The position numbers and the translations under genes were made by a program. This document shows positions 1-64,000 of a DNA stretch of 64,000 nt, one piece after another; position 1 is the first letter of the stretch; the number at the start of each line of letters is the position of its first letter. The stretch spans positions 62,034,250-62,098,249 of the forward strand of contig CM049318.1 of NCBI GenBank assembly GCA_026874595.1, in the 5' to 3' direction. The notes under the pieces were generated by a model, which saw only the letters and a program-made list of their open reading frames with translations, had not been told where the DNA came from and did no database searches. This DNA is from Sipunculus nudus (Eukaryota; Annelida; Sipuncula; Golfingiida; Sipunculidae).

Positions 1-232
1 ACGTCTCCCTTACCCAGAGGTCGGGTCTCTGTCTAACAAGAACGCGGCTTCGCTTGCATTTCGGCATTGTGGACGTTCAACTCTTCAAGTTTCATTTTCA
101 TTGCTTTTTCTTATTTCCAGCACTCAAGAATAAAAGAACTGCCAAGGATTCAGTTGGACTTGTATTTTTTTTTTATTTCTGTCAAAAATAGATTGTCCTG
201 TATAGGATAGCTACTAATAATAACACTTATAA

Positions 233-302
233 TGTCTCTCTATCTGTCTGTCTATCTGTCTGTCTCTCTGTCTGTCTGACTGTCTATCTGTTTGTCTGTC
301 TA
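233..302. repeat. TCTG/TCTA microsatellite
   Basis: A 70-base run of TCTG and TCTA tetramers. The rest of 1-444 shows no gene. It looks like the end of an upstream copy of the composite repeat that follows, because the same TCTGTCTG phrase recurs within those copies. Confidence 0.85.
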
Positions 303-443
303 CTCATTTGCGACTTTTTCAGCATAACCACACAAAATTGTGCTTCTGTTTCCGCCATAAATGGGGTAATTCATTTGAACAGTTCCAAATGTAACCTGAC
401 TGTCTCCTGTATTTTGTCTCCTAGTTTGACTTTCTTATTTCCG

Positions 444-2030
444 CTTCCGGCAAGCGTTCGACCTCTGGTCGTCTAGTTTGTTTGTTTATTTGTTTGTCTG
501 TGGACTCTCTACAGGCCACAATTTTACAGGAATTGCTTTCAAACTCACACAGCTGGTCAAAAATCAAAATATCAGGAAGCCTATTGTTTTTGGGCAATAT
601 AGGTCAAAGGTCAAGGTCAAGGTCATCAAAAGTATACAAAACGGTTTTTTCTTCATATCTTTGTTACTATTAGTGGTATTTTCTTCAAACATAGCTCATT
701 TTAAACGTCATTCCCAGGCTTTTCTTCTGGTGTGTAGCTCTTTCAAATATGCCGTAACCATGGTTACGCATTCTGGGGAAAAGTCATGATATTCTGAAAT
801 AAGGGGTCTTATTTTTCTAACTTTGTCAGTTTTAAAGCTAGAGAGGTCTAGTTTTTTGCATCAGGTAGCATTTAACAAGTACTGCAAGATTTTATTAAAA
901 GTCTCGCGATATCTCGGATAATATCTCGTCAAACGAGATATTTCGAGATTTCAGTAATCTTGCCCTGGAGGTCACAGTTTTGCAGGAATCTTTTTGAAAC
1001 TGACATATCGTAAGTCCTACACTATTATCTCGAAAACATTTTTCCATTTTTTTAATGCAGCCGCTAGGTGGCGAATGCAAACCTCCCCAACATATCATGT
1101 TTTGGCCATATCTCCAAAACTGTAAGCCTCAATTACATAAACTATAGCTTATTTTCTTCCTCTGAGTCTTTTCAAAATCCTGGTGGAGTCATTTTGACTC
1201 AATCTTGAGTCACTTTGTCGGTGTGTCCGTCTGTTTCTCAGTTGTCCTCAAATTCGCCTGCTTACCGGTTCTTGCGTCTCACATATAGCATTCTACAGGC
1301 CACAGTTTGGAAGAATCCTTTTAAAACTATTACATCTTATGTCTTACACTAATATCTCGAAACGGATTTTTCATTTTCCAGAATTGGCCGCTAGGGGCCG
1401 GTGCACTCAAACTTGCACAACATATCAATTTTTAGCCATATCTCCAAAACTATAATTCTCATTTACATATACTATAGCTTATTTTCTTCCTCTGGGTCTT
1501 TCCAAAAACCTGGTGTATTCATTTGGTCTCAATCTTGAGTCACTTTGTCTGTGTGTCCGTCTGTTTGTCAGTTTTCCTCAAATTGGCCTCCTTGCTGGTT
1601 CTTGCGTCTCAAATATAGCATTTTACGGGCCACAGTTTTTCAGGAATCCTTTTGAAACTGGTACGTCTTATGTGTTACAATAATATCTCGAAATTTATTT
1701 TTCATTTCTCGGATACCGACACCAGGGGGCGCTGCACCTTAACCTCCAAAACATATCATATTTTGGCCATATCTCCAAAATTATAAACCTTACCTACATA
1801 AACTGTCGCTTATTTTGCTCCTCTTTACCTTCGGCATTTTTGTCTAGTAATCTGTCATCACAGCTGTGTCAGAATGTCTGTCTGTTCGTCTTTTGTTTTC
1901 AGCTTTGTCTGCTTGCTTATTGTTTTGTCTGATATGTCATTCTACAGGGCACAACTTCTCAGCAAACGCTCAGAGGGTTATTAAAATGATAGAAAACTGA
2001 CAATATGTTCTGTCTGTTTGTCATTTTAAC
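444..2030 (+). repeat. Composite satellite-like repeat A, copy 1
   Basis: First of three head-to-tail copies. Each copy opens with a CTTCCGGCAAGCG...GGTCGTCTAG phrase (444-475). A module with AGGTCA direct repeats (601-625) and the palindrome GTAACCATGGTTAC (754-767) follows, then the inverted repeat ATATCTCG-5-CGAGATAT (921-941), then ~330-bp units that begin near CTTGAGTCACTTTGTC (about 1198 and 1535). Each 330-bp unit carries a CTCF-like GGCCGCTAGGGGGCGCTG variant. No coding potential is seen; short open frames are incidental. The family is described only from internal comparison and I cannot name it. Confidence 0.85.
1714..1734 (+). promoter_or_regulatory. CTCF-like motif in repeat A
   Basis: The core ACACCAGGGGGCGCTGC closely resembles the bilaterian CTCF consensus CCACCAGGGGGCGCTA. 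It sits at the equivalent place in a 330-bp unit. Binding is inferred from the motif only. Confidence 0.45.
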
Positions 2031-3401
2031 TTCCGGCAAGCGCTCGACCTCTGGTCGTCTAGTTGGTCTGTTTGTCTGTCTGTTCCCTCTCTACAGGTCA
2101 CAATTTTGCAGCAAACGCTTTCAAACTTACACAGTTCATGGAAAATTTAAAATGACAGGAGCCTGTTGTTTTTGGCCAATACAGGTCAAAGGTCAAAATA
2201 AAGGTCATCAAAAGTATACAAAAGTATATATTTTCATCATATCTTTGTCACCATTAGTGATATCTGCTTCAACTTTAGCTCAATTTAATCGTCATTCCAA
2301 GGCCTTTCTTTGTTGTGTAGTTGCCTAAAATTTACCGTAACCATGGTTACAAATTTTGGGAAAAAATTCATAATATTCTGAAATAAGGGGTCTTTTTTTT
2401 CTAACTTTGTCAGTTTTAAAGCTAGAGAGGTCTAACTTTTTGCACCAGGTAGCATACGAGCAGGGCTATTTGATTCTATTAAAGTCTCGCAATATCTCGT
2501 ACAATATCTCGTCAAATGAGATATTTCGAGATTTCATTCATCTTGCTCTTGAGGCCACAGTATTGCGGGAATCTATTTGAAACTGACATATCGTAAGTCC
2601 AACACTAGTTTCTCAAAACTGTTTTTTCATTTTTTTTTAATCGGCCGCCAGAGGGCGCTGGATGAAGACCTCCCCAACAAATCATGTTTTGGCCGTATCT
2701 TCAAAATTATAAGCGTCAATTACACAAACAATAGCTTATTTTCTTCCTTGGAGTCTTCTGCGTATCCTGGTGTAGTCATCTTGACTCAATCTTGAGTCAC
2801 TTTGTCAGTGTGTCCGTCTGTTTGTCAGTTGTCATCAAATTTGCCTGATAGCTGATTTTTGAAAGAATCCTTTTGAAACTATTACATCTGATGTCCTACA
2901 CTTATATCTCGAAACAAATTTGTCCATTTCCGGATATGGCGGTGATCTAAAACCTTCACATAATATCATTTTTTGGCCATATCTGCAAAACTATAAATCT
3001 CAATTACATAAACTATAGCTTATTTTCTTTCCCTGAGGTTTCTCCATAAAATGATAAAGTCATCTGGTCTCAATCTTTGGACAATTTGTCAGTATGTTTG
3101 TCTGTTTGTCAGTTGTCCTCAATTTCGCCTGCTTCCTGGTTCTTGCGTCTCACATGTAGCATTCTACTGGCCACAGTTTTGCAGGGATCACTTTATAACT
3201 TCACTTGTCATATATTGTAATGATATCTTGAAGTCCTATGTTTATTATTTAAATTAGTCAAAGGTCAAGGTCAAGGTGATCAAAACATATTAAAATCTTA
3301 TTTCCTTTAGAACTTTGTTAATATTGGTCCCATCTTTACAAACTATGGCTTATTCTCTTTCATTTAGACATTGCTCATTCATCTGACTAACATTACGTCA
3401 T
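2031..3401 (+). repeat. Composite satellite-like repeat A, copy 2
   Basis: Second head-to-tail copy, about 1.37 kb. It opens with the same TTCCGGCAAGCGCTCGACC phrase, has AGGTCA repeats at 2183-2195, the palindrome at 2337-2350, a near-perfect ATATCTCG inverted repeat near 2505-2525, and 330-bp units starting about 2783 and 3068. The period differs from copy 1, which points to a variable number or truncation of the internal units. No gene. Confidence 0.82.
2641..2662 (+). promoter_or_regulatory. CTCF-like motif in repeat A
   Basis: The core GGCCGCCAGAGGGCGCTGG fits the known CTCF core (CCGCCAGAGGGCGCTG type). It has the same orientation and relative position as the other unit copies. Confidence 0.45.
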
Positions 3402-4136
3402 TTCCGGCAAGCGCGTGACCTCTGGTCATCTAGTCTGTCTGTTCTCTCTCTACAGGTCGCAATTTTACAGCAATCGCCTTCAAACTTACACAGTTTATGG
3501 AAACTTTAAAATGGCAGGAGCCTATTGTTTTTGGTCAATACAGGTCAAAGTTCAAGGTCAAAGTCATCCAAAGTATACAAAACGATTTTTTCTTCATATC
3601 TGTATTACTATTAGTCGTATCTACTTCACCAGTAGCTCATTTTAATCGTCATTCCAAGGCCTGTCTTCTGGGATGTAGCTGACTCAATTTGTAACCATGG
3701 TAACGCATTTTTGGGGAAAAGTGCTGATATTTGAAAATAAGTGGTCTTATTATTCTAACTTTGTCAGTTTTAAAGCTACAGAGGTGTAGTTTTTGGCATA
3801 AGGTAGCATTCAATTAGTACTTAAAGGTCGCATTCAAGTCTCGCATATCTCGTTATAATATCTCTTCAAACGAGATATTTCGAGATTTTATTCATCTTGC
3901 CCTGGAGGCCACAGTGTTGCAGGATTCTTTTTGAAAGTGACATATCTCAAGTCAAACACAGGTATCTCGAATTTTTTTTTTTTTTCATTTTTTTAATACG
4001 GCCGCTTGGGAGCGCTGGATGCACACCTCCTCAACGTATCATGTTTTGGTAATATCTCCAAAATTATAAGCCTCAATTACATAAACTATAGCTTATTTTC
4101 TTCCTCCAAGTCTTCTCCATGATCTGGTTTAGTCAT

Positions 4137-4935
4137 TGTAACGGAACCTAATATAAACAGATTATGTATGCGTGATGAACACAAATTCTGTAACGGAGAT
4201 AAAAAAATCAGATTCTGTATCACTAGGCAGCATAAAATGTCTAGGGGAATGAATAAAGAAGTCAGTGTTTTTTTGTTAACAAATAACTATAATTTATTTT
4301 TAAAACAACCCTAACAATACAATACACTAAATCAATACGATTATACAGTAAAACAGCGGTATAGCAACAAGTCAATACAATCACACAGAAAATAATGTGC
4401 ACAGTACCTGGATACCAACACCGTCAAAACGATAAATTACTCTCGGAGAATGACAGTCCAGTGCAAAGCTCTTGTAACAATCCAGAAAGTAAAGTATAGT
4501 CCAAATGCATAAAATCCAGGAGAAAGTCTTCGAAAATCTATAATTGCCGCATTCGTCAGATAAGGTCCTAGAAACTGACACACGCTTCTGCGTCCCCTGG
4601 AATCTGCTCTGCTGCTCTCTCTGTCCGTTCTAAAACACAGCCACTTTATATACCTTCACACCTCAAGCCGAGAATTTTCCACTTCTCGAACAGTCTTAAG
4701 GATCCTGCACAACACAGTAAACACGCGCTTCAGGAATTCTCGAGAAAAACAACGCTGTGTATCCCTACATACCAGGCTCATCACGTGACCTCGGCATGGC
4801 GTGAAAATCCAAGGCTAACATGACAACGAGTGTTCAACCAGTACGGATTAAACATAGAATGTAACAAACGGCCCGGTAAAGGCGCCACAACACGAGTAAC
4901 GCCCGCGCCACACAATAAAAAGAGCACCTGTAACA
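4137..4935 (-). mobile_element. Solo LTR (799 bp) inserted in repeat A
   Basis: The segment starts TGTAACGG and ends CTGTAACA, so it has TG...CA termini. It is flanked by the 4-bp duplication TCAT (4133-4136 and 4936-4939). Removing it restores the uninterrupted repeat-A phrase seen at 2770-2800 (TAGTCATCTTGACTCAATC type). On the minus strand there is a TATATAAAG box (near 4644) followed by a downstream AATAAA (near 4295), the expected promoter and polyadenylation order for an LTR. No internal gag-pol is present, so it is a solo LTR. Gypsy or BEL assignment cannot be made. Confidence 0.8.
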
Positions 4936-5458
4936 TCATCTTGTTTCAATCTTGTGTCACTTTGTCAGTGTGTCTGTCTGTTAGTCAGTTGTCCTCAAAT
5001 TCGCCTGCTTGCTCTTGCGTCTCACATATAGCATTCTACAGGCCACAATTTTGAAAGAATCCTTTTGAAACTATTACATCTTATGCCTTACACTAATATC
5101 TCGAAATGTATTTTTCATTTTCCGGAAATGGCCGCTCGGGGGCGCTGCACACGACCCTCCTCAACATATCATTCTTCAGCCATATCTCCATAACTATAAT
5201 CCTCAATTTCTGAAACTATGGCATACTTTGTTCCTCTTGGTCTTTTCCATAACCTGAGTAAGTCATCTGGTCTCATCCTTGTGTTACCTTGTCAGTGTGT
5301 CTGTATGTTTGTCAGTTGTCCTCAAATTCGCCTGCTTGTTGGTTCTTGCGTCTCACATATTGCATTTTACAGGCCACAGTTTTGAAAGAATCCTTTTGGA
5401 CCTAGTACATATTATGTTTTACACTAATAACTCGAAACGTATTTTTTATTTTCCGGGT

Positions 5459-5480
5459 ATGGCCGCTAGGGGGCGCTGCA
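5459..5480 (+). promoter_or_regulatory. CTCF-like motif in repeat A
   Basis: ATGGCCGCTAGGGGGCGCTG matches about 16 of 19 positions of the common CTCF consensus by eye. An almost identical copy lies at 39,181-39,202, and diverged copies at 1061, 1384, 4001, 5128 and 5789. Confidence 0.45.
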
Positions 5481-6160
5481 CTCGACCCTCACCTACATAT
5501 AATTTTTTAGCAATATCTCCATAACTATAAACCCCAATTACAGAAACTATGGCTTATTTTCTTCCTCTGGTTCTTCCTAATAACCTGAGTACATCAACTG
5601 GTCTCATTCTTGTGTCACTTTGTCAGTATGTCTGTCTGTTTGTTAGTTTTCCTCAAATTCAACTGCTTGCTGGTTCTTGCATCTCTCACTTGGCATTCAA
5701 CAGGCCAGAGATTTTGAGGAATCCTTTTAAAACTGGGACATCTTTTGTCATACACTAATATCTCGAAACGCATTTGTCGTCTTCAGGATATGTTCGCTAG
5801 AGGGCGCTGCAGTCGAACTCCCCCAATAAAATATTATTTTGCCATATCTCCAAAACTACAAACCGCAATTACATAAATTATAACTCATTTTCTTCCTCTC
5901 ATCCTTCTCCATAACCAGGTAAAGTCATCTGGTGTCAATCTTGTCTAACATTTTCAGTATGTCTGTCTGTTCGTCATTTGATGTCAGCTTTGTCTGCCTG
6001 CTTGTTCTTTTGTCTGATATGTCATTCTACGGGGCACAACTTCTCAGCAATGGCCCTGGGAACCATTCCATTGATAGAAAACCGACAGTATCTTCTCTCT
6101 GTCCGTCTGTCTGTCATTCAAATTTCCGGCAAGCGTTCAACCTATGGTCGTCTAGTTTTT

Positions 6161-7430
6161 AAATATTTAAGAACAGACAAAGAGATGGAAAACAAAACAA
6201 ACAACTTTAATGTCCATTCTACTGAGACAGGAAAATAATAAACAAATATTTGCATTAGACCGTTGTTTTTTTTTCTGTTGTTAAGTCATTTTTTTAAGTT
6301 GATTAATTTTACTATATATTTACAGTATATCATATATACGTGTATCTGAATATTTGAATTGATTCACAAATCTAAATTGCATCAACATTTATACTTAATT
6401 TAGTCAGGTTACATCACATTATGCACATAGATATATTTCTTTTTTTATAATTTTTTTTTTAATTTTCAAAGCAATAAATTTATGAAAATAACATTCCAGA
6501 ATTCACAATTTTAAACTGCACTTCTATTTATCCATGATTTGTTTCATATATTATCAAATTATGCCTACTGATGGGTTAAATTATATTTTGTTGAATTATT
6601 TAAAAGGAAATAATGTCTTAAACATGCTACATCAGAACAACGTGGCATCCCTGGATTACTTCTTAAATTAATATTTCAAGAAAAGTTTTGCACGTTGGAT
6701 CAAAAACAACTTTACATTTAAAGAAGTACAGTTGACAATAACAAACAATGTATTGCAATATAATTGGTGATGGTGGTGGTGAGGGGGGGGGGGGGGACTG
6801 GGGGGGGGGGTGTTAGGGTAGGACCCATGAGAATAAGTGTATGTTTATTACAGCAGGGGTGTTCTGCCAGTGCTGCATCACTAATAAGGTTACCTAGGCA
6901 AGGCTGTAGTGAACAAGAGTGGGGTCTTGGATATACAAAATGCAAACACATTATAAAAACTTCAATAATTAGAATAATTTTTAAGCTTTTACTTTCAAAT
7001 TTCAGAATTCAACAGATTAAATCCACATGTATCCCGGCTGTGAAAATCAAATTAAATATACTTAGGAGAAAAAACTTGCCATGGTCAAATATTGGCAAAA
7101 TTTAATATACTGATTTTATATTTTTGCTTATATTTAAAAAAAATTAAAAGATTATGGTCTAATTTGTGGTATACAATTAAATTTTGATTAATAAAAGTTA
7201 TATTACTGAAAAAAGTCCCTAGCTTTAACATTTTTTTGTGTTAAGTGACCAAATATTTTTCCTGATTTTTTAAAAAGTGCAATATGTTTGGGCCCATAAC
7301 TTTTTTAAATTATATAATACAGACCTAATAATATGAGGAAAAACAGATGAATGGTTTGCTATTAGGCAGACCTGAAGTGTGAAAATAGGTTTTAAATAAA
7401 AAAAAATGAGGCTTTTCCTTTATTTCTCAA
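6161..7430. other. AT-rich stretch without recognised gene
   Basis: I see no convincing coding region. The only notable item is a G-rich tract at 6783-6810 (two G runs of about 14 and 10 separated by ACT). The 113-residue open frame across it begins in the G run as poly-glycine and has no recognisable domain. Confidence 0.6.
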
Positions 7431-7620
7431 AGGAATGAAGTCGCAAAGACCCAGTTTTTGGCTTGGTAGGAGATCTAGGGGACATCTAACATTATGCCGA
7501 ATTTTGGATTCCCAGGTCTGACGGTTTCAAAACGTGCCACATCTACGAACGGACGGACAGACGGAAGGACGACGGACAATGGACCACGACTATAGTTCAG
7601 ATGACTTATAGTACGCATAG
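7431..7620. repeat. Dispersed repeat end with GGACGGACAG tail
   Basis: Contains a phrase of the type GATTCCCAGGTCTGACGG followed by ACGGACGGACAGACGGAAGG. Such tails are common at the ends of short dispersed repeats in molluscan genomes (knowledge). The adjoining 7,620-7,860 has no recognised gene. Confidence 0.45.
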
Positions 7621-7864
7621 AAATATAAAGAAATGCACACACAAATACAGGAAAATACAGCCAAAAATACCGGTCAAAAGGACGTTTACGTGACTTTTTT
7701 CCACAACTTCCGCTTATTTCGCGCCAGGAGAACGCGAACAGTCGCACGTGAAATCGCGTGAAGACGAAGAGGAATGCGGACATCCCTGAATACGTTTATA
7801 AATATGACGTCCTGAAATCGTGGCCTCTATTTCATCCAGTCGCACAACGTGTGATCGAGGGTCC

Positions 7865-8640
7865 TTTCATGGTCTGCTCATCTGACTGCAAGTCATCTGA
7901 GCTATATAGCGATCACTCATTGTCCGTCGTCTGTCCGTCCGGTCGTCCGTTATCAAGGCACAAATCGTAACGCTGACCCAGAAACTTCCAAGTAAATACC
8001 CATAGAGGTGCATAATAAATCTTCTTTTGAAACCAGAATTTCGGTCTCTATCACCCATATCCTCCGAGCGAAGGAACCCCCAAAAATAATTAAAATTTGA
8101 TACAAAAGTTCCAGTATCTTACTAACTAATGCATCGATTGCCATGATTCGTTGCATGCATATTGAGTGTTTCATCAGTTATTTCAGACTGGTGGCACCAT
8201 CTGTTTTTTTTCGAATGTTTAAACATTTTTTCTGTATTTTGAGACCTTTTGAGATTAAGCGGTCGTGCGTTAACAAAGCACAAATCGTACATAATGGACC
8301 TAAATCCTCTAACTTGATATCCAGAAAGGTCCTTTGAAAAATTCCTTTGGAACCCTGAAGTTAGGTTTTTGTTTCCCTTCCAGCTATAGGGTTCATAAGT
8401 TGCCCGCAGAATAATTTAAGATAAAATGATACGAAACCTCTAGTCTGATTGAATAACAGAATAATTAAATAACAATTGCATTGATCGACACGAGTCTTCT
8501 GCCCCATGAGTTCCTGCAGGCAGATAGTGCCACCTGTATTTTTTTTCGAAATTTTTACACATTTTTTTCTCTATTTTTGAGAATGAAGTAGTCTGGTTGT
8601 TTGGTTTTAATAGGCCACAACTGTAAAAGTTTGACTTAGA
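7865..8640 (+). repeat. Repeat family B, diverged copies
   Basis: Two diverged units related to the tandem array at 52,130-54,850. They share CATCTGAGCTATA...GCGATCACTC, TCCGTC repeats, GGCACAAATCGTAAC, and GGTGGCACCA(T/C)CTGT followed by a T-rich stretch and TTTTGAGACCTTT. Similarity to the 52-kb units is clear by eye but far from identical. No gene. Confidence 0.7.
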
Positions 8641-8699
8641 ATTTTCTAACTATACAATCAGGGAGGACAGAGGCTAATTTCCTTGGAAAGTGACCTATA

Positions 8700-9140
8700 T
8701 TCTGCATGATATGTGAAAGAACATTATTTTAGCATCCTATAGGACAGATTTGCGTGATTGGTTACAATTTGACCGAAAATTTTCTAATTTCATTAAGATC
8801 CAGAGAGGATCCTGTAAAAGTTTCTTAGAAATCTGAAATATTGTTACTGTGACCTAAATTGTGCAAGCGGGGTGAAAGCACATGATTTTAACACTCTGTT
8901 AGTCAGATGGACACAAATGGTCGCAGCTGGAATTAGAATAAAGTCACTGTGACCTATTTCTAAGGTCTTTTGGCAAAATGCATGATTTTCAGCACGCTGG
9001 GAGTAATTTATCCATTGTTCTAGGTTCCTTGAATTCAGCTGAGCGCCATTGCACTCGGGCCACTTTTTGGTTGCAGCTGTTAGTACTTGGTCATAGTTTT
9101 GGCTTCACTTACATAGGACATCTCGTGAAAGGTCACAAGT
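8700..9140 (+). repeat. Repeat E, uninterrupted copy
   Basis: The reverse complement of this region matches 47,480-47,567 joined to 50,271-50,560. Shared phrases include ATAAAGTCACTGTGACCTA, GGCAAAATGCATGATTTT and GGTTCCTTGAATTCA. This copy lacks the 2.7-kb transposon found in the other, so it is the empty-site paralogue. No gene; 9,140-9,640 also shows none. Confidence 0.75.
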
Positions 9141-9639
9141 CTATGTTCACTTTAGTAAAAACTGTTTTATGAGAGATATAAAAGAAAAACATGAAATTAC
9201 AAATAGTTGTTGCAAGGTGCCTATAGAGTTTTATGTATGTGCATTCATGGCCTATATTTTATGCAGTTACATGAGCATAATTATCAGATTGTGTGTGTTT
9301 GCGTGTGTGCGCGTTACTTATCAGCCAGATTTCTGACCATGCACTTCCCTTACTTTCTTAAAATTGAATTAAACATCCAGCATTACAAACCCGTAGAATG
9401 CCATCAGTATCGTAAAATGAATGAGGTCTCGATCAGATCCATTCATAATGAACTTAGGACAATGGACATTGTAGGCCATCTTAATGTAGGTGATCTAGCC
9501 GATCCGAATATAAATTATTCCATATGTAAATATCATATGTTCACCAATGGATAAACATATGCCACTACAAAAAATATCGCATAATATATAAAAGCAAAAA
9601 AAAAATCTTAATGGATCACATTTGGCATAATGAGATCTA

Positions 9640-10275
9640 TCAAGTTCAGAATATGTATAAGTCACAAAATGATGAACTTTTGAATTAGCCACCGAGGAAA
9701 ATAACCCCAGGGCATACAACGTAATACCTAAGAAGTTAATACGCAATGCTAAAACCATGTATAATAAATCCCAGTTTCCAAAGTGCAAAAATAGTATTGG
9801 GCAAACTCGGCAAACAATAAAGGATATCACGCACAGGTCGAATTTTAAAATAAAATCCCAGACTATTTTAGTATCAAGCAAGAGCGAGTGGTCGATAAAT
9901 ATTCATAATGTTAAGAATCATAAATATTTTGGTGAAATAGGATGTCAAATGGCAGCTAATATACCTAATAAAGGAAACATATTTTTAGGTTATCTTAAAT
10001 AGCGTGGTACAACGGCTTTTTTGTTGAAGGCTGTTACAAACAGATTAAGACATAGCCTTACTACAAAATTAAGTTGTGGATATGAAGGGCTGTCCAATAA
10101 ATTGTTGAAAAGGCTCGAGCCCGTCATCAAGGTACCAATAAAAATAATTATCAATCAGCCCTGGCGCACTATCACATTCCCTGACAATATGAAAATTGCA
10201 AAAATACCCCTTTACGTGAGAAAAATGATACACATAAGAAAATTATTGTTCCGTTTCAATTTTACCTTCAATTAG
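9640..10275 (+). pseudogene. Decayed LINE: endonuclease-RT linker and start of RT
   Basis: Reading on the + strand across stops and frame changes gives linker sequence of CR1/Jockey type (AKTMYNKSQFPKCKNSIGQT region), then an RT entry resembling GYDGLSNKLLKRLEPVIKVP and FPDNMKIAKIPLY. In active elements this region positions the template for the reverse transcriptase. At least three frame breaks are needed, and the downstream RT palm (YADD) is absent from this fragment. It is a dead fragment. The clade is uncertain; CR1 or Jockey is my best reading. Confidence 0.6.
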
Positions 10276-10489
10276 AATCTGACCATTGAGATCGTTTTTG
10301 CGCCAGGATAGCTCGATCTTCTAACCTATTTACTCTATTAATAAAGCTTTGGCTTCCGTTTTACGAGTGCGTTCTTGATAGCGCCTGACTCGTCGCCTTA
10401 AGGCTACTATCTCTTTCACTTCTGGGTCGAAGTTTCACAGGTTTCTATTTTTAACTTCTCTCTCTGGAGCAACCGCATTGACGGCCTGA
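10276..10489 (-). pseudogene. Short inverted LINE fragment (Jockey-like linker)
   Basis: On the minus strand the translation gives a basic stretch around EVKEIVALRRRVRRYQERTR preceded by DITRCITQAVNAVAPEREV, which resembles the Arg-rich segment between endonuclease and RT in Jockey-like LINEs. It lies between two LINE fragments that read on the + strand, so the cluster has been rearranged. Small and uncertain. Confidence 0.4.
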
Positions 10490-10559
10490 GTGATACAACG
10501 TGTTATGTCTGTTGCGATGCAGTCTAACTATAAAGGTGTGATTACGTCAACAATTATTG

Positions 10560-12010
10560 ATGAAAATAAAACATTATTTAACCCTCTAAAAATCCAACCA
10601 CGGAAGACTGAAGACAACGCAGTACTAAGACCAGTGGGAGTTCTTAAACGGGCTCTTGCCAAATCCAAAGGCAAATCAGCTCCTGGTTAGGAGAAAATCT
10701 TACAGGATACTATAGAGAATGCCAGACCCCTGTCTAGGGAGAATCGCAAACCTATACACGCTATGCATTTCATGAGGATATTTCCCGATGGAATGGAAAC
10801 GGGCATAATATTAACCATCATCCCTAAACCTAGCAAGACAATGGACAAACCGACAAATTTTAAGCCTATCAGCTTTCTAACCCGCTTAAGCAAGCTATTT
10901 GAAAAAAAAGCCTTAAAACCGAATTACTACGTTCTTAGAAACTAGACCGGCCGAGCTGGGTGGCCATTTTTAATAATGAAGACCAATCAGGCTTTCGCTC
11001 CGGGAGGTCAACGTATGATCACGTATTCCCTCTCATACAGGCCATCATGAATGGTATGAAACGAAGACGACACACCTTAGCCACATTTCTCGACGTAGAA
11101 AAGGCCTTTGAAGCAGTATGGTCTGACGGTCTCCCCATTAAAGTTATGAGATCCCATCTGCGACATATACTGGTGAAATTTATCTCCTCATTCCTGACGG
11201 ATAGATCCCTTATGGTTTATAAAAAAAAAGTACAATATCTGAGCTGGGACTCCCCAGGGCTCAGTGCTGATCCCTTTACTCTTTATCATGTATTTTAGCG
11301 ACCTTCCGAAAACGGGACTAATGGTCAGCGTTTCATAATACGCAGACGACATAGCTATTTGGGCAACTGGTTCCAACGTTTGCTATTCACGCAACGCAGT
11401 CCAAGCCCAGCTCGACCACATAAGCAACTGCTGTACCACCTGGAGAATCAAACTAAACCCAACCAAAACACAAACGGTATTGTTTAGTAAAGCGTACAAA
11501 CCAAAATATTTCAAAACCTTAAAACTGTCAGGTGAGAATTTAAAAGAATCTGTCAGATTCATAGGTGTAATTTTTGACAAAAAATGCCTCTTTGCGCCCA
11601 CACATAGAGCATATAAGTGGAGTAGAATCAATGCTCTAAAGGTTGTGTGCTATAAGAAGGACGGACCTACACTGGAGACAGCTACATATCTATATAAACA
11701 ATGGATCCGCCCGGATCCATAGCTTTTAGTTGCAGCTAAGACACTCTTGTTTTAACTAGAAATTCAACAAAATAAAGCCCGAAGAGCCTTAAGAGTAAGT
11801 AGGTTCACTAAAACATCAGAACTAAGAGCTCAAAGAAACACACCGACTGTTAAAGACTACATGATAGAACAATCCTTCAACACATGCAAGAGGATAAAAT
11901 ATATAAACTCAATACAGATCTTCAACACTTCATTTACAAATGACCACAAGCATACAATAGCCAAAAATAAAATGAGTTTCTCCTCTGGACATAATCCTTC
12001 CACATCTTAT
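10560..12010 (+). pseudogene. Decayed Jockey-like reverse transcriptase
   Basis: The + strand translation follows RT motifs in order: KSKGKSAPG (motif 1), TNFKPISFLTRLSKLFEK (motif 2a), EDQSGFRSGRSTYDH, FLDVEKAFEAVW (motif A, catalytic Asp present), then after a frame change YADDIAIW near 11,338-11,361 (motif C), WRIKLNPTKTQTVLFSK and FIGVIFDKK. Several stops (for example after KSAPG at about 10,690 and at about 11,298) and frameshifts break it. In an intact element this protein would copy the LINE RNA by target-primed reverse transcription. It is a fossil. Confidence 0.75.
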
Positions 12011-12870
12011 GTAGACAGACACTAACATCACATCCACTAAGCAAGCAGTCTTGTCAGGTCAGCTTGATCTTACCTTGCACTCAGTTTAATATTTATAGAC
12101 CTTAGCTATTGATAGACTTTAGTGTTTCATCTCTGTCTCCTCTGAATGTATCCTAATCTTTGGGCCTAATAGTTATTAGATAAAAATTAAACATTCACCT
12201 AGATAGCATATTTATCATTGCTGAAAGAGCTCCTAGGGCGAGGGTCATGATTTCCTCAAATAAGGCGCTCGAGCTCCATCTTTTCCTTCTTAAAAGAGGG
12301 TATTTCGCCGATTATGTATCTGTTGTGAGCATTTCCAGTTACAGGCCAAGAACATTATTTACACACGAAACGTTAGAGATCCTGAATATCGGTGTGTGGA
12401 GACATATTCAGTTAGCTAGTGCTTGATTAATCCAGGAGAAAACACCTGTAAAAGACATTGATTCTAAGTTCATATAGAATAGGCTGTGCGCCTATCAGTC
12501 AGTGCTGAAGGGCGAACGTGTACTCCAGCGATTAATTTTTGATTGTTGGAGCCCAGTGTATACACACAAGAACGAACAAACTGAGCGTGCGGCTTGACAT
12601 TCCGATGTCACGTGTGCGCGATGGTCATGTTATCAAAAAATGTGTTATCAAAGAAGAATTCCCTGTGTAGTTAACATGACGGACTTAGTGATATTGTGTT
12701 TCTTGAGTGGACGCTTGTGATCATCAGTGTTTTCATGTGTTAACAATTCATCGCCTCTCCAGAGAAATCTAAGTGCATTTTAATATATTGATTTGTTTTG
12801 ATTAATCATGTCATACTCATTTTTGGGTGTATGTATGAGTTTCAGCCGGTTCCACCATTTAAAACAACCT
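12011..12870. other. No recognised feature
   Basis: No open frame above background and no clear repeat relationship inside the window. It may be partly the 3' tail of the LINE fragment upstream. Confidence 0.5.
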
Positions 12871-13620
12871 GATCGTTCATACTTTTAGGGTCGTGACAAT
12901 AAATATTGTCGAGCATAAATATTTGTTACGGGGACAAAAAAAAAATAGATTCCGTAACACTAGGCAGCGTGAAATGTGTAGGGGAATGAATAACGAAATC
13001 ATTGGTATTTTAAACAAATGATTATAATTTATTCTTATAACAATCCTAACATTACAATACACTAAATCAATACAATTACACAGTATTTAAGACATGACAA
13101 TTATAAAAATGTACATCACCAGAGTCCGGATCCTAGGCTTTGATTCCTGGATACCACAACTGTCACAGCCCAACAAGAGCCATTTAGCACAAATAATCCA
13201 TGTGAACAGTTCAAGTAAATTTTCCCGATGAATAGTCCAATTAAATCTCGAAGACAATATGTTGTAATCCAAAAACGTAAGTCAAACTGAAGACAATCTG
13301 TATAAAATCTGTATAAAGTCCGTAGAATATTAGTAACTATGCAATTATCGGAGTATGTCCCAAGACTGACGAGAAAGTCGCACTCTTTAGTGCCTGCCGG
13401 TATTTTCCTTCCTGTCGACTCCAAACACAACCCTTATATATATATATAGCTTTTTCCCCCTAAGTCCAGGAGCTTTCAGCCATGGAACTCTCCAAATACA
13501 CGTGCGCCCACAGCCCATGAACAGACTCGAACCTTCCAGACTACAAAAAACACGATGTGTCTTTACACTCTACGAGTAAGCAAGGGTTCAACAAGTGCGG
13601 TTCCCATAGCAAGACCTAAC
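12870..13620 (-). mobile_element. Second, diverged LTR copy
   Basis: Shares long blocks with the LTR at 4137-4935: TAACACTAGGCAGCGTGAAA, GGGGAATGAATAA, the AATTTATT (minus-strand AATAAA) block, AACAATACACTAAATCAATAC-like text, and a minus-strand TATATATA box followed by the GTTGTGTTTGGAGTCGAC-like start region. The two copies agree in order and spacing but are clearly diverged. Its exact ends and any target-site duplication could not be fixed, so boundaries are approximate. Confidence 0.65.
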
Positions 13621-13677
13621 CCGAATCAGAATGTTAAGTACATATGAAGCTATGTAAAATCGTGCGCATAATAAAAC

Positions 13678-13680
<3 letters not shown>

Positions 13681-13731
<51 letters not shown>
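13681..13731. repeat. (TA)n microsatellite
   Basis: About 25 uninterrupted TA dinucleotides just beyond the right side of the diverged LTR. Confidence 0.95.
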
Positions 13732-13735
<4 letters not shown>

Positions 13736-13930
13736 TAAAGACACTCGGATCGACATGTCAGTCCATCAAATTGACATGTCAGTGGAAATAAATAGAGATT
13801 TATAAAACGCCACAGTTGTAATCATGTATGATCACATTTCTGATGTCAGTGATGACACTAATTCGATCCACTTCGGGTTATCGCGAAGGTTTGTATATGT
13901 GATTGATGCACGATTAAAATGACAACCGTA

Positions 13931-14020
13931 AGCAAAATGGCACAGTGGGTTGGGCAGGTATATCGTTCGTATAATAATGCCGTACGAGTTCGAATCTGCG
14001 TCATACTTTTTTCTTTTTTA
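13931..14020 (+). repeat. tRNA-like SINE head
   Basis: TGGCACAGTGG (13,938-13,948) fits a pol III A box and GAGTTCGAATC (13,986-13,996) fits a B box, 37 bases apart, followed by T runs at 14,007-14,019 that could terminate pol III transcription. The acceptor arms do not pair convincingly, so this is a tRNA-derived SINE or tRNA fossil and not a working tRNA gene. Confidence 0.5.
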
Positions 14021-14059
14021 AGTGATCACCGTGTCAGTCCGTCCTTCCGTCTTTCCCTC

Positions 14060-15000
14060 CTTCCGTAAGTGACACTTTCTTTCGCGCCCAATAACTCAAC
14101 AACAACATTTTTCAGCTTTCCCAAATTCACAGCGATCATTAGTACATATATTTGCTCAGACCTATTGAATTACATACCTGTCGGTATTCCAATATGGCTG
14201 TTACAGCCCATTACTGATTTTCTTTCGCGTGCGTTAATTCAACAACAAAATACTTCAGCTTTCCCAAATTCAAAGGGATGATTGGTACCTATGAGGGCTC
14301 AAGATTATTGAATTAGAGACCTGTCAGAATTCCAATATCACCGCCACAGCCCAATCGCTGATTTTCTGTTGCGCGCGATAACTCAACGACAACATACTTC
14401 AGCTTTCCCAAATTCACAGGGATGATTGGTACCTATGAGGATTACTATACCTATCGAATTATAGGTCTGTCCAAATTTCAATATTGCCGCCAGAGCACAA
14501 TTGGTGATTTCCTTTCGCACCTGATATCTAAACAAGAATATGCTTGATCTTTGTTATTTTCTCAGGGATCATTGGTGCTTATGCGGATTCAGTCCTTATT
14601 GAATTACAGACCTGTCGGAATTGGAATATGGCTGCCAGAGCACAATACGGGATTTTTTTAAGTGCGATATCTCAACAAGAACATGCGTGATCTTTATCAT
14701 TGACACAGAAATTATTGGTACCTTTAAGGGCTCAATATCTATTGAATTACAGACCTGTCGGAATTCCAATATAGCCACCAGAGCACAATCATTGATTTTC
14801 CTTCGCATCCAATATCTCAACAAGAACATGCTTGATTTTTCTCGAATTAACAGGGATCATTGGTGCCTATGACCTAATGAAATACTTGCTCAAAATCAAA
14901 TATGGCCATCAGAGTACAATCGATGATTTTCTGTTGCACACATTATTTCAGACACATCTTTTTTAATTTCATTTGAACCAGTAGGATTTTCCCTCGCGCA
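14060..15000 (+). repeat. Tandem array, ~130-155-bp units
   Basis: About seven diverged units, each with TTTCTTTCGCGC...ATAACTCAACAACA, CAGCTTTCCCAAATTCACAG, GGGATCATTGGTACCTATGA and GAATTACAGACCTGTCGG. It begins directly after the SINE head, so the two may form one repeat family. No gene. Confidence 0.75.
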
Positions 15001-16269
15001 CATGGATAAAAACCTGTTTCTGTTTGTCATATCTTTCAATTTTAACCTTAACTGTTTACCCACATGTTAACTACTCCAGCACTACCAGAAATGCAGGGCC
15101 CTCTGAGGACCATTGTCCGACCACATCTAGTTCTAATTTACAAACTTGTACTTTTTTTGCCCAAAAATACATTCTAAATTTCATAACGAACAAACCGATT
15201 CTATCAATCAATGGTAATCAGTGGTATTATGATTTTATATAAGGAATTATCATACATAGTCATCATAGACTTATATACCGACATGCTTGATGCAATTGTC
15301 CTCGTCATTATCACGGGCAAACGGAGCCGGGAATTTTTTCGAAAATTACGAGTAGGAATAATGTAACCCAATACGATCCGTTCTAAGGTTTAGGATATCA
15401 TAATCCATGAAGGAGTACTCTAAAAGTCATTAGTCGGGTCTGCCCTTGGTGAAGTGCGTTTGGGATTGTGCCAGCCGATCAGGCATCATATGCTCTGGCA
15501 ACAGAACGTCGAGTTTGCTTTCAGAATATTACAATTTAGATGCACTTGCTGGCGAAGGTACTTCTACACATGTGTTAAGTTAAAGTTGTAGCCAAATAAA
15601 GATAATTGTAAAATTACGTATTTAACATAAAATGTTAAGACAAAAATTTTCGAGTAACTTAAACAGTGGTTCTGAGTGAGCATTATATTTAATGCTTGTC
15701 ACCGCATGCACTGCTCTTTTTGTCAGCTTAATAGGAAGAAATGAATTGCGCCAGTATAATATATGTAGGAAATACATTTTAAGCACCCCCTAATCAAGGA
15801 CGAAATCTGCTGAAAATTGTGTAAGGCACATAACCCCTAAAATAGTAACGATACAAATGCAATCATTGTTGACAAAGTTCACACTCATAGCCATCAAGGT
15901 TTCTCGTCTTATATAAAACATCATTACAGTATTTAAAATTATCAAACTGGATTTCAGATACCTTACTGGTACTTGTGCAGTCGCACTTAAATCTATTATT
16001 TTCATAATTAGCAGCCTATAAGGATTTTTATCACAGCATTGTTTTACTCACAGTCTTCTCAGTATTCTACTGGATGTTATGATAAGTGGATATATTTTTT
16101 TTTCTTTATTGATAACAGGTATTCTCTTTTTTTTTTTTTTTTTTTTGTTTTATGGTTCATTTTCACAAAACTTCTGGATGTGATACTTTTGGAACATATG
16201 AGTTATGAGATGAGAATCATTATGCATTGTATTTTTATTCATAAATTCGTTGATATAAATTGATTCATA
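15001..16269. other. No recognised gene
   Basis: Mostly AT-rich sequence with a poly-T run at about 16,128-16,146. A short minus-strand open frame (15,790-16,005) has a hydrophobic pattern faintly like GPCR TM1-TM2, but I rejected it as evidence of a gene. Confidence 0.5.
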
Positions 16270-16272
16270 TTA

Positions 16273-16608
16273 GGCCAAAAAAAATTAAAGGTATGGTTCT
16301 CAGGCACCGCCCGCATCAATTTTAAACCCCCGCATCAAAACTTTTTATTTTGATTTTCAATAAAAACTTTCCAATTTTGAGCTGCTGCCGCTCCGACATT
16401 TCTTTCAAGAAGATAAAACCATACAGTTTCTTTTGTTTTGTGGTGCTTAAACTTATTTAGCAAAATAAAACTGTTATTTTCATGCTTTTGCCTTATCATT
16501 TGACATTTTTATCGAAACATACCAACAAATTTAAAATAAAAATACGCCCGCCCGCATTGATTTCTGAAAAAAAGTGCCTGAGAACCATACCTTTTTTTTA
16601 TTTTGGCC
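16273..16608. mobile_element. Tourist-like MITE (PIF/Harbinger type), copy 1
   Basis: A 336-bp element with terminal inverted repeats of about 35 bp beginning GGCCAAAAA and containing AGGTATGGTTCTCAGGCAC, matched inverted at the right end. It is flanked by TTA on both sides (16,270-16,272 and 16,609-16,611). A 3-bp TTA duplication with GGC-starting TIRs is the signature of Harbinger/Tourist elements. It has no ORF, so it must be mobilised in trans. A second full copy is at 51,483-51,813 and a partial third at about 39,970-40,130. Confidence 0.85.
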
Positions 16609-16611
16609 TTA

Positions 16612-17289
16612 AAGTGTGAACTGACTCTGTTGAATCCCTCCGCCACGATACCGGTGGCCACTACGCTAACGGAAGTGATACTTCATGAGTAGGGGTTTCC
16701 TGACAGACAATTATTTCTTCACTGTGACTTTCATTTGCATATTATACATATATATCACAAATTTGCGTTATGTAACTTTAATTTATAGTCAAATAAACTC
16801 TTCTGATTTCTTAGTCTATGTATGTAAACACATGTATTTAATTATCTAGAGCGCCACCACACGGTAAAAGGCGGGAAAAGTTGGGAACGAGTGCAGGGTA
16901 ACCACAGCCATAAGGCACATCAATGCATGTTTCTGTAGACTTGTTCTTTCGCTCTGTGTTAGGCAGGTACCGTTAGCAGTTCTGTATTTGAGAAGCACGG
17001 ATATTCATTCATTAACTAGCTATTACCCGTGGGGCGAGCAGTTAGGTCTGATGTCAAAGAGTCTTTATAGTTGAATGTCTTGGTTGTACCATGTTACCGA
17101 CATAAGATCTCTTTGAAGACGACATTTGGTGTGTTCTGTCTTTGAGTTGACCTTGTGTCGAGTCTGGATGACGTGGACGAACACGTTCCGGTATAAGCTC
17201 TGAACATAGCGCGTGATCTCCCGGTTACCTTCTACTTACTCGCTGAAGGAAATAAAAGGTATCTTCAGGTTTGGCAAGATGCCAAGCGC
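16612..17289. other. No recognised gene
   Basis: No coding signal I can support. It leads directly into the RecQ-like duplicated segment and may belong to the same unidentified element. Confidence 0.45.
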
Positions 17290-17660
17290 CAAGTCAGTTT
17301 TTGCTGGAAAAGCTAAAATCTGATTGGCTAAGCGTGTAAAGAATGATGCAAAAATGTTTAAAGAACTCTGATTGGCTCAGCGTGTAAACATACAAGGCTG
17401 AGTCCATGCCAAACTCGTTCAGTACTGAAAGAGAGGAAATATGCATACAGTGGGTGATAACTGACCTCAGGCAAAACAAGCAACTTATTAAAGAGACTGA
17501 CTTGAAAGACGATGATTGCACCGCCTGTATTCCAACGGGCGGTGGAAAAAATCTGTGCTACCAAGCACATTCTGCCGCAATGCATATTGACAAGCACCTC
17601 AAATAACATATGATTGTGCTGGTAATGCCTGCAGGGTGATTGCTTTAATATTGCGCATGG
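17290..17660 (+). pseudogene. RecQ-helicase-like motif I fragment, copy 1
   Basis: The open frame at 17,406-17,606 (66 residues) contains DDDCTACIPTGGGKNLCYQ. This is RecQ-family helicase motif I, where the usual form is PTGGGKSLCYQ and the Lys binds ATP phosphate. Only this first motif is present, with no DEAH box or later motifs, so it is a fragment or single decayed exon. Upstream are two reversed CCAAT boxes (TGATTGGCT at 17,321 and ATTGGCT at 17,371). A diverged duplicate lies at 18,085-18,480. Open ends make a captured piece inside a transposon plausible. Confidence 0.55.
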
Positions 17661-17704
17661 GGGAATTTCCCAGAAACAGCAGCGCACATTGATACCATAC
17701 AAGA

Positions 17705-18030
17705 GCATCGGTGACACCATAATCGGCCACCTCACGGTGACTGCACTGGGTCATCACACGGTGACACAACATGCCACAACTACATATTACATGGTGACAC
17801 GTACCATACTAGCATCATACAACACGCTAACAACATACTCGGTCATCAAACGGTGACACTGCATAGCGTCCTCACACGGTGACAGCACACTAGGCCATCA
17901 TACGGTCATCACACGGTTATACCACACTCGGACATCACATGGGACACTGCACTGGGTCATCACACGATGACACCAAACGCGTTCACCACACGGTGACACT
18001 ACTTTCGGCCACCCCACGGTGACACCTACA
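17705..18030. repeat. Degenerate minisatellite, CATCACACGGTGACAC unit
   Basis: About a dozen imperfect units of roughly 25 bp around the core TCATCACACGGTGACACC. It lies exactly between the two RecQ-like segments. No coding role is evident. Confidence 0.75.
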
Positions 18031-18084
18031 GCCCGTTAACTCCTTGTGATCTTCCACTCGCACGCTGTGAGGAATAGCAGGAGT

Positions 18085-18480
18085 CTTCAGGTTTGTCAAG
18101 GTGCCAAACACCCAGTCAGCTTGCGCTGGATAAACTAAAATCTGATTGGCTCTTTGTTTAAACAAATCTGCAGAACTGTTAGAAGAAATCTGATTGGCTT
18201 AGCGTGTAAACAAAAATGGCTTGGCCCGTGAATATGAATACAGTGGGGGATAACTGACCTCAGGCCACACCAGCAAGTCAGTATAGTGACTGTATTGAAA
18301 GCTGACGATTGCATCGTTGGTATTCCAACGGGGTAGGAAAAAGTCTGTGCTACCAAGCGCTTTCCAGCGCAGTGCAAAGTCGCCGGTACCTCGAATAACA
18401 TCCGATTGTGCCAATGCATATACCTGCCATTTGATTGGTTAAATATTACGCAGGGGGAATTCGACAGAGACAGCACCGCC
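18085..18480 (+). pseudogene. RecQ-helicase-like motif I fragment, copy 2
   Basis: A diverged duplicate of 17,290-17,660 with the same order: TCTTCAGGTTTG, two reversed CCAAT boxes (near 18,143 and 18,191), ATACAGTGGGGGATAACTGACC, then ATTCCAACGGGGTAGGAAAA. Here the motif reads IPTG followed by a TAG stop and a frame change, so this copy is more decayed than copy 1. Confidence 0.55.
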
Positions 18481-18515
18481 TGGTAGCCAAACCTGATCGG
18501 CAGCCGCGGTTTAAT

Positions 18516-18730
18516 TACTAAATTAAACGAGACTTACCTGTAAGTAGAAGTTTGATTGGGATTTTACTCTCATCCGGATCACTAGGGATTATACGAGAGT
18601 GTTCATGTCGACGAATATTTCTGTGATAAGGGTGTGGTGTACTGGGAGGGCGTATAATCCCTAGTTATCCGGATGAGAGTAAAATCCCAATCAAACTTCA
18701 ACTTACAGGTAAGTCTCGTTTAATTTAGTA
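18516..18730. repeat. Fold-back repeat with ~80-bp arms
   Basis: The arms 18,516-18,595 and 18,651-18,730 are nearly perfect reverse complements separated by about 55 bases. Each arm contains TTTTACTCTCATCCGGAT, a diverged form of the terminal repeat of the adjacent DIRS element. The RNA or single strand would form a long hairpin. Confidence 0.85.
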
Positions 18731-18880
18731 ATATTACTCTCATCCGGCATCACGGGATTCTACGAGATTTCAAAGCAGACATGAACACGAGATATCGTAC
18801 AAACCCATTTATTATATCAAGCTTAAAATCTTGTTCATGCCCACTAAATATATGGCTTATTGCTGTACAACTGCAGCTTG

Positions 18881-20199
18881 TTAAGGACTAATGTTCGTGT
18901 TGAGTGTGACATTCCTAGTTTTTAAAACTGAGAGAGCAAAGTCATCATCATCTTGAGTGGAATTCCTATTGTAAAATTTTGAAAAAGTGTCAGATTTTGA
19001 CCATTCAGCAGCATTCAGTATGGTGTTCAGAGGCACATTGCCTGCAGACGCTTTGCTAGTCGAGGCAGCTCTGGTGCTGTGCGCTTTAAAAATACTAGTG
19101 TCTATTCCTGATAGATGCATCACTGTTTTTATCCATTTAGATATGGTATCTTTGGTCACTGGAGCGAGTGGGTTTAGTATAGCTAACAAATAACTGTGAA
19201 CAATCCCTATCTCTAAAAATTCTAATTCTACATAGATATTCATACAAAACTGATAGCACACAGAATCTTTTGTCATAGGGGTAAGCCATGAGGCGGAAAA
19301 CTGGTTGTTTTCTGTTAGGCCCAGACTGTTTGACAAGTTTGCCCATTGTGAATACTACTCCCCCACTGATTTTGAACATTCAAGTCCATCATATGAATTG
19401 ATTGGCATCTTTGGCCAGATATTAGTGCCACCAGCAAAACAAGTTTAAAAGAAAGTTCTTTAAAGTCAGTGTTTCTAATGGCCCCATGCTTTTTAAGAAA
19501 TAGCATATTTGTATCCCAAGTACATTGATAACGTGGTAAGGCTGGTCTATTATGTAACACAACTTTCATGAACTTTTTAATTAATTCATTTGATCCAACA
19601 GTGGAATTTTCCAAAATTGACAAAAGTGCCAAGAGCTGACCTGGCTGAACAAATAGCACTGTAATGAAGTCCATTTTCATATAGTTCTGTCAGAAAATCT
19701 TGCACTTGTGGCACACATACTTGTACTGAATCAAAATTGTGTTTATCAGCATATTCCAACCATTTCCTGATGTAACACCTGTACTGAGTTTTTGTGCTAG
19801 ATCTCTGTGATTCCATAATAGTGTCTTTAGTCTTGCCTGATATCCCTGCCTTTTGAATACGTTGCCCGATAATTTGCAGGCAATCAGTTTCAATTTCTTC
19901 CCTAATGGATGTTTCTGTGACTCCATGTTTTTGTGTGGGAGGTACAGTATCCTGCGTGTTGACGGTAACAGGACCGGTTTCTGACACAGCAGCTGAAGCA
20001 ATACTGGAAACCAGCTCTGTGTTGGCCACCAGGGTGCTACAAGTAGTACATCCGCCTGGTCTTGTTGTATCTTCTGTAATACTCTGCTTAGCAGACTGAA
20101 AGGCGGGAAAGCATAGAGAAGTTTATTAGTGCAAGTCCAAGACTGCTGAAAAGCATCAATGGCAAAAGCCCCGGATCTGGTTTCCATGAGAATTAACAC
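18881..20199 (-). pseudogene. Tyrosine recombinase of DIRS element (frameshifted)
   Basis: This enzyme would cut and rejoin DNA strands to insert the retroelement circle. Read in segments: an N-terminal SAM-like core-binding part (STKTQYRCYIRKWLEYADKH, about 19,740-19,800), then ALISGQRCQSIHMMDL with the first catalytic Arg, then DTISKWIKTVMHLSG and AHSTRAASTSKASAG with the His-x-x-Arg pair, and finally TFSKFYNRNS with the Tyr nucleophile. All catalytic residues are visible, but the frame changes at least twice (around 19,590-19,680 and 19,320-19,380). It is downstream of RT/RNase H, the last gene of the element. Confidence 0.8.
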
Positions 20200-20212
20200 T
20201 CTATTTTGTAGT

Positions 20213-21480
20213 TTAATCTTGAAGCAAATAGATCCAATTTAGGTTGTCCAAAACATTAGTTACAAGAGACCATTCAGTTCTGTCACTGAATGTTCTACTG
20301 AATCTATCTGCCTGTACATTGTCTTTCCCTGGAATATGGGTAGAACTGAGCCAAGTGTTATTGTTGACTGCCCATTCCCAAATTTCACGAGTCACCATAT
20401 TATAGTTATATGAGTGGGTACCCCCTCCCCCTTAGCTGAGCTTCCTATAACTCCAAAATGTTAGCAAAACATGCAGCTGTTGTTTCTGTTCGGTCCATCT
20501 ACCCCCTGTAGCAAGGCTACCTAACACAGCCCCCAGCCCTCCTGGGAAGCATCGGTTTGTAAAACCACTTCATAATTTCCATGTACAAATGGCTTGGCCT
20601 GTTTCAGGTTGATAAGCCACCAGAGCATGTCTGCCTTGGCTTCTGTTGAAAAATTCATAGGCCCCTCAAAGCTACCTTTACTATGCTTAAGTGCAGCAAT
20701 TTGTCCATTTCCAATTTTCTATAATGTAAATCTCCATAATTGATACCTGGTAGTGCTGCAACTAATGACCCAATCACTTTAGCTCCCTGTCTAATTGTAC
20801 ACATCTGCCTGCTTTGAGCTTGTGTTAACATTTCCTTAAGTTTCCCTTGCTTATCACTAGTGAGACCCACTGTCATAGATCTGGAATTAAGTGTGAAGCC
20901 GAGATGCTCCAAATTGTGTGCTGGTGTGCATTTGGATTTCTCTTTATTAATAGTGAACCCTAGTTTTGCCAACAGTACCATGGTGGCATAAACATTATTC
21001 TGACATGCTTGATAGGAGTCCCCTTGAAGGTATAGGTCATCTAAATATGTGCTAGAGATATAACCTCTTAACCTCAATTGGGCCAAAATTGGTTTAAATA
21101 GTTTTGTAAAAAGTCATCGGGCGGAAGAGAGGCCATTTGGAAGACAAACGTATTGGAAAGTTTCCCTCTCCATCTGAACTTCAGATACTTTTGTGAATTG
21201 CCTGACACCGGTACAGAATAATATGCATTTTTAAGATCTAAAGATGCCATAAAGCAATTTTGAGACATTAAGTTTAAACAGGTTTAAATACTGTCCATTT
21301 TAAAATGGTGGTAACAAATGATTTCGTTCAATTTTTCAAATCAGAAACGTTCTGGATGTTCCATCTTTCTTCGGCCTCAGAAAAATTGGGGAAACAAATT
21401 GTCCAGCCTCAGACTCACTCGGTACAATTACTCCTTTGAGTAAAAGTCTACAACTTTGGTCTCTTTATCGATCACTAAAA
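20213..21480 (-). pseudogene. Reverse transcriptase and RNase H of DIRS element
   Basis: RT motif A is ASLDLKNAYYSVPV (near 21,230-21,270), the catalytic box is YLDDLYLQGD (near 21,020-21,050), followed by LGFTINKEKSKCTP and LEHLGFTLNS. The RNase H end is WLSSTHIPGKDNVQADRFSR (about 20,290-20,360), typical of DIRS. A frame change separates motif A from the YLDD part, and a gap with stops lies between RT and the RNase H tail. It would copy element RNA into DNA; here it is inactive. Confidence 0.8.
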
Positions 21481-21778
21481 CACAAAGCTTTTGGCCCAAA
21501 AACCTGTGTGGGCAAGCAAAGAAAATCTAAATTTATCCCTTTCACCACAGCTAGGATTTCTGGATCTGATGTCAATTTTTCCCATTCCGATAAACAATGT
21601 TTAATGTTACAAGCCGAAAAAACTGAATTGCTTACATTTATCTCTGCTGATTGTAAGCCATCGTGCCCTTCCTGTGCGTCTGGTTGTAGTAGTATGGACG
21701 ATCCCGGCTGCCCCTGTGGCTTGGTCCCCCTAAAAAGGGGCCTTTCCTTTGAATCCTCCTGGGCTGCCTTTGGGAGAT

Positions 21779-23139
21779 TTAAAAAAAATTTGCATTATTG
21801 AATCCAAATCTTTGCTGTTTGGTGGTTTTCTTTGTGATTTTCAATGTTTCATCTATCTCCCTTACATTATGTTCAAGATCATCTCCGAAAAGTTGAGTTG
21901 GTACTGGACTCTTAGGAGAGCACAAGCCTCTATAATTGTCATTCAAATCCGGCTGAATTCTTTCCCTTCTATGCATGGAAATATCATGTGCCACCCCTGC
22001 AATGATAGATATACCAGTTGTTAATTTAGCTATCATGTCTGAAGGTGATGGCAAATCTACCTGCGAATTGATGTTCTGGATACAGGCTTCAGCAATTTTT
22101 AGGAAGGCTGTCATTCCATGGAAAATGTTCGTTTGCCATCCCTGCATCATCTTATCAGAGGTTCTCACTGTACTCCTGAGGTTGCCCCACAACTTTTGAT
22201 TCACTCTGATCTGCGTCAGATAATTACAGTTTTTAGATGTGGGGAACAATTCGTTTTTTTCAGCAATCAAGGTTTTGGGCATACCAGAGATAAGAACTGT
22301 GTCAACACGCTTAGCTAAATTGCCGTCAATGGGGGATCCGCGAGATTCAGCTTACTGACCTGAGCAGCGATGTTCAAAAGACAGCTCATACCCTCTTGTT
22401 TAGATGGCGTGTTCTTGAGAGGCGAACAGTGAGGGTCCTCTACAAACGGAGCCACGTGATCTGTTTCTGACAGCTCCCAATCATCTTAATCTGACGTATC
22501 CCCGTCCTCTGACATATCGCCATATGGATTGTCATCTCCTGTAATATTACTTGCTCGTAGCTTGTACAAAAGGGGCGAAAAAGTGGTCATCATATCTGTC
22601 AACGGCGCCAGTTGTTCCCGCATACTGTTCAAGTCTTTCCTGAACTCGTCATTGGCGTTGTTTTTTTGATTTTCACTCTTGCTTCGTTTTTGTTTACGTC
22701 CGCCATCTTTGTTATTATGCGCATGTCCACTCGTGCGCTCACGCGAGGTCTCGTGACGAGATCTCTTGCGAGACTGGCTGTGTTGATCGTGTGACCTGGA
22801 AGCCTCGGTGTGAGCCGACCTGGCCCTGGAGTCATGTGACTTGGACCTCCCAGCGCGTTCTGACCCAGCACTAGAGTCACGTGATCTGGACGGTCCGGCA
22901 AGATCTGACACGGAAAGTATGTCAACAACGCCATGTTGTCTGTCCACCCTATCAGTACCACTTGCACCAGGGTTGCTTTTAAGCGAACCGATTAAGGGCC
23001 TCACTCGATTCGAGGACGCGGAGTCATCGATGTTCGAGGATGAACGCCTTATTGTAATGTTTTCTGCAGACTCCTCTTGACGCGAGTCTGAATCGGAGCA
23101 AATCGGCCCCTGGCCATGTTGCTCGGTTGGATGTCCCAT
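21779..23139 (-). pseudogene. Gag-like protein of DIRS element
   Basis: Two open stretches. The first (22,486-23,139, 217 residues) is Ser/Asp/Arg-rich with a basic KQKRSKSENQKNN patch and ends at an in-frame stop after GDTSD. After a frame change the second (21,779-22,282) reads LTQIRVNQKLWGNLRSTVRT and continues with helical sequence, and matches in character the gag fragment at 43,830-45,010 (PRVNSEVWRQL). Gag proteins of DIRS elements bind RNA and form particles. The stop near 22,488 breaks this copy. Confidence 0.65.
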
Positions 23140-23439
23140 GCTGGGGCTGTGCTGCTACATCTCTGCGAGAATGCTGCCAACCACATCGACTGCCTTGTCA
23201 GCCGCTTTTGCCATAGAAAACAAGGCAAAACCACTTATAGGCACGACAAACCACTATTCCACAAGGAATAAGTTGTGGTAAAATTGAAATTAGAAAGTCC
23301 TTCTTTATCCGTGGAAATTTGTGAAAAAAATTGTCCGTGTAACGAGAGTAAGGCTTATCCTATGGAACGCTAACGCAAGATGATCTATGCGCATGCGCAC
23401 GCATCTCTCGTAGAATCCTGTGATGCCGGATGAGAGTAA

Positions 23440-24143
23440 AATGTAGCGGTAAGTGTAGCGAATAGTTGAGCATAGCGTAACCGCTGCTTATGGAGCGTTG
23501 TTCCAGTGCGAATGATGAAATGTCTTCGGACAAACCCGGAGCATATCTATGTCGAAAATCACGGCAATCCATACGGTGTTGTAAGAAGATATACAAAAAA
23601 CCACACAAATCGCGTTACGTTATTAATATATAAATCCATTATATAAATATGGCGTTATGCATGAAAATCTTTAAATGAGAATTTTTCAGAGAATTTGATA
23701 TGATAAATGAAAGGGTGTTTATATGAAAAAAAGTATAATATGTAGAACATCGCTCTCTCCGAGCCCTTCAATCCGCCAGTAAAGGAAGCTGAGCTTTCGT
23801 GCACATGGTCGGGCAATCCCGCTGTGCAAAAGTTCGTGGTATATATTTTGTTGAACATCGCTATTTAAAATTGCCCATTGAGCCCGTCAACCCGCCAGTA
23901 AAGGAATCTGTCATCTTGCATGGTAGTACAGTCGCGCTGAGACGTGATCTCGATTATAGCATTCCCTGGATTCCCATACTCCCACACAATATCTAAGCAC
24001 TCATTCACGTGGCCGGGCAATCCCGTTGCCAAAATGTTCCTCGTAGCGTTATAATATGTAGTATATGTAATGGCTGTATATTTTTTTAAATACCTTTCAT
24101 GTTTGAAAGATGAGCTAATGTTTTCCAGTGAGACAGTCACTGT
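23440..24143. other. No firm gene; short internal duplications
   Basis: Contains a duplicated phrase CCGCCAGTAAAGGAA (about 23,774 and 23,891) and a duplicated CGGGCAATCCCGTTGCCAA-like phrase (about 23,808 and 24,013). On the + strand these give NPPVKE and TW(S/P)GNP modules that faintly resemble Ig-domain strands. The block at 23,545-23,640 (GAAAATCACGGCAATCC) recurs at 24,968-25,050. Stops abound, so I call no gene. Confidence 0.4.
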
Positions 24144-24147
24144 ATTC

Positions 24148-24943
24148 GGGCAGGGTGTTAAACCCGGACCCCACGGACACCGGACCCCAAAGAAAAATAT
24201 GTAATTCTTAACACACATGGTAATTTGTCCAGATATTTTAGCAGAAATATGTTATATTATGTTTGGTAAAAACGTAAAATAAGTCTGCTTTGCAACAAAA
24301 TTTGATAATTAACACTGACGGACCATGGCGCATGGACCTGATGGATCACACGGGCTGTTTTACCTCGTTTCACCATTTCTTTAGTACATATTTTTACATC
24401 ACGTTTAGCCACAACACCAATGTGAGTTATTATTGTGATTTTATCTGTATTCTTACTTTTTTTTTATTTAGTTTTATACTTGCTATTTATTTCATTTTGG
24501 TATCTTTCAAAAAGTATAATATTTAAAATAATTTACACAATCATTATTTTTTAACCTGGAGTTGCTTGAAATGCAAGTAACCAACAATTCCTTTTTTGTA
24601 ACTATATTACTGCCAGCTTTAAACTGTATGGTTGTTATAAATGGAACACGAAACCTGTTTTTATGTGAAGCTCTAATGTATCGTTCTCAGGTCTGGTAGT
24701 GCTCTTCAAATATATCTCCCCCAGTGTGCCCGCGCTATTATTGTTTCATTTAAAATACCAAATTCATTTAAAATAACAAATAGTTATATTTAATGTGTGA
24801 CATGAATGCTATTTTTCTTTTAGTCATAAATATTTAGGGACGTTGCTGGGCTCTTATATCAGTAATATGGGTGTTTTGTCGGTATAAATAATGGAAAATG
24901 GGGAAATTGGTTTTTGGGATCCGGGTTTTACACACTGCCCTGC
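24148..24943. mobile_element. Short TIR element, 796 bp, 4-bp duplication ATTC
   Basis: The left end GGGCAGGGTGTTAAACCCGG is matched inverted at the right end (GCAGGGCAGTGTGTAAAACC on the reverse strand). ATTC flanks both ends (24,144-24,147 and 24,944-24,947). Inside there is only a 78-residue hydrophobic open frame with no domain. Likely a non-autonomous DNA transposon; superfamily not assigned. Confidence 0.55.
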
Positions 24944-24949
24944 ATTCAC

Positions 24950-25626
24950 TACCGTTCATAGTATATGTATCTCGAAAATCACGGTAATCCGTGGTATCAG
25001 AGGAGATACGGAAAAATCAAATCGCCTTACGCTATTAATATATATAGTTGCATCATCTAGTAATATATATCTATTTTCAACTTTGTACTGTCAAATGATA
25101 AATCCAACATAAAAATGCTGCTAAACCTAAGGGGGCCCAGTCACCTATCTCACCTTTATAAACTTGCGGTAAACCCTTAGACTTTTCATAAAAAAAGGCC
25201 AGAAAATGTGGATAACACCGCACACAGGCTGCTTGTTTTGTTTATATCAACGTGTTTATAATATGTGGGGTCCCGCACAACAATGAAAACAAGGGCATCT
25301 AGCAGCAAGTCAACTAAGCCAGAGCTCTGCAAATGGCGTTTTGTAACAAGTGACCTTTCTACCCCCGCTTATAAACAACCTACCGCCTTAATTACATGTT
25401 TTTCCGTTTGTCAACATTTGTGTATTTACAACATGTTTTTGATAAACATGTTCACACTCTCACAAAGGCCTTATAATAACTTTTTACAGCCAAAATTATC
25501 CTTAAATCATTAATAAATACACAGAATAAGCCAAAAATCACATCAATTCTATTTCAAAAGATGGGTGATTGGGCACTTTAAATCTTCATCAATCATTTCT
25601 GTAAAATGACCATTCATTAATTACAG
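24950..25626. other. No recognised gene upstream of the first opsin exon seen
   Basis: Intronic in my model. A block at 24,968-25,050 repeats 23,545-23,640. I searched here for an exon encoding opsin TM1-TM2 and found none. Confidence 0.5.
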
Positions 25627-25751
25627 ATTGTCGTCGTTTGTAGGGTGTGTTATGCATGGTTTCCTGCAGTTGATCCTCACTATTTGTCACATCTGTACCC
25701 TGGTTGCCATGGCAATCTACCGCTGTTACAGAATCTTCAGTCACTCGACAG
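25627..25751 (+). CDS. Opsin, internal exon encoding TM3
   Basis: A light-sensing seven-helix receptor that binds retinal in the membrane. After an acceptor TTACAG the exon reads in phase 2 through GCVMHGFLQLILTICHICTL and VAMAIYRCYRIFSHST, ending at donor G|GTGAGA in phase 1. Aligned without gaps to bovine rhodopsin numbering, Cys110 (disulfide), Gly114 and Arg135 are present. Position 113, the vertebrate counterion, is His, and the DRY triplet (134-136) is YRC. The next exon begins in phase 1 and continues the alignment exactly. The upstream exon with the N-terminus, TM1 and TM2 was not found in the window. The opsin subclass is unproven; the TM6-TM7 sequence gives a neuropsin/tetraopsin-like impression. 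Confidence 0.8.
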
Positions 25752-26150
25752 GTGAGAGCAAATAAAACAAACTAGACAACTCTTTCAGAGCGTATTCCTT
25801 CGCTTATACTTGGTTCGGTCAAAAATTTAATCAATCTTTCTTAACCTATATAGATAATCCTTCCACACATTTTAATTAAAATTTTTTAAAAAATTTTTTT
25901 CAGTAACCGTTAACAACCGAATTGGCCCTTCGGCGCATTGCTTGTCAATTTCACATATATTACGTTGTCAATCCATTGACGGCATTGCTGCATTTTACTT
26001 CTGTTTTATTAATCAGTTTTCGTCTTTTAATCAATGAAATTACTTTCTTTAATTTTTTCTCTCATTCATTTGTGTTATTCATAGAATATTACACATTGAG
26101 TTGATGATCTACTTTTACCGCTTTAAACTTTCGTCCCGTATCTGCCAGGT

Positions 26151-29100
26151 TCGTGTCCACACTATCAGAGTCTGAGTGGGAGTTTGAGTCCTTGAGGTTC
26201 GAGTCCACACTGTCAGAGTCCGAAGTCTGAGTGTGGACTCGAACCTCAAGGACTGAGACTTCACCTCGGACTCCGACAGTGTGGACTCAAACCTCAAGGA
26301 CTCAGACTTCCACTCGGACTCTGTCAGTGTGGACTCGAACCCCAAGGACTCAGACTTCCACTCGGACTCTGTCAGTGTGGACTCGAACCTCAAGGTCTCA
26401 GACTTCCACTCGGACTCTGACAGTGTGGACTCGAACCCCAAGGACTCAGACTTCCACTCGGACTCTGTCAGTGTGGACTCGAACCCCAAGGACTCAGACT
26501 TCCACTCGGACTCTGTCAGTGTGGACTCGAACCTCAAGGTCTCAGACTGCCACTCGGACTCTGTCAGTGTGGACTCGAACCTCAAGGACTCAGACTTCAC
26601 CTGGACTCTGACAGTGTGGACTCGAACCCCAAGGTCTCAGACTGCCACTCGGACTCTGACAGTGTGGACTCGGACCTCAAGGTCTCAGACTTCCACTCGG
26701 ACTCTGTCAGTGTGGACTCGAACCCCAAGGACTCAGACTTCCACTCGGACTCTGTCAGTGTGGACTCGAACCCCAAGGACTCAGACTTCCACTCGGACTC
26801 TGTCAGTGTGGACTCGAACCCCAAGGACTCAGACTTCCACTCGGACTCTGTCAGTGTGGACTCGAACCCCAAGGACTCAGACTTCCACTCGGACTCTGTC
26901 AGTGTGGACTCGAACCCCAAGGACTCAGACTTCCACTCAGATCTGTCAGTGTGGACTCGGACCTCAAGGTCTCAGACTTCCACTCGGACTCTGTCAGTGT
27001 GGACTCGAACCCCAAGGACTCAGACTTCCACTCGGACTCTGTCAGTGTGGACTCGAACCCCAAGGACTCAGACTTCCACTCGGACTCTGTCAGTGTGGAC
27101 TCGAACCCCAAGGACTCAGACTTCCACTCAGATCTGTCAGTGTGGACTCGGACCTCAAGGTCTCAGACTGCCACTCGGACTCTGACAGTGTGGACTCGAA
27201 CCCCAAGGACTCAGACTTCCACTCGGACTCTGTCAGTGTGGACTCGAACCCCAAGGACTCAGACTTCCACTCGGACTCTGTCAGTGTGGACTCGGACCTC
27301 AAGGTCTCAGACTTCCACTCGGACTCTGTCAGTGTGGACTCGAACCCCAAGGACTCAGACTTCCACTCGGACTCTGTCAGTGTGGACTCGAACCCCAAGG
27401 ACTCAGACTTCCACTCGGACTCTGTCAGTGTGGACTCGAACCCCAAGGACTCAGACTTCCACTCAGATCTGTCAGTGTGGACTCGGACCTCAAGGTCTCA
27501 GACTTCCACTCGGACTCTGTCAGTGTGGACTCGAACCCCAAGGACTCAGACTTCCACTCGGACTCTGTCAGTGTGGACTCGAACCCCAAGGACTCAGACT
27601 TCCACTCGGACTCTGTCAGTGTGGACTCGAACCCCAAGGACTCAGACTTCCACTCAGATCTGTCAGTGTGGACTCGGACCTCAAGGTCTCAGACTTCCAC
27701 TCGGACTCTGTCAGTGTGGACTCGAACCCCAAGGACTCAGACTTCCACTCAGATCTGTCAGTGTGGACTCGGACCTCAAGGTCTCAGACTGCCACTCGGA
27801 CTCTGACAGTGTGGACTCGAACCCCAAGGACTCAGACTTCCACTCAGATCTGTCAGTGTGGACTCGGACCTCAAGGTCTCAGACTTCCACTCGGACTCTG
27901 TCAGTGTGGACTCGAACCCCAAGGACTCAGACTTCCACTCAGATCTGTCAGTGTGGACTCGAACCCCAAGGACTCAGACTTCCACTCAGATCTGTCAGTG
28001 TGGACTCGGACCTCAAGGTCTCAGACTTCCACTCGGACTCTGTCAGTGTGGACTCGAACCCCAAGGACTCAGACTTCCACTCGGATCTGTCAGTGTGGAC
28101 TCGGACCTCAAGGTCTCAGACTGCCACTCGGACTCTGACAGTGTGGACTCGAACCCCAAGGACTCAGACTTCCACTCAGATCTGTCAGTGTGGACTCGAA
28201 CCCCAAGGACTCAGACTTCCACTCGGATCTGTCAGTGTGGACTCGGACCTCAAGGTCTCAGACTGCCACTCGGACTCTGACAGTGTGGACTCGAACCCCA
28301 AGGACTCAGACTTCCACTCAGATCTGTCAGTGTGGACTCGGACCTCAAGGTCTCAGACTTCCACTCGGACTCTGTCAGTGTGGACTCGAACCCCAAGGAC
28401 TCAGACTTCCACTCAGATCTGTCAGTGTGGACTCGAACCCCAAGGACTCAGACTTCCACTCAGATCTGTCAGTGTGGACTCGGACCTCAAGGTCTCAGAC
28501 TGCCACTCGGACTCTGACAGTGTGGACTCGAACCCCAAGGACTCAGACTTCCACTCAGATCTGTCAGTGTGGACTCGGACCTCAAGGTCTCAGACTTCCA
28601 CTCGGACTCTGTCAGTGTGGACTCGAACCCCAAGGACTCAGACTTCCACTCAGATCTGTCAGTGTGGACTCGAACCCCAAGGACTCAGACTTCCACTCAG
28701 ATCTGTCAGTGTGGACTCGGACCTCAAGGTCTCAGACTTCCACTCGGACTCTGTCAGTGTGGACTCGAACCCCAAGGACTCAGACTTCCACTCGGACTCT
28801 GTCAGTGTGGACTCGAACCCCAAGGACTCAGACTTCCACTCGGACTCTGTCAGTGTGGACTCGAACCCCAAGGACTCAGACTTCCACTCAGATCTGTCAG
28901 TGTGGACTCGGACCTCAAGGTCTCAGACTTCCACTCGGACTCTGTCAGTGTGGACTCGAACCCCAAGGACTCAGACTTCCACTCGGACTCTGTCAGTGTG
29001 GACTCGAACCCCAAGGACTCAGACTTCCACTCGGACTCTGTCAGTGTGGACTCGAACCCCAAGGACTCAGACTTCCACTCGGACTCTGTCAGTGTGGACT

Positions 29101-31838
29101 CGAACCCCAAGGTCTCAGACTTCCACTCGGACTCTGACAGTGTGGACTCGAACCCCAAGGACTCAGACTTCCACTCGGACTCTGTCAGTGTGGACTCGGA
29201 CCTCAAGGTCTCAGACTTCCACTCGGACTCTGTCAGTGTGGACTCGAACCCCAAGGACTCAGACTTCCACTCGGACTCTGTCAGTGTGGACTCGGACCTC
29301 AAGGTCTCAGACTGCCACTCGGACTCTGACAGTGTGGACTCGAACCCCAAGGACTCAGACTTCCACTCGGACTCTGTCAGTGTGGACTCGAACCCCAAGG
29401 TCTCAGACTTCCACTCGGACTCTGACAGTGTGGACTCGAACCCCAAGGACTCAGACTTCCACTCGGACTCTGTCAGTGTGGACTCGGACCTCAAGGTCTC
29501 AGACTTCCACTCGGACTCTGTCAGTGTGGACTCGAACCCCAAGGACTCAGACTTCCACTCGGACTCTGTCAGTGTGGACTCGAACCCCAAGGACTCAGAC
29601 TTCCACTCGGACTCTGTCAGTGTGGACTCGAACCCCAAGGACTCAGACTTCCACTCGGACTCTGACAGTGTGGACTCGAACCTCAAGGTCTCAGACTTCC
29701 ACTCGGACTCTGACAGTGTGGACTCGAACCCCAAGGACTCAGACTTCCACTCGGACTCTGTCAGTGTGGACTCGGACCTCAAGGTCTCAGACTTCCACTC
29801 GGACTCTGTCAGTGTGGACTCGAACCCCAAGGACTCAGACTTCCACTCGGACTCTGTCAGTGTGGACTCGAACCCCAAGGACTCAGACTTCCACTCGGAC
29901 TCTGTCAGTGTGGACTCGAACCCCAAGGACTCAGACTTCCACTCGGACTCTGACAGTGTGGACTCGAACCTCAAGGTCTCAGACTTCCACTCGGACTCTG
30001 TCAGTGTGGACTCGAACCCCAAGGTCTCAGACTTCCACTCGGACTCTGACAGTGTGGACTCGAACCCCAAGGACTCAGACTTCCACTCGGATCTGTCAGT
30101 GTGGACTCGGACCTCAAGGACTCAGACTTCCACTCGGACTCTGTCAGTGTGGACTCGAACCCCAAGGACTCAGACTTCCACTCGGACTCTGACAGTGTGG
30201 ACTCGAACCTCAAGGTCTCAGACTTCCACTCGGACTCTGACAGTGTGGACTCGAACCCCAAGGACTCAGACTTCCACTCGGACTCTGTCAGTGTGGACTC
30301 GGACCTCAAGGTCTCAGACTTCCACTCGGACTCTGTCAGTGTGGACTCGAACCCCAAGGTCTCAGACTTCCACTCGGACTCTGACAGTGTGGACTCGAAC
30401 CCCAAGGACTCAGACTTCCACTCGGACTCTGTCAGTGTGGACTCGGACCTCAAGGTCTCAGACTTCCACTCGGACTCTGTCAGTGTGGACTCGAACCCCA
30501 AGGACTCAGACTTCCACTCGGACTCTGTCAGTGTGGACTCGAACCCCAAGGACTCAGACTTCCACTCGGACTCTGTCAGTGTGGACTCGAACCCCAAGGA
30601 CTCAGACTTCCACTCGGACTCTGACAGTGTGGACTCGAACCTCAAGGTCTCAGACTTCCACTCGGACTCTGACAGTGTGGACTCGGACCTCAAGGTCTCA
30701 GACTTCCACTCGGACTCTGTCAGTGTGGACTCGAACCCCAAGGACTCAGACTTCCACTCGGACTCTGTCAGTGTGGACTCGAACCCCAAGGACTCAGACT
30801 TCCACTCGGACTCTGTCAGTGTGGACTCGAACCCCAAGGACTCAGACTTCCACTCGGACTCTGACAGTGTGGACTCGAACCTCAAGGTCTCAGACTTCCA
30901 CTCGGACTCTGACAGTGTGGACTCGAACCCCAAGGACTCAGACTTCCACTCGGACTCTGACAGTGTGGACTCGAAAACCCAAGGTCTCAGACTTCCACTC
31001 GGACTCTGGCAGTGTGGACTCGAACCCAAATGACTCAGACTTCCACCCGGACTCTGTCAGTGTGGACTCGAACCTCAAGGACTCAGACTTCCACTCGGAC
31101 TCTGACAGAGTGGACTCGAACCTCAAGGACTCAGACTTCACCTGGACTCTGACAGTGTGGACTCGAACCTCAAGGTCTCAGACTGCCACTCGGACTCTGA
31201 CAGTGTGGACTCGAACCCCAAGGACTCAGACTTCCACTCGGACTCTGTCAGTGTGGACTCGAACCTCAAGGTCTCAGACTGCCACTCGGACTCTGACAGT
31301 GTGGACTCGAACCCCAAGGACTCAGACTTCCACTCGGACTCTGTCAGTGTGGACTCGAACCTCAAGGTCTCAGACTTCCACTCGGACTCTGACAGTGTGG
31401 ACTCGAACCCCAAGGACTCAGACTTCCACTCGGACTCTGACAGTGTGGACTCGAACCCCAAGGACTCAGACTTCCACTCGGACTCTGACAGTGTGGACTC
31501 GAAAACCCAAGGTCTCAGACTTCCACTCGGACTCTGGCAGTGTGGACTCGAACCCAAATGACTCAGACTTCCACCCGGACTCTGTCAGTGTGGACTCGAA
31601 CCTCAAGGACTCAGACTTCCACTCGGACTCTGACAGTGTGGACTCGAGCCCAAGGACTCAGACTTCACCTCGGACTCTGACAGAGTGGACTCGAACCTTA
31701 AGGCCTAAGACTTCCACTCGGACTTTAACAGTGTGGACTCGAACCCCAAGGACTCAGACTTCCACTCGGACTTCACAAAGACTTGGATTTGCACTCGGAC
31801 TCTGAGCGTGTGGAATATAACTTCAGGGACTCGGACTT
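26151..31838 (+). repeat. 48-bp minisatellite, about 118 copies
   Basis: The unit is GTGTGGACTCGAACCCCAAG, then GACTCAGACTTCCACTCGGA, then CTCTGTCA (48 bp). GGACTC occurs three times per unit at spacings 15, 18 and 15, suggesting origin from a ~16-bp subunit. Units differ at a few fixed sites: AACCCC/AACCTC/GACCTC, GGACTC/GGTCTC, TTCC/TGCC and TGTC/TGAC. A 47-bp variant carries CAGATCTG. Because 48 is divisible by three, several frames on both strands stay open for over 1,000 codons (one gives a Ser/Asp-rich 16-residue repeat). All changes in that frame alter the protein, 47-bp units shift the frame, and the array sits between two opsin exons. I treat it as non-coding. The ends (before 26,230 and after 31,640) are degenerate. 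Confidence 0.95.
26187..26254. repeat. Head-to-head inversion point of the minisatellite
   Basis: Perfect 25-bp inverted arms 26,187-26,211 and 26,230-26,254 with an 18-base loop. To the left (26,151-26,229) the units run in reverse orientation; to the right all run forward. Confidence 0.9.
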
Positions 31839-32529
31839 GCATTATTTTTATTATTTTTTTTATTTCAGTAAAATTTCTAAATAAGCCTTACTTTCAATTT
31901 TTAATATTAGAAATAGTTTATTATAGAATATAATAGTAAGATAATATATATAATTTATTAAACATAATATATAATATATGTAATGTCATATATAATAGTA
32001 CTTAAAGTAATCCGATACTATAACTGAAACTATTAAACCATTTTTGCATCGTTAACTTCTAAACATTATTATTTTTTGGCTTATATTACTAATTCTTTTA
32101 CTTTTATTTTATATAAGATATAAATTGAACTATTTTATTATTAATACATTCATGCAATTTATGTGTCATGTGTACAGCATTATCTATTTCAAGCAAGATC
32201 AGTGCAACAGTGTTCAATAAAACATTAACTCATCAAATTCATACTGAGTAATATTTTTAGAGAAAAATTCTAATTATTGAAAGGTCACAAAATAAAAAAG
32301 TAAAGGCTTTCAACAATTCAGTATAAATAAATAAACTCAAAACCTGTTCAACATAACATAAACTCAGCAGTGCTCGGGGGCTTGGGCTAATCAGACTTGA
32401 AATGATTTATAAACGTAACTAAATGTGATCGTATAGGTTAAGCAGATTTCCAGTGAGAATTGCAGTCTGTGATGAGCTCTATTCACAGTATGTGGCAAAA
32501 CTGATTAACCCATAACTATCAGACCATAC
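31839..32529. other. AT-rich intronic spacer
   Basis: AT-rich sequence with no gene or repeat that I can name, between the two related minisatellite arrays. Confidence 0.6.
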
Positions 32530-32885
32530 ACTCGAGTGTGGACTCGAAACTCAAGGACTCGGACTTGCTCCCGGAGCCTGAAAGTGTGGACTCGAACCTC
32601 AAGGACTCGGACTTGCACCCGGACTCTGAAAGTGTGGACTCGAACCTCAAGGACTCGGACTTGCACCCGGACTCTGAAAGTGTGGACTCGAACCTCAAGG
32701 ACTCGCACTTGCACCCGAACCCTGAAAATGTGGACTCGAACCTCAAGGACTCGGACTTGCACCCGGACTCTGAAAGTGTGGACTCGAACCTCAAGGACTC
32801 GGACTTGTACCCGGACTCTGAAAGTGTGGACTCGAACCTCAAGGACTCGGACTCGCACTCAGACTCGACAGTGTAGACTCAAACC
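32530..32885 (+). repeat. Second 48-bp minisatellite array, about 7 copies
   Basis: Units of GTGTGGACTCGAACCTCAAG, GACTCGGACTTGCACCCGGA, CTCTGAAA (48 bp). Clearly related to the large array but with its own diagnostic bases (CGGACTTGCACC, CTGAAA), so the two arrays have been homogenised separately. Confidence 0.92.
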
Positions 32886-33158
32886 TCATCACTGGTGGAA
32901 GTATACTTTTTGTTCTCTGATGGTAACAGCATTTCTTGCAACATACAGTTTTTTATGCAGCTGTCAAGTTTAAAAAAAGCCTGGCCTGATGTTGGTGAAA
33001 AAAAGAACTATGATTAAGGATAAAAATTATACAGATAATACAATATATGGTCCCGATGATTGGAACTGAATAATGCATTTTAAGATATACAGTATACTTC
33101 ATGTTATCAGACAAAAATATTGCCAGTCTTGATCCATCTCTGATTGTTTACATCGTAG

Positions 33159-33455
33159 ATAAAGAGCTGAAGCGTTGCTGCCTCATGATGAGTTTCATCG
33201 GGATCTACTTTTACTCGTTACTGTGGATACCCCCCCCCCCTAATTGAAATGGGACATTACGGCCAAAGCATGATCGGTCAGTTCTGCAGTCTGCATTTCT
33301 CTGACATGCCGCCAAGTTATACAACTGTTTTCTTCTTTTTCTTTTTCCTCTTGCCCCTCGTCGTAATTGTCCTCTGTTACATATTGATCACTTTGTGGAC
33401 ACATAAGACGGCACCCCCGATGACTCGTCTGGAGAAAACCTGTCGACTTATAAAG
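33159..33455 (+). CDS. Opsin exon encoding TM4, second extracellular loop and TM5 (frame-shifted by a C run)
   Basis: Begins in phase 1 with ELKRCCLMMSFIGIYFYSLL then WIPPPLIEMGHYG, continues GQFCSLHF and the TM5 part FFLLPLVVIVLCYILITLW, and ends RLEKTCRLIK at donor AAG|GTGAGA in phase 0. The Pro-Pro of TM4, Cys187 (disulfide partner of Cys110), and the conserved Pro and Tyr of TM5 are seen. Position 181, the ancestral counterion, is Ser and position 190 is His. The run of 11 C at 33,230-33,240 puts the two halves in different frames; ten C would join them. Either the base is a sequencing or assembly slip or the allele is dead. The rest of the exon is clean on both sides. Confidence 0.82.
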
Positions 33456-33604
33456 GTGAGAGCAATTTATCGCTGTGCTGCTTTTTCCTCGAAAAATAAT
33501 CATATATGTGAACATGGGCAGGTCGGAAATGTTTTAATTCTTGTGCTGAGACGGGTAAAAGGAGACACTTTATATTGTATGCCGAAGGGCCAATGTATCT
33601 CCCT

Positions 33605-34490
33605 GTCCCGCCCAGATAAACTTGTAGGCCATGGGCTACCAGGGTCCACCGTGCACCCCCACCACAATTCAACAAAATTGGTATTTTTGGAAAGCTTAGG
33701 ACGCCAACATATAGAATTCAAATGGTAACATTGAAATATTGGGACTCAATAGCAATTACTAGCATGTTTATTGCGTACCGTATAAAATCTTTTTTTCTCG
33801 GCTCATAAAATCACATAAAACACAGTGGCATTCATCATTCAGTAAGATATACAGTTTTCGGAGGATTTGTGCTTATTATATACCAAATGAAAGCTTATTA
33901 AACAAGAAATCAGTGTAGGTTTATTTTGAACATATATGTGTGATATATGTAGTGTTGTTTCAACAAAACTCAAATATATCCCTTGAGGAAGAAAATGTTC
34001 ATGATATGTAATATTTGGTTTTCTGTTTTCTATTTTGATACAGTTAAAGAACCCAACATATAACCTGTTTTTACAAACCAACAAAAAGAGCAAAATCTCA
34101 GCCCTCAGCTGATATCAGTATCGTCTCTATATATCCGATATTTCTAAAGATATTAAAGCTTGAAGAATACATACAATTGACCAATATAAGTGGGCCAGCC
34201 AAAGTTGATTCTGTCACTTTTAACGGCATTGCTTGTTAATAGCAGGAATCCATGCTAGATCAATCAGCCATGGAGTGAAGCAAAAACGTGTGGGTGGATG
34301 CCAACTGGAATTATAAATTTCAAGGTCATTTTCAGGGTCAAACTAAAAAATGGGCCAGCCAAGGTCGATTTTTCACTTTTGAAGACATTCCTTGTTAATT
34401 ATCAGGCATCCATGCCAGATCAACCAACAAACAGTGACGGAATACGTTTAGATGGATGGCATCTTACATTTTACTCTTGAAAAGAAATTT
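33605..34490 (+). repeat. Dispersed repeat C, + strand copies
   Basis: Phrases such as GGCCATGGGCTACCAGGGTC, AACAAAATTGGTATTTTTGG (33,630-33,700), then twice GGGCCAGCC(A)AAGGTCGATT... CATTGCTTGTTAAT... CATGCCAGATCAA (34,195-34,290 and 34,350-34,430). The same phrases recur on the minus strand at 37,215-37,455. No gene. Confidence 0.7.
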
Positions 34491-34499
34491 TTAAGGTCA

Positions 34500-37200
34500 T
34501 TTACAAGGTCAAACCGAAGAAAATTGACCCTAAACGGGTAAAGTGATTCTCCATCAATAAAACCAAGGTACATTCGGTATCCTTAAGCGTTAGGGATATT
34601 TTGTGGCAAGTGCAACTCACCCAAACAACGTTAAAATAATGATCATAATTATTTACACTGAAAAGTAAGGAAACTACAAAGTAAAAGTGTGTTTTTGTTT
34701 AGACAGTAACGTTTTTACTACTCTGAATCAAGAAATATGGCAGCGGTGTGAAATGTTCCTCTAAGTGTCTTTAACACACTTTTAATTATAACAGAATAGA
34801 CATGGCCATATTTTGTAATATAATTTGTAGGTCCATGAATAACGAATATTTGCTTATAATAATGTTGTTTTCGGAGCGAGTTGTGGGTATCATAACAGGG
34901 GCGGATCCAAGATTTAGGAAAAGGAGGGGTCCAAGTCAGGAGAAATAACGATACAAAAAGTACCAAAGCCCGTGAAAAGGGAGTCCAGGCCCCAATAATT
35001 GATCTGAACCCCCTAAAAAGGTTGCGGCAGCTGAACGTTGGGGGGGGGGGCAGAAGACCCTGGATGGAAGTTCCACATTTAAAGTTAAAACAGATACTGA
35101 AACATTCAGAATGGCTCTAAAAATAACGAAATAGGCGATTTCCATCATTTTATATTAGTCATACAATATAAATGATTTATGGACCATTATGTTTTAGCTC
35201 AAATAGGATCATTCGGTGGCATTTATCGCAAACACAAGCTCTTCAGGCACCCACACGAATATTGTAACTGGTCCATGGATCATTTCATGCCTAACATAAG
35301 GGAATTGACACAATATAAGCTGAGAAGATGACGAGACGGAGACGCAGTATATGCCACCATGCTTGCACCGGGCACTCGAGGAAACCAATTTTTCAGGGTT
35401 CATTACACTGTCAATGGACGCCAAAATAATTTGAAAAATAATAATTGCCCAGTTAAATCCATTATATATGGTAAAAACAGACTCTTTAATTATATTTTGA
35501 TGGATATCTGTTCACGGTTTTAATAGATGCTCTTTTAAGGTACAGTGTTAATTATCCTTTCATTTATTTGCTGAAAGGTGTTTAAATAACTACAGGTATA
35601 AAGGGTGTATAATTCAAGGGTGATTATCAGAAACCACTACTGTTGTTTTTTTTTGTTTTTTTTTGGTACCTTGTCTTTATTTTCTTAATATCCAAATGTA
35701 TTAAAGGCACTTTGGGTACGTTAAAAGGTAGTTTAATATATGTAGTGAGGGGTACAGTGGACCCCTAACATCCCTGTTTAATATGTATTATACATTTATT
35801 TACTTATTTAATCTTTTTAAAGGAATTGCGGTAGGGGAAACCACCTCCATTTTCGTAATGCAACTTTTGTTTCCTTACCAATGCTTATCATTAGCAGGCA
35901 TCTTGGAACGCGTGCCAGTCAGATCCGCACATAAATTGCTCAAGATATATTGTTAAATAAAGTGAAGTGATTTTTACAAGATTTGACGCTTGATGTCAGT
36001 GTGTGTTGGCCTATATAATCATACTAATAAAACTGTATGAATTAAAAATTACATACTTTGTCAGAATCATCTACCACTGTTAAATGATTTAGAGCTGTAC
36101 TTGTAGAATTAATAAGCTGCTCTATATTAATTTCCGAAATTTCTAATGGATGGCTTTAATGTAATTAAACATTTCGACAACCAACACATTGCAATCATAG
36201 TTTTAGTAAATGTGTAAAATTACTTGGGGTATCTTTTGATAATGATTTCAACTGAGATACACACAGCGCAAATGTGACAAAGCAAGTACACAGTCAAATG
36301 TGCTTCAGCTTATTAGTATTTTTTCTGTTGGACCAGGATATTCGTGATTGTATCTACAAAGCCTTTATCTCCTGTATACTGCTTTTAAGAGTTTTATTTA
36401 AGAGCTTTTATTTTAAGAGCTTTATTTTATATAGCACTTTTGTGGTAATGAAACTTAGAGAAGAGTCCAAGTAACTTTCTCAATGCCAAAGGTCAAACGA
36501 AAAAAAAATAGGAATGGTAACAAAACATTGATTTTGTTCAACTGCAAAGAAGAAAACCAAATATAAAATTGTCCTTTAAAACATCACGGTATACATTACG
36601 GTGTACATCCAAGTTACACATCCAAGATGAATGCTACACAATACTGTTGAACAATAGGTCACACACTTAGCTGAAAAAAAAAGTTACATTTCTTGATTGC
36701 AGAAAAAAAAACACTCACACATAATGTAGGAAGCAGAATGTATATACCGTGTATGACTATAAAACAACCTCTGTTTGTGACTAAATAAAACGGCACATCA
36801 ATATTGCTTTCAAATGGATTTTATTGATTAAAGCAACTGATAGGTCTTAGCCTTTCATGTAAGTGATTATAATGTACCTTACCTGGCCTGTGTGTCATTA
36901 TATTTGAACATATTAATCATAAAAAAAAACTTTCATCTGACATGGATTTTTGCCCTAACGTAAAACTTATTCAACAGGTATTTTAACAGCTAAAGAGAAG
37001 AATTAAAGAATTAAAATGACTTAAAATAATAGACTATTGAAAAAATTCATGTCCGAGTTAAGAATATGTACAAAACCTCTAGATCTCTCATGAAAACAAT
37101 AAATAAGAACACCAAGGTTTGTATCTCAGGATTTTAACAGCATATGTGAGGATTATCTAACTCAAATAAACACAAAACCAACACAACACAAAAAGACACA
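34500..37200. other. Intronic sequence without recognised gene
   Basis: Contains a G run at 35,041-35,050 within a repeat-like piece (GGGGCGGATCCAAGATTTAG at 34,900), poly-T runs near 35,645, and nothing that I can support as coding. Confidence 0.5.
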
Positions 37201-37214
37201 CACACAAAAAACAC

Positions 37215-37455
37215 ACCTATACTATTTCCATCACTGTTGGTTGATCTGGCATTGATGCCCTATATCTAACAAGCAATGGCCCCAAAAGCGAAAAATCGAC
37301 CTTTGCTGGCCCATTTTTCAGTTTGACCTTGAAAATGACCATCATTTTAATTCTATATGAAGGTATCTTAAGCTTTCCAAAAATATCAATTTTGTTGAGT
37401 TGTGGTGGGGGTGCACGGTGGACCCTGGTAGCCCATGGCCTATTGGTCGTATAGG
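37215..37455 (-). repeat. Dispersed repeat C, minus-strand copy
   Basis: The reverse complement carries GGCCATGGGCTACCAGGGTC, CAAAATTGATATTTTTGGAA, AATGGGCCAGCAAAGGTCGA and ATGCCAGATCAACCAACAGT, collinear with 33,605-34,480. Confidence 0.75.
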
Positions 37456-38507
37456 TATCATCGCGGTATCTCAAAACCTCGTTAACACCAGCTTTTACCT
37501 AGTTATACCTATTATAAGCTAATGGCTGCCAACTATAGGCTGTCTCGTCTCTTTCTCTGCCTAGTTTGCCTGTTTGTCCATCGCTTTTCTGAGACATCCC
37601 AGAAGGCAAAATCTTCAAACTTGTGAAATGTAAAATAACAATCCTCTTTTTTCCTATCTCGGTCACTTTTAAGCTGGAAAGATTTTTTTTTGTTTCTACA
37701 TAGAGTTGCATTTGATAATCTTTCAGTGTTTCAGTGGTATGTCTCGTCAAATCTAGTTACGCTTGGACATCAAACGAGAATAAGCGACATTGAAAAACGG
37801 TTATAACTCGGTCCCTGTTCAAACTAGATAGGTCTAGTTTTCTGCTTTTAGTAGCATTTGATATGAATTCAGTGACCCACCTGCAAGACTCGTCATATCT
37901 TGCGGCATCTACTGTCAAACAAGAATATCCGAGATTACACGAATATGCTTAAAACTTTGGCATTTTTCATGCCAGTGGGGTCTGCTTTTCTTCTTTAGGT
38001 AGCGTTTTTTATACGCTTCAGACATGAAATTAGATACGTTTGACGTCACACAAGAATTAGCGAAAAGTCCCAAATGTTAACAACTATGTCATTATTTTTC
38101 CTCACAAAAATTACAAATTTTTATGGTAGAGAGGTCTGGTTTTCTCTCTTGTATATGCCATTTGATAAGCCCAATCCAGTCCGGTTTCGGGAAATCTGGC
38201 GCTGTTTAATAATGGTATGATATCTATGAGAGCTGTCTGCTGGCCAATACTTGCGACATCTTGCTGAAGAATATTAATGATGGCTTTTTAGCCTAAATCA
38301 AACTTACGAAGATAAATTACACCCTGTTGATTTGACCCTGTTCACCCTGGGGTTAATTAAACGCAAGATTACGGTAAGTAGTCTCCGTAGACAATTCCGA
38401 CCAGTTGACTTGAGACAGTAGAAAACGGCTAGTGGATAAAGTGGGAGTCCGTCCCCACCCCCAAGATTTGCTCCTAGTCGAACCAGGTTTTCTTATTCTG
38501 TTCATTG

Positions 38508-39668
38508 CTTGCCGGAAATGTTCGATTTCGGCAAGCATGTTGGTCGGTTGCGTATGTCTGTTTGTTTGTTGCTTGCCGGAAATCTTCCATTTCTGCAAGC
38601 AGGTTGGTCAGTCGCGGATGTCTGTTTGTCTGTTAGTCTGTCTGTCTACTCTCTACTGGCCACAATTTTGCAGCAATTGCTTTTAAACTTACACCACTGT
38701 TAGACAAGCAAAAGTCCTGGAGGCCTATTGTTTTGGGCATTATAGGTCCAAGGTCAAGGTCATCAAAACTTCTGAAAACGGTTTTTTCTTCATATCTTTG
38801 TCACTATTAGTCGCATCTACTTCAACTGTCATTCCAAGTCCTTTCTTCTGGTGTATAGCGGCCTCAAATTTGCAATAACCATGGTTACACATTTTGGGGG
38901 AAAAGTCATGATATTCGAAAATAAGGGTTCTTATTTTTCTAACTTTGTCAGTTTTAAAGCTACAGAGATCTAGTTTTTTTTGCATCAGGTAGCATACAAG
39001 TAGTATTGTTTGATTATTCTGCAAGTCTCGCAATATCTCGTACAATATCTCGTCAAACGAGATATTTCGAGATATCGCTTAATGAGAGCCTAGATTTCAC
39101 AAGTATGCAGGAATCCTTTTGAAGCTGATTTATCTTACTTCTTACACTAATATCGCGAAACGGCTTTTTCATTTTCCAGATATGGCCGCTAGGGGGCGCT
39201 GCACTCGAACTTCCCCAACATATCATTTTTTGGCCATATCTCGTAAAATTATAAACCTCAATTACAGAAACTATAGATTATTTTCTTCCTCTGGGTCTTT
39301 TCCATAACCTGGGTAAGTCATCTGGTCTCAACCTTCTGTCACTTTGTCCGTATGTCTGTCTGTTCTTCAGTTGTCCTTAATTTTGCCTTCTTGCTGGTAT
39401 TTGTGTCTTATATATAGCATTCCACAACCCATAGATCTGCAGCAATCGCTTTGTTACTTACACATATCGTATATTGGAACGATTTCTGGAAGTCCTATGT
39501 GTATTATTTAAATAGGTCAAATGTCAGTGCCATCAAAACACGTCAAAATCTTAGTTCCCTTATAACTTTGTCAATATTGGTCCTATCTTCATAAACCTTG
39601 GCTCATTTTCTTCCTGTTCTACTCTTTGATTGTCATTTCCGGCAAGCGCTCGACCTATGGTCGTCTAA
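38508..39668 (+). repeat. Composite satellite-like repeat A, copy 4
   Basis: Same module order as the copies at 0.4-6.2 kb: GCTTGCCGGAAAT opening (here doubled, at 38,508 and 38,571), TCTGTCTG phrase, AGGTC(C)AAGGTCAAGGTCA near 38,743, ATAACCATGGTTAC at 38,874-38,887, ATATCTCG inverted repeat at 39,045-39,065, CTCF-like motif at 39,181-39,202, and the closing TTCCGGCAAGCGCTCGACC at 39,637. It lies in the second opsin intron. Confidence 0.8.
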
Positions 39669-39969
39669 TTTATATTATTCCTTAAGCCAAGCATTAAAGG
39701 GACCTATGCACATACCGAATATATTAAACACATGAAATATAGCATAATCTCCCTAAAATATTACTATATTTATGTCAGCATTTCACTCTAAAGCCAGTTG
39801 CTTACTTATGTCGCGTGTTTTTACAAATAATTAGGAATATTTAATGTATAGAATTAAGTAGGTTTTTACCATTGTGAGAAATCAACCAGCATTCGGTGTG
39901 TACAGCTATATATAATTGATACATATAGGGCTTAGCATTAATGTTAATATAAAGAATTTATTTTCAACA

Positions 39970-40130
39970 GAAATGAACAGATTTTGAGCCTCAGCCGCTC
40001 GGACATTTCTTTCCTTAAAAGATATAAATGATAAAATTTTAATAAATCTTCATTGTGCTATAATGTGCTTTTACATGTTTAGCAAACCAATGCTGTAATT
40101 ACTATGTTTCTTCTTGATAAGATTTTCCGA
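39970..40130. mobile_element. Partial copy of the Tourist-like MITE
   Basis: The internal segment AGCCGCTCGGACATTTCTTT ... GTGCTTTTACATGTTTAGCA matches the middle of the MITE copies at 16,273 and 51,483. TIRs are lost. It lies about 200 bases upstream of the last opsin exon. Confidence 0.6.
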
Positions 40131-40303
40131 CATTTATAGTGTAGACATTTAAGTATAGACATTTAATATTTATGTGTATGATGCATAAACTCTGTGAAAT
40201 TTGGTCATTCCAAGGCTATGTGGCTTAACATGGGTTTTGAACAAAGGAAGACTCAGACTGGACAGGAGTTATTATAACAATAAAATGACTTTTATTATTT
40301 CAG

Positions 40304-40621
40304 GTAACGGTAGCCGAGACCATATGTTATCTACTTGCGTGGGCTCCTAATGCCATCTTGTCTTTGTGGAGTGCTTACGGTAATCCTGAAGATGTTCCGG
40401 TGCATCTGTCGGCTGTTTTTCCAATGTTGGCGAAATCCTTAGCTATATACAGCCCCTTGGTTTATATTTTCTTCAACCGTCAGTTCAGAGAGAAGATTAA
40501 ACTCTTTGTACGACAGGTCATATCAGGATTGACACGTCAATCTGTCACCTTTGGAAACGATCAAGTGGATGCCATCCATTTAGAGGAGGTGCGTCCTCTT
40601 GAACCCAAGGTCATAGTTTAA
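40304..40621 (+). CDS. Opsin, last exon: TM6, TM7 with retinal lysine, tail
   Basis: After acceptor TTTATTTCAG the exon reads VTVAETICYLLAWAPNAILS (TM6, with Trp265 and Pro267 of the W-x-P motif), WSAYGNPEDVPVHLSAVFP (third loop), then MLAKSLAIYSPLVYIFFN (TM7). The Lys in AKS is at the Lys296 position that forms the Schiff base with retinal, which separates opsins from other class A GPCRs. RQFREK follows as in the opsin NKQFR motif. The usual NPxxY is SPLVY and Tyr268 is Asn. The cytoplasmic tail is about 43 residues and ends at TAA. No canonical AATAAA is evident in the next 250 bases. Confidence 0.9.
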   Translation, partial: VTVAETICYLLAWAPNAILSLWSAYGNPEDVPVHLSAVFPMLAKSLAIYSPLVYIFFNRQFREKIKLFVRQVISGLTRQSVTFGNDQVDAIHLEEVRPLEPKVIV

Positions 40622-40904
40622 AGGTCAAACTAGACTGACTCTCCTCTCATCGTAAATAACAAGAACGAGGAGTGTAGAAATGTATACAGTAAATCCTTGA
40701 TTAAGTGACCCTCTCGAAACAACGACCACTTTTCGCGGTCTGGATTCTTTTTCACTCTTTATATAAGATCTCGCTTAGACGACCACCCCATCAATGGGAC
40801 TACTATATTAAGGTCCCGTGGGGGTCGTAATTTATACAATAATTGCGAACAATTTTACGTTATACTAATGCCCTAAACGTGTGTCAAAGAGGTTATGAGA
40901 AAGA
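40622..40904. other. Region after the opsin stop codon
   Basis: Presumed 3' untranslated and intergenic sequence. No gene and no clear polyadenylation signal seen before the DIRS fragment begins. Confidence 0.5.
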
Positions 40905-41440
40905 TAGATACTAAGCAGTTTAGGGCTCTATGAAATGTAAGACCAGTTTCTCACAAGCAGTTTTAACTTTGATTGCCTTTTCAGCCGTGAGTGACACTGT
41001 CATGCTTACAGAATTTAGAACAAACCCCAACAATGTCAAATTCTGTGTTAGTATTAAAACAGATGCTTCTGGATGGATAACAAACCTTAATGAATCAAGT
41101 AATTTTGTAGTTGCAACAATATTATTTTCACAATCTTGTTTGTTATCTCCTTGTAAGTAACTATCACCCAAATAGTACACGGACTAATAACCTTGTTATT
41201 TTTCAAATTGAAAAAGACAGGTTTAATAAGTTTAGTGAATTCTCTTGGCCCACTGGCCAAGCTATTTGGTAAACAAACATAATTTTACAACTGTCCGCGC
41301 CATTCAAATTTGAGATATTTTTAAAACTAGTATGGATAGGCATTGATTAGTATGTATCTTTGAGGTCAATTGATGCCATGTAACAGTTTTTCTTAATCAT
41401 GCGAATAGCACTATACATGCTCTGATTTTCTTTCTAAAGT
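40905..41440 (-). pseudogene. DIRS reverse transcriptase fragment
   Basis: On the minus strand, MYYLGDSYLQGDNKQDCENN (catalytic box degraded from YLDD to YLGD), LTLLGFVLNSVSMTVSLTAE follow the DIRS RT at 20.6-21.1 kb residue by residue. Upstream pieces with stops continue to about 41,430, where the fragment is cut by the Tx1-like LINE. A gag fragment of the same orientation lies beyond that LINE. Confidence 0.75.
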
Positions 41441-41484
41441 CAATGTTCCCTGTTTGTCTGAAAATGACATTTTAAGCTGCGAAG

Positions 41485-43545
41485 GTACACTTACAAAGAA
41501 TGATATATTGATAGCATTAAAAGATATGAAAAATAATAAAACCCCGGGGAACGACGGTCTGCCGAAAGAATTTTATGTAACCTTTTTTTTTATCTAATTT
41601 TCTTTTCGCCACACTGGAGAGATTTCGTTTTAGACATGATTTTCTAACCTGGGTTAGTTTGTTACACTTTGACGTGGAAAGCTGTGTGATAAACAATGGA
41701 TACACTACTGGCTATTTTAAATTAGAACGGGGAACCCGGCAGGGGGATCCATTGGCCCCTTATTTATTCCTGTTTGTCATTGAAATTTTGGCAATACTTG
41801 TTCGTCATTCCAGTTCGGTTAGAGGCATAGATATCAACGGCTATGAGATTAAACAATGTCTATTCGCTGACGACACAACATATTTTCTTAAAGATTTTCA
41901 GTCTATGCAATCGGTTATGGATATATTGGAAAAATTTGGGAAAGTCTCATCAGTACAGATTAATTATGATAAATGCGAAGCTGCCCACATGGGAAAAAAC
42001 AAAGAACATACACTTGGCACCAAAGATTTTAAATGGGTTAATGTATATAAAAATGGCATAAAAATATTAGGAATATGGCACACATATAACCTGAAGTTAT
42101 CCGATTCACTTAACTTTGAGTGTATTTACGACAAAATGAAAACGACACTCAGTATGTGTAACATTAGATCTTTAACGATTTTTGGTAAAAATATTCTCTT
42201 GAAATCCATGTGTATTTCAGAATTATTATATGTCGTTAATATAATTGAACCACCGAGAGAGTTTGTTAAGCGAATAAAAAGCTGTGTTGTTGATTTTATA
42301 TGGTACGGCAGAAGGCCTAAAATCAAGTATGAAGTATTGATTGGTAAGACAGAAAGTGGCGGCATAGGATTGCCGGATATAGCTTCTATCATTGAAAGTC
42401 AAAGAGTAATGTGGATAGTAAGATTAAAGAATTTATTAGAAACAAAGTATACAGTCATACCAAACTTATATCTGAGAGGCATTGGTGGTTAAAGATATGT
42501 TAATACAAATTTTGATTCGTCTAATATTGGCAAAAATTTGCCTACCTTTTATTTTCACTGTTTGCAGTCATGGGGGTCATATACAATGTGAAATCCTGAA
42601 TCAATTGCTAATATTTGTTTACAACAAGTATGAAACAATAAATGTATCAGAGTCGACAAAAGACCAATTTTTAATACGCATATAGCTAACCTAGGTATAA
42701 AGTACGTCTTTCAGATGTTTAACAAAAATGGTAGGGTTAAAGATTTAAAAGATTTGGTTCCAATAGATAATCCCATGTATATAAAAACGTTTTACCATGG
42801 CTATCAGTAAAGAAAGCGATACCCGCGAAATGGAAACAAGAAATATTTTAAAATAAAATTCCAGATGAAATAGAATCCTTTGAAGTGAAGAGTAACATTG
42901 TGATGGTAAACGAAACGAAAATTGATTTGGAAAATGAGAAGTTTAAGACTGTTTATTCGATGGTAATTAATAAAAAGCTATATGAACCAATTTGTAAAGA
43001 AAGGTTACATAATCTGTTAGGTGACCATTTTAAATGGGATGAGGCAGTTAGTCATGTATATTGTACGACCTTAGACATGTATCTGCGGCAATTTCAGTAT
43101 AGGGTACTATTTAATATTTTATCGGTGAATGAACAACTGTACAACTGGCGAATAATGGATAGTAAAAGATGTTCATATTGTTTTATTGAAGATGAATCAG
43201 TAGTACATATATTCTGCGAGTGTCATGTGAGTAAAACCTTTTATAATCAGCTTAAAACATGGGCAAAGAGTGCTGGAATTAATATGCCACGGTTGAGTCC
43301 AGCTTTATATATGGGGTGTGTTAAAAATTTCCCCTATAAGATCATTGTAGATATTTTATTGTTGATTTTTAAGTTTGTTCTGTTTTCCTATCGTGATAAG
43401 ATAAATCCGCCATCTATTCATATATTTATGAAATATTTGATTAGGTTAGAAAGATTGGAACGTAATAATGCCGAAAAACACAAAAAGACAGAAATACATC
43501 AGCAAAAATGGAAACGTATATTGTTATTTTTGGGTTGATACATTT
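41485..43545 (+). pseudogene. Tx1/L1-like LINE reverse transcriptase, 5'-deleted and broken
   Basis: It starts in RT motif 1 (ALKDMKNNKTPGNDGLPKEF, 41,517-41,575), then jumps by deletion to the palm. The open frame 41,659-42,492 (277 residues) holds LERGTRQGDPLAPYLFLFVI and the catalytic FADDTTYFL, with VQINYDKCEA and ILGIW following. The frame breaks around 42,490. The C-terminal part 42,885-43,538 (217 residues) has YNWRIMDSKRCSYCFIEDES and a zinc-knuckle-like C-x2-C...H...C. The endonuclease is absent. It would prime reverse transcription at nicked DNA; this copy is inactive. It interrupts a DIRS element. Confidence 0.8.
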
Positions 43546-43829
43546 TTGATAATTCAAAAAGTTAAATGAAATATTCTTACATTTACGGTATAACATTGTT
43601 GCTCTTGTATGCATGTAAATGTTTGTATTCTAAGTTCCGGGAGATGTCGATGATGAAAAAGATAATAAATAAACAAACTGGTAAAGAAAATATTCTGAGA
43701 CATCTTGAGAGAAAAAAAAAACACTATACAGTGGAGGCTGCATTTGAACAGGATTTTCACTGAATTTGATCTGATAACCTGTAACAGCACTGAGAATGTT
43801 ATTTTCTTATGTTAACTTCTCCCACTCTT

Positions 43830-45010
43830 GAACATAGTGCTTTTACTGACCAGCATAAAAATCTGTAATATTTTTAAAACAGTTCAGTTTGGTCTCGGCA
43901 ACAAATTCACAAAATGTCTTAGCATGAACTTTCTTGAAAACAGATTTCCTCAACTTTGGAGGTGTACTCTGGTCCACCAGTGTAGGTCCTACTTTCTCTC
44001 CCCTCCCCTTTTTTTTCTGGTGAAAGTAATTGCTTGTCAAGGTTTTGTGGCTGTGCCTAAAGTTGTGCTGTTTGTGGAAGTGCCGCCCGTTTTTTTTAAC
44101 TGTGGCCATGTGTCTTTCTCCCTGTCTGATTTGCCTGTTTGAGATCTCTCAGGGATTTCTGCAGATCATCCCCGAAGAGATATTCTGTAACTGGCTCAGC
44201 AGAAGAGCAGAGTGATGCAGATTCTTTCTTCAGGACATGCTGTATCATCTCTCTCCGTTTCAATGATAATTAATATGAGGCATGCCCCGTGAAGGCTAAG
44301 GCATCCACTGCCTTCTTAATTATCCTCTGCACATCTATGGTTTGGGGCGCAGATAAGCAGCTTATGGCATTATCAGTAAGCTGGCATAATGCAACAGCAG
44401 CCTTCACAATAGTCTTTTGCACATTCACCATCCCCTTGTCTCTTTTCTCCTGTAGAGCGTTTAGTTGCCTCCAAACTTCAGAATTCACCCTGGGCACAGT
44501 GAGACGGTCACAGTTACGTGGCCTGTGGTAATTTTCCTGTTTTTTTTTTTTTATAATGAGGAGCTTCCTTGGGAGCAGTTTGGCATACTTTTTGTTAACA
44601 GTCAAAGCCAATATTTCGCCAACTACGGGCCCACACTGTTTATCGTTTTCAAACGAGACGTCAATGTCATCAAGAAACTTGTCTTGATCAATTTCAGGCT
44701 CAGTATTATCACCTAACAGGAAGTCGGCATCACTAGCTTCGTTATCACTATCAAGTGAAACATCAGAGTCACTTACTTCAGAGGTTGACGGACTTGGCTC
44801 TTGTCTGCGTTGGCGTTTCCTTGCTGGCTGATCATTTTTGTTGATTAAGCTTTTGTTAAAGCTTTCATTTCCATAGCCATAACGGCCATTGAGTCCTTAA
44901 CACTTTCCAAAGCAGTCTTTTCCTGTGTCTTGTGAAACACGAGTGACCAGTCGCTGAACAGGGAGCAGAATGACTAGAGCTGACCAGCAGCATCTCTCAC
45001 GTGAATCCGA
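43830..45010 (-). pseudogene. DIRS gag fragment
   Basis: The minus-strand translation gives an acidic Ser/Asp-rich N-terminal part (around 44,640-44,830), then LTVNKKYAKLLPRKLL and RLTVPRVNSEVWRQLNALQE (44,270-44,611) and further sequence to 43,843. It matches in layout the gag of the DIRS element at 21.8-23.1 kb, with stops and frame changes. Together with 40,905-41,440 it represents one element split by the LINE. Confidence 0.65.
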
Positions 45011-45708
45011 AGTGACCATGATTGATGGTGAGATAGAATTTCCCGTATCTCGCAAGACATGGCTGTCAATCATACAACCCGTGGAAGACCCGCTTGTACG
45101 CAGTTAGAAATAACAATCCTGCATCATGCATTAAGAATTTCCCATATGCTGAGTTACACCGAAACATTGCGCACAAGGAGCCATGTTAGGTGTTGTCACA
45201 AAGTACACAAACATAATTAGTAGCTGGTCTGATTTATTCTACGTGATATGATACTCGCAAGCCTTGAGGCATTAGGAGAAAAATGTTCATTTCTAATCGA
45301 GAATCTCAGGGCAGATTAAGATATGGCTTGTAATGCAACCTTGACATGTCGGCACACTCGCAGAGGTATATGTAAGAATACTAGTATAAATTTATACATA
45401 TGTATGTATAAATATGACGCAAAAACATGACATTAATAATTTAAAAGTAAATCCGTAAAAAAATTTGCCAATACCTATCATTAACTGTGTCTGACAACCT
45501 TAACTCATGATTCTAAACCGTATCAAGAGACCATACTGAAAAGGAGACACACTGCTAAAACAAAAGAACGACGCTCAATTAATTGTTTGGAAAAGACTTA
45601 TTGTACAAAGGGTGACTTGGAAAGCAAAACTTAAACAGAAGAAGGTAATGACCCCTGGTGGCGAACCGAGACGATATTACATATTTGTGATGGTGACTGA
45701 GATCAACT
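45011..45708. other. No recognised gene
   Basis: A phrase AAGACATGGCTGTCAATCAT near 45,055 recurs as AAGGCTTGGCTGTCAATCAT near 46,026. Nothing else I can identify. Confidence 0.5.
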
Positions 45709-45709
45709 G

Positions 45710-45710
<1 letters not shown>

Positions 45711-45771
<61 letters not shown>
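45711..45771. repeat. (TA)n microsatellite
   Basis: About 30 TA dinucleotides. The short open frames across it are artefacts. Confidence 0.95.
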
Positions 45772-45773
<2 letters not shown>

Positions 45774-45849
45774 CATATACACCCTCTAAAAATATAAATA
45801 CAAAGAGGCCAACCAGCTCCTTATTTCATCTACCTGTTTGTGTATAACT

Positions 45850-46210
45850 TTTGCGAATAGTGATACATGTATTTGCATACTTATGCATGACCGCAAAACT
45901 GAATAACAAATCGCACGTTAATTTATGTGCAATTTTCGGAAGCATAAATACCGAGGATTTTCGCGCTCTACATATGAAATTAGAGACCATATTTATGATA
46001 ACCGCCTTAATGTCCTGTATCTCCCAAGGCTTGGCTGTCAATCATATTATATGCTGGGAACTGGTTGTCCCCTTGGTATTTTTATTTATAGAGGATGTAT
46101 GTCTGTGTATAGCGTTAATGTATAGCAATACGTATACGTATTTGTGTATTTATGCATGACCGCAAAAGTCTATAACAAATCACACGTTTATTTATGTGTA
46201 AAGTGTAACA
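45850..46210 (+). repeat. Direct repeat pair
   Basis: ACTTATGCATGACCGCAAAA ... AACAAATCGCACGTTAATTT (45,878-45,930) recurs as ATTTATGCATGACCGCAAAA ... AACAAATCACACGTTTATTT (46,149-46,195), about 270 bp apart. The spacer is unremarkable. No gene. Confidence 0.65.
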
Positions 46211-47480
46211 AATCAGTTGGGCACGATTTTGCTTTTGTGTTATTTATTTATTTTATTTTATGATGTTTACATTGATGCAGAGAAGTTATTCTGTTAAATA
46301 TTTTGCACATGTATCAAGTTTAGAAGTTTTGGAATTGGGGAGTTTTGTCCTATATGAACTACTTCTGAATAAGCGTACACTTTCAACAGTGACGCCCGCA
46401 GTGTTCTTCCTGTAAGACTTTGATAGGTGTCATTTCAATTTCAGGTGTAGCATGGTCACAATTTGTAGTAAGCTCATTATTTATTAATTCTCTTGACTAG
46501 CAGCATAATTTGGTCATGACAGGATAACAAGTATCAGTAATATGATCTGCCATATGCTAATGCTTTCAATAAAGAGGGGTGTTTATATTTTTAAAACAGA
46601 CTAGATTACACCCTCACGCACCTACACACAACACATACCATCACACAGACAGACACACACACACACATATATATAGTAGGGAGTTTAATCTAAACATTTT
46701 TCATGTGCTCGAGAAAGTCATGCATACGTCTCGTGTTTATGGAGACTTAGTCCGTGGTGTCGAGAAGAGGTTCCTAAGTAGCGTTACACGTGACACAAGA
46801 ATGTTGAATGTTTAAATGACAACACGTATAATATACGTCGACTCATAGCTGTTGTCCTGTAAAAACTCCTGTAATGTTTAGCGGTGAATGCTTAATGCCG
46901 AGAACTGTTTCTCACGCGTAATATACTGGAGAACACATCTGTGTGGCAATACCAAACGCTTGGACGTTTGTGCAGTAAGACGTCAGGGTGATCTCAGCCC
47001 GTCAAAGCAAAGCACGTGTGTATAGTATTGCGAAAATGCAGGACGACTTTAATTGTTATGTTTAATTGATGTATTTGGTGTCATATATACATGTATATTT
47101 ATATATCACAATTGTAAGTATTACGTTTCATTACATTCTTTACCGAAAGCTTAGTCTTGATTGTCTGTGTTTGTGTGTGTGTGTGTGGGGGGGGGGTGGG
47201 GGGGTGGAAGAGGGTGTATGTGTATAGGTATGTGTAAGTTCATGCACGGAAGCTGCTCCGGCGTACCAAATTGGCTGATATGGCGTATGATTCAGAGTAT
47301 TATGCCGAATCAGGAATGCTTTAAAGTCAATGTATTCAGCGTTTATGCCACATTCTGTAATACTGCGTATCCGGTGATACGTCACATTAGACAAACTTCT
47401 ATTTTACCTCGATTGTGTTCTTGTCCTGATTTTATTAAACCACAATACACATCAATGTCCTTAAAATTTTAACCAAACAA
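46211..47480. other. No recognised gene; simple repeats
   Basis: Contains an (AC)n tract around 46,645-46,667 and a TG/G-rich tract at 47,170-47,205. The open frames over these tracts are low-complexity. Nothing else supportable. Confidence 0.5.
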
Positions 47481-50400
47481 GTGTCCCATGGGCCTTGACG
47501 CTCTGTTGAATTCAAGGAACCTTGAACAATGGGTAACATAACTCCCAGAGTACTCAAAATCATGCATCAGGGTTCATACACTTATCATGAGAAAAATTTC
47601 AAGTACTTTTCAAGGACCTGAAAAGTATTTTCAAGGACATCGAAATTTATGGACGGTTTGTGCACCTTCACCCATGCATGTTGCCGACATCAAAAGGCTT
47701 GTAACACAAAATGCAAAATAATATTTATAATGTGATGGACCATATAGTGTGATAAAAAGGCTAGGAAATGTAAAATACGTAATAGTAATAAGGAAGTGAC
47801 TCAGAAAAGTAACAAATTTTACCGAAATCTACATTAACAGCAATTGAAGCGCTTGTTGTTTACCTTTCGGTATAGAAAGTCGCGGTTTAATACACAATGG
47901 CATATTGTTTAAACTTTACATTCAAAATGATCACTCATCTTTGACATGACCTTGACAGAAATAACTAATCTGATAAAGAGGGTCTAAAACCTATAATATC
48001 TTGAATAGGGATCTCTGATTTGCCGACTAGCTCAAACTTTAGAAAATTATACGCTAGTGCCGAAAAACTCTGACAGTTCGGTGATCGTGGGGGATAGGCT
48101 ATTCATTCAAGTTTTCAACGGCAAAAAAAATCAATAAAGTACCCTTATACGATATTTGGGTATAGTATTATCAAATTATTCAAAACAATACTAGTCAAAC
48201 TTCGTATCAGCACGTTTAATATGACGACCTTGTCGTGCACGAGGTTTCTGCCGTTTACCGCCAAGTCACAGGCCGCACGTGTCAACAAATGGCCGGGCAA
48301 CACCTGTGAAGGTCGTTATCTAACGATTAAAGACGCAGCCAGATTTCTATTCAAACCTTTCATATATTTGATTAAAACTAACAGTGTGAAATCTTATTTA
48401 AAAAAAAAAATCTTATTGGTGAGCTTTATGCAATCGTTATGCAGGACAAGGAGGGGGCCCGATGCTGGAAGTTGTATATGTCGCTGAACACTCTTTAAAC
48501 GGCGAGCGTACTACGCTTACAAACGGCTATCACATCGCAACAAAAATGTGATTTCCCCCATGGATCCCAGCCTTTCACATACTGACGCCAAAGTATGTGA
48601 ATATACGTCAGTACCTGCCAAACGCCTTAACCTATTTCGGACAAACAGTGTTTATCCTTTATTGGATTGACCCCGCGTGTAAACTGTATTTCGCTGATCA
48701 GTGGTCTTAGGGAGCTAACAAATGATGTAACACGCGTACACGTTGCCTTGGTACAAGGCTGAGAATTACACACCAGGTGACCCGGGCTCCATACTCAGCC
48801 TTGAATATGTTCTTACGAAATATCGTAGCGGTCCTTCTGATTTATCAGAAGAGTAATTAAGAATAAGATGCAGCTTAAACTATGTTCACTCTACCTATAA
48901 ATCCTTTATATAACAGTTACCATACATGTGGAGTCTCCTGTTTATGTTATATATGATATAACAGCATTTTATAATGAAGAGAAGAGCAGAAGACCATCAC
49001 TGACACAGCCATGTTGCTGAGGCATGAACTCTGGTCACCCATGACCTGACCTGTGACCTGACCTCTGGTGTACCGGAGTAATTTATTGCTGATAAATCTA
49101 TTTTAAAAATTTTATTTTATGAATAATACTTATGAGTAATGAGTATGAGTTACAATTTATTTGGGACAATAATCAGAGGACAACTTTTCTCATATCAATA
49201 AGGTCAAGGACAGGGTCATGTGACAAAAGATAAACATGACAGCATGGTAGGCTGAAAAAAAACCCAACAGGAGTTGAAATCTTAACAATTTCCTAATAAG
49301 AGCACTTCTACATAATTTATTTTTGCTCCAGAACAGTTTATTAGCCATTATTGGTAAGAAATTAACTTAACTGCTTCCATTTTCTCTGTTTATTTTGCAA
49401 ATATCCCAATCTACCCTTGCTACGCTTTTCCATAAGAGGATCCCTATAACTGAAATCTCATTTCAGTTATGAGCCCATAACAAGCGTACATGTGGAATGC
49501 GCAGGTACCAAGATAAAAAAAAAGCGCAACCCGTGGGTAAACTGAAAAACCTTTAACCAAAACAAAGTCGGATCGGGTTCGTTGGGGAAATATGACCCCT
49601 CTGATATAATTATTATCACCGAGTTACCAATGTAAAACGTAAAGTTAACTTGATTTAAACAACATATTCTACTGGGCGAATTAGTTTTATATTATTATTA
49701 TCCCTCAGATTCGAATTGTTCCCATCATGTATTTTTCACACATTTTATTCCCCTGGTTTGTTCCAAGATAATTATTTCCTTTGGACAGATCTTCTCAAAA
49801 GCTAATTTAATAATCTCTGTAGTATTACATTTAAATTTAAATTATAAATCTTCCGAAAATACTTACGTGAACTCGCCTAGCGTGTATTGAGTTCTCAATT
49901 AAAGCGCTTTTATACGTATCTCGGGGGAAATCTCTACGATCTTTCCAGTAAAGCAGCTCACTTACTATTTGATAATAAACATGGTTATTACCCTCGTATG
50001 TTAACTTGTTACATCGTCACTTTCACTGCCCAGTCTCATTCATCCACGATTGGGTTAATTCTATTTCATACATAGAGATGCCCGAGAGTCGATATTAAAA
50101 TACCAGGTATGCATACACACAACATACACCAAACTCTTTCACAAAATTTTATTTTCAAGCACTTTTCCAAACCACTCTCTCTTTTTAAGCACTTTTCAAG
50201 CCCTTAAAATTGAAATGACTAAATTCAAGCACTATTCAAGGTTTTCAAGGTGCGTACGAACCCTGTGCATTTTGCCAATAGACCTTAGATATAGGTTACA
50301 GTGACTTTATTCTACATCCAGCTGCAACCATTTGTGCCCATCTGACTAATTGAGTGATTAAAGCAAGTTCTTTCACACAGCTTGCAGAGTGAAGGTCACA

Positions 50401-50560
50401 GTGACATTATTTCAGGTTTCCAAATCATTTTAACAGTAACCTCCCTGGATCTTAATCAAATTCTAGGTCAAACTGTGTCACACCACTCGGGATGTGAACT
50501 TCCAGCTTCTTTTCAGTCAGTCAAAATAACAGGCAGACAAGACATTAACACACCCGAAGA
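47481..50560 (-). repeat. Repeat E, copy interrupted by a transposon
   Basis: The two flanks (47,481-47,567 and 50,266-50,560), read on the reverse strand and joined, match 8,700-9,140. Shared landmarks: GCAAAATGCA, AAAGTCACTGTAACCTAT, CAGATGGGCACAAATGG and GGTTCCTTGAATTCAACAGA. Confidence 0.75.
47568..50265. mobile_element. 2.7-kb TIR DNA transposon, non-autonomous
   Basis: The left end CAGGGTTCATACACTTATCA and the inverted right end CAGGGTTCGTACGCACCTTG form short imperfect TIRs. Subterminal TTTCAAGTACTTTTCAAGG-like phrases occur at both ends. TGCAT flanks both sides (47,563-47,567 and 50,266-50,270). The paralogue at about 8,976-8,990 has a single uninterrupted AAAATGCATGATTTT, confirming the insertion. 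CAGGG-type ends suggest a hAT-like element, though a 5-bp duplication is short for most hATs. No transposase frame longer than about 90 codons is present. Confidence 0.75.
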
Positions 50561-50850
50561 AAAACTCTAAGACAGTCGTAAGATACCAGAAAAAAATATA
50601 ATAATATAACAAATAAAGGGGTTACTTACAGATCTGTGGGGGGTATGCCGTCAACGCAAATAAAGCAGTCATCATGACAGTTCACAGAGTCCATTAATCC
50701 TCTTAACACTAATCCTCCTAACACAGACACAGTTCCAAATGTTCCAGGTCACATGACCTCTCGCTCTCACATGAGGTCTAGACGTTCTGCTATTCCCTGG
50801 CGTAATACGTGTACACGGAGCACAGTCTTATCCCAGCGTAATACAGATGG
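50561..50850. other. No recognised gene
   Basis: Probably further 3' sequence of the LINE fragment that follows on the minus strand, but I have no direct evidence. Confidence 0.4.
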
Positions 50851-52135
50851 ACACAAACCACAACTGGTTGAATATCATGAATATCTTTATTCCGGAAATG
50901 AAGGCCTCAGGCCCTTAGATCCAACATATATACATACGAAATATATAATATATAGGCACGTGAAAAATAATAATAAATGATAAGACAATAATAAATAAAT
51001 AATTCAATGTATATAGTTTTCAACAAAACACAGTTATCATTTATAAAATATTAACAGAAATAACCTTTTTATCAAATGAATTGATTAAAGTAAATGGTAA
51101 CGACATAGAATAAATTTCCTAACAACATAAAACATGATACCTGGAAAATTGTTCACTTATTTCAAAGGATCATTTAGAAATCACTCTCTTTTAACAAAAA
51201 CAAAATATACAAATGCTGTAATGTTGTTAATTGTGACATAATTTGTAGTACACATTAATTAAATGAAAGCCATATCTTTAAATTTAGACAGATATTTTTC
51301 TCTTAATGAAATACATAAAGGCCATTTAATCACAGAATGGCACTCATCTTCAATATAAGATTCTCCATGTTTAAGACAAAATCTCCAACATCTCTCTTCC
51401 CAGGCTACTTTCTTGTTAGCTGTCCATTTTTGTCTTTCATTATCATGCGACCCTTGGTTGAAACCTGACAGAAATATATTTAGGCCAAAAAAATAAAAGG
51501 TAAGGTTCTCAGGCACCGCCCGCATCAATTTTAAACCCCCGCATCAAATTTATTCTGATTTTCAATAGAAACTTACCAATTTTGAGCTGCAGCCGCTCGG
51601 ACATTTCATTCAAGAAGATAAAATCATAAAATTTCCTTTGTCATTTAGTGCTTTTACTTGCTTAGCCAAAAAAAATCTGTTATTATCATGCTTTTCCCTT
51701 ATTATTTGACTTTTTAATCAAAACATACCAAAAAAATAAGAATAAAAAAACCGCCCGCCCCCATTGATTTATGGAAAAAGTGCATGAGAACCATACCTTT
51801 TTTTATGTTGGCCTTATATTACCCAAATCTTGAAGTATCCCTGTATACCCAAAATCCAAAAGAACATAATAAATTTTAACCCTTAATTGTTGCCCACGTA
51901 TATATATTCCTACTTAATCTAGCCCATGTAATTTAGAATATAAACGCTTATGGTACCTATAATCTTCTCAGTAATATGACCCGATAAGAAATACATTTTA
52001 ACATAAATCTGATTTTCAGAGAAAATTTTCCACACTCACCTATTGCTGCAGCATTTGGTGAAGAAGAGTTAATCCCAAGTACATATTTACAAAATTTATT
52101 GTGGACCTGTTCTATTCTAGCTTGTTTTTTAGCTC
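50851..52135 (-). pseudogene. LINE 3' part (C-terminal RT domain), interrupted by a MITE
   Basis: On the minus strand, 51,830-52,130 gives ARIEQVHNKFCKYVLGINSS and AAAIGECGKFSLKIRF, then after the MITE 51,259-51,480 gives RCWRFCLKHGESYIEDECHS and WPLCISLREKYLSKF. These are the C-terminal segments found in many lophotrochozoan LINEs (the ED-E-H-x-C-P pattern). The 3' end (about 50,850-50,900) reads AGGCCTTCATTTCCGGAATA followed by AAGA, as a 3' untranslated tail would. Frame breaks make it inactive. Confidence 0.65.
51483..51813. mobile_element. Tourist-like MITE, copy 2
   Basis: A 331-bp sister of 16,273-16,608 with the same GGCCAAAAA...CTCAGGCAC termini and TTA on both sides (51,480-51,482 and 51,814-51,816). 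It sits inside the LINE fragment, so it is younger than that insertion. Confidence 0.85.
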
Positions 52136-54850
52136 AGCTGACTGAAAGTCATCTGAGCTATAGCGATCACTCTTTGTCCGTCGTCCGTCTGTCCGTCTGT
52201 CCGTCTGTCCGTCCGTTAACCAGGCACAAATCGTAACCGCTGGACCTAGAACCTTGTAACTTGGGATTCTGAGAGGTCCATAAAAAATCTCCTTGGAAAC
52301 CAGAAATTAGGTCTCTGTTACCCATATCCTTCGAGCTATGTGGCCCCAAAGTACCCCCCAGAAAAGTCAAAAATTTCATACAAAAACTTCAATATCTCAT
52401 TAACTACTTGACTGATGGTCATGATTTTTGGCATACATATTGATCATGAGATGTTACATCACTTCCTGCAGACTGGTGGCGCCACCTGTATTTTTCGATT
52501 TTTTACGAATTTTTTTCTCTATTTTTGAGACCTTTAAAAATGTGAACATCTGTTAACAAGGCACAAATCATAAAGACTGGACTTAGAATCTTAATTCTTG
52601 ACACACTGAGAGGTCCATGAAAAATCTCCTTGGAAACCAGAAATTAGATCTCTGTTACCCATATCCTTTGAGCTATGGGGCCCCAAAGTACCCCCCAGAA
52701 TATTAAAAAATTTCATACAAAAACTTCAATATCTCAATAACTACATCACTGATGGTCTTCATTTTTGGCATACATATTGATCATGAGATGTTCAATCAGT
52801 TCCTGCAGACTGGTGGCGCCACCTGTACTGTTTGATTTTTTACGTTTTTTTCCTCTATTTTTGAGACCTTTGAGGATGCTGTCATCTGTTAGCGTGGCAC
52901 AAATCGTAACGACTGGACCTAGAATCTTCATTTTCGACACACTGAGAGACCTATGAAAAGTCTCCATGGAAACCAGAAATTAGGTCTCTGTTACCCATAT
53001 CCTTCGAGCTATGGGGCCCAAAATTACCCCCCAGAATAGTCAAAAATTTCATACAAAAACTTCAATATCTCATTAACTACATCACTGATGGTCATGATTT
53101 TCGACATACATATTGATGATGAGATGTTTCATCAGTTTGTGCAGACTGGTGGCGCCACCTGTATTTTTCAATGTTCACGAATTGTTTTCTCCATTTTTGA
53201 GACCTTTAAGGATGAAGTTATCTGTCAACAAATCGTAACGACTGGACCTAGAATCTTCGTTCTTGACACACAGGGTGACCCATGATAAGTCTCCATGGAA
53301 ACATGAAATTTGGTCTCTGTTACCCATATCCTTCGAGCTATGGGGCCCCAAAGTACCCCCCAGAAAAGTCAAAAATTTCATACAAAAACTTCAATATCTC
53401 ATTAACTACTTGACTGATGGTCATGATTTTTGACATACATATTGATCATGAGATGTTACATCACTTCCTGCAGACTGGTGGCGCCACCTGTATTTTTCGA
53501 TTTTTTACGAATTTTTTTCTCTATTTTTGAGACCTTTAAATATGTGAACATCTGTTAACAAGGCACAAATCATAAAGACTGGACTTAGAATCTTAATTCT
53601 TGACACACTGAGAGGTCCATGAAAAATCTCCTTGGAAACCAGAAATTAGGTCTCTGTTACCCATATCCTTTGAGCTATGGGGCCCCAAAGTACCCCCCAG
53701 AATAGTAAAAAATTTCATACAAAAACTTCAATATCTCAATAACTACATCACTGATGGTCTTCATTTTTGGCATACATATTGATCATGAGATGTTCGATCA
53801 GTTCCTGCAGACTGGTGGCGCCACCTGTACTGTTTGATTTTTTACGATTTTTTCCTCTATTTTTGAGACCTTTGAGGATGCTGTCATCTGTTAGCGTGGC
53901 ACAAATCGTAACGACTGGACCTAGAATCTTCGTTCTTGACACACAGGGAGACCCATGATAAGTCTCCATGGAAACCTGAAATTTGGTCTCTGTTACCCAT
54001 ATCCTTTGAGCTATGGCACTCCAAAGTACAGCTCAGAATAATGGAAAATTTGATACAAAAGCTAAAGTATCTGAACAACTAATGCAGAGATAACCATAAT
54101 TGTTTGCATGGATATTGATCATGGAGTGTTTCATAAGTTTCTGCAGACTGGTGGCACCACCTGTATTTGTTCGGTTTTTTTAACGAAATTTTTCTGTATT
54201 TTTGAGACCTTTAAAGATATGAACATCTGTTAACAGGGCACAAATCATAAAAACTGGACCAAGAATCTTCATTCTTGACACACAGGGAGACCCATGAAAA
54301 GTCTCCATGGAAACTTGAAATTAGGTCTCTGTTACCCATATTCTTTAAGCTGTATGGGTCCAAAATACCCCCCCCCCCCCAGAATAATGGAAAATTTGAT
54401 ACAAAAACTGCAGTATTTCAATAACTACAACACTGATGGTCATGATTTTTGGCATACATATTGATCATGAGCTGTTCCATCAGTTTCTGCAGACTGGGTG
54501 TGCCACCTCTATTTTTTTTTCAATTTTTTACAAATTTTTTTCTTTTTTTTGAGACCTTTAAAGATGTGGTTATCTGTCAACAGGGTACAAATCGCAACAA
54601 CTGGACCTAGAATCTTCATTCTTGTCATGCAAGGAGGCCCATGAAAGGTGCCTGTGGAAACTTGAAATTAGGTCTCTGTTACCCATATCCTTCAAGCTAT
54701 AGGACTCCGAAGTATCCCTCAGAATAATGGACAATTTGATACAAAAACTGAAGTATCTGAACAACTAATGCAGAGATCACCATGATTTTTTGCATGGATA
54801 TTGACCATTAAGTGTTTTTATTAGTTTCTGCAGACTGATGGAGCCACCTG
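52136..54850 (+). repeat. Tandem repeat family B, ~335-bp monomers
   Basis: About seven head-to-tail monomers spaced 330-347 bp, judged from TTTTTGAGACCTTT at about 52,522, 52,857, 53,192, 53,522, 53,858, 54,197 and 54,545. Each has GTTACCCATATCCTT, CCCCAAAGTACCCCCCAG, CTTCAATATCTCATTAACTA, GCAGACTGGTGGCGCCACCT and GGCACAAATCGTAACGACTG. Monomers 1-3 are nearly identical to monomers 4-6 at an offset of 1,002-1,004 bp, a higher-order repeat. Short open frames inside are duplicated with the repeat and are not genes. Confidence 0.9.
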
Positions 54851-54854
54851 TATT

Positions 54855-55900
54855 TTTGTATCCGCCAAAACGAAGTTTTGCGGATACTATGTTTTTGACC
54901 GAGTTCCTCCGCCGCGGCGGCGTTCGTTTCCAGAGAGCTCCTCGGAGACTAATGGACCGATTTTTCCCAAACTTACACCTATTATCGGGTCACATGTGAA
55001 CTGGTGCCTAACCAATTTGCATTGACCTCTGACCTTTCCTCTCTATCCAGTGTCCATTTGTGGGTCTGTTTCCACTCATAAACCCTCATATCTTGGGAAC
55101 CGTTTGACCGATCAGGAAATAAAATTGATACAAATGTAGCCCTTGGATTGCTTTATAACATACACAAAAAATGGTGGCGCCACCTGTAACCATGTTTGCA
55201 CAGTGTCCATCTGTTCATCTGCCTTTGGTTAAAATCACTCATATCTCTGCAGTGAATTGACTAATTCACCTGAAATTCGTCATGTGTATACATCCAGGAT
55301 AGCTTTCTTGATTTTATGAAGGTGGCGCCACCTACGTTCACTTTCACGCTGATGACATCCAAGCTTATATCTCGGGAACCGTTTGACCGATCAGGAAATA
55401 AAATTTATACAAATGTAGCCCTTTGATAGCTCTGTAACATACACAAAAAATGGTGGCGCCACCTGTAACAATGTTTGCACAGCGTCTGTCTGTTAGTCTG
55501 CCGTGGCCTAAAATTACTCATTTCTCTGTAGTGGTTCAACATAACTGCCTAAAATTTTGCAGGTTTATACATCGTGGACAGCTTTCTTGATTTATGACAG
55601 GTCGCGCCACCTACATTCAAGTTAACGCTGGACACATCCAAGCTCATATCTCAGGAACCATTTGACCGATTGGGCCAAAATTGTGCATGTGTTTAGATCT
55701 CACATAGGTCTTTATCATACACAAAACTGGAGGGGTTACCTGCAAAGATTTTTGCACAGTGTTTGTCTGCCATGGGCAAAAATCGCTCATATACATGTAG
55801 TGGTTTGACCTTTCTGCCTAAAATTTTGCATGTGTATACAACTTGGACAGCTTTCTGGATTTGTGGTAGGTGGCACAACCTACATAAACATTTAGGCTGC
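54855..55900 (+). repeat. Repeat family D, ~280-bp units
   Basis: Opens with an inverted repeat (54,859-54,885), a CG-rich palindrome CCGCCGCGGCGG (54,909-54,920) and GGACCGATTTTTCCCAAACT. Then units recur at about 55,095, 55,370 and 55,650 with GGGAACCGTTTGACCGATCA and GGTGGCGCCACCTGTAAC. It shares the GGTGGCGCCACC palindrome with family B but little else. Confidence 0.75.
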
Positions 55901-58138
55901 AGACATCCATGCTAATATGCAACATACCTCACTCTATTTCCCCTTGCCACTCAATCCATGCCTCACTATCCAATTTTGGCAGATACATGTAGTCACTTGT
56001 CGGTTACCCGTATTCTAGTTTTAAAAGTTTACACATTTTTCTCTATTTTTGAGATATATAAATACAGACTAAATCTTGGCCTGTTGGTTAATCTGTTTGA
56101 TGCTTCAGTTGAATGGGTATATACTACCATTCTGATGATAAAATTTCCTTTTGCAAATCTCTTCCCAGTCAGCTGAGCGTCATGACCCATGGGTCACTTG
56201 TTTTAATAACAACTGGTTCTCACTGCGGTATAACAGTTCATCGTCTATAAAAATAACCATTCGCGTTTCGCACACCGAATGTTCCTGTGGAACTCTGAAT
56301 CAACGGCTCTCATGCAGCTGTAGTCTACTGTAGCCCTCAAGTAACGGAATACCGAATATACGCACACTCTAGCGAAAGTCAGCACCATCACTGTTCCGCA
56401 CCAAGACAAAGTCCCCTTGCCTGTTCCTTGCAGCGCGCACCATCACGAGAATGCCTGTCCTTCGGAAAAAATACCACTGTCTCTTACAGTACTTACAAGT
56501 ACTTTACAGAGTATCAACAAGGTGGCCTCCCTCAGCCATAGACTGTCACTACATTGACGCGATTCCACAACTGGACACACAGGATGTAGCAGATCAGCCG
56601 GTTTGACTGCTGAAACTCACTCAGGAGACGCAACACTCACGTAGCGCGCCGGCTCATATGAAGATTACAGGGATTCACGCTTTATATGAGAATCCTGATT
56701 TCACAACTCCCGCTAGACTTCTCTGCTAATCAGCGCTTTCATCCACGATGTCCGTTGTCAACACACATCAAACTTAACGCAGACACGCCCCAGGGATGAT
56801 TTCGTGGGAAAACTACCCTTAACAAGTTTTCGCCTACCAGACACAGCAACTGTGGACACCGTCATACGAAATCGGTTCTCACGAGACTGTTCTGTTCTAC
56901 ATAGAAATGAACATCAAAGGATGCAGGTGGCGCCTACTGATTGCTAAACTGCTTTGTAATTTACATCTAATGAAACACGTGTTCATTCAACTGCGTTTCT
57001 CGGGTTAGTGGCTAAACATGATACTTCATAAAATTAATAAAACTTAAAAAACAATTTTCTGGAAATATTCCCTATTACTAAAATATGCAAAGTCACAGTC
57101 CTCTTGTGACAGACTGTAACCAATCATGCAAATATGTCCTATAGGGTGTTCAAATCATGCTTTTTCACATATCTTGCAAAATATAGGTCGCTATGAAATA
57201 ATTTCAGGAGATTTGTGCCATCATTTATCTGACAAATCCGATATTGAAAACTAATAACACAAAACTTGATCGATTATTCGAAATCCGAACTGTAAAATTA
57301 ACCAAAAAGGTCGTAGAGAGGTTCGCATAATGTCAAGCAAATGTACAGAAACAAGGAATTTATTAATTATATAATTCCGATTGATTGTTATTGTTACACC
57401 CGACCAAAAATGTCAGGTATGGAAAAAAAAACAGCACCCGTCGGTCAGTGTTGTCCCCGGTTCCTCTCTAGTAAGGCTATCGAGGTCGAGATGATATACT
57501 AACACAAATAAATGTTATACAGGACCTAACCCTGCCTGGGCTTTGGTATTTACGTTAACTACTTAAATGCACAAAATAAAACGTGATTCCATATACCGAC
57601 AGACGTAACTCAGTGTCAGCTCTTACAACAGTCGGCGGGTGGTAGTACCTGTTTTGAAGGTTACGACACAGCACGAGTAATTTTTGTGGCTCTGTTATTG
57701 GGAGGAATTAAGCCTTAACCATTGCATCGACTGGGCCAGTATGTACAGGACCCTAAATGTTGGAAAATAGAAATTATAAATTTAAATAGACAAGATTACC
57801 GTATGATTATCAATTTTATAGCATTTTTCTGTATAAATAAATTCTATTTTTTTCAATGACAACGGGGTAATCTCAACCCCTTTTCTAGGTCATAGGATGT
57901 ATTTATAATTATCATGATGACATGTAGTATATATACATGATACCGATTGATTATGATTTGTAAGGTCCGTCAAGCAAACTTATGTGTTTTAACATAATAT
58001 AATTAATGCTTATTCATTTTAAAGAAAATGAAACAAATATATTGCTGTCAAATAACAAAAATACGGGTACATTAGTCTCTGATAACGTCCGTTACTCGGT
58101 GGCAGGTTGACAATCATGGTTCAATCTCTTGCAAAATC
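55901..58138. other. No recognised gene
   Basis: Mixed composition. The part at about 56,200-56,900 is less AT-rich and, on the minus strand, has a CATATAAAG box near 56,690; it could be an LTR or other insertion, but no ends were found. The rest is AT-rich. Confidence 0.4.
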
Positions 58139-58139
58139 G

Positions 58140-58140
<1 letters not shown>

Positions 58141-58189
<49 letters not shown>
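58141..58189. repeat. (TA)n microsatellite
   Basis: About 24 TA dinucleotides directly abutting the 5' side of a LINE fragment. Confidence 0.95.
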
Positions 58190-58191
<2 letters not shown>

Positions 58192-59060
58192 ACCAGAATT
58201 TAAGGTCACCACGCCAAAGAAAGAATCTTGTACGTAATCGCCGCACTTATAAATTATACTGGAATAAAGAGTTATGTAATGTTTGGGCAGATATGCTATT
58301 TAAAGAAAAAAACTTATTTACGATGGAAAGGTGACCAAGTGACGCGAAAAAGGTTACTCACGGTGTATAATTCAGTTAGAAGTTTATTCGATAAAATGTT
58401 GAGACTATTATTAAAAGTCTGCAAAAAATAAAGCTGTAAGTATAGATAAAATGAAGTATTGAAATATCGTCACGTGATACTTATGCTGTACAGATAAATT
58501 GTCCATTGCATGCTATGACAATGGAGTAATGCCTTCGATCAAGAATAAAGCTGAATGTCATAGCCCCGATTCTTAAACCCAGAAAAGATTAATTTGAACT
58601 GTTAAATTACAGGGGTATAAGTACTGTCATGTGTCGGAAAAATCTGTAATGCGTTTTAAAAAAAAGAATCACCAGTTATTGTGATATTTTAGGTCTTACA
58701 GCTGAAGAGCCAAACGGATTCAAGAGAGGCAGATCTTGCACAGATCATATTTTTTTTTTTTGCATTTTCCTGTATTATCAAATAAAGAATGGATACAGGA
58801 TTAGATATATTTATTGGCTGTATAGATATGGAAAAGGCTTTTGACCGAATAAATATGGATTTAATGTTTTATAGTTTGCTAGAACTGTACATTGATGGAA
58901 AATTGTATAATGCTGTTAAAGCAATGTATTGCCACGATACTACTTATGTACCTATATCAGACAAAACTTCAACACTTCTCTTTTTCTGTTCCATGTAGAG
59001 TTCGACAGGGAGACCCGCTTTCTCTTACCTTGTTTATATTTATATTAATGAAATAATTAC
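58190..59060 (+). pseudogene. LINE reverse transcriptase fragment
   Basis: RT motifs in order on the + strand, across stops: LNYRGIST (motif 2), EEPNGFKRGRSCTDHIF near 58,707-58,755, then the open frame at 58,789-58,998 with IDMEKAFDRINMDLMFYSLL (motif A, catalytic Asp) and KLYNAVKAMY, then VRQGDP-like text with a frame change and YLVYIYIN near 59,030. The YADD box is missing because the fragment ends early. Dead copy of a LINE type common in molluscs (inference). Confidence 0.65.
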
Positions 59061-59109
59061 AGTTATAAATTCTGTGTGTACGTTCATCATGGAATAAACG
59101 GCGGAGTGT

Positions 59110-59570
59110 GACAAAAACATTCCGCCTTGTGTTTAGTCGACACCCACAAGTTCGTCCCTCACAATTTATTTATTAAAGTGGCTTGTACAATATTTCCAAA
59201 ACTCGAAACATTACAAATCACATGCAAGGTACCAAACCCTCAGTGGGGTTTTTAAGACACTCCATAACTAAAAAATAAATGAAACTTACGTTGGATTAAA
59301 TATGTGTGACTGTCTTACATCCCATGCTGTGAATAAATATTTCTGCTTAGCATGATTTGATTACAAAAATACAATTTTTTCCTGCACAGCCATCTTATTG
59401 ATATCATTATTCTCGGGACAAACACTATTATAGAGTAATGATCAAGGCACATTTTATAATGGACACTGGAAAACAAAATGAATCTCATCTTCGAACTCGC
59501 TATCATTACAATATTGACTAATTCTTTCTATAAGCTTCCGTAATTTACAAGAAGTAGAATCATAAGTATT
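59110..59570 (-). pseudogene. LINE C-terminal fragment
   Basis: On the minus strand near 59,450-59,515 the translation gives SEFEDEIHFVFQCPL, the same ED-E-H-F-x-C-P pattern as in the LINE fragment at 51.3-51.5 kb. Stops follow. It abuts a + strand fragment (58,190-59,060) in tail-to-tail orientation. Confidence 0.5.
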
Positions 59571-59618
59571 ATGGATGCGACCAGTTTCTCCCCATCACAC
59601 ACTTACACACACAGAGCG

Positions 59619-59660
59619 CCCCCCCCCCCCCCCCCCCAAACTTTTTACCCCCCCCCCCAT
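59619..59660. repeat. Poly-C tract
   Basis: Nineteen C in a row (59,619-59,637) and a second run of about 11 after AAACTTTTTA. Error-prone for sequencing. No gene here; 59,661-59,960 shows nothing further. Confidence 0.9.
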
Positions 59661-59960
59661 TTTTACCCCGCCCCTTAAAGAGTGCCCCCTTTTCAAATAA
59701 AATCATATCTTACTTGAATAAATAAAAACAAAAGCCAGTAGCATGTGTAAAAACTTTAATATAATACAATAGCAGAGGGCCTGCTTCCATGAAGCAGAAA
59801 TGGCCATATTCACCCGGTGTGGGCCGATACTTTATAGGACTCACAGGGGACCTAAAATATGCGGTATAGGTCCCGAACATTTTTTTTGTGCTCGAACAAG
59901 TAAGAACTATCTTGATATACCTAAAAAAATAATTCTGGTCAGGTTGGGCTATATGTAGGT

Positions 59961-60419
59961 TAGAGGGACCTATTTCCGGGTCCGGTCAGGGTCAGCCCAA
60001 TTTGTGGCGTCAAGAGTCAGCGGGCATTAAATATGCAGGGCAGCAGAAAATTTCAGAGAAAAAAATTTTCAGGATGCATACAATATGTATGGCAGGTGGG
60101 TGATAGGAGAAATTAAATAAATAAAAAAATAGCAGGGCTGGCCTTTTTTTTTGTTTATGCTGGAGGGGATTGAAAGTTGTATATGCGATTCCTGGAAATG
60201 TCTTGACAGGTGGCGACAGCTAATGGACAGTTTGAAAAAGCTGTAGATTTCTGTCATATACCGCGAAAATGAGATACTGAACCCCCTGTTTTCACGGAAC
60301 AAAATAAAAGTGCAGGAGGTGAGCATGATTTTGATATATCACATGATGCCAAACACTCGATAGAAAAAACATGTGCATCTTATATGATACTATATAGGGC
60401 CTGGAAATAGGTCCCTTTA
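59961..60419. mobile_element. Possible MITE, ~455 bp
   Basis: AGGGACCTATTTCC (59,964-59,977) is matched by a perfect inverted copy GGAAATAGGTCCCT (60,403-60,416). The match extends imperfectly to about 24 bp (GGGTCC against GGCCC inside), and TTA/TAA lies at the outer edges. No long ORF. The superfamily is not assigned and it may be coincidental. Confidence 0.4.
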
Positions 60420-60713
60420 AGGGGGAACTTGACACTTTACTGGCGCCCCCCTACCGATGACACTGCAAATTAAAAATATCTTGTGGAATTATATTGTCAT
60501 GAGGCTACATATTTTACCGTTTGTGACTGTTGAGAAAAGTAACTAGGAAGAACAATAATTGTAGGAATGCTCAGTGTAACAGTTTTATTTAGTTATTTTT
60601 TTTATATAATACCAAATTTTTTACATAGAAATTTTCAAACAGAATATCACCAGAAGAGGCTCAATTGCAGAAATATACCAACGGCTATCTTGTCAATTGT
60701 CAGTTTTGACAGT
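60420..60713. other. No recognised feature
   Basis: AT-rich spacer between the possible MITE and the 3' end of the LINE. Nothing supportable. Confidence 0.5.
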
Positions 60714-60741
60714 TAAGATAAGATAAGATAAGATAAGATAA
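60714..60741. repeat. (AAGAT)n tail of the LINE
   Basis: About five repeats of AAGAT on the + strand, TTATC-type on the LINE strand. Short 3' microsatellite tails are usual in CR1/L2-type LINEs, so this marks the 3' end of the element. Confidence 0.8.
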
Positions 60742-60959
60742 CATTTATTAGCCTTCAGTTCCAGGAATTTGTCGTTGACTTGCAATTCATTACATAAAAA
60801 ATAAATAAGTAAATAGATAGATAAATACATAAAAATAATACATAAAAATACATAAAAATCACACATAACATATTGACTATGCATGTAAAATTAAGCATGT
60901 AAAAATGATAAAAACAGATAATTCTGCAGGTAAAACACATAATTCAAAACATTAAATTT

Positions 60960-62213
60960 CTAAGAGGGTTGTGAGTTAAAAAGTTTAATACTGTGTGGTA
61001 CGAGAGATTTTTTAAAACGAGTTGTTCTGCAGAATATTGTATCTAGGCGTTTACTTGAAGGTAAAAAACGGAACTCTGAATATAGGGGATGTGTTGTGTC
61101 ATTCATGACCTTAGATATGAAGGCCATTGTTTTGGTTTCACAGATTTCCTGGTGTGTGGCAAGAGAAGTACCAGTTATTCTACTACTTCTCTTCCTGGTA
61201 TTATTCAACTGTTTCTTTAACTTTTCAGATATATTTGTAAACCAGCACTCCAGTGAATAAGTAAGGACACTAGAAATTACTGAATTATAAAACATGGTTA
61301 TTATGGTTTTGTCAATATTAAGCTTTCTTAGATAATAAAGGTAATATAATCTTTTGTTTGCTTTCTTGGATTGATTCAACACATTTTCTTTCCAATTCAG
61401 ATTTCTGTCAATAATACATCCTAAGTATTTATAATTTTTTACAATATCAACATCTTCATTTTTGATAGCAACTGGGGTAATTACAGATTTTGATCTCCTA
61501 AAATCAAAGACTACTTCTTTAGTCTTCTTTACATTTAACTGAAGGTAGTGTTCCTCACACCAACCAGTCACATATTGAATGGTTTTCCTGTAGAGCGATT
61601 CATCATTCTTGTGTATCAGGCCTAGAATGACAGTGTCGTCTGCATATTTGATAATTTTACAATCTGAAAGGCTCACAGACAAATTATTTGTATATAGAAT
61701 AAAAAGGACTGCTGACAGAACACAGCCTTGTGGAGCACCAGTATTTATGATTATATCTGAAGAAGTTTCTTTGCTTGTTCTAACATGTTGTCTTCTATCC
61801 GAGAGAAAATTTAGAATCCATAGACAGTAGGAAGGAGGAATGTTATATCTACAGAGCTGATTGATCATAATGTGTGGCTGTATTGTATTGAAGGGTGAAG
61901 AATAATCAATGAAAAGTGATCTGGCATAATTTCTGGGGTCCCTGTCTAAGAGTTGATAAATATAATGAGTTAATGTGGCAATTGCGTCGCTTGTGCATCT
62001 GTTGGATGAATATGCAAACTGATGTTGATCTAGCATTGGTTTAACAATTGGAAGTAATTTATTAAGAACTATTCGCTCCAAAGATTTTGCGAGAATAGAT
62101 GATAGTGCAACAGGCCTAAGATCATTCATCACTTTAGGAGAGTTATTTATGGCGACTGGAATTATTTCTGCGGTCTTCCATAATTTTGGTAGTTTACATA
62201 AGGAGAGAGACAA
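60960..62213 (-). CDS. LINE reverse transcriptase (417 residues, in second frame)
   Basis: Continues the polyprotein from the overlap at 62,194-62,213; there is no true start codon here. RT motifs in order: LPKLWKTAEIIPV and NDLRPVALSSILAKSLERIV, QFAYSSNRCTSDAI, FIDYSSPFNTI (motif A; Pro replaces the usual Ala), NTGAPQGCVLSAVLFILYTN, IKYADDTVILGL (catalytic Asp pair), LQLNVKKTKEVVFDFRR and NYKYLGCIID. The tail reads LSECWF-like YSLECWFTNISEKLKK then LPSSKRLDTIFCRTTRFKKS and LFNSQPS, a normal C-terminus for this LINE group. No internal stops, so the domain could be functional if the frameshift is an error. Confidence 0.85.
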   Translation of the reverse strand: MSLSLCKLPKLWKTAEIIPVAINNSPKVMNDLRPVALSSILAKSLERIVLNKLLPIVKPMLDQHQFAYSSNRCTSDAIATLTHYIYQLLDRDPRNYARSLFIDYSSPFNTIQPHIMINQLCRYNIPPSYCLWILNFLSDRRQHVRTSKETSSDIIINTGAPQGCVLSAVLFILYTNNLSVSLSDCKIIKYADDTVILGLIHKNDESLYRKTIQYVTGWCEEHYLQLNVKKTKEVVFDFRRSKSVITPVAIKNEDVDIVKNYKYLGCIIDRNLNWKENVLNQSKKANKRLYYLYYLRKLNIDKTIITMFYNSVISSVLTYSLECWFTNISEKLKKQLNNTRKRSSRITGTSLATHQEICETKTMAFISKVMNDTTHPLYSEFRFLPSSKRLDTIFCRTTRFKKSLVPHSIKLFNSQPS

Positions 62214-63966
62214 TTGAAAAATGTGATGTATGTGTGAAGGACAAACAATTTCTACAGGTTTTAATTAATCTGCCACTGATTTTGTCGGGTCCACCGGCTT
62301 TCTTTACATTAATCTTACTTAAGACTTTGTTTACATCAGTTACATCAGTAAGGATGCCATCATCACATGATTCTAAATTTGCTCTCAGACTGCTCCGAAT
62401 GTCATCATTTTCTTTTGAGAAGTCACTTTCATCAAAACGTGCATTGAATGTATTTAATTTGTCAGCATAGCCATTTTCAGCAAACAGTGAGCATTCTTTC
62501 TTGCTTTTAGTTATCCCAGTTAATTCCTGAAGACCCTTCCAAGCATCTTTTGATTGAAACAGTTTTTCTACTTTCTTTTTATATTGTTGTTCGGCTTTCT
62601 CAATGGCAGAATCAGTTTCTTTTTGTAAGTCATATCTGTTATCTGAATTGCTTGTGAAGGCTTGGTGCTTACATACAATAAGTTTCCTTCGATCACTATT
62701 AATCCAAGGTTTGTTATAAGGGTAAATCTTAATGGTTTTAGTGGGTACCAGCATGTCTTCACAAAATGATATATAACTAGACACAGTTTCAGTAAGTTCA
62801 TCTAAATCATATGAAGTGTCAATGAACATCTGCCAGTCTGTTAGATCAAAACATGTTTGTAGGGTCTCATAGGCTTCCTTTGAGTTCACTTTAATATTAA
62901 TTTCACGTGGTTTCAGCATTTGAAGTTTACGTCTGTAAGTAGGTTGCATATAGATCATATTATGGTCACTATTTTTTAGTGGAGGACCTTGAACACATTT
63001 ATAAGCAGATTTAATATTACAATAAAATAAGTCCAGTTTCTGGTGACCTCTTGTGTTACAGTTCACGTACTGTGTGTAGTTTGGTAGTGCTTGATCAAGA
63101 TCACAGTGGTTCATATCTCCGAGTACAATATGCAGAGCTTGTGGTTTCTTTTCTTTTAATTGGGCAACAATATCGTGTATCTTCTTTGATGCGATGTCTT
63201 TCTCAGCACTGGGGGGAATGTAAACAACTGTGAGAGATATATTGGTAAACTCTCTAGGTAGGTATGAAGAACGTAGGCTCACTGATAGGGCTTCAAGGTC
63301 TGGTGAACATATACTAGACTTGACGGTTATATTCTGACACCATCTGTTATTAATATAAAGAGCTACACCACCGCCTCTTGATTTATTAGAGTCCTGGGTT
63401 CTGTCTTGTCTTAATAAGGTAAAATAAGGAATGTTCAAGAATGTGTCAGATATATTTTGGTTCAGCCATAATTCCGTTAATGCAATGCAACAAGCCTCTC
63501 GATATTGATAAAGAAATCGGCAGTTTGCACGGAGTTTGTCAATCTTTGAGCTGAGTGAACGGACGTTACCAAATGTTATTGTGGGCACAAACGGTTTAGT
63601 ACTGCATCTTCTCCTTAACCTGACTCTTACTCCACCTCTCCTGCCACGTGGTCTTCTTCTAATCTTTTCGCATTCTTCCGGAAGTATACTTATATCAAAC
63701 TTATTGTTAGAATGTGAGAGTTTGTTGTGAAGTTGATGAAGGTCACTAGCTGAATAACGAATATGTACTCCATTATCGCCCAAAAGCGGCATTCCAGTTC
63801 CAGTAAACACAAGAAAGGCGATAATCATACAGACTAAAAGTACATACTTTGAAAGCTGAATTGGTGTGCTTCGTCTTGTATAATGCCCGACATATATAAA
63901 ATATAAAAAATATAAACAATTCAAATTGCAAAGTCGACGTCGCCGCTGTGCAGCGCCATCTAGCAC
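62194..63966 (-). CDS. LINE endonuclease and N-terminal RT (590 residues)
   Basis: The enzyme nicks target DNA to start reverse transcription. Residues about 41-56 form an unexpected hydrophobic segment (YVLLVCMIIAFLVF). Residues 100-120 are Arg-rich (RRRPRGRRGGVRVRLRRR). The endonuclease runs from about 130 to 345 with TFGNVRSL (Asn), TELWLNQ (Glu), VVYIPPSAEKD, LGDMNHCDLD (Asp, Asn), KLDLFYCN and NSDHNMIY (Ser-Asp-His), so all catalytic residues are kept. A linker and the RT start (KINVKKAGGPDKISGRLIKT) follow. It ends out of frame at 62,194, where a base change in a short T run (about 62,216-62,220) breaks the join to RT. The start codon is uncertain; ORF1 was not found. Confidence 0.85.
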   Translation of the reverse strand: MLDGAAQRRRRLCNLNCLYFLYFIYVGHYTRRSTPIQLSKYVLLVCMIIAFLVFTGTGMPLLGDNGVHIRYSASDLHQLHNKLSHSNNKFDISILPEECEKIRRRPRGRRGGVRVRLRRRCSTKPFVPTITFGNVRSLSSKIDKLRANCRFLYQYREACCIALTELWLNQNISDTFLNIPYFTLLRQDRTQDSNKSRGGGVALYINNRWCQNITVKSSICSPDLEALSVSLRSSYLPREFTNISLTVVYIPPSAEKDIASKKIHDIVAQLKEKKPQALHIVLGDMNHCDLDQALPNYTQYVNCNTRGHQKLDLFYCNIKSAYKCVQGPPLKNSDHNMIYMQPTYRRKLQMLKPREINIKVNSKEAYETLQTCFDLTDWQMFIDTSYDLDELTETVSSYISFCEDMLVPTKTIKIYPYNKPWINSDRRKLIVCKHQAFTSNSDNRYDLQKETDSAIEKAEQQYKKKVEKLFQSKDAWKGLQELTGITKSKKECSLFAENGYADKLNTFNARFDESDFSKENDDIRSSLRANLESCDDGILTDVTDVNKVLSKINVKKAGGPDKISGRLIKTCRNCLSFTHTSHFSIVSLLM

Positions 63967-64000
63967 CTAGTTGCAAGTAGATGACAAAAAAAAGAGCATA

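Follow-up and report, generated by a model that had tools for sequence, protein, structure and literature searches.

An Opn5-like opsin gene of Sipunculus nudus without its counterion residues: possibly a UV pigment, possibly a dying gene

Gi/Go coupling and a bistable photoreaction mark the Opn5 (neuropsin) family. Among its members, those described as UV pigments include Opn5m and Opn5L2 of vertebrates and Opn5a of shrimp (PMC12221356). Limax Opn5A and Opn5B are reported to have peaks at ~500 nm and ~470 nm, respectively, besides those in the UV (PMC10729476), and membership in Opn5 is therefore no guarantee of UV absorption. Glu181 is common in the family yet not defining, as crustacean Opn5b (Rimicaris, Penaeus, and Portunus) is described with Phe181, a deletion at position 186, and a retained Asp83 (PMC12221356). 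In spider Rh1, a Gq opsin, the single laboratory-made mutation S186F is reported to give a UV-absorbing dark state, with no protonated peak at pH 6.5, in a pigment that is photoreversible, activates Gq, and raises Ca2+ in cells (PMC6513861). Coral ASO-II opsins are described as having no acid at positions 94, 113, and 181 and no E(D)RY motif, with chloride bound with the help of Glu292 (PMC12401545).

The gene described here lies in part within a window of 64,000 nucleotides of the S. nudus genome (assembly GCA_026874595.1, contig CM049318.1, positions 62,034,250 to 62,098,249 of the forward strand). The genome contains three Opn5-like paralogues, of which this copy is called C13 and the other two C10 and C11. 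The following features are found in the window:

20324..26230, no strand: segment that includes exon 3, duplicated ~136 kb upstream (C13:61918000-61923879; 98.56% identity over 5914 aligned columns).
25644..25751, + strand: exon 3, TM3 with Cys110, His113, and YRC; GTAG/GG acceptor and ACAG/GTGAGA donor; both C10 and C11 have a homologous exon.
26230..31772, no strand: 48-bp minisatellite in intron 3, 115.9 copies, not taken as coding; the same array lies between C10 exons 3 and 4.
33159..33455, + strand: exon 4, TM4, ECL2 (Gln180, Ser181, Phe186, Cys187, and His190), and TM5, with an internal frame break; GTAG/AT acceptor and AAAG/GTGAGA donor.
33230..33240, + strand: run of 11 C residues, across which the frame shifts on the way from TM4 to ECL2, read from the sequence; absent at the same place in both paralogues.
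40304..40621, + strand: exon 5, TM6-TM7 (Glu257, Trp265, Asn268, Lys296, SPLVY, and NRQFR), C terminus, and stop codon; TCAG/GTAACG acceptor.

Exon 2 (TM1b-TM2) is found at C13:62028454-62028633, ~5.6 kb ahead of the window start; exon 1 was looked for and not found. All 7 splice sites, those of exon 2 included, are AG or GT. The original prediction placed the start at 25627, which has to be moved to the exon 3 boundary at 25644. The minisatellite contains open reading frames of up to 1311 aa, but these were rejected as coding because a 48-bp unit stays open by simple arithmetic and because C13 and C10 both have the array in intron 3. The upstream partial duplicate carries exon 2 at C13:61892113 and exon 3 at C13:61923277; its exons 4 and 5 were not found among the best-scoring candidates. 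Of 11 COX1 hits, nine of 577-578 aa appear bacterial, the nearest relatives listed being 52-58% identical; one on C123 resembles the cbb3 type by eye, and one on C5 is a short fragment.

The family placement of this gene, as an Opn5-like opsin, leans on a single human OPN5 row, whose sequence is provisional. Among the outside rows compared, this row shows the highest identity to C13 (28%), followed by two other opsins of the same genome (26% and 23%) and bovine rhodopsin (19%). The tree (7 rows, midpoint root) has the topology OPN5 + (C11,(C10,C13)), with support values of 99/96 and 98/96, and provisionally groups C13 with this OPN5 row and not with rhodopsin or r-opsin; it includes no rows labelled Go-opsin, retinochrome, peropsin, xenopsin, or unclassified tetraopsin. 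The last of these, reported from gastropods and a chiton, form a clade near neuropsin and Go-opsin (PMC10733189), and the three S. nudus genes could belong there. C10 is the closest paralogue, and its introns can be aligned with those of C13; exon 5 is 62% identical to that of C10 and 60% identical to that of C11. Of the single exons, exon 4 scores 28.4 bits against Pfam 7tm_1, under the cut-off of 30.5, and neither exon 3 nor exon 5 matches a Pfam family. Opsins are the first PDB matches of exon 5 by itself.

Residues were assigned by alignment with bovine rhodopsin (residues 1 to 348, matched to PDB 1f88). This alignment bears out the residues named originally, namely, His113, Ser181, Tyr134-Arg135-Cys136, His190, Asn268, and Ser302-Pro303-x-x-Tyr306, as well as the retained core of Cys110, Cys187, Trp265, and NRQFR at 310 to 314. 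Lys296 in TM7 aligns with the bovine lysine, and with His113 and Ser181 there is indeed no acid at either counterion site. Position 94 is Leu and position 292 is Pro, so that 94, 113, and 181 all lack an acid; the acidic residues within the helices are Asp83, which is kept, and Glu257, which is new. Some of the features first taken as oddities of this copy turn out to be shared: YR(C/Y), SPxxY, and His190 are present in all three paralogues and therefore say little about C13 alone. His113 is common to C13 and C10. The states at positions 113, 181, and 268 are Tyr, Glu, and Tyr in C11, the first two as in the OPN5 row; His, Asp, and Tyr in C10; and His, Ser, and Asn in C13. Compared with Opn5 as represented by that row, C13 thus differs in His113, Gln180, Ser181 (in place of the typical Glu181), Phe186, and Asn268, as well as in YRC for DRY and SPxxY for NPxxY. 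Gln180, Ser181, Phe186, and Asn268 are unique to C13 among the three paralogues.

C13 keeps 24 of the 27 sites at which C10, C11, bovine rhodopsin, and the human OPN5 row all agree, versus 49 of the 81 that only C10 and C11 share (Fisher P = 0.0044; 35/44 versus 77/124, P = 0.025, when the OPN5 row is left out). The three universal sites lost (Pro180Gln, Ser186Phe, and Tyr268Asn) all belong to the Glu181 counterion system or its vicinity. No enrichment of changes is seen over the entire retinal pocket (14/23 kept versus 98/145; P = 0.63); pocket positions 86, 91, 117, 118, and 211 are among those changed.

The loss of the counterion residues alongside retention of Lys296 and most of the core suggests either a UV pigment or a dying gene. 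The reading that we favor, at close to an even chance, is that C13 is an Opn5-like paralogue whose counterion system has been lost and whose Schiff base is mostly unprotonated in the dark, so that it would absorb in the UV and possibly photoconvert. By this account, the gene has kept its splice sites, its opsin core, and, bar one base, its frame, even as amino acid replacement ran at the neutral rate or faster. The residues that hold the Schiff-base proton would have been lost by the replacements Asp/Glu181 to Ser, Ser186 to Phe, Pro180 to Gln, and Tyr268 to Asn. Lys296 would still bind retinal, and the resulting pigment could photoconvert as bistable Opn5 does. The UV absorption, the retinal binding, and the signalling of C13 are all predictions from the protein sequence. 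An unprotonated, UV-type pigment was among the options first proposed; it gains from the precedent of Phe186 in spider Rh1 and from the joint loss of the Glu181-system residues and is weakened by the visible peaks of Limax Opn5. The spider mutant shares Phe186 with C13, but it is a Gq opsin, retains Glu181, and was made in the laboratory (PMC6513861, PMC10435233). No natural opsin with Phe186 was listed in the open-access literature searched. In a bolder version, which we consider doubtful, positive selection would have led an Opn5 duplicate to dismantle its counterion system; a protonated pigment of the Glu181 type would have become a UV one by way of an Asp181 intermediate, still represented by C10, with the natural Phe186 acting like Rh1 S186F.

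The rival that survives best, although somewhat unlikely, is that the gene has recently died: the extra C would be real, translation would end right after TM4, and the faster change would reflect relaxed constraint before and after death. Exon 4 is 297 nt long where a length of 3k+2 is required, i.e., one base too many, and in this single assembly ECL2-TM5 is read one frame on from TM4. No in-frame splice was found that retains TM4. The acceptor at 33191-33192 (exon from 33193) restores the frame at the cost of TM4, in whose place comes a hydrophilic stretch, VSSGSTFTRYCGYPPP, and therefore gives no seven-helix protein; two acceptors downstream of the C run, read by eye, lead to a stop or to the wrong frame. 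The failure to find exon 1 and the upstream partial copy, which carries exons 2 and 3, also fit a dead gene. That duplicate, having no detected exons 4 and 5, is silent on the C run. Homopolymers of 11 bases are a frequent place of assembly errors, which would count against a real lesion. The extra C is probably either such an error or a very recent lesion.

Long neutral decay is a poor fit to the C13 branch, given the lack of stops, the few indels, and the intact splice sites. There are no stop codons in 282 aligned codons of C13; the neutral probability of this is 0.13 for 60 changes, 0.061 to 0.032 for 90 to 120, and 0.017 for 150, the number of changes unique to C13 being 103. With 107 indels in 3765 bp of aligned non-coding DNA, ~16 would be expected in the 846 coding nucleotides on the C13 branch, where 3 are seen (4 if a cutting artefact is counted; P of 4 or fewer, 0.0004). 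These counts, together with the retained core sites, argue against a dead gene, as does a branch dN/dS of 2.7 under codon models (likelihood ratio test against 1, P = 0.0052; parametric bootstrap, P = 0.013, n = 150), whose excess over 1 hinges on how, given a distant outgroup (dS 0.9 to 1.0), the synonymous changes are apportioned. Dropping ICL3, the C terminus, and then the exon edges leaves P at 0.006 to 0.059. The pairwise C13-C10 dN/dS is 1.10 (bootstrap 0.76 to 1.58), which is compatible with neutrality and fits a dead gene, and the preservation of TM hydropathy does not significantly exceed the neutral expectation (P = 0.09 to 0.26). The decaying gene, another of the original options, is thus left with the exon 4 frame break in its favor and with the missing stops, scarce indels, and intact splice sites against it.

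A working visible-light pigment with Asp83 as the counterion, by analogy with crustacean Opn5b, appears improbable. Both are Opn5 opsins that have lost Glu181 and Ser186 and kept Asp83, and in Opn5b the D83N mutation is reported to lower the Schiff base pKa; the replacements differ (Phe181 and a deletion versus Ser181 and Phe186), and the parallel is one of likeness, with no claim to common descent (PMC12221356). The substitute counterion proposed originally may therefore be sought in Asp83, but Phe186 is reported to have abolished the protonated form in spider Rh1 (PMC6513861). Asp83 is conserved in most opsins, and its presence in C13 is thus weak evidence. Less probable still is a light-independent or retinal-sensing receptor, selected as a GPCR and no longer tuned to light. 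The kept core, the lost counterion system, and the altered pocket positions would suit it, and chicken Opn5L1 is described as a retinal receptor switched off by light (PMC5871776), but Lys296, for which such a role does not always have a need, is kept. A chloride-counterion pigment is very improbable: C13 resembles coral ASO-II opsins in the acid-free positions 94, 113, and 181 and in lacking E(D)RY, and His113 could assist anion binding, but it has Pro292 where ASO-II has the chloride-binding Glu292 (PMC12401545).

If the extra C is real, C13 would illustrate the loss of a counterion by an opsin not long ahead of gene death. If the gene works, it would be a second Opn5 example without the Glu181/Ser186 pair, beside crustacean Opn5b. 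A single genome would then hold three states of counterion loss in one opsin lineage, namely, Glu181 (C11), Asp181 with His113 (C10), and Ser181 with Phe186 and Asn268 (C13), and the order and spectral effect of the steps would be open to ordinary mutagenesis.

The three opsin exons in the window, two 48-bp minisatellite arrays in intron 3, and open reading frames (ORFs) near the opsin, judged by eye to be LINE-type reverse-transcriptase-like ORFs and a recombinase-like ORF, are as follows.

25644-25751, + strand, exon 3 (TM3)
33159-33455, + strand, exon 4 (TM4-ECL2-TM5)
40304-40621, + strand, exon 5 (TM6-TM7 and stop)
26230-31772, minisatellite, 115.9 copies
32535-32888, minisatellite, 7.4 copies
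19586-20238, - strand, ORF of the reverse-transcriptase-like/recombinase-like set
41581-43538, + strand, ORF of the same set
60960-63966, - strand, ORF of the same set

Exon 2 (TM1b-TM2) lies outside the window (C13:62034250-62098249), 5.6 kb before its start, and the N-terminal first exon was searched for but not found. The acceptors of exons 2 to 5 and the donors of exons 2 to 4 (7 of 7 sites) are AG or GT; the phases are 1, 1, and 0, and the gene's junctions agree with those of the paralogues. The sole Pfam 7tm_1 match is to the exon 4 piece, at 28.4 bits, below the cut-off of 30.5. The gene model of the original prediction is corrected (exon 3 start at 25644; exon 2 outside the window), whereas its residues stand. 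A bovine rhodopsin sequence, verified against PDB 1f88 over its full length, was aligned with the gene and bears out His113, Ser181, His190, Asn268, YRC for DRY, and SPLVY for NPxxY, with Lys296, Cys110, Cys187, Trp265, and NRQFR kept. Additional departures are Phe186, Gln180, Gln117, and Glu257; Leu occupies position 94 and Pro position 292, and Asp83 is retained.

Searches with each exon against the same 1.43-Gb genome, which its opsins and introns mark as that of an animal, revealed two close paralogues with identical exon order, on contigs C10 and C11. The C11 copy has Tyr113, Glu181, Ser186, Tyr268, YRY, SPxxY, and His190; the C10 copy has His113, Asp181, Ser186, Tyr268, YRC, SPxxY, and His190. 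By these site states, the unusual motifs at 134 to 136, 190, and 302 are common to all three copies and His113 to C13 (the copy in the window) and C10, whereas the absence of an acid at 181 and the losses of Ser186, Pro180, and Tyr268 are specific to C13. The exon 3 donor of C10 (near position 7764 of its locus, L010), read by eye, is apparently GC (CAAG/GCGAGG); it is GT in C11 and C13.

In the opsin phylogeny that followed up the original prediction, a seven-row tree, the trio groups with a presumed human OPN5 (support 99/96) and C13 pairs with C10 (98/96), with end branches of 0.66 for C13 and 0.14 for C10. The OPN5 row is a sequence that we take to be the human protein; the listed PDB matches of the C11 protein include no Opn5. 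Because that row is presumptive, and because none of the seven rows is a verified Go-opsin, peropsin, retinochrome, or xenopsin or one of the "unclassified tetraopsins" reported from gastropods and a chiton (PMC10733189), the assignment of C13 as an Opn5-like opsin is provisional. The introns of C10 and C13 can be aligned, and intron 3 holds the same 48-bp minisatellite in both; these shared features point toward a segmental origin.

Window positions 20324 to 26230 match C13:61918000-61923879 at 98.56%. This upstream region bears opsin exons 2 and 3; exon searches of the genome did not find exons 4 and 5 there. Exon 2 differs between the two copies by two amino acid changes, and exon 3 by a silent one at codon 113. 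A tandem duplication with its break inside the intron 3 array would explain why only exons 2 and 3 were found upstream. The recent segmental duplication links window positions 20324 to 30257 and C13:61918000-61927900 (locus L014), about 136 kb apart (98.56% outside the array); the upstream array continues for at least 13.9 kb (L014 and a further locus, L017), and the 48-bp repeat is open in several frames. Elsewhere in the assembly, bacterial-type cytochrome oxidase genes occur on contigs C60, C61, C62, C66, C72, C74, C75, C89, and C123. Nine copies of 577 to 578 amino acids have near-equal scores, with nearest relatives 52 to 58% identical among the matches listed, and C123 holds one cbb3-like copy. 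These genes suggest that the host was co-assembled with a little-known bacterium, present as several strains.

The main rival to a UV-type pigment is a recent pseudogene, in favor of which a run of 11 C's (33230-33240) breaks exon 4: ECL2-TM5 reads in the frame following that of TM4, and the length of the exon is 297 nt where 3k+2 is needed. The only in-frame alternative acceptor found was rejected, as it removes TM4. Against this reading, there are no stops in 282 aligned codons, in which C13 has 103 nucleotide changes of its own and C10 has 52, and all three copies differ at 44 sites; neutral simulation gives probabilities of no stop of 0.13, 0.061, 0.032, and 0.017 for 60, 90, 120, and 150 changes, respectively. 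Aligned noncoding DNA of C10 and C13 contains 107 indels in 3,765 bp (14 of them multiples of three), a rate that predicts about 16 in 846 coding nt on the C13 branch. The branch shows three: the C run, a deletion in ICL3, and an indel of three codons in exon 5. One more, at the exon 3 end, is an artefact of exon cutting in the alignment. The probability of four or fewer is 0.0004, with the noncoding blocks being local alignments whose choice may bias this estimate. Where C10, C11, bovine rhodopsin, and the presumed OPN5 are identical, C13 keeps the residue in 24 of 27 cases, versus 49 of 81 for sites common to C10 and C11 only (P = 0.0044); with the OPN5 row left out, the figures are 35/44 versus 77/124 (P = 0.025). 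TM hydropathy in C13 gave no significant signal (P = 0.09 to 0.26). Given the lack of stops, the few indels, and the kept core sites, the opsin core was probably under selection over most of the branch; the frame break is better explained by a homopolymer error or a very recent lesion than by old decay.

Identity between C13 and C10 is 71.6, 77.7, and 80.1% at codon positions 1, 2, and 3, respectively; the values for C10 and C11 are 72.3, 79.1, and 56.7%. The dN/dS estimates, also a follow-up to the original prediction, are 2.7, 0.67, and 0.29 on the C13, C10, and C11 branches in our own three-taxon codon model (GY94-type, F3x4). A ratio of 1 is rejected for C13 (P = 0.0052; parametric bootstrap, 0.013 in 150 simulations) and for C13 and C10 together (P = 0.020; bootstrap, 0.013 in 150). 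Dropping ICL3, the C terminus, and exon edges gives C13 estimates of 2.6 to 3.8 (P = 0.006 to 0.059). The ratio exceeds 1 in all five exon pieces, a 22-codon piece sitting at the search bound, and only exon 5 is significant singly (two-ratio model, P = 0.013). A simple pairwise count for C13 and C10 gives dN 0.288, dS 0.263, and a ratio of 1.10 (0.76 to 1.58); their noncoding distance is 0.213. It is safe to state that amino acid change in C13 was no slower than neutral change; positive selection on its branch is likely but not proven.

The 3 of 27 universal sites lost in C13 are 180, 186, and 268. Tyr268 is presumably a member of the Glu181/Ser186 cluster. With three of 27 sites lost, 186 and 268 would both be hit by chance with a probability of 0.0085, in a test framed post hoc. 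On a list of presumed retinal pocket sites, C13 keeps 14/23 pocket sites versus 98/145 others (P = 0.63), which indicates no general loosening of the pocket. Ser186 is described as the mediator between Glu181 and the Schiff base, and in spider Rh1, S186F makes the dark state UV-absorbing and leaves no protonated peak at pH 6.5, yet the mutant is still photoreversible and raises Ca2+ in cells (PMC6513861); this mutant serves as an optogenetic tool (PMC10435233). The C13 opsin shares Phe186 with it and adds Ser181. Given the spider outcome, this combination would yield an unprotonated UV pigment, the simplest prediction for C13.

Another outcome would be visible-light absorption with Asp83, present in C13, as the counterion, as reported for crustacean Opn5b (PMC12221356); that opsin has Phe181 and a deleted Ser186, whereas C13 has Ser181 and Phe186. 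A chloride counterion, used together with Glu292 in coral ASO-II opsins (PMC12401545), is disfavored by Pro292 in C13. Within the family, Opn5A of Limax has its peak at about 500 nm and Opn5B at about 470 nm, both with extra UV sensitivity, for which a mix of protonated and deprotonated states has been proposed (PMC10729476). Among the three options of the original prediction, decay survives as the main rival in the form of a recent pseudogene, and the UV type is favored: the C13 opsin most likely is a UV-type pigment, or was one until very recently.
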